The notes beneath the pieces were generated by a model, which saw nothing but the letters and a program-made list of their open reading frames with translations, made no database searches and had not been told where the DNA came from. Positions 1-64,000 of a stretch of 64,000 bases of DNA are shown piece after piece. The position numbers and the translations under genes were made by a program. Within the stretch, counting starts at the first letter, position 1. The number at the start of each line of letters is the position of its first letter. The stretch covers positions 4,055,155 through 4,119,154 of the forward strand of contig JAUPFP010000013.1 of NCBI GenBank assembly GCA_036925085.1. The letters run 5' to 3'. This stretch comes from Brachycybe producta. Lineage: Eukaryota; Arthropoda; Diplopoda; Playtdesmida; Andrognathidae.

Positions 1-342
1 AGCATGTGAAATTCATTGTTAAAACACAAAAAAATAATTATTGCCTGCAATGACTTACATGCTATTCAACACGTATTTGTTTTGTACATAAATTAAATTA
101 TTAATTATTATTATTATTATACTATTTTCATGTTGATATGTTTTAAAATAAACTATTTGTGTCCATTTGAAAATGAACAAACTTTAAAAAGTTCATTTTG
201 AAAGATATCAGCATGAAAATAATATAATAATAAATAATAATTTAATTCATTATGCAAAACAGATTACATGTTGAATAGCAGCGTGTAGGTCATTGCACGT
301 AATAATTATTTTTTTGTGTTTTGACAATGAATTTCATATGCT
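1..342. repeat. long inverted repeat (fold-back element) at the window start
   Basis: The left arm (about 1-165) reads as an imperfect reverse complement of the right arm (about 178-342). Both contain a stretch around AAAATAATTATT and a terminal AGCAT(A/G)TGAAATTCATTGT. The centre carries the GATATCAGCATGAAAAT motif of the dispersed fold-back family seen throughout the window. There is no coding potential. The left end coincides with the window edge, so the element may extend further. Confidence 0.7.
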
Positions 343-604
343 GCAATTGAACTTTTCTCCTTGTGTCACAGGCCTTCAGCCTTTTTATTTTCTTCAAAAA
401 TTAAAATTAAAATTATGCATAGTATGGTGATTCGGATATCGATCTAGTTTGCAAACAAACTTTAAAATATCTTCTTAGGATTGCTCCTTAATTTCAGAAT
501 AATCAGAGTTCGATTCCATCGTTCCCGCATTATTTGCATATTTAACAATGGCTACTTTATACTGAAACAAAGGCGGAAAAAAGACCAAGGACAAACGAAA
601 ATGT

Positions 605-609
605 TTTTA

Positions 610-651
<42 letters not shown>

Positions 652-860
652 AGAAAGGGAGAGAGAGAGAAAGAGAGACAGAAAGGGAGAGAGAGAGAGA
701 GAGAGACAGAAAGGGAGAGAGAGAGAGAGAGACAGAAAGGGAGAGAGAGAGAGAGAGACAGAAAGGGAGAGAGAGAGAGAGACAGAAAGGGAGAGAGAGA
801 GACAGAAAGGGAGAGATAGATAGAAATTGAGAGATGGAGATGGAGAGAGAGAGATAGGCA
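605..860. repeat. GA-rich microsatellite/minisatellite
   Basis: Purine-rich tract of (GA)n runs interrupted by a recurring GACAGAAAGGGAGAGAGA unit of variable length. The long arginine/glutamate or serine/leucine reading frames across it are artefacts of the dinucleotide repeat. Confidence 0.9.
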
Positions 861-1189
861 GAAAAAGAGTGAATTGCTGAGCTAAGCTATTATTACAGCT
901 CTTTTTTTTTCGTATGTGTGACTTGCGTGTGGTGTTTTGCTTTCCAGCCAATCCTTGAAAACCCCATAACGTTTTGTCAAACTCTCTCTCTTCAATTATT
1001 ACCCAGCGCCCCTTTCAGTTGACTCTCTATAGGAAGCTACTTTGTGGTTTTTTTTTCTGGTATTCGTTTTTTTTGTGTGTCAACCTCACAATTTCACAAA
1101 TGTAGATTTGGTTCTTTCATTCACTCTATTTGGTTATCTTCTGTTCTTTCTATTCAGAGAAAATTCTAAAAACAAATCTTATAAACCAA

Positions 1190-1190
<1 letters not shown>

Positions 1191-1244
<54 letters not shown>
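1191..1244. repeat. (TA)n microsatellite
   Basis: Uninterrupted TA dinucleotide run of about 50 bp, located about 130 bp upstream of the zinc-finger gene start codon. Confidence 0.9.
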
Positions 1245-1249
<5 letters not shown>

Positions 1250-1372
1250 AGAAGAGATTAGAAAGTTTTAAGTTAAATAAGTCGAACTGTTGAGAGTTCA
1301 TTAATTCTTGAGAGTGACTGACTTGTGAGGAAGCTAGCTCTCAGCCACACTTTGCATACAATATAGGGCCTT

Positions 1373-4300
1373 ATGCATCTTTCACCTTCTGACATTCATT
1401 TTCTGAAAGACTATTTGACTGACTTTCTTACACCGGACGAAAGTCTGTTGACCACATTGAGTGACCGTTTCTTAAGTGCCAATGAATTACCTAAAATCCA
1501 AGTGGTCGAACGGAACGGAGCTTGGTTCGCACTTAATAACACGTCGTTGCACGTGTTCAGAGCTTTACAACGACAGGGAAAATGTGTTCGAATTCAGGTA
1601 GATGTTGTACCTCTGAGTAAAGTGCCGAAAAGTGTTCAAGAGAGTATGGTGGTCGAACTGACCACTGACCACTTAAAGACAACAACAACAACAGCTGACG
1701 ACGAATCTAACAAAACAGTCTCATTGAAACACATTGCAGGTTGTGATAATGACTTGAAGAAGGTAGTGGTTTCTCGGAACCTTTCTCAAAACCAGTTCGA
1801 TGATGATGATGATGAGGCGGCGGAGGAGGAGGATGATGATGAAAAGTTTAACTCAAATTTTCAAGTGGAAAATTGTGAAAATTGTACACAAAATGAAGGT
1901 TAGACCATTTTTATCATTCTGACAGCACTTTTTTTTATAAAAAATCTTAATCATATATAATTCATTTTAAGGTTGTTTTGAAGTATAAACGCCTCTCGAA
2001 CTTTGACTATTCTATTTTTCAGGTGCAAAAATAAAAACAAACTTGAATGTGTTTTAGTAACTAGAAGGGTAGCTGAATCACTTCAAGGTTAAGGTGTAAG
2101 TTTTAAAAAAGGATCTAACCCTTAAGCAAAACAACGCTTAGCAGGACGATGTTTTTTCTAATTTTTTATCTATATAAAGTTTCTTTTGAAAGATATTAAC
2201 ATAAAGATGCTCTTAAGAGATTGAGCTGCCTTTCTAGTTTCTAAAACACTTTCAAGTTTGGCTCCTGAAATACAGAAAAATCAAGAGTTCGAAAATCAGC
2301 TGTTCCAAGGTTTTTAAAGAAAAAGAAAATACAAAATTCTTTTAGAAACTAGACTGGTAGCTGAATCACTTAAAGGTATTTTCATGTTAATATCTTACAA
2401 AATAAGCTTTTTATGTCAGTTTTTTAAAAAAATGACCCAACTTTAAATAAGACAACGTTTAGCAGACGGTATTTTTGTAATTTTTTTTATCTATAAAAAG
2501 TTTATTTTGAAAGATATCAACATAAAGATGCTCTTAAGAGATTGAGCTGCCTTTCTAGTTTCTAAAACACTTTCAAGTTTGGCTCCTGAAATACAGAATA
2601 ATTAAGATTTCGAAAATTTGCTTTTCACAACATTTTATAGAAGAAAGAAAAAAATCAAAATTCATTTAAAAACTAGAAAAGTGAATTGAATGTGCTTGAA
2701 AGTATTTTCATATCTTTTAAAATAAATTTTGTGTTGGCGTTTTGACGAGAAAAAAAAAATTGACTTCAAACATTTTTTCGACCAACTTGATGTGAAAAAC
2801 AAAACTATAAAATTGTCCTTTTTTGAATCATATTGCAAATGAAAAGTGTAATTTGAATTATTTCAAGACTCACTTATTTTGACACTTCAATAAATCGTTT
2901 GAGAAAGTACTTTTAAGTGGTGTTTCTGTTTAAGGGCGTTCACAGACGAACGACTTTTAGTGGTCGAGGTGGACTGTAGAAAGTGGTCATCATGTGGCCG
3001 AAACCAACCACTCTAGTCAACTCTGTACGACTACTTTTTGAAGTTTATTCAACTCCACTAGGGCCACTTTTCAACTGCTGTCAGTCAACTGGAGTGGTCG
3101 GTTTGGGCGAAACTAACACAATAGATAGCAGTTTTGGATTTGTGCCGTTTTGAAGAGAGACATGTTGATTTTAGACGTGAAAAGAATAGAAGAAAATGAA
3201 GAGGATCGACATGTGACCTTTTGATAGAAAACCTGAATTTACCTTGGATTTTTTTTCTACTTTGGTAAAAAAAAAATGAATTATTACAGATATCGATTCA
3301 GCTTTGAAAACTGTTCACAAAACTGCAATATAAATAGGGTAGGCCAAAATATGGACATGTTAAGTTTTGAAAATAAAAAAAGCTCCTCCTTGAGTTAGCA
3401 GTGATTGCCTGCTTTCGGGGGACACTTCTTATTTCACCTCCATTGCTCTTAAGAGCAATGGAGGTATATAGGATCATGCAAGGGTCAAAAAAGGATGTCT
3501 ATATGTCCGTATGTCTGGATGCCCGAGTTTGTGGGTCAAACAACACAAGAACAGAATGAGATAAGGACACAGAGTTTTTTTTAATTTAATTCAGTGGGTT
3601 AATATGATGCTCCTTATGTAAAATCAGAAAATTTTACCCAGGGGTTATTTTTTATGAATTTTTTAGAAATAAATTTTGAGTTTTTGCCGATAAATTTTTG
3701 TGGGTCGCACAAATCTAAAACGGGGCCACCTACAACAAAATGTCTTCAGACCTAAAATGATGTACACTTTCTGACGATGACACTGAAATTTTAGAGTGAT
3801 CTCATATATGTAATTTCGATTTTTTAAAAACGTCAATTTTTTTTAAAAAAATTGAGATTCTTTCTTTTTCTAGTTGTAGCATTTGAAAGGGGGACTATTC
3901 CTATTATTTAGGAGGGGTGTTCTTTCTATATTCTATTATTTTTGTATATTAAAATACATGAGACTTATTCTCATTTTAAACCATATTATTATAAATGAAT
4001 AACGCATGCGCATCACATTTAACTATGTCATGTACGTGAGTACATACTGTACATGTTTGTTTATCTACATACACATGCGCGCACATGTGTGCATGGTCTT
4101 ACGCATGCGCGCACATGTACATACGTGTACACATGTGACTTATTCTTATTTAACATTTGCGTACCCATGCGCGCACGGGTGTACATGTGCGTACACATGC
4201 GTGCATGTGTATACATTCGTCAAAAATTTGGCGAACATTCGTCAAAAATTTGGCAAACATTCGGCAAAATTTGGCGAACATGTGTACATGTGCATACACA

Positions 4301-4858
4301 TGCGCGCACGCGTGTACATGCTTGTACACATGCGTGTACATGTGCGTACACATTGCACGCATGCGTGTACCATGTGCATACGCATGTAACAATGAAAGAA
4401 AATTGGTTGTTTGATATATGAAAGCATATATTAAAGCAATGGAGGTCTATAGGGTTCCTTGAATTCCTTGTTTTTTTGTCGTTGTGTTTTCTTCTCTTTA
4501 TATAGATTCGAATGAGAAGTTTGTGTTAACAATTTTTTTTATTTAACTCTTCGAATAATCCAATATTTCTCAGAATGCAATGAACTGTACTTCATCAATC
4601 ACCACATGTCAATGAGTAAGCCAACAACAACAGAGTTACAAATCTTGACCACTGCTGTTCTTTTCATTTGTCAATTGTTAAGTTCGTGCTTTGGTTGTTT
4701 TTTCGTATACAATTGACAAATGTATTTGTGTGTCGTCGTGACAGCTATTCAAGTGGTAATACATAGAATACAAAAAAAAAGATGTTTGAAAAATAGAATT
4801 GTCAAGTGGTTTTTTTCTTCTTCTTCTTCTTCTTCTTATTATTATTATTAATATTTTT

Positions 4859-4901
<43 letters not shown>

Positions 4902-7900
4902 TTATTAGTATTGTCTAGTTAGTCTCTAGTAGTCACATTCTGTTCTTAAGATGGTGTTAAAATGTAAACATCTATCGAACTCTATTATGTATTTCAGGAG
5001 CAACAGTAAGATTAACTTGAAAGTGTTTAAAAAAACTAGAAAGAAAACTCAATCACTTAAGAGGATACATTGCAAAATTACTTCGAAAAATTTCCACAAA
5101 GAGTGCTAGCATCGTTTTTCTATTGAGCCCATAGGCCCGATGTTAAAGAAAAAACGTTAATATATGCTCATCTAGTGATAGAATGACAAAAAATTGGTAA
5201 GTGTGGTTCTATTTTTAAAAAGTATTTCAAAGTCGCCAGTTTCTAACTCTTATGTTGAACTCCATTGAGTACGCCCAAATAAGAAGGAAAAAAACATCCA
5301 TTAAAATGTTGGTAAAAATATCTAAAAATAATTTTAATAAACCACAGTGAATGCGCACGTGCTGATTTTTTCTTTTTTTTTAAAAATTATTTTAGTTATT
5401 TTTACCAACTCTTTAATGGATGTTTTTTTTTCTAACACAAGCGTTCGAAAATCGCGATTTTGAAATACTTTTTAAAAATAGAAAAACACTTAACAATTTT
5501 TTGTCATTCGATCACTAGATCAGCATATATTTTAGATGCACATCGCACTTTGAACTATCAAAATTGGACAACTTTAAATATGAACAATAAACATATTGCC
5601 GCGACTGTTTATTTTAAAAATTAACGTTTCTTCGTTAACATCGGGCCTATGGGTTCAATAGAAAAACGATCCTAGCGCTCTTTGTGGAGATTTTTCGAAG
5701 TCATTTCGCGATGTAGCCTCTTAAGGGTATTTTCATCTTTGATATCTTTCAAAATAAAATTTTTATTTGAGTTTGAAAATGAGCAAAAGTTTAAGCAGAC
5801 AATATTTTTTAATTTTTGTTTATGAAATGTTTATTTTGAAAGATATCGACATGAATACACTTTTCAGTGATTCAGTTACCGTTCTAGTTTCTAAGACATT
5901 TTTCAAATTCACTTTAGTGTTGCTTTTCTGACTGTCTCTCGACCTCTGATTATTTCTTTTATAGGGTGGAAAATGAAGAGAAACTCGAATGTGTTTTTAT
6001 AAACTAGAAGAGTAGTTCAATCACTCAAGGATATCATCATATTAATATATTTCAAAATAAGCTTTTATGTTAGTTTGAAAACTATCCAATTGTTTATAAT
6101 AAAAAAAGTTTATTTTGAAAGATATCAACATGAATACACTTTTAAGTGATTCTGCTCAGAATCAGCTGCCATTTGAGTTTCTAAAACACTTTCAATTTCT
6201 TCTTAGTTTTGCTTTTCTGAAACATAGAATAACCAGAGTTCAAAAATCATGTGTTCATAAAACATCTTAACTATATTAAAATTATGTGTTGTTATTTGTA
6301 GTTGCACAATTTATACTACACTTGATATTGCCTTTTAATAAGTGTTCTTCACAAACAACAGAATGACGGAATCGAATGTAATAACAACCTAATAAAGGTA
6401 AATCTTTACTCTCTAAACCAATCCACAATGTACAACAAATGGTACAAGTGTGTACAAATAACCCACTTTTATAGTTGAAATAGAATTTAGAAGTGACTTT
6501 GAGGGTCTAGAATAATACTAATAATAACAGAGAGTCACTTTTTCTATTGTCACAATAGATGTAATAACAATGGAAAAGTTTATTCTATATACTCTCATGA
6601 TGTCATCACTTCAATCTTTGTGAGTGCTTTTTTGATATAAAGGTTTTTTTTTTTGCTAAAGTCTGGCCACTGGTCAATTATAATTTTTTGTGGGGTGTGG
6701 AAGGGGGGGAGGGGAAAATGAGTTTGTTATCAAACAAGACAATTTAGAAGAAGCAAGAAAACATTTCTAGCTATATGTGTCTATTTAGGGCAGAATGGAC
6801 ACCTAAAAGTGTATACATACACGCGACACATCACTAGATATTTATGTCATTGAAATTTGAGACAAAATATAGAAAGAAATACAAAACAGTATAAAGTATC
6901 TCTTACGTCATCATCCTGTTTATCACTGGTTTATTTTACCCATTTACCACCACCAACCACCACCCTTCTAAATGGATTTAAGATGAAAATATTTACATAG
7001 AAAAAAAAAGGAATATTTCATAAAAAAAATATACTTTTAGGTCATATCAGTCAGGATATACGCAGATTGAGGATTTCATACAAAAAAACAAACTTAAGCA
7101 CAATATGCGTACCCAAATAAAACGTTTCCACCTTAAAAACCGGAAAAAACGTAGAAATACCTCACAGGAAATTATAGAAAATCATAAAAATTGTAAAAAA
7201 AAAAAAAGAAAAGAAAAACACAAATGGCATGAATAATTTTCATTGTTATCAAAACATGGAAGCTTTGGGTAGAATTTACTTTATAAAAAAAGTCATACAG
7301 CATTGACTAGTACAGGCTATTTGTGGGTTTAAATTTTCATGACAGCATTTATATTTTACTTTTGCAATGCAGGTTATTTTTTGTAGTTATTATATATTGA
7401 CAGTGCATTTTGCAGCCTTTGGATTTTAAGATCCCTCTGCCATAGGCCAACCGGCTGCTTGCAGAGTATTTTTGTAATAATTGTAATTGTAATTTGAACA
7501 CAGGCATCTGGGGACAGCTTCAGAATATTTTTGGCTTCGCCTTTTTATGAGCGTCATCAATTTCTAATTGGTTTGTAACTGGGTATGATGTCACATGCCC
7601 CGCCCTTTTTATTTCTAATTGGTTGATATTTGGTCTGACGCTCATAAAAGAGCGAAGCCGAAGAAATTCTGAAGCTGTCTACAGATGTCTGTTAATTTGA
7701 ACACCAAAGTATACTTGCCTCGTGGTAAAAAGAAGTTTGTGACGTCAGAGATTTGGACGTACAATTTAGAGTTGTGTCATTTAATCTGATAGAAACGGGA
7801 TTATAGAAAACGTTGTCAACAATTTAAAAGAAAAAAAAGGGGGTCTTGAATTATTTTGTTATTATTTCTTTTTTTTTATTAGACAAAATAACATTTAAGC

Positions 7901-10900
7901 CTAAATTTGTCTGCAACCCCTTTGACGTCACAAGCTTATTCTTAACATAATGATAGACGTCATATTGGTATACTCCTTTGCTTCAATATTCTCAATTCAA
8001 ATTATTTAAAGCAGCGATCTTACCGGCTATTTTTCTCGCAGATTTTTTCGTGCAAGAAATAAGTCAAATATTGCTATGAATCTTGCACAGTTTTTTTAAG
8101 AAAATAAACACGAAGATGACCGTTTTCTGTAAGATGTTGTGTGCAAGAAACCTCTTTTCAAGTCTAGCAAAAGTATTATCATTTTTGCAATTGCAATTAA
8201 TTCAAGGACACATTGCAGTGAATTTTTATTTTAAATATTGACAATGGTATCACCGCTTAAAATACAAAGCTTTGCTTAAGTTATAGTCATTTTCATTTTG
8301 TGCAAATTGCATGATGAGTTTACTGAGTTAGTAATGAATATATTAAAACGTTCAATGGAAAACATACTGTAAATGGGTTTTTTGAGTGAGAAATAGCCTA
8401 GATTTAATTTTTAATGTGATTGATTTTTTTTTCTTAAATCATGATTTTTTTTCCTTTGTTTTAAATCAAGTATTTATTGTTTTAAAATTAATAATTCAAA
8501 GTTTCATTAAGAGTTTATCTTTGACGTCAAAGCATCAGTAGAACTCTTGTTATTCTGCGTTTGAAAAAACATATTGAAGAAAATATTCTAAAAATTATAT
8601 CGTATACAATTCAAAGAATGGTGTTCTAGTAGGATTTTTTTTATGTATGTGTTTTATCAAAAAACCATTACGTATAGTCATACAGGGTGAGACATAAATC
8701 TCAACCATCTGTAATAATTGTCTCATGTATGTATATATGAGTTTTGTCATAATTGAATTTATTGTAACCTTAAATATCTCCAAATCTATCCAGTCTTTCT
8801 AACTTATGTACTTTTTTTATATATAAAGTGAAAAACATTTACCACAAATTACCGGATAACACGAAATGTCCGGTTCTTTTGAATAGCATAACACATTTTC
8901 TTTTAAGATTGTTTATAAACAGGTGACTTTCGAAATCTGATTGTTCTTTATTTCAGATTCAGAAGAACAAAATTAAGAGAAACTAGAAAGTATTTTATAA
9001 ACTAGAAAGGTAACTCAACTATTATTTTCATGTTGATATCTTTCAAAAATGAATGTTTATTGATAAAAATTTAAAAAATATCGTCTGACAAGCACTGTAT
9101 GCTTAAAGATGGATTATTTTCAAACTAATATAATAAGCTTATTTTGAAATATATCAACATAAAAATTGGCTACCGTTCTAGTTTCTAAAACACATTCACT
9201 TTTTTAAAAGGCTTGCAGAATTTGTTTTGCAAGAGGTGACAAAACAAAATGGTCAAGGTTAATTTTTTTAGCAAGAGTTCGAAAAATGCAAAATAGAAAA
9301 TTAAGAACAAGGTTATTGTTATCCAGGTTTTTCTAAAGTTAAATTTCTTAGTTCCACTTGGGTCAGAATAAAAAGATGAACGAATGAACGGGATGAACAT
9401 TGGGGTAACTCTAAAACCCGACACAGAATGCATATAGAATAAGAGGAACACTATATCATGGATGAACACACATTTTAAAGGGATGAACAGATAGAAATAA
9501 ACGGATGAACAGAGAAATAAAAGGATGAACTTTCTTTAAAGGGATGAACATGGTTTTAAGGGGGATGAACATGGTTTTAGGGGGATGAACATGGTTTTAG
9601 TTTAGGTTAGGTTAGGTAACCGAACCTAACCTAACCGAACCGAACCTGATCTAACCCCATAAAACCATGTTCATCCCCCCTAAAACCATGTTCATCCCTT
9701 TAAAGTATGTTCATCTCTTTAAAGTATGTTCATCCTTTTATTTCTCTCTGTTCATTCCTTTAAAATGTGTGCTCATTAATTAAAATATAGTGTTCATCTA
9801 ATTCTATATGCATTCTGTGTCGGGTTTTAGAGTTACCCCAATGTTCATCCCTTTCATTCGTTCATTTTTTTATCCTGACCCGTTCCACTTTGTGAATTTT
9901 TAGCGCGAAAAGAAATTTATTAAAAATCAAAAAGTAGTATTTTTTAAAAAAAAAATTACATAAGGGTTTCAAATTGTTAAGGTTGCAAAAGAGTAACTAT
10001 TACACCCTGTATAACAACAGATAGAAATACATATAGATCTATCTGCAACAAGAAATATAGGCTTATATACTTATACGAAAGAGAGAAAAAAAAGTACATA
10101 TAAGGAAAATGAATCGATAGTTTTCTTCTCCACCAATGGGCTTCTGTAGAAATAGAGATAGATTTTGGTGGATGGTGATTGTGACGGGGATTAGGTTAGG
10201 GTTTTCAACAGAAAAAGCTCTTTTTTTTTTTTTTTTGCTGTGCGCATTCCACATCAAAACACACACATACATAAGAGACAGACACATTCGTATGTATGTT
10301 TATGTCTTTCTTTGACTCTAGCCTCCTCCTACCCTACATCTCCCCATCCCCCCCTTGTCTTTCAACAAAAAATTCTTTTTTTAAAAAAAAAACCTAGCCA
10401 TATATACCTCAATTTTACTCATTTTCGCCATTGGAAAAGCTTCATCACAACAACAAAGTTCTTCTCTCTCTCTTTTACTTCATTAGAAACATTCACATTT
10501 TCAGTTTTGAACTCTTTAAAACCTGAATATATTTTTTTTTAAAAAATTCATTTGCCATATTTACCATCATTATCACCTGTGACCGTTTTTTTTTTAAATT
10601 ATTTATAAAAATATAAATATGAAAAATGCATTGTGTTTGAGTGATGCGTTTAATCACAGTTTGATTTTTATTCAGTTTTTATTGATTGATTATACTTTAT
10701 ATTTGAAGAATCATCAGGTTTAAATTTGCATCATCTCAAAAGAGTCCGGGGTTTTTTTTTTGCTTTCTTGGTCGATTTTGTCTCATTTTCAACGGCTTCA
10801 TCATCGTTATCATATATTTCTAAACTTAAAATGAGATTGTTTTGGATGTTAAGACGTCGCATAAAACTCAATTCGAATCCAATTTCATTGAATTCGTCTT

Positions 10901-13900
10901 CTACTTTGACATATTCGTCCGAAGCTATTTCTCCAACAACAGCTGACACTCAGAATAATAATTATATCAGTAAAACCTATTTGGAAACATCAGGTAATAA
11001 TTATAATTTTTTATATATATATTCATATATCAAATTGAGGGGAGGGGGAGTTGTCATTTTGTTTATTACCCGGAGGGCCGAAGTATTCAATTTTATTTAT
11101 AATTTTCAGAGAGCTGTAACTGGCTAATTTTGCGCCTATATGGCAAGAATAAAACTGGCGCCTTCTTAGTATTATCAGTCTAGTTATTTTTGCGCCTTTA
11201 TTTCAGCGCTCATAAATAAAACTTGCGCCGCCTTTTGCATTGTAATTCTATAGTTATTTTTTGCGCCCTTATTTCTGGGTATCTTGAGGTTTTGCGCCTC
11301 AGGCAAGGTGCCGCAATCGCCTTGCCATAATCTACACCTGTGGTAATTTTGGTTGATTTATATTTTACTATTCTATCACAATGTGATATATTTCATTTTG
11401 TAACATTTAAAGATAAATGACAAATCGAAATTGTTGTCTTTGCATTTTCTAAAAAAAAATAACCCCTTCATATTAAGTTTAATTTTCACTTATTTAAAGA
11501 ATTATTTTTTATTAATATAAAGCATTTCTGATATTCATCTTTTATGTATTCGGCTATAACAAACATTTCTAATACGTTTGTTGTAGCTGAATACATAAAA
11601 TATGAATTGATTTTTGTTAAACAAAAATTCGAAATTTATTAATAACTAATCGAGAAAAGATAAAAAAAAATGAAAGCATTTTTTCAATTATTAAGGTGGT
11701 TTTTTAAAGTGAAAACGTCACTTGACCTCTTGATTATTCTGTCTTTTAACTGGAAAATGAAGAGAAACTTGAAATTTTATTTTAGAAACTAGAAGAGCAG
11801 CTCAATCACTTAAGGTTTTTTTTTATTCAAGTTGTTATCTTAGAAAATAAGCTTTTTATTTGAGTTTGAAAATGACCCAACCTTAAGCAGACGGTATTTT
11901 TTTTTTAAATTTTTGGTCTTTAAAAAGTGTATTTTGTAAGATATCAATGTGAAAATATCCTTATTACATTTTTTATGAACGAAAACGAGGAAATTTATGC
12001 TACTTTATGCACGTTTCTATAAATTATGCAGTTTGTGTATTTTATGCCAACTTTTAACGTTAATAATGAATCTTTAATGAAATATTAAAAAACAAAGAGT
12101 TTTTGATGACAATTTGAATATTCTAATACTCTGGCTGTTTTTGAAAAATAGTCATAATAAGTCATTTATTTTGAACGATATCATCCGTCCTGAAAATCTT
12201 ATAAGACTGCAGAAAATTGTTCTTGTGTTTTAGAAGTTCGAAGATCTAGTGAATATTAATTATGACAATGTTAATTTTAATGGTAATTTTAAATTTAACA
12301 GTTTATTAGAAACTAGAGAAGAAAAATCAACTAATAAATGTGTTTTCATGATGTGATAACCTTTCAAAATATAAACGTTTTTTACAACAGTTATACTGTA
12401 AAATATCTGTTGTAATTTTTCAAGATGTTTAAAAATTGACTATTTTTAAACGTTAGAAACTGTTTATATTAAATAATAGTCATTGAAAATATTTTTAGAA
12501 ATCATGTTTACGTCGTTTAAGGCGAAATCTGTATTGTTCTTTTTTATTTGCTTGTAAACAAACTGAAATCATTGGAATTCTATTTCTGTAGGATTCTTTC
12601 TAATAATTATCAGAAGTGTTTTTCTGTCTGTTTCTAGTTGGTTCTTTACCAATCAGTTTTAATCAGTAGGACTCGAATTTATATGGCAAATCAAGCAAAT
12701 GTTTCTCAATTTGTGGCCCAAGTGCCAATTGTGAAGTAATCATCATCTTCATTAGAGCAACTGCAATTATGGTTTTTAGTTTTTTTTTTACCTAATCAAA
12801 AAAAGCTGGTTAGAGGCTAGATGTCTGGTTACAATCTATTGTTAACTTGAGTTCTAGCCTCCAACCAGTGTTTTTGATTGGAAAAACAAACAAACATAAT
12901 TTTTGGTTGATCTAAACGGGATTTTTACTTCACAATTGGCTCTTGGGCCACAGATTAAGAAACGTTTGCTTGAGAGGGCATAAAAATCCGAACCCTGTTA
13001 AACAGTAAATATTCTTCAGTTCGATGTAGGCGTACAATATATCCATAGTTACAGTAGTTTACAAGTAGCAAAAAAAAAGCTTATAGGAAACTGGAAGAGT
13101 TAATGTGTTTTCATAACAATATCTTTCAAATTAAACGTTTTACGGTGTTTATTGGCGTTATAGTTAATCAGGTTTGTATTACGTGATTTTTTGAAAGAAA
13201 TTCAATGTTTGCCTTAAACTAGAAAAGTACAGAAATCACGTTCTTTTGGAGTTAAACGCCTTTAAGATGTTACGTTTAATGACAGTTATTTAATTTTTTT
13301 GTAGAAATTTAAAAAAATGTCATTTTTAAACTGTTATAAAACGTTTATTTTAAACGATATAATCATGAAATGCTTGTATGTCATTTTTAACCCTTCTAGT
13401 TTCTAATAAGTTTTGATGTTCGATTCAAATAATTAAGATAAACATGGTCAACAGTACAGACAAATGCTGCCTTTCAACTGCATTTTCCATTTGCATGTGG
13501 GACTTAAAATGGTAGGTCATAAATAGATTATTTTGAACTAAATAGTCCCTTTGCCATAGGCCCATTGAGCTGCTTGCAGAGTAAATATTTAAATTAAAAT
13601 TCTAAAACTTCTACGGCCTACATTAAAGATGAATTTGACTGCAAAGTTCATCTTTTAAGGCATTTCATAGTTTGAAATTCATTAAGAAACTAGTGGTGTA
13701 ACCCGTCATAAATGACTGGAGCAAAATTCACAGGCAATTGTGCCCAGCATTAGAATTTCTTTTCCTCCGCCCTTTTATGACGTCACACCAAGTAACAAAC
13801 CCAATTAGAAATTGATGCTGTTCATAAAAGGGCTGAGCAAAAGAAATTCTAATGCTGGGCACAATTGCCTGTGATAAATTCTAGTTTAATTTTGCTACTA

Positions 13901-16900
13901 TTATTTCCTCCCCTTTTTTATATTTGAAAGAGAAAATGAGTTTTTCATTTTCTCTGGTGTGTGCATGCGCGTCGTTTGTTCCTTTTTTACTTCTTTCATT
14001 TCAATTTCAGTGACCCCTCTCAATTTTTTTCAACCCTCCATATTTCTCTCTCTCTCCCCCTTCTACACTTTCCAACCTTTTCCCCTCTCCAATTTAATAT
14101 CATGGGGTTCTTGGATGGGAAGTGTGCAACATATAGTTGACCTTGAGAAAAAAAGCGGTTCATTTATTCATTTAAATTTACATAAATTGTACAGCGTTAA
14201 TCACACACACACACAGACCTGGCTTAATATATATATATAATATCTTGGCACCTTAAGATGGTTTATGAAAACGGTTAATTGATTTTCGATTTCTGATTAT
14301 TTTGTCTCTCGGAAGAGCAAAATGAAGAGATAAACTTGAAAATGTTTTAGAAACTAGATGGGTAGCACAATCACTTAAAAGTTATTTTCATGTTGACATC
14401 TTTCAAAAAAAAACTTATTATCGTCCGCTAAGCGTCGACGATATGCTTAAAGTTGCGTCATTTTCAAATTTAAATTAATGTTAATTTTGAAAGATGTCCA
14501 CATGAAAATAACCTTCTAGTTTCTAAAAAAAAACACATTCAGGGTTTCTTTTTTTGGTTTTTTGCTGATTTGCACCTGAAAGAAAGAATAATTAAGAGTT
14601 CGAGGTGCGTTTACACTTTGAAATCAACTTGAACTCTCTGTGCAGGGTTTCAACATAGAAAACACCACAATCAAATATTGAGTGGTTTTTTTTTCTGTTT
14701 AACTTCAAAGGTGTCAAGTGTTGAAGTTTTTTTTTCTTCTTTCGTCTTCTTCTTGAATTTGGGCCAAAGTGGCATGATGATCATGGTCGTTTCCATGACT
14801 GCGTGGGTGGAGAATTTCATGACAACCGTTTTCTGTTTATCACTCAATTCGAAATCCACTTTTACAAAATGCAATTTGCATTTTTTTTTTCTTCTTCTCA
14901 ATATTGAAATTTCCTAATTGAATTTATGTTTGTGGTTTCAATGCACAGTTTTTCTTTCTTTTTTCGTCTTTTTTTTTTTTTCTTCCTGAATTCACATCTA
15001 TTTTTATCATTTTGACATGTTTCTCTCAGATGAAAACAATATAAAATGAATATTGTCTCTTGAGAATTTCCATCTTCATTGTTCCTTTTATTTTCTTCTT
15101 ATTTGTCCATTAGTCTCACATTGAAGTTGACCCTAATAAGTTAACGTCGGTTAAATTGATAAAGCTTCGATCGGTGAAGAAGACAATAGAGAAATTTTAT
15201 CACAATTTTATCAATGTTGTAAAAGTAAGACCTCTTTTTTTATATACAGGGTGTATCAAACTAAGAAAGAAAAAATAAACATAAGGTATAAATTCAGGCT
15301 GTACCGAGCCGATTTATTGCTAATCGGCTAAAATCGGATCGGCAAAAAAATGTTAACCGATTTCCGCACTCAACAATTAGGTCTGTTCTCCCGATAAAAT
15401 GGCAGCGATGTAGGGTCAATCAATTTATCGCCAACTTTATCAATAATTCATCTTTAAGAGGAATTTTTTTTGCCATTTGCTTTGTAAACTCGAAAATTAT
15501 AATTTAACTCTTTTTTCTATACGTTCTTGTGCGTATCGCTTCTCTCTTGGCCGACGCAAGCAGTCAAAATCGGTAGTGATAATCGGCAATGATCGGCTCG
15601 GTTAAATCGATCGGCATGCCAATTTCTTTTCGGGATCCGTTCGGTATTGGCTCGGTAAAAAAAGTGTGACTGGTACAGCCTTAATATAAGTGCATGAAGA
15701 TAGAACTTTGCATTTGTAATCAAACCCTCAAAGCTCAGTTCCAACTTAAAATGTGCATTTCAATGGGAACAACTGTTCTGAGGGTTCAAATGTACAAAAG
15801 GTTCAGCTGAGCTACGTTTTCTTTTTCGAATTTGGACAGTCAATTTCTGACCAGTTTTTTCACTCTTGAATATCAGAATTAATTTTCAGAATAAAAATCA
15901 GTTTGAAACTAAATGAGCAAAAAAAATCACATGAAAATAATTTAATAACTGATATGTTAACTTAAAACTTGAATCCTCAAAGCAGAGTTCTAACATAATA
16001 AAAAAAAGACTTTCATAAAATATGTATTTCAGTGTTGAAACTTGGAACCCTGTTTTGAGGACTCAAGTGTAGAAAGGTTGAAGTGTTACATTTTCTTCTC
16101 GAATTTAGACACTCAATTTTTGATCAAATTGCACTCTAAATAAATATCAGAAGTCATTTTTCGAATAAATTCAAAGTTAGTTAGAAACTAGAAGATTAAA
16201 AAAAAATTCATATAAGTAATTTCATGACTGATATTTTTTTCAAAATAAACATTATTGTGATGTAATTAAAAAGGCAAACAAGTTTTTGCGGTTTTCACTA
16301 ACATGACAAAAAATTAAGTTTATTTTTAAGCTACCATAATAATTTATTTTGAAAGATGTCATGTAAAACGCTTCGCGAAATCTGATTATGAAAAAATTGA
16401 ATATGGAGAAAAACTTGAATTAAACTTTTGTATGTGATTTTGATTAATTTTATTTATAAAAAGTTTATTTTGAAAGATATTAACAATTCAACATGGAAAT
16501 ATTCTTAAGTGATTGAGCTGCCTTTCTAGTTTCTAAAAGACTTTCTAGATTCTCTTAATTTTTTCTAGAACTGAAATTCAATCTATTAAATTACTTTCAT
16601 GTGATTTCTACTAATGATTTTTTTTCTCTATTTATTTCAAGTCTGGAATTTGTTCCATTTTTCACCTCTTATTCAGACACCTCGTTAAAATAGGTTTTTT
16701 TTTAGAATTTCATCACATTTTTCAATATTTGCCTATATTTTTAGAGATGATGGAAACATGAGTTTCATTGGAGGAAAATCATTGTGTTTATTTAAAGAAC
16801 TTTTTTAATGTAGTTGCCACTTGAATGAATTAATAGCTAATATCGAATTCATTCACCATGTGTATCACAAACCTAATAAGAGAGAGAGCGAAAGAGAGAG

Positions 16901-19900
16901 AGAGAGAGAATTTTTATTTTGCGCAATGCACCAAATTGAAATCAATACAGAAAATTAATTCTAAAATATGCTTATGCTATTTTTTTTTTCTTCTTGCTAA
17001 GAAACCATTTTATTTATAATGTAAACCAGCAACATGTAATCAAAATAAGTACTGTTCTGATTGGTTAGTTAACAAAGTATTTCTTTTTTAGATTAAATTG
17101 TAGGCCCACGTTTTTTAAGAGGAAAAATGTAGAGAAACACTTTGACATTATATTTTGTGTCTATGGTAACGCTTGCTTGACCAGTAGCTAACCGTTTAAA
17201 CAGCTGTAATTTTGTTATTTGCCTGCTAGGCTACTACTACTGCTATTAGTACTACTACTGTAGTGTTATTTGCAATCTGAAAGATCATTCTTCTACCACA
17301 ATCAAAAATACACGAGTTCATATTTAATATACTAACATTTATATATTTCGCTGTATTACAACATTATGATATTAAAAAAATACCAGTTTAAAACAGTGAT
17401 TTTGTCAAGTTGGGAAAGATGTCTGCGAAAGATACTTTATTACAGGCAATTAGAAAACGGGATAAATAGACGTTTGCTCCGCCCTTTTTATGACGAACGG
17501 CAACTTCTAATTGGTTTGTTGTGTGGTTCGACGTTGAAAAGGGCGGAGAGCATGTGACGTCAGACTACACAACCAACCAATTAGAAGTTGCGTTCGTCAC
17601 AAAAAGGGCAGAACAAACGTCTGTTTATCCCGTCTTCTAATTGCCTGTTGCTTTATTAGAACTTTCAGAAGACTTGGTTGCGTTCCCACCCGGCCATCCC
17701 TTGCTGCTTACAACATTGCGCCCTCCAAACCCGGTGCCCCATAGTCGCCGGGGGGAGGCTGCATGTCCCCAGCTACCCCCTGGTAGAAACGTGCAACAAT
17801 GTATGCCAAAGGTGGCCAACTTCACTCACCAATAGCTTTTAGCTTTAAAAGCGTCCAAAACAATTATCAGAGTGACAAACTTACCCAGAACCTATAAGTG
17901 ATGGGAGCATGTAGAAAAAGTGACCCCGCAATTAAGTTTGCTTGAAAAAAAAAAAAGGAAGGTGAGTCAGAATTGAAGAGTGTCAGTCCATTTCTATGAG
18001 AGGAGGGCTAGTGGCGCCATCTAACACAGGAACAAACTAAATGATCTACTTGCATACTTAAATCTTCTTGAAAAAAAAGCCAAATGTGTTGATTAGATGC
18101 TCGCTTTCTTGAGAAGGGTAGATTATTTAGGTGGAGCTAGCATCATGGTTCTCGAACACAGCCCACATCTTGTTTCTGAATGCTACTTTTTTGTTTTTTA
18201 TTTACAGTTAATGGCTTTTATCTTTAGTTTCCGAATGCACCCAATGACAATGGAGAGAAATAGAGAAATTTGAAATGACATAATAATCATTTGGCATGAC
18301 TCAGGAGTAACCGTACATTTAATATAATCTATATTAAACACACATGGGTACATTTATGTAACGGTTAGCCATAAATTATAATATGTATTATTATAAATGG
18401 ACAGGTTTTGATATTGTTCCTTTGTTAATAAATGTTAATTTATCTTGATGAGAAACATTTTTGTTTGAAAAATGTCTCTGTCTTCTCTCTATGTGTATGC
18501 ATTTTATCCTCAGGTGACATTTGTTTAAATCCTTCATAACAACCATTAATCATTACATTATAATCGCATTAAGGCATTTTTTTTTGTTCGTGTTCTTCAT
18601 GCCGTGAATTGGCAAATATGTTGCAAAATTGAATGTAATATACGGACATGGATTATACAAGGGTGTCTCTAAAAAAATATTCATTTATTTACATTGTTAC
18701 ATGGTTGAAACCAGGGGCCTAATTACAGAGAGAAAAAAAAATCATAAAATTGTGACAGTCATACCTTATGATGTTACCTGCTTATGCATTACTATTTTAT
18801 GGCTATCATATTATTCTGTACATCAGTCAATATCAGTCATATGACCATATTTGTCATAATAATAATTTGGAACTTGCTGTTGTGTCTGTTACAAGGGTAC
18901 GGGGCCGCCAGAGCAGCAAAAGAACATTTAAAATCTAATTTATTTAATTAAATAATGAAGTATCCGTGTCCGAACAGCATATGCCGTACAAGTAAATTAT
19001 TTCTTTTTAAAAAAAATATATTATAATTATTATATAATATATATAAAATCCCAGGTCTGTGTGTTTGTGTGTGTGGAGTAACAAAAACCATTGAAGCACG
19101 TCGGAATTTATATAAATTTGAATAAATGAACCGTTTTTTTTCTCTCAAGGTCAACTATATGTTGAACTCTTCCTTTGGAAAGTGTAGAAGGGGGGAGAGA
19201 GAGAGGAAAGTGGGAGGGGATGAAGGGAAAAGGTTGGAAAGTGTAGAAGGGGAGAGAGATAGAAAAGTGGGAGGGGTGAGGGGAAAGTATAGGGGGAGAG
19301 AGAAACATGGAGGGGGGAAAAGTGGAAGGGGGGAAACTGAAATTGAAATGAAGTTAGTAAAAAAAGGAAAAAACGACGCGCATGCGCACAATTGCCTGTG
19401 AATTTTGCTCCCGTCATTTATGACGGGTTACCCCACTAGTATATATATATTAAGCCAGGTCTCTGTGTGTGTGTGTGATTAACGCTGTACAATTTATATA
19501 AATTTAAATGAATAAATGAACCGCTTTTTTTCTCAAGGTCGGATATGTTGCACACTCCCCATCCAAGAACCCCATGATATTAAATTGGAGAGGGGGAAAG
19601 GTTGGAAAGTGTAGAGGGGAGGAGAGAGAGAGAGAAACGTGGAGGGGGAACAAGTGGGAGGGGGTGACTGAAATTGAAATGAAAGGAGTAAAAAAGGAAC
19701 AAATGACGCGCATGCGCACACCAGAGAAAATTAAAAGCTCATTTTCTCTTTCAAATATAAAAAAGGGGTGCCCAGCATTAGAATTTCTTTTCCTCCGCCC
19801 TTTTATGAACGTCATCAATTTCTAATTTGTTTTTTACTTGGTCTGACATCATAAAAGGGCGGAGGAAAAGAAATTCTAATGCTGGGCACAATTGCCTGTG

Positions 19901-22900
19901 AATTTTGCTCCCGTCATTTATGACGGGTGGTTACCCCACTAGTTTATTATAATTAATAAAATGTAAACTTATATAATATTTAATCAAAAAAGATCAATAG
20001 ATAAAATAAATAATTTAAATCATAATTTATAACATTTTTCAATAGATCACTAATAAAAAATTAATTAATTAAAACTTGTAGAAAATAATTATGAGTGCCT
20101 CAGAGGTAAACTATGTTAAGTCACAAAACGTAAATTTTACAGGGGAGTCTTTTGAACGGTTTTCTCTCCATTGAAGTTAATAGGACGTAACACGGTATAC
20201 CATCATCTAGCGGCCAATGTGTAAAACGGTGGTTTTAACACTGTTTACCGCTGATAGAACGTGACAAGCTGATTCATAATGTAAAAAATCGTGGTTTTTT
20301 TAAGAACGTGACTTAATACAGTTTACCTCTGATGCACTGATATAATGTACTTTTTCAAATATTTATTTTATCTTAATTAAAATGTTTTATAAACAACCGG
20401 ACATGTTCAGCGTTTTAGGAGCAACAATAAGAAGAAATTGAAAGTTTGTTAGAAACTAGAATGGTATACCATTCTAGTTTCTAACAAACTTTCAATATAT
20501 ACTTTCAAACTGATATAAAAAGTTTATTTAAAAAAAATATCAACATGATAATATTCTTAAGTAATGGAGAATACCAATTGTAGTTTTCGAAAAAATACTT
20601 TCAAAAGTTTTTCTTCTGAAAGGCCAAAATAACTAGAGTTCAAATGGGAGTTTACACTTTAAAACCACATGTAAAAAAACGAAAACATGTTTCGTTAATG
20701 ACGTTGTTCTGGTAAATTGTCAGGTTTTTAGGTTTTCATCAGGGATCATTAGTGTAAAGAGAAGTGGCGATGTCTTCTTATAGAGGTGGATTTTTAATCC
20801 ATTACTGAATTTGCTGCTAAATTTTTAGCACTAATCTGCTTAGCAGTTTTGAGAGGATATAATGTTTTTATTTAGGCCTACTTGTAGGTCTTTTTTTTTC
20901 TTCTTCTTTCCACCTTAAATATCGATTGATTGATAATTGATGATCCTGTCAGCAGTTGTTGTTAAAGTGATGCAACTCTGCTATATTGCATTTGTTTACA
21001 CTTTCATACAATCATCTCATTCAATTCAATCTGTGTCTATAGTATAACAATACAAAAATGCAATTCTAACGTGTATTTTAATGTATAAAATATTTATAGA
21101 TAAATATATATACATAAGGAAGGGGGGGGGGGGAGGAGTGTTATCGTGAAAGAACTGCTGTTCTACTTTTTGATAAATATATTTCAGTCTGAAATCTTTT
21201 TTATTTAGAATTCACGAAAAGAGCTTATTTTTTTTATTATTTAGTAGTCTTGCACCTTAAATATACATATACTTTTAGACTAAACTGTTAAATCTGGCTT
21301 TAGAAGTAAATTTAAAGAAAATATACAATTTTAAATATACATTTTCAGTTATCAATTTTAATTAAATTGTTGACTTTGAAATTCTGGTTTTTAATAAAAA
21401 AAAAAACTGGCTTAAATCAACTAAGTGTGTTTATTTTGTATTGTTTTTTTGTGAAGAATTGACGATTTTTATTCTTTTACGTTATATTATGAAATTTATG
21501 ATGATGACATTGGTGTGATGATGTTCCTCTCCTGTTTTGTCTTCATATGAGTTCTTTTGTTTTAACTTGTGGTTTATGGATTTTGTGACTTGATCCATGA
21601 TAAGGAGACACATTTTTAATGTCTTCCATGTAATGATATACGTTTGTGTGGGGTTTCGATCGCATTTAGTAAAAATTAACTTATCTCGTATTCTGTGTGT
21701 CGCTTCACTTGATATGCTTACTTTCTACTTTTAACTTAATTATCATTCTTAATGACTAAAGTGTCGTTTTTTGGGGGGGAGGGGGAGAGGGGGAGGGACT
21801 CTACAATTTAATTGTCATTGACTGACTTGACTTTTTAGGGCATGTTTCATGTATAAAATATATGTAATATACATTTATTATCAAGAAAACACATAAATTT
21901 GGACTAGTTGAGTGAAGTTTTGAGCGTCTGAAAAGAAGCACTTTAAATATTAAACGTCAAGCAATTTTGAAAACAAATTTAAAACGTTTATCAGCAGATT
22001 CAGTAACCTTACATTTGCGTAGATGACGTTCTTGTTTTTTGTATGGTAATGTTTTTTTTAAGTTCCTCCTTGAAATGTTGTTTTCTTGCATTGCACTAAG
22101 AAGAAATTTGAGGGAAGTTTAGGCCCTACAAGTGCCCAGTGAGTGTGTTTATGCTCACGGCACAAAATCGATAGTTTCTTTTTAAAACTATCGCACATCA
22201 TTAGCTTGAAGCATAATTGTTCAAATTCAAATATCCTTCAGCACAATTTTGCTCTCCATCCGAATTACAAAAATTATTAATAAGTAATTATTGTAAAAAT
22301 ACAAAGATGATGAGGGAAGACTAATTGTAGGTCAATAAGTAACCTACACTTTCAGATAGCTATTTGGACTATTTGGAGAACTGTGGGTCACTCACTGACC
22401 TAAACGTTTAGATATGAACTGTGGGTCACTCAGTGACCTACACTTTTTAACGTTTTGAGGGTTGCGCCTCCCGGACCTTCTGCAACAAGCTTAATTTAAT
22501 CCAACCCCACCTAATCACTAATATAAAAAAAGTTCTAACGTGTAAGTCACTGAGTGACCTAAAGTTCTGAAGTGTAGGTCACCTAGTGACCTATTATTAG
22601 TCTGTTCCAAAAATTATTAAAAATTAAAAATAATATTTTCAAATTTCAATTAAAAGTTGCATCTGAAAAAAAAACTACTTTCACTTTATACACCTAAAAT
22701 TCAGATAAGTTTTGTTTAAAAAAACAGTGAAATTTAGCTCTTTTGTTTAGATTTAAAATTATCCTAATAAATTAATTTTCAAAGCTATATCGCGATACAG
22801 ATATTACATTTTGTATTGTCCAAGTTCAGTTTAAAAAAAAAATTTTGTTTGTTTTTTAATTATAATTATTAGGTTCTTCTGGTAAAGCCACCAAACGTGG

Positions 22901-23670
22901 TTACCATAAACTTAGTGATGTATGGAATGAAGATTCTTCTTCTAATGTTCCCAATCAGGATTCTGAGACTGAAGGTACAAGTACCGATTATTCCGATTAC
23001 GATCACGAAGTAGAAGAAGGTGGTGACGAAGAATCAGACACTGATTATGGTATGTATATTTTGAAAAAAAAAAAATCATTTTGAACAATTTTAAATGATT
23101 GAAAGTGAAAAAAAAAATTAAATTTTATTGAAAAATCTTTTCTTCTTTTGATTTTCTGTTTTCTAACAATGAGTTTGTATGAATGGGCTTTAATCAATGA
23201 AGAGAGAATAAATAAAAGAGGTGGTGGGGTGAAGTGGATTTCATCCTACACAATTTGGCTAATTGTATGTAGGCGGTATTAAATTGTGTTGTGCCTATCT
23301 CACGGGACTTCATCTCACACGATGACGAAGGTTGGAATAGGAGGCTAGCTAATTAGGGTATAACATTGTAAGTACCGAGTGTGCTTGTACTTTGCACCTG
23401 AAAGCCAGATTATCAATGTGTCATTCTAAATGGCTATTTTTCAGCCTTGGCGCACAAGGCGCGCGTGCGCCTAGAGCTCCCAAATTTTTTAGGGGTTCTA
23501 AAAAGTCAAATCTTAATTCAAGGTATATTCATAAATTTAGTGCAAAATAGTTTCCGCAATTCCTAATTTATTTGTAATTCTCTTTACGAATGACTTTTAT
23601 GCAAAAGATAAAAAATTTTGACATAGTAATTTGTAATTTTCATAAAATAATAATAATAATAATAATAATA

Positions 23671-23706
<36 letters not shown>

Positions 23707-23849
23707 TAATAATAATAAATAATAATAATAATAGTTAATAATAATTAATAATAACAATAATAATAATATATAATAAATAATAATACATAATAATAATAAT
23801 AATAATAACAATAACAATGATATATAATAAATAATAATACATAATAATA

Positions 23850-23888
<39 letters not shown>

Positions 23889-26739
23889 AACAGTAATAAG
23901 TAATAAGAATGACAATAATAATAATAATACTGATACAAATAATTTTTTTTAATAAACTAAAAATGTCCGATAATAAGGGCCTGGAATTCCCATAGTGCCC
24001 AGAGGCCTCAACAGATACAGTGTAAACGTACCACTTGCAGTCATAATCCAGCCCCCTGATACGAGAACACACTAGAATCATTCCTAGCCTCAACCTCCAA
24101 CCCTCGTTGTTGTACGAAATTAATTCGTGCGAGATGTAATAACACCTTATGAAATGATAACGCATGTACACATAAATTTCTCTCTTGTGTGCAGTTAGAA
24201 TTTGACCGAAAAATTGTTCTGCATTTTCGTTTTAGATTAGGTAACCCCCTAGACTAGAATAAAGTTACTTCATATAATCGCTATGAAATATGGAAAACCA
24301 CCAATTTGCTAATAAACGTACTAAATTCGTAGTATTTTCAGGCAATGCACAGAACGCCTAAAGCAACAAACTAATTTAGATAATGTTGAACAAAGATTTC
24401 ATAATGTAGATGATATCTGACTTATTGTTTCTATAAATAAATTGCTTTAGAACTCCATGAATTTATTTAGATTATTATTATTGGGTTTGCACGCTGTTCA
24501 GTGAATCTGTAGAATGTTTGCTTTGCTTAATTGACTTTGCATAAATTTGCGTGTTTACATGTATTTATTTCTCGCATCTTTTCGCTTGAAATAACCCAAA
24601 AATATTTTACATCACAACAATGAATACACCTTTTACTCACTTTGAATATCAAATCATAAAAAACGTACAACTCTCCATAGTCCAATTTAATTTACAGTAG
24701 GACTAGGTAGTAGTTGAGGAAAACAATAGGTTTAAATTAGGAGGAGGGCTGATAGGAGTGTTGCCAGAGAAGATTGTGGAAGAGGAGGAGAGCGGCCTAA
24801 ATTCATTTAGCACTTGAACCTTCAACTTGAACCTTCAAAGGTTCAGAAGATTCAACTGCCAAGTTTCCTATCATGTTTTTATGGTTGTTTTAAAATAACT
24901 GCATTTTATGCAGATGATATTATTTTTTAAAATAGTTTCGTTATAAAAAGTTAATTTTGAAATATATCAACATAAAACTAATAAATTTTATTTAAAACGC
25001 AGAATAATCAGTGTGATCAGCTGTTCATAAAGCATGTTAGGATGTTTTTTGAACAGCTGATTTTTTTAAAATCTAGTTATTCTTGCCTTTTTAGTTGAAA
25101 TACTAATTATAAGGATAAACCTAAAAGTGTTTTAGTAAATAGAGTTAATAATATTCAAGTTGCCATCTTTCAAAATAAACTTTTTATAGACAAAAAATAA
25201 AAATATCTTCATTTTCGATCTCAAATAAAAAGCTTATATTGAAATGATAAGTCCAGGAGCGATCCTGGCTCGTTTATTTTTGTCTGGATTGGCAATAGAA
25301 CTTTGTACGATAGTACAGAGGGTTGACAGAGGTTTGACCTAGTTCTATCAACGGATGATGCCAATAATTTTGTCTTGGGTCTTGGGTTCTTTTTCCTCCC
25401 AGTCCCACCTCTTAATACAAAGAGAGCATCATGATAAGCCTCAGCATTAAGTCTATGGGGTTGTAACTTTTTTTTTGCATGTTTGTTTTTATGATGAGTG
25501 ATTCACTTTCTAATATTTTGATGACCACTGGTCAATCATGTTGATTGGCCAGTTTGGTTTTTACTTGTGTTTTTGCCCAATCAGAGGATTCTGAGAAAGT
25601 GTTCTCAGTATCCTTGTTTTGGGTATAAAAGGCCGTGTGTTTGTATGTAATAAGAGAAGTCTTGAAAGCACTTTTGTGACACAGAAATGATGTCCAAATT
25701 TGCTCAGAGATAATGAACAATGTAAATAAACTGTTACTATACTTAAAAAGTTGCAGAAGTCTTATTTTTATATTATTGAATAGAACAAAGAACTTGAACA
25801 TTTTTTCATCTAGAACTGCCAACCCAGGTGTAAACCTGGATCATCAATACTAGATGAGACGGACGAAGACTGCACGATCAACCAGCTTTTAATCGGGCAA
25901 AAGTCTGAGGAGTATGAGACAGCTAAAAGATCCTTTTGATTGTAAAGGTTCTTGTGAAAGAAACTTGTTAGGAAACGAGAGGGATTAATTTGTTCCCTTC
26001 CTCCCGAACCAGAATAGGATTAGTGGCCTAGCCAACCACTTTCTGACCGCTCGAAAGAGCACAAGGATACTTTTGGACAATTCTATTCACCCCCTGAAGG
26101 TGGTTCGTTACAATGTATTTAAAAATATCAAGATGAAAATATGTGCAACTGATTGAGGAGCTACCATTCTAGTTTCTAAAACACTTTTCACTTTCACTTT
26201 TTTCTGACAGACAGAATAACCAGATTACGAGGGTCTTTTACAATTTAATATCACTTTAGAGAAAAAAAATAATCTAGAATATGTTTTCTAAGATATTTTC
26301 CTATTTTATATTAATTTAATATGAAATTCACCTTAGCACATTTTTTTTAAAAAAAATCATGTCTGTATTTTATTATTATTTTTTATTCATTATTATTTTT
26401 TATTCATTATTATTATTGTTATTTATAGATGAATCTTTGACTTGTAACGTTTGCGATCGTTCTTTTACGAGCTCTCGACAATTGGCTGAACACCAACAAC
26501 GGAAACGTCATTTCGGTTGTTCCGTTTGCGATTCCATATTTCCAAATCTGACGACATTGGAATTACATAAGGAATCTTTGGAACATTGGTCGGACGATGA
26601 GGACGACGATGATAACGTACAAGGAGGAAGCGGTGGCGGCGGTGGTCGAGGAGGAAAACATTCGGTTGATGAAAGTGACGAAGATGATGATGATGATGAT
26701 GTTCGAAGTCCTACAGAAGAGTTGGAACGGCTTCTTTGA
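1373..26739 (+). CDS. acidic zinc-finger protein with a conserved N-terminal domain (multi-exon)
   Basis: Proposed exons are 1373-1898, 22873-23049 and 26429-26739. All junctions are phase 1 (GAAG/gttag, attag/G, TATG/gtatgt, tatag/A) and the join gives 337 aa ending at TGA. Residues 1-100 look like a folded domain with the signature NGAWFALNNTSLHVFRAL followed by GKCVRI. The middle is acidic and low-complexity (Asp/Glu runs near residues 143-155). The last exon encodes two C2H2 fingers (CNVCDRSF..., CSVCDSIF...), both CX2CX12HX5H. That spacing is typical of U1/matrin/JAZ-type fingers, which often bind RNA or double-stranded nucleic acid. The C-terminus is Gly- and Asp-rich. I recognise the N-terminal signature only as a widespread, poorly characterised family and give no symbol. 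Further small exons may lie in the 21 kb first intron. Molecular role is unknown; nucleic-acid binding is an inference from the fingers. Confidence 0.75.
1970..2700. repeat. two tandem copies of the dispersed AT-rich fold-back element
   Basis: Both copies carry arms with TTTAGAAACTAGAAGGGTAG and, inverted, CTGCCTTTCTAGTTTCTAAA, plus the inner GAAAGATATCAACAT motif. The first copy spans about 1975-2325 and the second about 2335-2690. They lie in the first intron of the zinc-finger gene. The outer ends resemble CGCCTCTCGAACTTTGA and its reverse complement. Confidence 0.7.
2936..3115. repeat. short inverted-repeat element (MITE-like)
   Basis: Begins GGGCGTTCACAGACGAACGAC and ends with CTGGAGTGGTCGGTTTGGGCG. 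Internal blocks (GTGGTC, CAACCACT, ACTTTTTGAAGT) pair with each other. It resembles the inverted-repeat elements at 26.9-27.1 and 37.4-38.2 kb only in general layout. Confidence 0.4.
3435..4460. repeat. repeat region bounded by GCAATGGAGG motifs with an alternating purine-pyrimidine core
   Basis: At 3439-3466 lies a perfect 28-bp palindrome centred on CTTAAG whose arms end in GCAATGGAGG. The motif AGCAATGGAGGTCTATAGG recurs at about 4436-4454. Between them, 4000-4395 is built from ACATGTG, GCGTACACATGCG, CATGCGCGCACATG and similar blocks, so purines and pyrimidines alternate for long runs. Near 4216-4280 this is interrupted by repeated CGTCAAAAATTTGGCGAACAT-type units. Several frames stay open here only because of the biased repeat. 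Confidence 0.65.
4812..4912. repeat. (TTC)n and (TTA)n microsatellites
   Basis: A TTC run at about 4816-4840 is followed by (TTA)n with occasional TAG variants. Confidence 0.85.
4960..6280. repeat. fold-back element split by a second long inverted repeat, followed by another fold-back copy
   Basis: The dispersed family appears at about 4960-5060 and resumes at about 5720-5920; a further copy lies at 5930-6260. The interrupting segment, 5060-5722, is its own inverted repeat. Its left arm contains CCCATAGGCCCGATGTTAA and its right arm TTAACATCGGGCCTATGGG; both also contain AGAAAAACGAT or its complement. Flanking CTTAAG/CTCTTAAG sequence on both sides fits insertion into the first element. Confidence 0.65.
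6285..7430. other. intronic stretch without recognisable features
   Basis: AT-rich sequence inside the first intron of the zinc-finger gene. I see only short homopolymer runs and no coding-like frame. Confidence 0.5.
7430..7490 (+). repeat. retroposon-like 3' tail
   Basis: The motif TGCCATAGGCC...CTGCTTGCAGAGTA, followed by a TTGTAATTG-type tail, recurs at 13550-13600 and in diverged form at 45550-45615. A conserved 3' block followed by a simple-repeat tail is how LINE or SINE ends usually look. Family not identified. Confidence 0.35.
7498..7695. mobile_element. MITE, ACAGGCA terminal-inverted-repeat family
   Basis: About 195 bp. The left end ACAGGCATCTGGGGACAGCT pairs with the right end AGCTGTCTACAGATGTCTGT. 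The interior shares CGCCTTTTTATGAGCGTCAT, TTTCTAATTGG and the CCCGCCC block with the elements at 17.44-17.66 and 37.62-37.82 kb and with the 3' half of the Helitron-like elements. Non-coding. Confidence 0.7.
7700..8920. other. intronic stretch without recognisable features
   Basis: AT-rich first-intron sequence of the zinc-finger gene. Short reading frames here have no domain character. Confidence 0.5.
8925..9230. repeat. dispersed AT-rich fold-back element
   Basis: Left arm with AAACTAGAAAGGTAACTCAA and TGTTGATATCTTTCA; right arm with ATATCAACATAAAA and CGTTCTAGTTTCTAAAACAC. Same family as at 1.97 kb. Confidence 0.65.
9378..9868. repeat. GGATGAAC fold-back element with a telomere-like centre
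   Basis: The left arm carries about eight spaced GGATGAAC motifs; the right arm carries the complement, GTTCATCC. Outer parts share CCAATGTTCATCC and GTAACTCTAAAACCCGACAC or complements. The centre (about 9600-9655) is TTAGGTTAGGTTAGG followed by CCTAACCTAACC. A second copy is at 37425-37925. Confidence 0.75.
10678..10983 (-). CDS. possible minus-strand 3'-terminal exon nested in the zinc-finger intron
   Basis: On the minus strand an open frame runs from 10949 to a TGA at 10731. It reads like a real acidic/lysine-rich C-terminus (...VKVEDEFNEIGFELSF... ending KKAKKKPRTLLR). A splice acceptor TGTCAG lies at its 5' edge and AATAAA lies at 10683-10678, about 48 nt after the stop. No partner exon was identified, and the frame is short. 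On the plus strand the same interval could be a phase-compatible exon of the zinc-finger gene (10718-10993), but that translation is hydrophobic and looks less natural. Either call is tentative. Confidence 0.25.
11104..11330. repeat. tandem TGCGCC-containing repeat
   Basis: About 90-bp diverged units, each with TAGTTATTTTTGCGCC followed by CTTATTTC(A/T)G(C/G) and a second GCGCC. At least three units. Confidence 0.5.
11530..11650. repeat. short inverted repeat (hairpin)
   Basis: TTTTATGTATTCGGCTATAAC at 11540 pairs with GTTGTAGCTGAATACATAAAA ending near 11600; further AT-rich pairing extends outwards. Confidence 0.55.
11690..12500. repeat. diverged copies of the dispersed fold-back family
   Basis: 11740-11965 has both arms (GAAACTAGAAGAGCAGCTCAA, then TAAGATATCAATGTGAAAAT). 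12300-12500 retains one recognisable arm (AACTAGAGAAGAAAAATCAA). Boundaries are approximate. Confidence 0.45.
12668..12998. repeat. inverted-repeat element with TGTGGCCCAAG arms
   Basis: The left arm has AAGCAAATGTTTCTCAATTT and GTGGCCCAAGTGCCAATTG. The right arm has CAATTGGCTCTTGGGCCAC and AAACGTTTGCTTGA. An inner pair TTAGAGGCTAG / CTAGCCTCCAACC forms a second stem. Copies lie at 49848-50158 and 59811-60062. Confidence 0.7.
13075..13430. repeat. diverged dispersed fold-back element
   Basis: Left arm AGGAAACTGGAAGAGTTAAT with ATATCTTTCAAATTAAACG; right arm ACCCTTCTAGTTTCTAATAAG. Same family as at 1.97 kb. Confidence 0.5.
13690..14243 (-). mobile_element. non-autonomous Helitron-like element
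   Basis: Read on the minus strand, the 3' end (low coordinate) has a diverged hairpin based on TCATTTATGACGGG, a short spacer and a terminal CTAG abutting T, as expected for Helitron 3' ends (CTRR, insertion between A and T). The 5' end is TATATATATTAAGCCAGGTC followed by a GT run. The interior shares a GA/CT-rich block and GCATGCGCGTCGTTTGTTCC with the copies at 19 and 38 kb, and carries an ACAGGCA-type inverted repeat (13734-13876). No Rep/helicase ORF. Confidence 0.65.
14280..14640. repeat. dispersed AT-rich fold-back element
   Basis: Left arm AGAAACTAGATGGGTAGCAC and TGTTGACATCTTTCA; right arm GAAAGATGTCCACATGAAAA and CTTCTAGTTTCTAA. The outer end reads TAATTAAGAGTTCGAGG. Confidence 0.6.
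15295..15682. repeat. inverted-repeat element rich in ATCGGCT/CGGTT motifs
   Basis: Terminal inverted repeat AGGCTGTACC / GGTACAGCCT (15297 and 15673). Internal repeats of GATCGGC, ATCGGCTCGG and GATAATCGGC give a strong fold-back. About 385 bp, non-coding. Probably a MITE; superfamily not determined. Confidence 0.6.
15700..16090. repeat. pair of short inverted repeats with CCTCAAAGC...GTTCTGAGG arms
   Basis: 15722-15795 (AACCCTCAAAGCTCAGTTCC pairs with GGGAACAACTGTTCTGAGGG) and 15970-16070 (GAATCCTCAAAGCAGAGTTC pairs with GGAACCCTGTTTTGAGGACT) are similar hairpins about 250 bp apart. Confidence 0.5.
16170..16620. repeat. diverged copies of the dispersed fold-back family
   Basis: Arms at 16185-16250 and 16440-16570, the latter with GAAAGATATTAACA, TGATTGAGCTGCCTTTCTAG and TTTCTAAAAGAC. 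Confidence 0.5.
17440..17656. mobile_element. MITE, ACAGGCA terminal-inverted-repeat family
   Basis: Ends ACAGGCAATTAGAAAACGGG / CCCGTCTTCTAATTGCCTGT. The inner stem includes AGACGTTTGCTCCGCCCTTT and ACGGCAACTTCTAATTGG with their complements; the centre holds TGACGTCA. Nearly complete fold-back of about 215 bp, close to the copy at 37616-37823. Confidence 0.75.
17660..17810. other. GC-rich island in AT-rich intron
   Basis: About 150 bp with markedly higher GC than the surroundings (CCCACCCGGCC, CGCCGGGGGGAGGC, CTACCCCCTGG). Open in more than one frame but without a recognisable protein. Perhaps the remnant of a different repeat; nature unknown. Confidence 0.3.
17840..19030. other. intronic stretch without recognisable features
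   Basis: AT-rich first-intron sequence. The short frame at 18629-18844 has no domain character and I do not call it a gene. Confidence 0.45.
19033..19439 (+). mobile_element. non-autonomous Helitron-like element, first of a tandem pair
   Basis: The 3' end is textbook: CCCGTCATTTATGACGGG hairpin (19410-19427), an 8-nt spacer, CTAG (19436-19439), then T. The 5' end lies in ATATAAAATCCCAGGTCTGTGTG. The body has a GGGGAGAGAG-rich block and GCGCATGCGCACAATTGCCTG, with most of the ACAGGCA-type inverted repeat deleted. No coding capacity. The next copy starts immediately at 19440. Confidence 0.7.
19440..19942 (+). mobile_element. non-autonomous Helitron-like element, second of a tandem pair
   Basis: Starts TATATATATATTAAGCCAGG directly after the CTAG of the preceding copy and ends with the TCATTTATGACGGG hairpin, TTACCCCA and CTAG (19939-19942). 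Contains the complete inner inverted repeat (about 19768-19898: GTGCCCAGCATTAGAATTTC and its complement) and the GA-rich block. No replicase ORF. Confidence 0.7.
20370..20660. repeat. dispersed fold-back copies forming a 60-bp perfect palindrome
   Basis: 20437-20496 is a perfect palindrome centred on GGTATACC, made of the GAAAGTTTGTTAGAAACTAG arm and its exact complement. A further half copy follows with AAATATCAACATGATAATA. The outer ends resemble other family members. Confidence 0.75.
20665..22330. other. intronic stretch without recognisable genes
   Basis: AT-rich first-intron sequence of the zinc-finger gene with a poly-G run near 21123-21134 and a GGGGGAGGGGGAGAGGGGGAGG tract near 21772-21796. 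Nothing coding seen. Confidence 0.45.
22336..22605. repeat. repeat with GGTCACTNAGTGACC palindromes
   Basis: Several copies of GGTCACT(C/G)A(C/G)TGACCTA flank a shared core (GTTGCGCCTCCCGGACC, CAACAAGCTTAATTTAA, CCCACCTAATCAC). A related copy is at 27188-27580 and a core fragment at 37555-37610. Confidence 0.6.
23646..23935. repeat. (AAT)n microsatellite, imperfect
   Basis: Long ATA/AAT trinucleotide tract with interruptions (ACAATAATA). Frames through it on the minus strand (Tyr/Leu/Ile-rich) are repeat artefacts. Confidence 0.9.
24880..25239. repeat. fold-back elements interrupted by a solo LTR
   Basis: Contains an inverted repeat around GATCAGCTGTTCATAAAGCA / TGTTTTTTGAACAGCTGAT (25013-25062) and a fold-back arm ending ...AAAAAGCTTATATT, into which the solo LTR is inserted. 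The partner arm resumes at 26116 (ATTTAAAAATATCAAGATGAAAAT ... ACCATTCTAGTTTCTAAAAC) and runs to about 26230. Confidence 0.6.
25240..26112 (+). mobile_element. solo LTR of the 29-kb retroelement family
   Basis: Starts TGAAATGATAAGTCCAGGAG and ends GTGGTTCGTTACA, matching along its length the LTRs at 29075 and 33856 but with many differences and slightly shorter (873 bp). Flanks ATAT on the left and ATGT on the right fit a decayed 4-bp target duplication. A TATA box (TATAAAAG, 25624-25631) follows a CCAATCAGAG motif, as in the full element. No internal region is present, as expected after LTR-LTR recombination. Confidence 0.85.
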
Positions 26740-26752
26740 AGCACACAAGTGA

Positions 26753-26758
26753 AATAAA
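26753..26758 (+). terminator. polyadenylation signal of the zinc-finger gene
   Basis: AATAAA 14 bp after the TGA stop of the last exon, in an AT-rich stretch. It implies a very short 3' UTR. Confidence 0.55.
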
Positions 26759-26889
26759 TAATATTTATTTGTAAGTATATATTCTAGTATAGGTGGGCCC
26801 TTTGTCAATTTCAATAAACGACATGTTGGCATACCTGCATCTGCGAATTGGCAATTGCCCCAATAATGTAGGGCGCTTAAAAGTCTCTT

Positions 26890-27092
26890 AAGAGCCTTGG
26901 CACACACAAGCGACTTTTGAAAGACTTTATGGCGACAAAATGAAATCGAAAATCGCGCTGGGGTGTGTCGTTGCAATGTATTTTTCTATGGAAAGACACC
27001 AATCTTGGCATGCACGCAGGCAGCTTTTAACTGTGAGCAGTACAGTATGTCGCTAAAAAGTTTTTCAAAAGTCGCCTGTGTGTTCCAACCCG
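26890..27092. repeat. short terminal-inverted-repeat element
   Basis: Left end TTGGCACACACAAGCGACTT with TTGAAAGACTTTATGGCGAC; right end GTCGCTAAAAAGTTTTTCAA with AAGTCGCCTGTGTGTTCCAA. About 200 bp, non-coding, immediately 3' of the zinc-finger gene. Confidence 0.6.
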
Positions 27093-27187
27093 AAAAAAAA
27101 TAAATATGTTTTTAATATACACAAGTAAATTTAAAATGCACATAATATTTGTGCCCCTAAACGATAGCGGGGGGGGGGGGGCAGACT

Positions 27188-27580
27188 ATTCATAAGTCAC
27201 TAGGTGACCTACACTTTTTTACATTCTGGAAGCTTGTACCTTGTACACAAATGAGTTAAATGAATTCAAGTTAAATGTGTTTAGGTGAATTATACGGAAT
27301 CCAGTTAAGGACATGAACCAAATAAAAACTGACTTTTATTATTAATATTTTAAATTGAAATACTAAATCAAAATTTTTTCAATAGTTTGTTTGCCCTTCA
27401 CAGGGGCTCTGTAGAACACGTTTATTATTTAAATGCATTTAAAGTATCAAGTGTGCCTCCAGACCCCCGGCAACAAGCTTAATTTAACGTAACTCCACCT
27501 AATAACCGATATAACCGTGTAGGTCACCAAGTAACTTACAATTCTTAAGTTTAGGTCACGTAGTGACCTACAATTACTCA
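27188..27580. repeat. second GGTCAC/GTGACC palindrome repeat, carrying an inserted repeat
   Basis: Outer parts (GTCACTAGGTGACCTACACT; GGTCACGTAGTGACCTACAA; core CCTCCAGACCCCCGGCAACA and CAAGCTTAATTTAA) match the repeat at 22.3-22.6 kb. The interior (about 27255-27460) is a different repeat (AATTATACGGAATCCAGTTA, AAGGACATGAACCAAATAAA, GCCCTTCACAGGGGCTCTGT) that occurs in reverse orientation at 41655-41945. Confidence 0.6.
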
Positions 27581-27779
27581 GTACCACAATAGGGGCACAC
27601 ATAATACAAATCCGTTACCGTTCCTTTAAAAGGTATTGTCGAGCTGATTACAATTACTGTAAGCACATTTTTTGGTGAAAACACCAAATAAATAAGCATG
27701 AAAAACAAAACGCGTGCAAAAGTTTAAAATTTACATTATTTTAACATAATAGAGCTATACTTAAAATATTTTAATAACT

Positions 27780-28140
27780 TTATAAAACAGTTTAAGGTAG
27801 TTTTAAAGTGTAAACGCCTCGTGAACACCGACTAGTTTGTTTTTTAAGTGCAAAGTAAAGAAAAACTTGAGTGTGTTTTAGAAACTAGAAGGGTAGCTTA
27901 ATCACTTAATTAAGGCATGTTGGTATCTTTCAAAATAAGCTTTTTTATGTCGGTTTGAAAATGTAACAACTTAAATTTTTGTGTATAAAAAGTTTATTTT
28001 GAAATGATATCAGCCTGAAAATACAGTTAAGTGATTGAGCTGGCCCTTCTAGTTTATTAAAACACTTTCTAGTTTCTGTTAATTTTCCTCCTGAAAAATA
28101 GAATACTCATGAGTCATGAGTCCATCCATAAGAATGAAAC
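27780..28140. repeat. dispersed AT-rich fold-back element
   Basis: Well-preserved copy: GTGTAAACGCCTCGTGAACA outer end, GAAACTAGAAGGGTAGCTTA, TGTTGGTATCTTTCAAAATA, then the inverted half with AAGTTTATTTTGAAATGATA and GAGCTGGCCCTTCTAGTTTA. Confidence 0.7.
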
Positions 28141-28144
28141 GAAA

Positions 28145-29070
28145 ATGGATAAACGGATTTGCAAAATAAACAGTATTGGCAATATGTGACAATTTGAAAT
28201 TGCCAAATTTCTAGAATTTGACTATTCGTTTGTTATTCTAGTTTCAAACATAATTTCAATTTTTTTTTGTAAAATATTTGTTTATATTTGCTTGTTAAAT
28301 AACTTTTTCTAATTTTCAATCATAGCATAACTACAAAAACGGCGACAGAATTCTTCAATATATTTGGATGGATTTTTGATGAACATGAAACATCATCTTA
28401 CCAGGAAGTGTGTCTCAGCTGAATTAAGTTATGTTTTTCTCACACAAAAAATCGTTCAGATTCTCATAAGAAAACATCAATACAAGCGTAAAACTAATTA
28501 ATTTTTAGTATGTCTTGAGAATGGGTTAATGCAGAAAATTGAATATTCCTTTAATTTTCTTTTAGATAGACTCAAAACAGCTGTTTTTTTCTTTGTGTGT
28601 GTGTTTGTATTCCTGAATATTTTATCTAGAAGTAAAAGCAGCTAAAGAATCATCTAAATTTGTAATTTTGTGAGTTATTTCCATTTATTAGACGTCCTAT
28701 TGAAAACTTTATTTAGATCAATAAAGTAAAAGAAAATTATAGATATATGTATATTAAGATATGAATCGATTCATAATTATTATGAAATGATTGCATAAAA
28801 CTACAATTTGTCAAATCCATCTTTTCAGAGATTTCAATCTCAAGTTAGATTAAAAAATTATTTAAATATTAATAAACTGTAAGTGAAGTATTAAATTATT
28901 ATCTTGAATTTCTTATTTTTTTTTAGATCTCAGAATTTTTATGCTCAATGTTTTATTTAGACATCCATTTATTTCATTGTAATTGAGATTTCAATTTTAA
29001 ACAGGTAGGCCAATTTATATTTTATGAAGAAACTATTTTGAAACTTGGAAATAAATAAATATTTATACAT
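28145..29070. other. intergenic stretch without recognisable features
   Basis: AT-rich sequence between the zinc-finger gene and the LTR element. No coding-like frame or strong repeat seen. Confidence 0.5.
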
Positions 29071-29074
29071 ATAT

Positions 29075-29971
29075 TGAAACGATACGTCCAGGAGCGATCC
29101 TGGCTCGTTTAGTTATTTTTGGATCGTTTGTTATTTTTAGAGTGGCCTGGAACTTTGTCAACCCTCTGTACTCACGTACAGAGGATTGACCCAGTTCCAT
29201 CAGCTGATGACGATGCCAATATCCTGTCTTGGGTCTTGGGTCCCTTTTTCCTCCCAGTCCCACCCCTTAATACAAAGAGATCGACTTGATAAGCCTCAGC
29301 ATTGGGTCTATGGGGTGAAAACTTTCTTTTGTAATTTAGTTTTGATTACGATGAATCACTTTTCTATATTTTAGTGACCACTGGTCAATCATGTTGATTG
29401 GCCAGTTTGGTTTTTAAGTTTGATTTTGCCCAATCAGAGAATACTGAGAAAGTGTTCTCAGTATCCTCTTTTTGGGTATAAATAACCATGTATTTTTGTG
29501 TAAAAGGAGACTTGAAGAAGCAGTCTTGAAAGCATTCTTTGGACACAGACATTATGCCCAAATTTGCCTAGAGATGATGAGAAAAAATAAACCGGAAATT
29601 ATAGTTAAAAAGTTGTTGAAGTTATTTTTATCTTTTAAAAACAAAACGAAGGACTTCAACATTTTGTCATCTAGCACTGTCAACCCAGGTGTAAACCTGG
29701 CTCTCCAGTACTAGATGAGACTTCTGAAGACAGCACGATCAACCAGCTTTTTACGGGCGAAAGCCCGGGGAGTAGCAGACAACGAAAGATCCTTAAAACT
29801 GTAAAGGTTCTTGAAAGAGGAACTTGTGAGGAAACGTATGGGACTAATTTGTTCCCTTCCTCCCGAACCATAATAGAATTAGTGGCCTAGCCAACCACTT
29901 TCCGATCGCCCGAAAGAGCGCTACGATACTTTTTGATAATTCTATTAGGCCCCTGAATGTGGTTCGTTACA
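29075..29971 (+). repeat. 5' LTR (promoter of the retroelement)
   Basis: 897 bp, TG...CA ends. Contains CCAATCAGAG (about 29429), TATAAATA (29477-29484) and AATAAA (29586-29591). This gives a plausible U3-R-U5 order with transcription starting near 29505. Outside the element, the closest relative in the window is the solo LTR at 25240. Confidence 0.9.
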
Positions 29972-29975
29972 AATT

Positions 29976-29994
29976 TGGTGGAGGTGCGGGGTAG
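29976..29994 (+). promoter_or_regulatory. candidate tRNA primer-binding site
   Basis: TGGTGGAGGTGCGGGGTAG begins with the TGG complementary to a tRNA CCA end and lies 4 nt after the LTR end. The priming tRNA was not identified. Confidence 0.55.
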
Positions 29995-30072
29995 TTGAAT
30001 ACCTTGTTACTCCATAAGCTACAAAGATCGTGTTGAAAAGCACGCGGCATAGAGAAAACATCGACGTCAGAA

Positions 30073-31494
30073 ATGACCAGTCTACAGAAACTACTCAAGG
30101 ACTTGAGGGATCTCGAGAGACTGAGGGAAGAAAGACGTCGAAAGAAGAAGACTGCCGCGTTGAAGAAGATCGTAAAGAGGCAACGTACTCAACTGGAGGA
30201 GGCCAAGGACGAAACTAATATACTTCCACCGACTCCTGTTGCTGTCAAGCCTGAGGTACAGTCCAACGATGGAAGCAAGACGCCAGAACACGCCGCCATT
30301 GCCGACATCATTGGGAAACTGTCTAAAGAGAAACAAGATGAGTTGGTTCGTCAGATTATGGGCGACGAACGGAGCAGAGCGGGCTCAATCAACACTGAAT
30401 TGGAATCGATTGAACCCGGGCGAAAGCCCGGTCCGGATGAAACTACCAAATGGACACCGGACCTGGGACCTACGCCATACTCTGAGAGAAATTCGTTACA
30501 TCCTCTGCAGGGATTCTCGAAGTACGACGGTGATGACAACATCCTCCTTTACATAGAAGAATTTGAAGACATCGCTACGGCGCACGACTGGAACTCCCTG
30601 CAGAGATGCAGGCACTTCGCAGGGCTCTTGAGGAAGCATGCAATCAAATGGCTCGCACACTTCCGCTCTGCTTATGAGGGAAAAGAGATTACGTGGACGG
30701 CCATGAAGGAGGGAATCATTGCTGAATTCCTCCTACCTGACCAGAAGGTCCGCATGAGTCGAGAATTGGTGGAAAGGCGTCAGCAAGACCATGAAACTTT
30801 CAGAGTCTATGCTGAAAAATACGCCGAGATGTATCGAAGAATTCATCCACATGACGATGAATCGTTGCTGATAGCTACGCTCCGAAAGAGTCTGCTACCA
30901 GCACTAAGAAAACATTTGTATGGAGCACCAAAAGATCATTACCATGAGTTTGTGCGCTTCAGTACTCAAACTGAAGGGGAACTGGTGGATGAGAGAGAGT
31001 TGGTTTACAAAACATCAGCTGGGACTACAACCAAAGCGGGCGTAAGCCAGCCGAATCAAGGAAGTCAACCAAAACAGCAGAGTCAACCTAGAACTTCAAG
31101 CGGACAAGACAAGATGTCGAACCCGCCTGAAAAGGCTGACCAGGAATCGAAACAGACAAATGAGCATCAAAACAAGCAGAGGGCTCCTTGGCGAAATCAA
31201 TACCAAGGGCCGCTCACCTGTTACCGATGTGGGGAGGCGGGCCACATTGCACGTGCTTGCCCAAACCCCGGAAAACCAAGGACTGAACAAAGGAACGTTC
31301 CAACGGCCACATCGACCACTGTAAGCAGGATCGACAAACCGTTGGCAACGACGGCGACGAAGTTCTCAAATACTGTTGAGGTTTATGAAACTCACGTCCT
31401 GCCGAATGGTATGAGAATGGTGCCTGTCGATATCAATGGAGTGACACACTATTTTCATGAGGAAAATCTAACAGAAGAGGCTTTAAACTGCTAA
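30073..31494 (+). CDS. Gag polyprotein of the LTR retrotransposon
   Basis: 473 aa. The N-terminus (residues about 5-45) is a charged Leu/Arg/Lys-rich coiled-coil-like helix. The middle (about residues 155-300) has the character of a Retrotrans_gag capsid-like domain, with segments such as FSKYDGDDNILLYIEEFE, ITWTAMKEGIIAEFL and RQQDHETFRVYAEKYAEMY. A Gln/Ser-rich linker leads to a single CCHC zinc knuckle (CYRCGEAGHIARAC, about residue 384), the nucleic-acid-binding motif of nucleocapsids. Gag would assemble the particle that packages element RNA. The start is the first ATG after the primer-binding site region. The stop lies 3 nt after the TTTAAAC slippery heptamer, so part of the product may continue into the next frame. 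Confidence 0.9.
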   Translation: MTSLQKLLKDLRDLERLREERRRKKKTAALKKIVKRQRTQLEEAKDETNILPPTPVAVKPEVQSNDGSKTPEHAAIADIIGKLSKEKQDELVRQIMGDERSRAGSINTELESIEPGRKPGPDETTKWTPDLGPTPYSERNSLHPLQGFSKYDGDDNILLYIEEFEDIATAHDWNSLQRCRHFAGLLRKHAIKWLAHFRSAYEGKEITWTAMKEGIIAEFLLPDQKVRMSRELVERRQQDHETFRVYAEKYAEMYRRIHPHDDESLLIATLRKSLLPALRKHLYGAPKDHYHEFVRFSTQTEGELVDERELVYKTSAGTTTKAGVSQPNQGSQPKQQSQPRTSSGQDKMSNPPEKADQESKQTNEHQNKQRAPWRNQYQGPLTCYRCGEAGHIARACPNPGKPRTEQRNVPTATSTTVSRIDKPLATTATKFSNTVEVYETHVLPNGMRMVPVDINGVTHYFHEENLTEEALNC

Positions 31495-33106
31495 GGGCGC
31501 CACTCAGCCCCAAAGTAGTGACGCCCGAAGTAGTTGTGAATAAGGAAGAAGAAAACGATGTCATTTTGGAGAGACTTCAAGAGGTTCAGGCTGCTGATCA
31601 ACAAGAGGAAATTTCTGAGCAACCAAGGGTTATGTGCATCAAGGTCCGACAGGGAGGAAACAAGGCGGAGTCCAAAGGTCTGTGTCAATGGAAACGACAG
31701 CTAGAGACGTCCGAAAAATCCACAGCCCTGTGCCAAGATGATCGACATACGGCGGAAGCAACGATACAAAGGAGTTGGGGCACAGCAGAACAAGAAGAAT
31801 CAACAAGGCTGACATCTGGGAGAGTTGCAGTTGGAATCCGAAGTCAAACCATCCAAGGGGAAGGTCAACTAAAGAAACCACTGCAAAGTGGGAAAGCCAA
31901 GATGGATTTCGAGGTTAAACCCATGGTGAAGAAAATGCAGGTTGAAGCGAAATTTGGAGTAACTTCACCTGAAAAGGGTAACTTTGTGAGTGAAGGGTTT
32001 CAGACCATTTCCGGGAAAGGTCAGCAAACAGTGCCACTGCAAAGTGAGTTTACTATGGCATCCAAAAGGGATATCGTACCAAAGCTCGGTAATGATCAGG
32101 TGATGGCGAAATTTGGAGTACCCATCCCTGTGGAAAATGATCAGGTGATGGCGAAATTTGGAGTACCCATCCCTGTGGAAAAAGATCAGGTGATGGCGAA
32201 ATTTGGAGTACCCATCCCTGTGGAAAATGATCAGGTGATGGCGAAATTTGGAGTACCCATCCCTGTGGAACATGATCAGGTGATGGCGAAATTTGGAGTA
32301 CCCATCCCTGTGGAGCAGGTGGCGGTGAAATCTGGAGTAACCACCCCTGTGAAAATTGGAAATGAGGTGACGGTGAAATTTGGAGTAACCGCCATTGAGA
32401 AAAAAGAGTTTCAAGAAGAAACTGTGGATCTTCGAAGGAGAGGACTAATCTCAGTCAGGATTGACCGAAATAATCCTCATGAAGATGAGAGTAAAGAAGG
32501 CCTAGCTGAAATCACTGTCGACAAACAATCCAGTGAAATTTCGGAAGAAACTTCAGTGAAAAAGGAAAGAGAGGAAACACATGGGATGGCCAAAAATGTC
32601 TCTAAGAAAGAGACATCTACAGCTTCCCGTGTGCAAACACGTGTAGGACCTGCAATAGATGATAGAAAGCATCATTCAGGAGTGGAGAAAAAGAAATCCA
32701 GCGCTAAAACCATCTTAAAAGATGAATTAACGTCTGAATTGGATGTAGAAACGGCAAAAATTCAAATTTGCCGCTATACGGCGCGCCGCCTAGTGAGAGA
32801 AAAAGAGGAGAGAGAATTTTCTAAGGAGAAAAGCTCCTCCCACTTCCGGCCGGAAATTGAAAGTGAGAGCCCCACAGGATCACGTGAGAAGACGACCGCC
32901 ATTTTTGATGCCACTTCGAATCTTCATTCTGCGAAGAATAGACGCGATCGTCAATTCTTTAAGAAAAAGAAAGTGACAACCTCTAAATTGGATAAATTCG
33001 AAAAGAGGATGGCCGAGTCTGCCGATCAAGGAGTATCTGGAAGTGAGGAGACAGCAGAACCAGGAGCCAGGGACCAACAGGGCCATCTGGAACCGGATCA
33101 TTAGAA
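31461..33106 (+). CDS. second ORF of the LTR retrotransposon, unknown function, expressed as a Gag fusion
   Basis: Open in the frame -1 to Gag from 31461, with the stop just after 33104. There is no ATG near its beginning (31518 is GTG), which fits synthesis by frameshifting. About 540 codons, hydrophilic, Glu/Lys-rich. It includes five tandem 15-aa units (DQVMAKFGVPIPVEN, nucleotides 32094-32318) and diverged AKFGVT/VKFGVT units on both sides. I see no DTG/DSG protease, YxDD polymerase, RNase H or integrase signature. It occupies the place where pol normally lies. It may be a replacement of pol, an extended structural protein or a captured host sequence; none of these can be decided here. 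Confidence 0.8.
31482..31526 (+). promoter_or_regulatory. candidate -1 programmed ribosomal frameshift signal
   Basis: Slippery heptamer T TTA AAC (31482-31488) sits in the correct Gag register. A 6-nt spacer containing the Gag TAA follows, then a stem-loop: GGGCGCCACT (31495-31504) pairs with AGTGACGCCC (31517-31526) with one C-A mismatch and a 12-nt loop. The -1 frame is open from 31461 to 33104. Heptamer, register, spacing and structure all match known retroviral/retrotransposon signals. Confidence 0.75.
32094..32318 (+). repeat. five 45-bp tandem repeats inside retroelement ORF2
   Basis: Units start GATCAGGTGATGGCGAAATT and differ only near their last codon(s) (AAT, AAA, AAT, CAT and GAG/CAG). 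Unit length is a multiple of three, so the frame is kept. Confidence 0.95.
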
Positions 33107-33855
33107 ACGACCAGGACCGACAACGGATTGACGTGGACCAGTTCCGACCCACGCCGAAGAAACCGGAGGAACGGGATGCAGCGAGGAAGCGTATCATTTC
33201 ATTTATTGATAAATATTTTTAATTTTCGTTTTCTTGAGGGTTAAAAAGGGTTTTTAACTTGGGTATTTTAGTCAAAATTGTGGTCAAAAAAAGGGTTAAT
33301 TTAATGAACAAAATTATTTCTCTTTTAAGCGTTTTTTTTATTATTTAGTCAGATCTGCCTTAAAGATTAAAGAGGGGGGTTTTTCTTTTAAAATTGTTGT
33401 CTCTGTGGGCAGAGATGTGATAGCTAGGTCAAGCTTGGGAAAGGGGGGGTTGTGATTCCTTTTTAAATGTTTATTTTAAAGAAATTTTTATTTAACTCCT
33501 TGTTTTTATTTTGGGGAAGTTTTCGTTATTTTATGAAGAGTACTGAGATTAATTACAAATTTTGGGTGGAATATTCTAGTCGAATAAATTAAAATAGTAA
33601 TTGAGTAAAACGGAAATTTGAGGGTTGGGGGTTTGTCATCCTGTTGTGATCAAATCGAATAATGAAAACCTGTGATTTTTATTGTGATATTTTATTTTCA
33701 AATTCGAAAATTTTTTATCGTTTTTTTTGTATGCAAATTGTGATACAGTATTTTGTTTTTGGGTTTTGTAGACAACCTTTTTGCGGTGGCTTATCAAGGT
33801 CCCCTAAGTTATTTGACGTAAGTTCAGGGTGAACTTCCATCTTAGTTGGGGGGGG
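33105..33855 (+). other. non-coding 3' internal region of the retroelement
   Basis: AT-rich, T-rich sequence after ORF2 with no open frame of note, ending in the polypurine tract GTTGGGGGGGG that would prime plus-strand synthesis. Confidence 0.7.
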
Positions 33856-34751
33856 TGAAACGATACGTCCAGGAGCGATCCTGGCTCGTTTAGTTATTTT
33901 TGGATCGTTTGTTATTTTTAGAGTGGCCTGGAACTTTGTCAACCCTCTGTACTCACGTACAGAGGATTGACCCAGTTCCATCAGCTGATGACGATGCCAA
34001 TATCCTGTCTTGGGTCTTGGGTCCCTTTTTCCTCCCAGTCCCACCCCTTAATACAAAGAGATCGACTTGATAAGCCTCAGCATTGGGTCTATGGGGTGAA
34101 AACTTTCTTTTGTAATTTAGTTTTGATTACGATGAATCACTTTTCTATATTTTAGTGACCACTGGTCAATCATGTTGATTGGCCAGTTTGGTTTTTAAGT
34201 TTGATTTTGCCCAATCAGAGAATACTGAGAAAGTGTTCTCAGTATCCTCTTTTTGGGTATAAATAACCATGTATTTTTGTGTAAAAGGAGACTTGAAGAA
34301 GCAGTCTTGAAAGCATTCTTTGGACACAGACATTATGCCCAAATTTGCCTAGAGATGATGAGAAAAAATAAACCGGAAATTATAGTTAAAAAGTTGTTGA
34401 AGTTATTTTTATCTTTTAAAAACAAAACGAAGGACTTCAACATTTTGTCATTAGCACTGTCAACCCAGGTGTAAACCTGGCTCTCCAGTACTAGATGAGA
34501 CTTCTGAAGACAGCACGATCAACCAGCTTTTTACGGGCGAAAGCCCGGGGAGTAGCAGACAACGAAAGATCCTTAAAACTGTAAAGGTTCTTGAAAGAGG
34601 AACTTGTGAGGAAACGTATGGGACTAATTTGTTCCCTTCCTCCCGAACCATAATAGAATTAGTGGCCTAGCCAACCACTTTCCGATCGCCCGAAAGAGCG
34701 CTACGATACTTTTTGATAATTCTATTAGGCCCCTGAATGTGGTTCGTTACA
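33856..34751 (+). repeat. 3' LTR
   Basis: 896 bp, apparently identical to the 5' LTR apart from a missing C (GTCATTAGCAC here, GTCATCTAGCAC at 29667). Ends in TTACA followed by ATAT. Confidence 0.92.
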
Positions 34752-34759
34752 ATATTATG

Positions 34760-35640
34760 TAAACATTGAAAAGAAAGTAAAAATCATATTTGAAATGTCA
34801 ACTTTTATTGAACTGTTTTTTACTAAGATTTCATAGTATTATCACTGTGTAAGTGTACCTTCTTTCAGGGTAGCTCTGCATGGGGGCTCTAAAATTACAA
34901 GGCGCGATGTATGGGAGCACCATGCAATTTGGCAATTTTATACGAAAAGTTTCCAGGTTAGTTTGTATGAAATGCACAAATTGTATAATGAAAATTACAA
35001 CCATTTTTTTTTTGGGGGGGGGGGGGGGGTACACTATGATGCAACATGTGTGCCATATGTACAATAATAAATTAATAATGTTTAATCCAAGTTAAAAATG
35101 CATAATATGCACAAATTGTATAATCTTTGAAAATTTGCATAAAGTTGTATAATTTCTGAAAAAAGTTCTGCAAAATGTTTTTAAACCAAATTGTTTTGAT
35201 TTTCCTGTTATTTATTCTGATTATTGTAGCTATGGCTTAATGGCTTCATATTAATTAATTGCACATTTGCGATATAATTTATTTGCATATTTTGCATTCT
35301 TTTAGGGTTTATTTTTTTATTTACATAAACCACTATTTTCTAATAACAATCTGGCCTTAATAGCATAATTATTAATTAATAATATAATAATATAACACGC
35401 TGCGGTTCTAAGCAGTATGTCGCCCTCTGGAGGTAACATTTTCGTTCGGTTGTATTTGTAGGAGACGATCATTTGTTTAATATACGACGCTTTATTCAAC
35501 ATCGCTTTGCAAAGTGAACGAGTGGGCGAATTCGCCTACAATATCACTATGAAAGAGTACAGTAGGCCTTGATAAAGAAGATTAGATTATGTCAAAGGGA
35601 ACAACATAGAAGATAATCATGTACGAGATCCACAGCAGAG
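34760..35640. other. intergenic stretch with a TGCATAA-rich repeat
   Basis: Holds a poly-G run (35024-35038). The 34950-35200 segment (GAAATGCACAAATTGTATAA, TTTGCATAAAGTTGTATAAT) resembles 43440-43650 in the last TMEM184 intron. No gene seen. Confidence 0.4.
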
Positions 35641-36230
35641 GGTATAAATGGCAAGCTCTTTTGCTTTTTATACGCGTTTTACTGTACACTAAGAATATAA
35701 CTGAATTCTAAAAATTGAGTAAAACACGAAGAAAATGTAAAACATCTTGCCATTCTTTACGAGATTCATCTCATGTGTAGTCCTCCTTGTGGTTACAGCA
35801 GACAAGGGGCCGACATAGAAAAATGTCATGTACGTGATTCACTAAGATTTACAGAGATTCACAGCAGATCGTACGTATGAAAAGCCATTTTACTCTTTTA
35901 TCCGCGTTTTGCTGGATTCACAAAATAGAATTAAAATACGAAAATCCAGTAAAATGCAGATAAAAACTAAAATGGCTTGCCATACTGTATGAGAGTCATC
36001 ACCCCCCCCCCCCCCCCAATGTCCTCCCCATTGACGGTGGGGACCAAAGGTGTCAATCTAGCACTGAATGGCAAGCTGTTTTACTTTTTTTTCTATTTCT
36101 AGTTATTCAATAAAATACGGATAAAAAATAAACCGGCTTGCCATACTGTCCATATATACGCTTTGCTGTGAATCTCGGCGAATCTTAGTGAATTTCGATG
36201 AATCTTAGTGAATCTCGTACATGATTTTCT
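35610..36230. repeat. series of nested hairpins with GGCAAGC/GCTTGCC arms
   Basis: Three successive fold-backs: about 35648-35758 (GGCAAGCTCTTTTGC...CATCTTGCCATT), 35878-35985 (AGCCATTTTACTCTTTTATC... and complement) and 36065-36142 (AATGGCAAGCTGTTTTACTT...). All share the TTTTA(C)TCCGTATTTTA-like inner arm. Flanks carry GTGAATCTCGTACATGA and its complement. Includes a poly-C run at 36003-36017. Ends just upstream of the candidate promoter. Confidence 0.6.
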
Positions 36231-36254
36231 ATCATGTCGCCTTCCATTGTGGTT

Positions 36255-36290
36255 GGCGGAAGTGCGAACACGTGACGCGCATGCGCCTTG
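36255..36290 (+). promoter_or_regulatory. candidate housekeeping-type promoter (ETS, E-box, NRF1 motifs)
   Basis: Within 30 bp lie CGGAAGTG (36257-36264, ETS-type), CACGTGAC (36269-36276, E-box) and GCGCATGCGC (36277-36286, NRF1 palindrome), in a locally CpG-rich patch. This combination typifies TATA-less animal promoters. It lies about 4 kb upstream of the TMEM184B-like start codon. Confidence 0.45.
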
Positions 36291-36554
36291 TTGTTGAGGC
36301 GGCCATTGTTGTTGTAATAGACATCAATCGACACTTTTGTCCATTGTTTCCGATCGACGTTTTTTTTTCCTTCTCTCTTTCTCTCTCTCCCTTTTTTACT
36401 CTCATCTGTCACATCGTTCAATTTGTATAATTTTTTATACGTTTTTATTGGATATTTGCACGTAGAATGACGGTTGAGAATGAAGTAAATGTTGTTTAGT
36501 TGACGGTTTTTCTACTTTTTCCTGGTTTTACATCCGTTTATTTCTCTCTTTTAG
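36291..36554 (+). other. possible non-coding first exon of the TMEM184B-like gene
   Basis: Sequence from the candidate promoter to a perfect splice donor (TTAG/GTAAGT, junction after 36554). No long frame inside. It could splice to an acceptor just upstream of the first coding exon (ATTTCAG ending at 40210 or TTAGCAG ending at 40290). This is inference from motifs only. Confidence 0.3.
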
Positions 36555-36683
36555 GTAAGTAACCCGTTTTTTTTTTTTCTTCTTCCCGATTTTCGTTTCG
36601 TTAACAATTAACAACATATGTGATACGAATTTTCACATTGACTAACGCCTAAACACGATGATTGTAACGATTTTCCGTTTTAT

Positions 36684-36988
36684 TGACGTCACGCGCTATA
36701 TACTTAACGAATGACGATGCGTTAATCTTCCGTAAGTGACGTCACTATTAAGGCGCAATATGTAATCGTTAAGCACCGCAACGGTATACGCAATGATTGT
36801 ATTTGTTAAAAGCTAATTATGGAGAAAGAGAGAGAGAGAGAGAGAGAGAGTTTTTAATTTTAGGTTTGTTTTTATATAAGAATTATATTATGGTCATTTA
36901 TTACGTTAATTTAAAGAGACCTAATTAGGATGAAGTGGATGTTAATCTGACATTTGTGACGTCACTGATCGCGGTTTCTGTGACGTCA
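36684..36988. promoter_or_regulatory. cluster of four perfect TGACGTCA (CRE) sites
   Basis: TGACGTCA at 36684-36691, 36737-36744, 36957-36964 and 36981-36988, i.e. four in 305 bp, just downstream of the candidate promoter and donor. This is the full palindromic binding site of CREB/ATF bZIP proteins. Isolated copies elsewhere in the window are inside MITEs, whereas these are not in an obvious repeat. Confidence 0.5.
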
Positions 36989-37390
36989 TGTCTGGTTTTC
37001 TTTTCTTTTTTTTTAAACGCGGAATTCCTGTTGTTTTTATTATTATTATTATTGTAGTGTTTTTATTTTCAAATAATTTAGTTTTTTTTTTAAATTCATG
37101 AATGTAAACGTCTATATTTACAAATGTATGGTGATATTTATTAATTTATTAAATAAATAGATATTGAGGGTAAGAGAGTGGCCTGAAAATCCAATTAGAA
37201 AGCGTCATGAAGCAAATCTTTAAATTGAATGACAGGAAGACTCTTTTTTTTTATATTTTAATTGTTTTAATAATTTCTATGGTGATGATGACCTCACTTT
37301 ATAAAGAATGACTCTTCTACTACTTAAGATAAATAAAGAAGAATGAAACAAAAGATTGGGAGGAAAAAAAAGGGATTTCTTTTTTCCTTT

Positions 37391-38182
37391 TAGGCCGGCT
37401 TCACACGAAACACTTTGTGGCGGGCTGGATGAACCGATGAACGGATGAACATCATAGCTAATCCCAAAACCTAAAACATAATGCATATAGAAATGGATGA
37501 ACACAAAAACCTAAGGACAAATCATGTTTTAAATCGAATTAATTTTTTACATTCTGTGGTGTTGCGCCTCCCAGAGACCCCCTGCAACAAACGCACCTAA
37601 TAACGATCTATATAAACAGGCAGTTAGAAATCGGGGAGAACTTCAGTTGACTCCGCCCTTGTTATGACGACTGGCAACTTCTAATTGGTTGTTTATGTAG
37701 TCTGACGTCACATGCTCCGCCCTTTTCAACGTCGAAACACACAACAAACCAATTAGAAGTTGCCGGTCGTCATAACAAGGGCGGAGCCAACTGAAGTTCG
37801 CTCCGATTTCTAACTGCCTGTTCTATATAAACACAAATAGTGTTCATCCAATTCTATAAGCATTCAGATTCGGGTTTTAGAGTTACCTCAAATGTTCATC
37901 CATTCATCGGTTCATCCTTTTAATCTGTTCTTTTGTGGCGCCACATAAAATAGTCATACTTAGCTGACAGTTGATTTGCGTATAAGGGGTGTCCACGCGT
38001 GCCACCACCATTCGTTTTTTGTATGCCACCACCTCAGTGGCGGTGAGTGGTTGTGTTCGGCCACAAGCGGTGACCGCCACCTGATTTTCATTGTTTTCAA
38101 TGGTAGTTCGTGTGAAGCATGTTCAACGTTAACCATTTCGTGGTAACACAAAAAGGTGGTTCGTGTGAAACGGGCTATAGTA
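37391..38182. repeat. three-level nest of inverted-repeat elements
   Basis: Outer element: GCCGGCTTCACACGAAACA at 37395 and GGTTCGTGTGAAACGGGC ending near 38175 form terminal inverted repeats. Inside it, 37425-37925 is a GGATGAAC/GTTCATCC element like that at 9.4-9.9 kb. Inside that, 37616-37823 is an ACAGGCA MITE. A fragment of the GTTGCGCCTCCC repeat also lies at 37555-37610. Confidence 0.65.
37616..37823. mobile_element. MITE, ACAGGCA terminal-inverted-repeat family
   Basis: ACAGGCAGTTAGAAATCGG / CCGATTTCTAACTGCCTGT ends. The inner stem has CTCCGCCCTTGTTATGACGA and GGCAACTTCTAATTGG with complements; TGACGTCA lies near the centre. Closely similar to 17440-17656. Confidence 0.8.
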
Positions 38183-38589
38183 GAAAATATTAAAATTCCC
38201 CAACAAAAAAAAACTGTGTCGAATTGTGACGAATCGCGTGACAGGAAAGTCTATTCCTTTTTTTTTTTGGTGAATGATATTTCAGCTCCTTCCGTTTAAT
38301 TCATCGATTTATTCAACGGTATGTTGTCACTTTGATAACTTTCTATCATAGAAATTGTATAGACGTGACATAACACTGTAACTTACAAAATAAGAATTAG
38401 TGAAATGTGCTGATTGATATATTTGTATGTAATACGGTGTTATGCCGCGTTTCTAGTGGGCCAATTCACTGTCACATACGCTTTAGATCTATCTGTAGGT
38501 GTACAATTTTGAATACAGATTTGTTAGGATGCCATTTTGAAAATACTGGTTATAAACATGGTATATATAAATATAAATATTATTATTTT

Positions 38590-38616
38590 ATATATATAAT
38601 ATCTCAGGTCTGTGTC

Positions 38617-38657
<41 letters not shown>

Positions 38658-39073
38658 AGTAACAAAACCTTGAAGCACGTCGGAATTTATATAAATTTAA
38701 ATAAATGAAGAAATGAATAGCTTTTTTTTCTCTCAAGGTCAACTATATGTTGCACCCTTCCCATCCAAGAACCCCATGATATTAAATTGGAGAGGGGGAA
38801 AAGGTTGGAAAGTGTAGAAGGGGGGGAGAGAAACGTGGAGGGTGAAAAAGTGGGAGGGGATAATAGTAGCAAAATTAAACTACAGTTTATCACAGGCAAT
38901 TGTGCCCAGCATTAGAATTTCTTTTGCTCAGCTGTTTTATGAACGTCATCAATTTCTAATTGGTTTGTTACTTGGTCTGACGTCATAAAAGGGCGGAGGA
39001 AAAGAAATTCTAAGGCAGGACACAATTGCCCGTGAATTTGGCTCCCGTCATTTATGATTGGTTACCCCACTAG
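38590..39073 (+). mobile_element. non-autonomous Helitron-like element, first of a second tandem pair
   Basis: 5' end TATATATATAATATCTCAGG followed by a GT run, the GA-rich block and an inner inverted repeat (about 38892-39034: CACAGGCAATTGTGCCCAGC and complement). The 3' part has a decayed hairpin (CCCGTCATTTATGATTGG), TTACCCCA and CTAG (39070-39073). The next copy begins at 39074. Confidence 0.65.
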
Positions 39074-39533
39074 TACATATATATTAAGCCCTGTCTGTCT
39101 TTCCTTCCTTCCTTCCTTCCCTGTATGTGCAACGCTGTACAATTAAGGACAAAAACCTTGAAGCACGTCGGAATTTATATAAATTTAAATGTACCTGTTT
39201 TTTTCTCATGGTCAACTTTATGTTGCGCTCTCCCGATCCAAGAACCCAAACAATAGTAAGGACAGGCGGCAAGTAAAGACAATAAGATACAGATGTTTTC
39301 TCCGCCTCTTTTATGAGGATTGGCAACTTCTAATTGGTTTGTTTTGTGGTCTGACGTCATATGCCCCGCCCTTTTTAATTTCCAATTGGTTGATATTTGG
39401 TGTGACCGTCATAAAAGGGCGGGACAAACGACTGTATCTCCCTGTCAAAGCAAATTACTTCATGACAACCGGACAGTCACACAAAATTAAACTAGATGCT
39501 CCCGTCATTTATGACGGGGTTACCCCCCACTAG
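39074..39533 (+). mobile_element. non-autonomous Helitron-like element, second of a second tandem pair
   Basis: Starts TACATATATATTAAGCCCTG, carries (TTCC)n in place of the GT run and an inner inverted repeat around TTTTCTCCGCCTCTTTTATG. Ends with CCCGTCATTTATGACGGGG, TTACCCCCCA and CTAG (39530-39533). No coding capacity. Confidence 0.65.
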
Positions 39534-39875
39534 TAATGAAATATTAACGAAAATTTGTTAACAAAAAAAAAAAATTGTGATCAAAATGGCCAACAAATTT
39601 AATAATAAATCATTGAATGTCATCAGTGATATGAGAGTTAAATCCGGATTGATATGTGCGTCCGTGCGCGAGTAATAAAAAGAACATATTGTGTGAATGA
39701 GAGAATTGTGAAGCACGGTCACGCGCACAACACATCATAAGAAAGAAAAACACATCTCAATCCTTTCAATGGTAAATTATTGCACACATTTCTCGCCGGT
39801 TTTAAAACTAAGTAAATGGTTAAATGCAACCTCAAACTCTCTTGCCTTTCAGAAACAAAACTTAAAGAGACCATA

Positions 39876-39950
39876 TTGTTAAGAATTATTCAACGCTTAC
39901 CAAAACGATTTTTAAAAATCGTTTTGGTAAACGTTGAATAATTCTTGACA
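39876..39950. repeat. near-perfect hairpin
   Basis: AAGAATTATTCAACG(C)TTACCAAAACGATTTTT is followed directly by its reverse complement, with one mismatch. Stem of about 35 bp, almost no loop. Confidence 0.8.
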
Positions 39951-40300
39951 GTATCTAATATGAGTAATATATATCTAAAACAAGTCATTAATATAATTTT
40001 AAAAAAAAATTAGAAATCAGTTGACTTCATTCATATAAATGAAGTTTATCAGATGTGCGATCCGTATCTGCATCCGTATATCGATATTGCTGTTCGTGTG
40101 GGGCGTGTACGTACCCTATGTTCGTGCCGTTGTCTCTTCATTTGTGATAAGCATTTATCACTTATAAGTTATGATAAGTTTGCATATTACTTATCATAGA
40201 AATATTTCAGAGTTGAATGATATGAATAACTATTTTATGTCGTATCACTAAAAGACAATTAATTGATGAATGATGGTGTCGTTTAGCAGATGAACGCGCA

Positions 40301-44052
<3,752 letters not shown>

Positions 44053-46910
44053 GAAATATATAAATTGCGCAAAGGCCGAGAATGGTTTGTTGTATTTATT
44101 TTTATCGTCGTCTCTCTCCCTTTCTTGAGTAACGAACTTTTGTTTTTGAAAGCAATCGATCGAAAGGTAAAAATATTTGTTCTAACGTTATAAGAATGTT
44201 GTATATTTCTAATCGAATGAGTTACAGATCAAAAGTTTGGTCCCTTTTGACATTTCGGACTTTTGAAATCTACTTAATCCTTTTCGTAATTAATTCTCAC
44301 GAGAGACATAAAAAAAATATTGTTGCTGTCTCGTTCAAAACTCAAAAAAAGACTTTTATTTGTGTGGTAGTTTTCTAGAATAATCATTGTACAGATAATA
44401 ACTGAATGTGTTTTTCGTAGGATCTACTTAATCGTATCTGATCAAATCTCAAGAAAAATGTTCAAAGTCAATATACATAAAACTACTTAACTGTAACAGC
44501 CTATTCTGTCAAGCCACAGATTAGTTGAAGGTCTTCAACTTGAAGTTGATAGAATCGGCTGTAAAATGTTTGATCTATTTGTTACGTGTAGGGGAAAGGG
44601 GTTACACAATTTCGACAGCAGCTGGTAAAGAGCGTAAAAGATCAAATATTGGCACCTGTTACTTTACGTGCTGAAATATCTTAAGTGATATTGATTTAAA
44701 TAGGCGACAAATGAAATTTCGCTGTAGCGTCTTTTCTGTAAAATATACTCGTTTACGACAGTGGCATAACTAATTTCCGAAAGGACCCCAGCCACAATAT
44801 TAACAGTTGACGGAAACGCAAATTTTGACTCTTCAATCACTATTTAAAGTGAAAATGAGTTTGGAATTCTTGCTTATTGTTCTTTTAATAAACAACATTT
44901 AAAAAAACTTGCTAGTGTTTTTAGAAACTATAACTGTAACTGATTCACTTAATGTTATGAGATTTTCCTGTTGAGATTCCGCGGATATCAGGTAGTTTTT
45001 CAAGATATCTGAACCAATTGTATATAAAGCACTATCCAATCAGATATTTTCTTTAATTTTTTTCTTCCTATTCTGATGCGTATATTCACTTTTATTTGAT
45101 AGACAATAAGAAATTCGGGAAATACACTCTCATTTCAAATGTGTTTTGCTATTTAAATGAGGTTTTTCATAAGAATTGTTTTTACATATATTTTAATAAA
45201 ATTGCAACTGGAATATAAAGCAGTATTTCAGTTGCAATGTTAAATGAAATTTCTGAAAATATTATAAAAAACAAATGAAATAAGTATTTGGAAAAATTAC
45301 TTTTTAAAGCAGTTTCTTCTTGAACGCTTGCTAGTTCCAGACAACAGATCATTGTTAAATGGAATTCTTACTAGAAACCCCCATATACAAGCTTGTATGT
45401 AGAAATGGCTATCCAAAGGCTATTAGAGAAATAGGAACTGGATTTGATGCATATTTGTGGTCTTTCTTTCCAAATGCATTTAGACTATGGAGTACTCTTT
45501 CAGCACATACAGTAGTTCTGTTTTAGGACCAGTTCCATTTGATGATGCTGTCTATGCCACATGGCTCTCGAGCTGATTGCAGGTGTACTTGATTGAATTG
45601 AATTAGAATTAGTATCTACTTTAGTGACAATAACTAATTAATTACAATTACTAAATTTTGAAGTTATAATTAATCGTTTTTGAATTACTTTTCAATTCAA
45701 ACCAGATTAGATAAAGTCTGACACAACCAAATGCAAATAGTAAATAGTATAGTAATTGGATTTTTTTATTAAAACGATTAATTATAATAAACAATTCTAA
45801 AAAAAAGTAATGTGGTGAATTGCTAATTAGGAATTACTAGAAAAAGTACTTTAATGACAGTAATTTTGACAAAATTACTTCTCAAAACTCAATAAAATAA
45901 ATCGTCAACTCTACTTAAACTTGGAAACTTCAGCACTTGTATTTATTAAATTATAACTAAACGAGGCATTTATCGTTAAATTAGTAAAAATCTAAATTTA
46001 TATAAGCAAAACATATCTCAGGGCTCCATTTTAAGTCAATTATCCAAACTGATGTCGGACAAAATTTTGTAATATGAATATTTAAATTAAGTGATTTTGT
46101 TTACTTTTCTAGTTTCTAAAACACCGGAGTTTGGTTATCAGCTGTTTGAAGACTGTAAATATATTAATTCTTACAAAGCAGTTCTAAGTTTAAAACGAAA
46201 TATGAAACTTAAAAATAAGATTGAATAATTAACTTATTTTATTTTTTTATAATTAATTGGAAATGAGTGGTTTACTTAATTCTTGGGTCCGAGAACCACT
46301 CGTAGTTACGTCACCGGTTTAACAATTTCCTTTTGCACGAAATTTGTGTAATATCGCGTTATCTTATTGATGTTTATTTGAAAAACATTTTCCTTGGAAT
46401 GAGACTTTTTTTGTACAAAAGCACGAATGAAAATTCAAAACTAATGGTTTGCTGCTATATGAAGCAAATTTGCGTCACGAAAAGCAGCTCAGAAATCCTT
46501 TCTCATGTATATACACATACATATAAATTTATTGTACTCGAGTGCCATTGTTATTTTTCTTTTTTGTAATGGCTGAATTTATAGTAGAATGAATTCTATC
46601 CTGTTTTTCTTCCTCCGAAATATAAACTAAATTCTTCTCTCTTTATAGATTTGATTGTCTTATGAAGAGGAAAAATATATATGTATTCTAATATTTTGCA
46701 TTTAATATCGTTTCGCAAACTTGTAACCGTAGTTTATTTCAAATCATTGCGTGAATGGCATGTCTTAATTTCATGCTAAATATTTCGATATTTCCGAATT
46801 GACACAAGAAACAAAGGGAAGAAAAAAGACATGACAAGTATCTATTTTTTGTTGTGTGTTTTTGTGGTGTCATTTTGTTATAAAATTAGTAAGACAACAA
46901 GAGAAGAAGA
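44053..46910. other. 3' flank of the TMEM184B-like gene; no further gene seen
   Basis: Contains the 3' UTR, whose end is not determined (possible AATAAA at 45891). A retroposon-like tail at 45550-45615 ends in a TTGAATTGAATTAG repeat, and half copies of the fold-back family lie near 44900-44960 and 46080-46140. Short frames such as 46333-46569 show no domain. Confidence 0.45.
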
Positions 46911-46913
46911 AAA

Positions 46914-47105
46914 ATCCGTTTTTCCGTCAAAGAACCTGTTTAGAGGCTAGAGCTCAAATTAACTTCAATAAAACTCGTGTTCTTGATGATTTGCTAAATT
47001 AAAGTTAATGAAAGTTAATGAGTTTTGATAGGAAGTTCATGAGTTCAGCACTAGCTTTGATACTACTCTTAAGCCTCTAACCAGGTTCTCTAACAAAAAA
47101 CAAAC
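46914..47105. repeat. inverted repeat with TTAGAGGCTAG arms
   Basis: AAGAACCTGTTTAGAGGCTA pairs with AGCCTCTAACCAGGTTCT(C). Related inner stems occur at 12.8 kb and 55.2-55.4 kb, and a single arm near 52340. Confidence 0.6.
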
Positions 47106-47539
47106 ATTTTTCTGATTGTCTTAGAAATTAGGGTTATTTGCCAACATTGAACAACTGTATATTCGGATTGTGGATTTGTGTTGTTGGTTTTTTTCTCGTT
47201 TTGTGCTGTTTTTCTTTTTAATTTTTATTATATTTTCAGACTGCCAATTTTTAATTAAGAAAGATATTTCATGGTGGCAATTATTGTGATTTGGTTGCAT
47301 CTTTAGGGCCCGGAAGGATACATATTTTTATATATGTAAATATATATTTTGCTGCTTTTAAAATGAATAATCAAAAAAATAACTATGTGGCTATAGCTTT
47401 GTTGCTTAATACAGTATAATAATAATTACAAATCTGAACAGTTTTGAGGCAATTTTGACAGTTATTTGCCAATTGTTTCAAAGTATTGTTTATCGTGTTT
47501 TTTTTTTTGGTTACTTTGTTACCTGAATAGTTAATGACA

Positions 47540-47735
47540 ATTAATATGTAACTTTGATCAGTTATGAATACAAACTTAACTTTTGATCAGTCGATATTAA
47601 TACGTAACTTTTATCAATTGTTACGAATTATGATTTAACTTTGATCAATCGCTATGAATTAAGACTAACTTTTGATCAATCGTTACGTATGAAGCTGTAA
47701 CTTTGATCAATCGTTATGAACATATCCATTTCAAT
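47540..47735. repeat. degenerate minisatellite with TTTGATCAATCGTTA units
   Basis: About six units of 30-35 bp, each with AACTTT(T)GATCA(A/G)TCG(T/A)TA followed by (T)GAAT or CG(T/A)A. Confidence 0.7.
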
Positions 47736-47749
47736 CTTAAGTTTATGAA

Positions 47750-49050
47750 TTACTTGTCATTAAGTTTTGTATCGTAAACACAGTATTACCAAACGGTCTT
47801 CAAATCTTTCAATACTTTTTCTTTTGTACCAATGGGAAAACACTACGAGTTTGTGGTGGTGGCATCTAGATATTTAGATTTTAATTTCCCTTTCAGTTTT
47901 GAATAATATTTTTGTTTTCGGGTACATAATAAGTTAATAGGTACATGTTTCAGACGTTTTACTCTACGTCAGTCCGGGCCCTGCATTTTTCATTTTTGTT
48001 TATTTAAGTTAATTATAGAATTAATTATCTTTCGTGTTTAAGTTTGTTCATATTTTTTACCATTTAAATTCTAAAGGCCATTTCAAACCCATTCTTAATA
48101 TTTTCAATGCCATTACTGAACGTAATACAATGTTTTTTTTTGTTATTTTTTTATTATTATTGTACAGATTTTTTATACGTACTTTTTTTGGTTTTTAGAT
48201 CGAAACTTGATTGTAATTTGGTATTTTAAGTTAAACTGTCAGTAAAAACTGAGTGATCAAAATAATTACGAGATGTCTGTTTATGGTTTCTTCGAAAATT
48301 CATTGATAATTTGTCACAGTCTATGCTCATAGGTAAGGTTTATTGCTCTTAAACGTTGAATAACTCAAAGATAAGTTTTTAAAACTATTTTCGTAGGTTC
48401 AAGTGTTCGCTTGTAATTACAAAGTAAATTTTAAACGAGAATGATAATATATTTTAAGATGAATTAACAAAACTGTAAACTACAAAGTGATTGTCTACTA
48501 AGATGGAACCAATTATTGTGACAAAATAACGTAAAATTTTCATTTAAAATTAAATTAATTTCACATACAGTTGAAAAATCTCCAGAGTTGATTGTGAAAT
48601 GAGACATGGTCAATTTTGCTGTTTCAAAGTTGCTCAAATGGCTCTAGCAACCAAACGACAACTTGAAACGTTATAAAATTACTTTAATGCCTGAAGAACA
48701 TAATAAGGAATACAGGCAGTTTAACAAAAACTACCCGTATTCCTTAATATGTTCTTCAGGCGAAAAGATGTTCATGAAGAAAATTTGCTAGCAAAATGGG
48801 CCTTTTTGAGGTTAATGGCCCTTAAAATATACCGATCAAATTAGCATAATTTAAACGGATGTAAAATAAAACCCTTATTGCAACCAAAAGACGTTATACC
48901 TGGCCACAACATTCAAGGATAGATTGCAATTTCAATTTTCGTTAAACATTCAGTTTAAAGGGGCTGAAGATACCTACAATCAAGACCATCTTTTTGGAAA
49001 CTTCAAATTTCACTTAACATTACATCTATGGTGTCATGAAACATGTACAA
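47750..49050. other. intergenic stretch, no gene seen
   Basis: AT-rich; apart from the hairpin at 48.7 kb I see no repeat or coding feature. Confidence 0.4.
48686..48768. repeat. hairpin
   Basis: GCCTGAAGAACATAATAAGG...TACAGGCAG pairs with TACCCGTATTCCTTAATATG and TTCTTCAGGC; stem about 30 bp, loop about 20 nt. Confidence 0.7.
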
Positions 49051-49054
49051 CACT

Positions 49055-49280
49055 TGGAGTGTATTGGCCAAATGGCTACATTGTGATGCAACATGTTTAA
49101 TCTCTCTGACTAAGAAAAGAGAAGCCTGGTTTCAATTCCTGGCTGAGGCTTGGTTCTTTTGTGTTTATTAATAAGATGTGTGGCTTATGAGAACTGAATA
49201 TGAGTTTGTGTGTCTTTCTCGTGCAGGAGGTTACGCCCTTTTATCATGTAGTACAATTTCATTTGCAAATGAAAAAAAGG
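49055..49280 (+). repeat. candidate tRNA-derived SINE
   Basis: TGGCCAAATGG (49065-49075) matches an RNA polymerase III A box, and GGTTTCAATTCC (49128-49139) matches a B box 52 nt later, in the right order. The segment ends near an A-rich GAAAAAAAGG. No second copy was found in the window, so this is tentative. Confidence 0.35.
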
Positions 49281-49847
49281 TCAAAGATGCGCTTTTTGGC
49301 GGGGTCTGGACCCTAACTCGACATAAATGTGGTGCCCTACTGTATTTATAATCAGATACAACAAAATTGAACAATTTAAATGAAGAAAAACGCCTTTGTA
49401 TTTTTAATTGTTTTTATTTCACATTTCTCAAGACTAGGTTTCAAATTTAATTTTTACAGTGATGAATTTAAAGAATCAAAATCCATGAATCTTTAATCGA
49501 TCTTGTTATATTTTCTATATTCAGCAACCCTAGGATCATCTTCTCTGTAAACTAAACAAAAAAGAAAAATGAAATCTGTTAGCAATAACCCTCGTTGCTT
49601 GATATGGGTATTCTATTGATTAGAAGCTACTAAGGCTCCAAGTCGAAGCTACGTCTGTAGAACCTCCTGCATAGAGGCTATTCAAAAGAATTCATGTGGT
49701 TTCTTCTAATCAAACGAATTCCCATGATACAATTTCATTTTGAATTTAACCTGTATAACTGTATTTGAAAGTCTTCATGTTGTGATGATTCTTATAATTA
49801 CGGTATGTACCATAACATCCTAATGCAACACCTTTACATAATAAGTA

Positions 49848-50158
49848 GGGTTAGGATTTTTACGCAATATCAAGCAAGTGTTTCTCAATCTGTGGCCCAA
49901 GAGCTAATTGTGAAAGAACAATCCCGTTTAGATCGACCAACAATTGTTTTTTTCAATCAAAAACACTAGTTAGAATCTATTATTATAGTTGACAACTGAC
50001 ATTACGCAGACACTCAGCCCCTAATCAGCCTTTTGTAATTAAAAAAAGCACAATTGCAATTGTTCTAACGGCAATAATGACGAGTACCTCACAATTGGCC
50101 CTTGGGCCACAGATTGAGAAACATTTGCTTGATATTGCATAAAAATCCGAGCCCTAGT
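49848..50158. repeat. inverted-repeat element with TGTGGCCCAAG arms
   Basis: Left: AGGATTTTTACGCAATATCA, GTTTCTCAATCTGTGGCCCA. Right: TGGGCCACAGATTGAGAAAC, TTGATATTGCATAAAAATCC. Same family as 12668-12998. Confidence 0.75.
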
Positions 50159-50159
50159 A

Positions 50160-51400
50160 ATAACAACCAAATAGTCCCAATCCACAGGAAGCCATCACTT
50201 CGGGAATTTCCGTCCATCCTTGCTTTAATAGGCCCACAACTAAATAATAATAAATGACAATACAGAATCAATATATAAATTACTTTAGTATAAAAATTAC
50301 AATACAATTTACAACCTTTTCCAGTAACAGCCGCCATTGCTAAATTGCTAATTAAAGTCAACTAGCCGCCGTCTTTCACTAAATTATTTTACATTTTGAA
50401 AAAACTAGTCGGCGGCGGCTAGCTGCTAAATGCAGACGACATTGTGGCGCCGTACGACCTCCGCAAAATGACATTCTATGGAAACGAATTGTTTTATTTT
50501 TGTATTTATTTTAATTAATGCAATAAGGATAATTCACAACAATAAGGTAAAGTAATAAAAGTTTCAGTGTTTTTGTAAGAATGTGCTAATTTCGAGTGTT
50601 GTCTTCTGATATGGAACTTTGAAGATATTTTATTGATTGTTATCTTATTTTGTCGTAAATATTAATTTTGTGTTGTTATTTTGTTTTGTTTTTTGCTAAT
50701 CGATACTGATCGATTGACCGTTAGAGGGCGGTACTAGAATAAAATAATTGATGTCATTTGAAATAATGCGTTTCAAGATGACGTCATAGTTTTAAAAATT
50801 CTGTATTCAATTCAATTTCATTTGCACATTGGATTACCATGGCAACAGTATTAAGTTATTAATATTTTTATAGGAGGCAATGAGTTCCTTTCCCCTCTAC
50901 CTCATTTTGGATTTAGCTAAGTTTCTATAGCTAGAGCGTCATTATATTTATAGCAATTTTTATTTCAATTTATTGATTTTCATATATAAAACTATATTTT
51001 GGTATCTGGATCTTCAGTGAATTTTATTTTTAGTAGTCCGTTTTTCGTCATTTTTTTTCAGCATACACGTTTACGAATTCATTGAATAACGAATATTTTC
51101 AGAAAAGAAGACTAAGAGTCTAATGCGGTAGCGCCTCTAACGACAGAATGAGAAAACACCCTAAAAATAAATTAGCGACTCTTGATTCATTTTAAGATCG
51201 GCGGCGACATTTAGAGTTAGAAATTTATTAAAAAGATTGTATTTGTCAGATGCCAAAATAACAATAGGCCAGTTTTAAAATAAATTTTAAAATAATTATT
51301 AAACATTTTAAAAAAAGTATAAAAATGATTTCTAATCGACAAATCATTTTTAACGGCGGCTGGTAGTAAATTTTAAGAAGCGACGGTTAACGTTGACAAG
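50160..51400. other. intergenic region upstream of USP7
   Basis: AT-rich except for scattered GGCGG-rich patches. A hairpin at about 50362-50423 pairs ACTAGCCGCCG with CGGCGGCGGCTAG; its arm motif recurs near 51195-51380 (AAGATCGGCGGCGACATTTA; ACGGCGGCTGGTAGTAAATT). No gene seen. Confidence 0.45.
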
Positions 51401-51540
51401 TGGCGCCACCTGCGTCTTTGTGAATTTTTCTTCCAGAAAGGGGATCATGTTTTGCGATCGGTTCAACGTCGGTCGCCATCTTGTTTATTTTCATTGCCGG
51501 ATATCTTTCGGATCGAAATTGTCTTTTCAATGTATTTAAT
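51400..51540 (+). promoter_or_regulatory. candidate promoter of USP7
   Basis: Relatively CpG-containing stretch with CGCCATCTTG (51474-51483), the core of a YY1-type initiator motif, 290 bp upstream of the start codon. No TATA box at a suitable place. Confidence 0.35.
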
Positions 51541-51774
51541 GTGATTTGTTTGCTTTTGAAACTGACTCTAATTTTGCCGCCCTACGTCAGTCCTCCCTTT
51601 AAGTCGCGTTTGAATGGTTACCCCTGGTACCAGGGGGTTGCGTAACCAGCAGACATTGGGCGTATCGCTAGTAAGCACGTTAAAGTGACCGTCTATGGGA
51701 AAAATTCTTTGACTGCAGGGAAACGGGACAGAACGGTCACTCCCAAGAAAACGAAGAATAACAAAAACGATACA

Positions 51775-63591
<11,817 letters not shown>

Positions 63592-64000
63592 AAGTTCGTA
63601 CGGAAAAGGGCCCGAGCTGTTTGGTTATGCGAGCGCGTTATAACGCATGCTTTTTTGCAGTCGTTTTTTTCTGCTATACAGTTCGGCGCCTCTTTCTCTT
63701 CTGTCTCCCGCTCGTGTTTTTCGGACCGGAGCCATTTTGCCAAGACTTGACTGAAAAACAAAAATGAAAAAAATGGAAATAATATTTAAGTGTTGTGTAA
63801 GAGGAGGAGGAGGAGTAAAATGGTGGAAGAATGCGAAGTGTGTTATGGTTTCTATATATATATAGATTGGCTTCAGGGTGGCACCCCTTTTTTTCCTTCA
63901 TAAGTTTTAGTTTACTGCAAAATAATTTAAGAAAATAAAATCAAATCGGCGCTATAAATAATTCCCAACGACTTTTTTTCAATGCAAAATCTTTTTACCC
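63592..64000 (+). other. 3' UTR and flank of USP7, with polyadenylation signal
   Basis: T-rich sequence after the stop. AATAAA at 63934-63939 is the most plausible polyadenylation signal, giving a 3' UTR of about 370 nt. A short hairpin-like GAGCGCGTTATAACGCATGC lies near 63631. Confidence 0.5.

What the first reader, a model, noticed from the sequence alone, without database searches (positions are those of the whole stretch)
31461..31530. Textbook -1 frameshift signal joins Gag to an unrelated second ORF
Seen directly: T TTA AAC in the Gag register at 31482-31488, a 6-nt spacer that contains the Gag stop, and a stem-loop 31495-31526 (5 + 4 base pairs around one C-A mismatch, 12-nt loop). 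The -1 frame is open from 31461 to 33104, and the downstream ORF lacks an early ATG. Known: TTTAAAC heptamers with a structure 5-9 nt downstream direct -1 frameshifting in many retroviruses and retroelements. Inference: the element makes a Gag-ORF2 fusion at a fixed ratio although the fused part is not Pol.
Basis: partly seen in the sequence, partly recalled or inferred. Interest (0 to 1): 0.85.

Follow-up and report, generated by a model that had tools for sequence, protein, structure and literature searches.

The report
Frameshift signal outliving its lost enzymes
A young mobile DNA element, and at least 65 related copies in the same genome, carry a signal predicted to make ribosomes slip from the shell protein into a second protein; that second protein is a leftover of the replication protein with its enzymes cut out in the element's own subfamilies, so those copies would need a complete relative, also present in the genome, to move.

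Summary
The signal is real: T TTA AAC at 31482-31488 in the Gag frame, a 6-nt spacer holding the Gag stop, and a 9-bp stem-loop at 31495-31526. All 66 loci examined keep the heptamer and 64 keep all nine pairs. From the codon after the variable spacer codon on, codons are frozen relative to a distant relative (12 of 12 same-residue codons identical; background 175 of 398). ORF2 is not unrelated to Pol. A complete Ty3/gypsy-type family C in the same genome has the same signal, the same primer-binding site and a -1 Pol with protease, RT, RNase H and integrase. ORF2 matches C Pol before the protease and after the integrase; the enzymes between are missing. Non-autonomous subfamilies A (window) and B carry this enzyme-less Pol. 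Longer copies keep a post-integrase tail under strong purifying selection; the window copy lost that tail too, by a deletion at a 6-nt microhomology. Short copies arose by two different deletions; the 8 with both flanks read have 4-bp target duplications. Frameshifting and mobilisation by C are inferred. In kind this is a -1 Gag-Pol signal in a non-autonomous LTR element; unusual is its retention, with a selected Pol tail, after the enzymes were lost.

The parts
29071..29074 (.). left target-site duplication ATAT (right copy at 34752-34755)
   Evidence: 16 of 16 other copies with both flanks read also have identical 4-bp flanks
29075..29971 (+). 5' LTR, TGAAACG...GTTACA, 897 bp
   Evidence: differs from the 3' LTR by one 1-nt indel
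29976..29996 (+). primer-binding site TGGTGGAGGTGCGGGGTAGTT, identical over 21 nt in family C
   Evidence: one C copy read; primer tRNA not identified (one search found no match to one tRNA-end pattern)
30073..31494 (+). Gag, 473 aa; Retrotrans_gag 30616-30870, CCHC zinc knuckle 31216-31266
   Evidence: open in 30 of 30 A loci, constrained among copies (62 synonymous, 44 nonsynonymous distinct variants, p 8.5e-16)
31482..31488 (+). slippery heptamer T TTA AAC
   Evidence: present in 66 of 66 loci
31489..31494 (+). 6-nt spacer with the Gag stop TAA
   Evidence: in 4 of 14 C loci the stop reads CAA and lies further on
31495..31526 (+). predicted stimulatory stem-loop, 5 + 4 bp with a C-A mismatch, 12-nt loop
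   Evidence: all nine pairs kept in 64 of 66 loci; synonymous freeze
31461..33104 (+). ORF2 in the -1 frame: Pol relic without protease, RT, RNase H and integrase
32091..32315 (+). five 45-nt (15-aa) repeats; copy number differs between copies; related repeats lie before the protease in C Pol
32469..33059 (+). part of ORF2 that aligns with C Pol downstream of the integrase
33054..33059 (+). GCAGAA microhomology at the scar of the second deletion (about 1.55 kb present in long A copies is missing)
33848..33855 (+). polypurine tract (8 G) before the 3' LTR
33856..34751 (+). 3' LTR, 896 bp

Best explanation
This is the -1 Gag-Pol frameshift signal of a Ty3/gypsy-type LTR retrotransposon lineage, kept by young copies whose Pol has lost protease, reverse transcriptase, RNase H and integrase, so that the predicted slip would make Gag fused to an enzyme-less Pol. 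Shown from sequence: the signal, its conservation in subfamilies A, B and the complete family C, the missing enzymes, the shared primer-binding site, the second deletion in the window copy, and 4-bp target duplications. Inferred: ribosomes on T TTA AAC, held up by the stem-loop, slip back one base in a minority of passes; Gag and the fusion co-assemble with Gag-Pol of C (or another helper); the helper's enzymes copy and insert A and B RNA, which offers the same primer site and similar LTR ends. In long copies the post-integrase Pol tail carried on the fusion does something useful to the element, since selection preserves it; the window copy has lost that tail and keeps the fusion probably as a remnant.
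For: Signal conserved in 66 of 66 loci though the sequence right after it differs between A, B and C. 12 of 12 same-residue codons from CTA onward identical A versus C, background 175 of 398. One C copy read in pieces: CCHC Gag, same heptamer and stem, -1 Pol with Asp protease, RVT_1, RT_RNaseH, Integrase_H2C2, rve; 21 listed C matches in open frames of 2,204-2,207 codons (capped list). A and B ORF2 align to C Pol before the protease and after the integrase and have no Pfam enzyme. 58 of 73 A and B Gag matches have the tail 2.8-3.3 kb after Gag, against 6.6 kb in the C copy. Tail constrained in ORF2 frame among 8 long A copies (47 syn, 26 nonsyn, p 2e-13; last part 11 and 6, p 4e-4; other frames not); A-B omega 0.11, last 220 codons 0.04. 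TSDs in 16 of 16.
Against: No frameshifting or mobilisation was measured. No compensatory base changes in the stem; the pair counts do not exceed shuffles (500 of 500 shuffles reach them). Stem energy is unremarkable in longer contexts. The retained ORF2 stretches 31500-32090 and 32340-32930 show no significant constraint among 29 A loci (p 0.17 and 0.20). The codon in the spacer (CTG/CTT/CTA) does vary. C is about half identical in protein and its LTR matches A only over 155 nt (72%), so a closer helper may exist. Two A loci run into N, and 3 of the 14 A Gag matches without a tail match were not read, so a complete A element is not excluded.
Confidence: 0.85

Rival explanations
1. ORF2 is a captured non-Pol gene and the signal was built or co-opted to fuse it to Gag.
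For: No Pfam enzyme in ORF2 of the window, of a long A copy or of B; the post-integrase tail matches no Pfam, NCBIfam or PDB sequence family.
Against: ORF2 aligns over both its ends with Pol of the complete family C (scores 205, 700 and 458 for B against shuffle maxima of 59-80; 188 and 174 for the window copy, shuffle maxima 79 and 65), in the same order and behind the same signal.
Confidence: 0.04
2. The signal is a neutral leftover in all enzyme-less copies: only Gag (made without frameshifting) and the RNA matter, and ORF2 stays open because the copies are young.
For: Retained N-terminal ORF2 stretches are not significantly constrained among A copies; 9 of 30 A loci lost the tail by two different deletions and still spread.
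Against: The tail is strongly constrained in its -1 frame among long A copies and between A and B, and that tail can be reached from Gag only by the frame change; synonymous freeze at the signal.
Confidence: 0.12
3. ORF2 is expressed by another route (splicing, internal start at ATG 31632, or reinitiation after the Gag stop), and the heptamer is incidental.
For: An ATG in the -1 frame exists at 31632; no transcript data were available.
Against: 66 of 66 loci keep the heptamer, including old copies with broken Gag, and the FKLLRAPL...KVVTPE stretch upstream of that ATG is conserved in A, B and C; 4 of 14 C loci moved the Gag stop but kept the heptamer.
Confidence: 0.06

Closest known systems
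-1 Gag-Pol frameshift sites of animal LTR retrotransposons (PMC5009743, sections 11 part 1 and 12 read, other passages seen: 28 of 51 surveyed animal elements have pol in the -1 frame; U_UUA_AAC among the shiftiest heptamers)
   Same: Heptamer, spacer, stem-loop, Gag to -1 Pol arrangement; family C is a plain example.
   Different: In A and B the -1 product has no enzyme.
Mouse IAP 1-delta-1 (PMC6466679, passages seen)
   Same: Internally deleted, non-autonomous, makes a Gag-Pol fusion that is reported to act in cis, spreads more than full-length copies.
   Different: There the deletion itself fuses the frames; here the frame change is kept and the deletion lies inside Pol.
Semi-autonomous RLG_Sabrina_SA and RLG_WHAM of wheat (PMC9744471, passages seen)
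   Same: Gypsy elements with Gag but no RT or integrase, co-evolving with an autonomous partner; shorter derivatives within the family.
   Different: They keep Gag and protease; A and B lost protease and keep the post-integrase tail, behind a -1 signal. The word frameshift does not occur in that paper's main text.
TR-GAG elements of plants (PMC8704663, passages seen)
   Same: Gag-encoding LTR elements that move without their own Pol.
   Different: A single Gag ORF; no second ORF or frameshift.
PNMA3/PNMA5 and PEG10 (PMC5009743, section 12 read)
   Same: Gag-derived genes with -1 frameshifting into a partial or non-Pol extension.
   Different: Immobile host genes; A and B are LTR elements with target duplications.

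Membership tests
Programmed -1 frameshift site | X XXY YYZ heptamer in the zero frame before the stop | tested here: met
Programmed -1 frameshift site | stable structure 5-9 nt downstream | tested here: met
   predicted only: 6-nt spacer, -14.0 kcal/mol, z -2.61 on 42 nt; weaker in longer contexts
Programmed -1 frameshift site | signal conserved beyond the coding need | tested here: met
   66 of 66 heptamers; 12 of 12 codons identical against 175 of 398; no covariation signal
Programmed -1 frameshift site | measured -1 product | not testable with these tools
   needs a reporter, ribosome profiling or peptides
Ty3/gypsy (Metaviridae-type) LTR retrotransposon | TG...CA LTRs, short target duplications, PBS and PPT | tested here: met
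   TSD 16 of 16 plus the window, 12 of the 16 being ATAT in AT-rich sites
Ty3/gypsy (Metaviridae-type) LTR retrotransposon | Gag with capsid and CCHC knuckle | tested here: met
   PF03732 and PF00098 above cut-off; Ty3_capsid below cut-off
Ty3/gypsy (Metaviridae-type) LTR retrotransposon | Pol with PR-RT-RH-IN in that order | tested here: not met
   absent from window ORF2, long A and B; met in one copy of family C. The window element is therefore a non-autonomous derivative, not a complete member
TR-GAG | single ORF, Gag only | tested here: not met
   second ORF of 527-548 codons from slip site or frame opening
IAP 1-delta-1-like Gag-Pol fusion | deletion joins Gag and Pol in one frame | tested here: not met
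   Gag stop and frame change kept
Domesticated Gag gene (PNMA or PEG10 type) | single-copy or immobile host gene without LTRs | tested here: not met
   near-identical LTRs, target duplications, many copies

The most novel reading that the evidence does not exclude
A long-lived parasitic retrotransposon lineage has turned Gag-Pol frameshifting into a way of mounting an enzyme-free Pol tail on its own particles: the post-integrase tail is an adaptor (for RNA choice, helper enzymes or chromatin) that the element needs in cis while it borrows every enzyme in trans, so that the frameshift is selected without any enzyme dose to set.
Probability: 0.35. Interest if true: 0.75.

Novelty: new variant of a known kind. 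Interest (0 to 1): 0.5.

Why it matters
Frameshift ratios in retroelements are usually explained by the dose of Pol enzymes relative to Gag. Here the signal persists, down to its synonymous positions, in subfamilies with no enzymes, together with a post-integrase Pol tail under strong selection. That separates the scaffold role of Gag-Pol from its catalytic roles and gives natural long, short and complete forms in one genome for testing it. It also shows stepwise decay of an LTR element (enzymes first, tail second, twice) while copies went on spreading.

Tried and rejected
Considered and dropped: ORF2 as a captured gene (C Pol alignment); the 220-codon frame overlapping the tail as the real gene (only the -1 frame shows constraint); a conserved pseudoknot partner for the loop (looked at by eye only; the downstream flanks differ between A, B and C; not tested systematically). 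Galactose mutarotase hit on ORF2 is below its cut-off. Led nowhere: protein database searches with Gag (7,997 candidates scored, none at E 0.001) and with the B tail (816 candidates, none at 0.01); Rfam; NCBIfam and PDB searches of the tail; single-sequence fold of Gag (pLDDT 44, not used); a tRNA-end pattern for the primer (no match; that the site resembles tRNA-Ala ends is recalled only). A single versus separate origin of the enzyme loss in A and B was not settled (linker alignment reached by 7 of 200 shuffles). Tail structure was not predicted, since loci from the fetch from genomes are not among the sources that the folding tool lists.

Biases: the 30 A loci L001-L030 were ranked by a query spanning the signal; B, C and older loci were not. 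L030 was dropped as a duplicate of L029. L050 was left out of the 13-row alignment (indel). Of 93 Gag matches (42 A, 31 B) were paired with tails; 20 older or partial ones were not.

Full report
Observation. T TTA AAC lies at 31482-31488 in the Gag register, the spacer TGCTAA contains the Gag stop, and a stem of 5 + 4 pairs around a C-A mismatch with a 12-nt loop follows at 31495-31526. The -1 frame is open from 31461 to 33104 with its first ATG at 31632. Alone, the site is moderately unlikely by chance: 728 of 20,000 composition-matched sequences had an in-phase slippery heptamer in such an overlap, 7 had TTTAAAC, and 8 had a heptamer with a fold at least as stable. The fold stands out on 42 nt (z -2.61, 2 of 200 shuffles) but not in longer contexts, and a different fold wins when upstream bases are included.

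The element. LTRs of 897 and 896 bp (29075-29971, 33856-34751) differ by one 1-nt indel, so the insertion is young. They run TGAAACG to GTTACA, are flanked by ATAT on both sides, and enclose a primer-binding site and a G8 polypurine tract. ORF1 is a Gag with Retrotrans_gag and a CCHC knuckle. ORF2 has no Pfam match above cut-off.

Copies in the genome. The window lies in an unnamed 295-Mb assembly. The first search scored 40 of 373 candidates. A Gag search scored 90 of 2,552 candidates and gave 93 matches, which I sort into A (window-like, 42), B (mostly 85-87% identical in Gag, 31) and 20 older or partial ones. Gag ends at the same stop behind the same heptamer in 30 of 30 A loci read. Over all 66 loci whose junction I read (33 A, 18 B or older, L050, 14 C), 66 have TTTAAAC, and 64 keep all nine pairs; L078 has one mismatch, and the old copy L050 has an indel. 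Among 13 distinct junctions, 116 of 117 pair cells are standard, against 22-67% when the partners are slid. But no pair changes on both sides and the shuffle control is reached 500 of 500 times, so there is no covariation evidence.

The complete relative. The tail of the long A copies matched, at 44-46% identity, a further family C in open frames of up to about 2,206 codons; a search with the C tail lists 21 matches in frames of 2,204-2,207 codons (capped list). I read one C copy in pieces: Gag with CCHC, then TTTAAAC and the same stem, then a -1 Pol with aspartyl protease, RVT_1, RT_RNaseH, Integrase_H2C2 and rve, and a long post-integrase region. Its primer-binding site is identical to the window's over 21 nt, its LTR ends are TGAGACG (read in the 3' LTR) and GTCACA, and a 155-nt part of its LTR is 72% identical to the A LTR. 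Thirteen more C junctions keep heptamer and stem, and the loop varies; 4 of the 14 moved the Gag stop downstream without changing the heptamer.

What ORF2 is. B ORF2 (994 codons) aligns with C Pol at its start (before the protease) and again over about 650 residues after the integrase, with nothing in between (scores 205, 700, 458; highest shuffles 75, 80, 59). The window's ORF2 does the same on both sides (188 and 174; highest shuffles 79 and 65). In 58 of 73 A and B Gag matches the tail ends 2.8-3.3 kb after Gag (28 of 42 A, 30 of 31 B), against 6.6 kb in the C copy read, so there is no room for the enzymes. Of the 14 A matches without a tail match, 9 are short copies, 2 run into N and 3 were not read. 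ORF2 is thus Pol without protease, RT, RNase H and integrase. The 15-aa repeats of A lie where C has related repeats before its protease.

The second deletion. Long A copies have about 1.55 kb that the window lacks. The window scar is a GCAGAA microhomology shared by 5 of the 9 short copies among 30 A loci; the other 4 share a different scar at CTGGAAG. All 8 short copies and 8 long copies with both flanks read have identical 4-bp flanks; 12 of the 16 are ATAT in AT-rich sites, and TTAT, ACAG, ATAG and ATTG are the informative ones. So tail-less copies arose twice and still inserted independently.

Selection. Counting each distinct variant once, Gag is strongly constrained among 29 A loci (62 synonymous, 44 nonsynonymous, p 8.5e-16). 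The tail region is constrained in the ORF2 frame among 8 long A copies (47 and 26, p 2.3e-13; last part 11 and 6, p 4.3e-4), and the other two frames are not. The parts of ORF2 that the window still has are not significantly constrained (7 and 14, p 0.17; 13 and 33, p 0.20). Pairwise omega gave 0.20 for Gag and 0.32 and 0.55 for these parts. Between one A and one B copy omega is 0.11 for the tail-containing part and 0.04 for its last 220 codons, with synonymous sites near saturation (dS above 1); it is 0.48 for the N-terminal part. At the signal itself, 12 of 12 same-residue codons from CTA onward are identical between A and C (13 of 13 A versus B), while elsewhere 175 of 398 are (A-C Gag and B-C ORF2 pooled); the codon bridging heptamer and spacer varies. 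Taking 0.44 per codon this has a chance of about 5e-5 (my arithmetic).

Mechanism. Most likely the signal does in A and B what it does in C: a minority of ribosomes slip into -1 and make Gag-Pol, here without enzymes. Enzymes would come from C or another helper in shared particles. Selection on the tail implies that the fusion is useful to long copies. The short copies, among them the window's, would get that function in trans or do without. None of these last steps was measured, and C is only the best helper candidate found.

Known relatives. -1 sites are common in animal LTR elements (PMC5009743). Enzyme-less or partly coding partners that lean on complete elements are known: IAP 1-delta-1 with a cis-acting fusion (PMC6466679, passages), wheat Sabrina and WHAM (PMC9744471, passages), TR-GAG (PMC8704663, passages). 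Six paper searches listed no enzyme-less Pol tail kept behind a -1 signal in a mobile LTR element; I saw listings and passages only, in an open-licence library, so this is weak evidence of absence. I rate it a new variant of a known kind.

Noticed in passing
window 25389-26112: A diverged copy of the element's LTR (about 86-87% in its better parts), apparently without the rest of the element: probably an old solo LTR.
   Followed up: no
L031 442-5441 (oriented) and L038 whole: Runs of N right after the A-type Gag and ORF2 start of two copies; gap or withheld, content unknown.
   Followed up: no
L093, L094, L096, L099: Four of 14 C copies read CAA in place of the Gag stop TAA just after the heptamer, so Gag ends a few codons later inside the stem; the heptamer is unchanged.
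   Followed up: partly
window 31560-31919: Start of ORF2 is unusually uniform among 30 A loci (5 variable columns in 360), partly beyond the query that selected the loci; recent exchange between copies or another constraint.
   Followed up: no
window 33104-33224: A short frame after the ORF2 stop stays open to about 33224, and the similarity to B also ends there; possible small ORF or conserved RNA.
   Followed up: no
L048 4120-5501 and L050: An old long-form copy (about 80% identical) lies some kilobases behind a young short copy.
   Followed up: partly
window 13689-14217, 19387-19962, 38634-39096: Several copies of a short interspersed repeat in both orientations (85-99% alike), probably a small DNA-transposon-like family.
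   Followed up: no
window 26359-26739: ORF with C2H2 zinc-finger-like motifs and an acidic stretch, perhaps a host exon.
   Followed up: no
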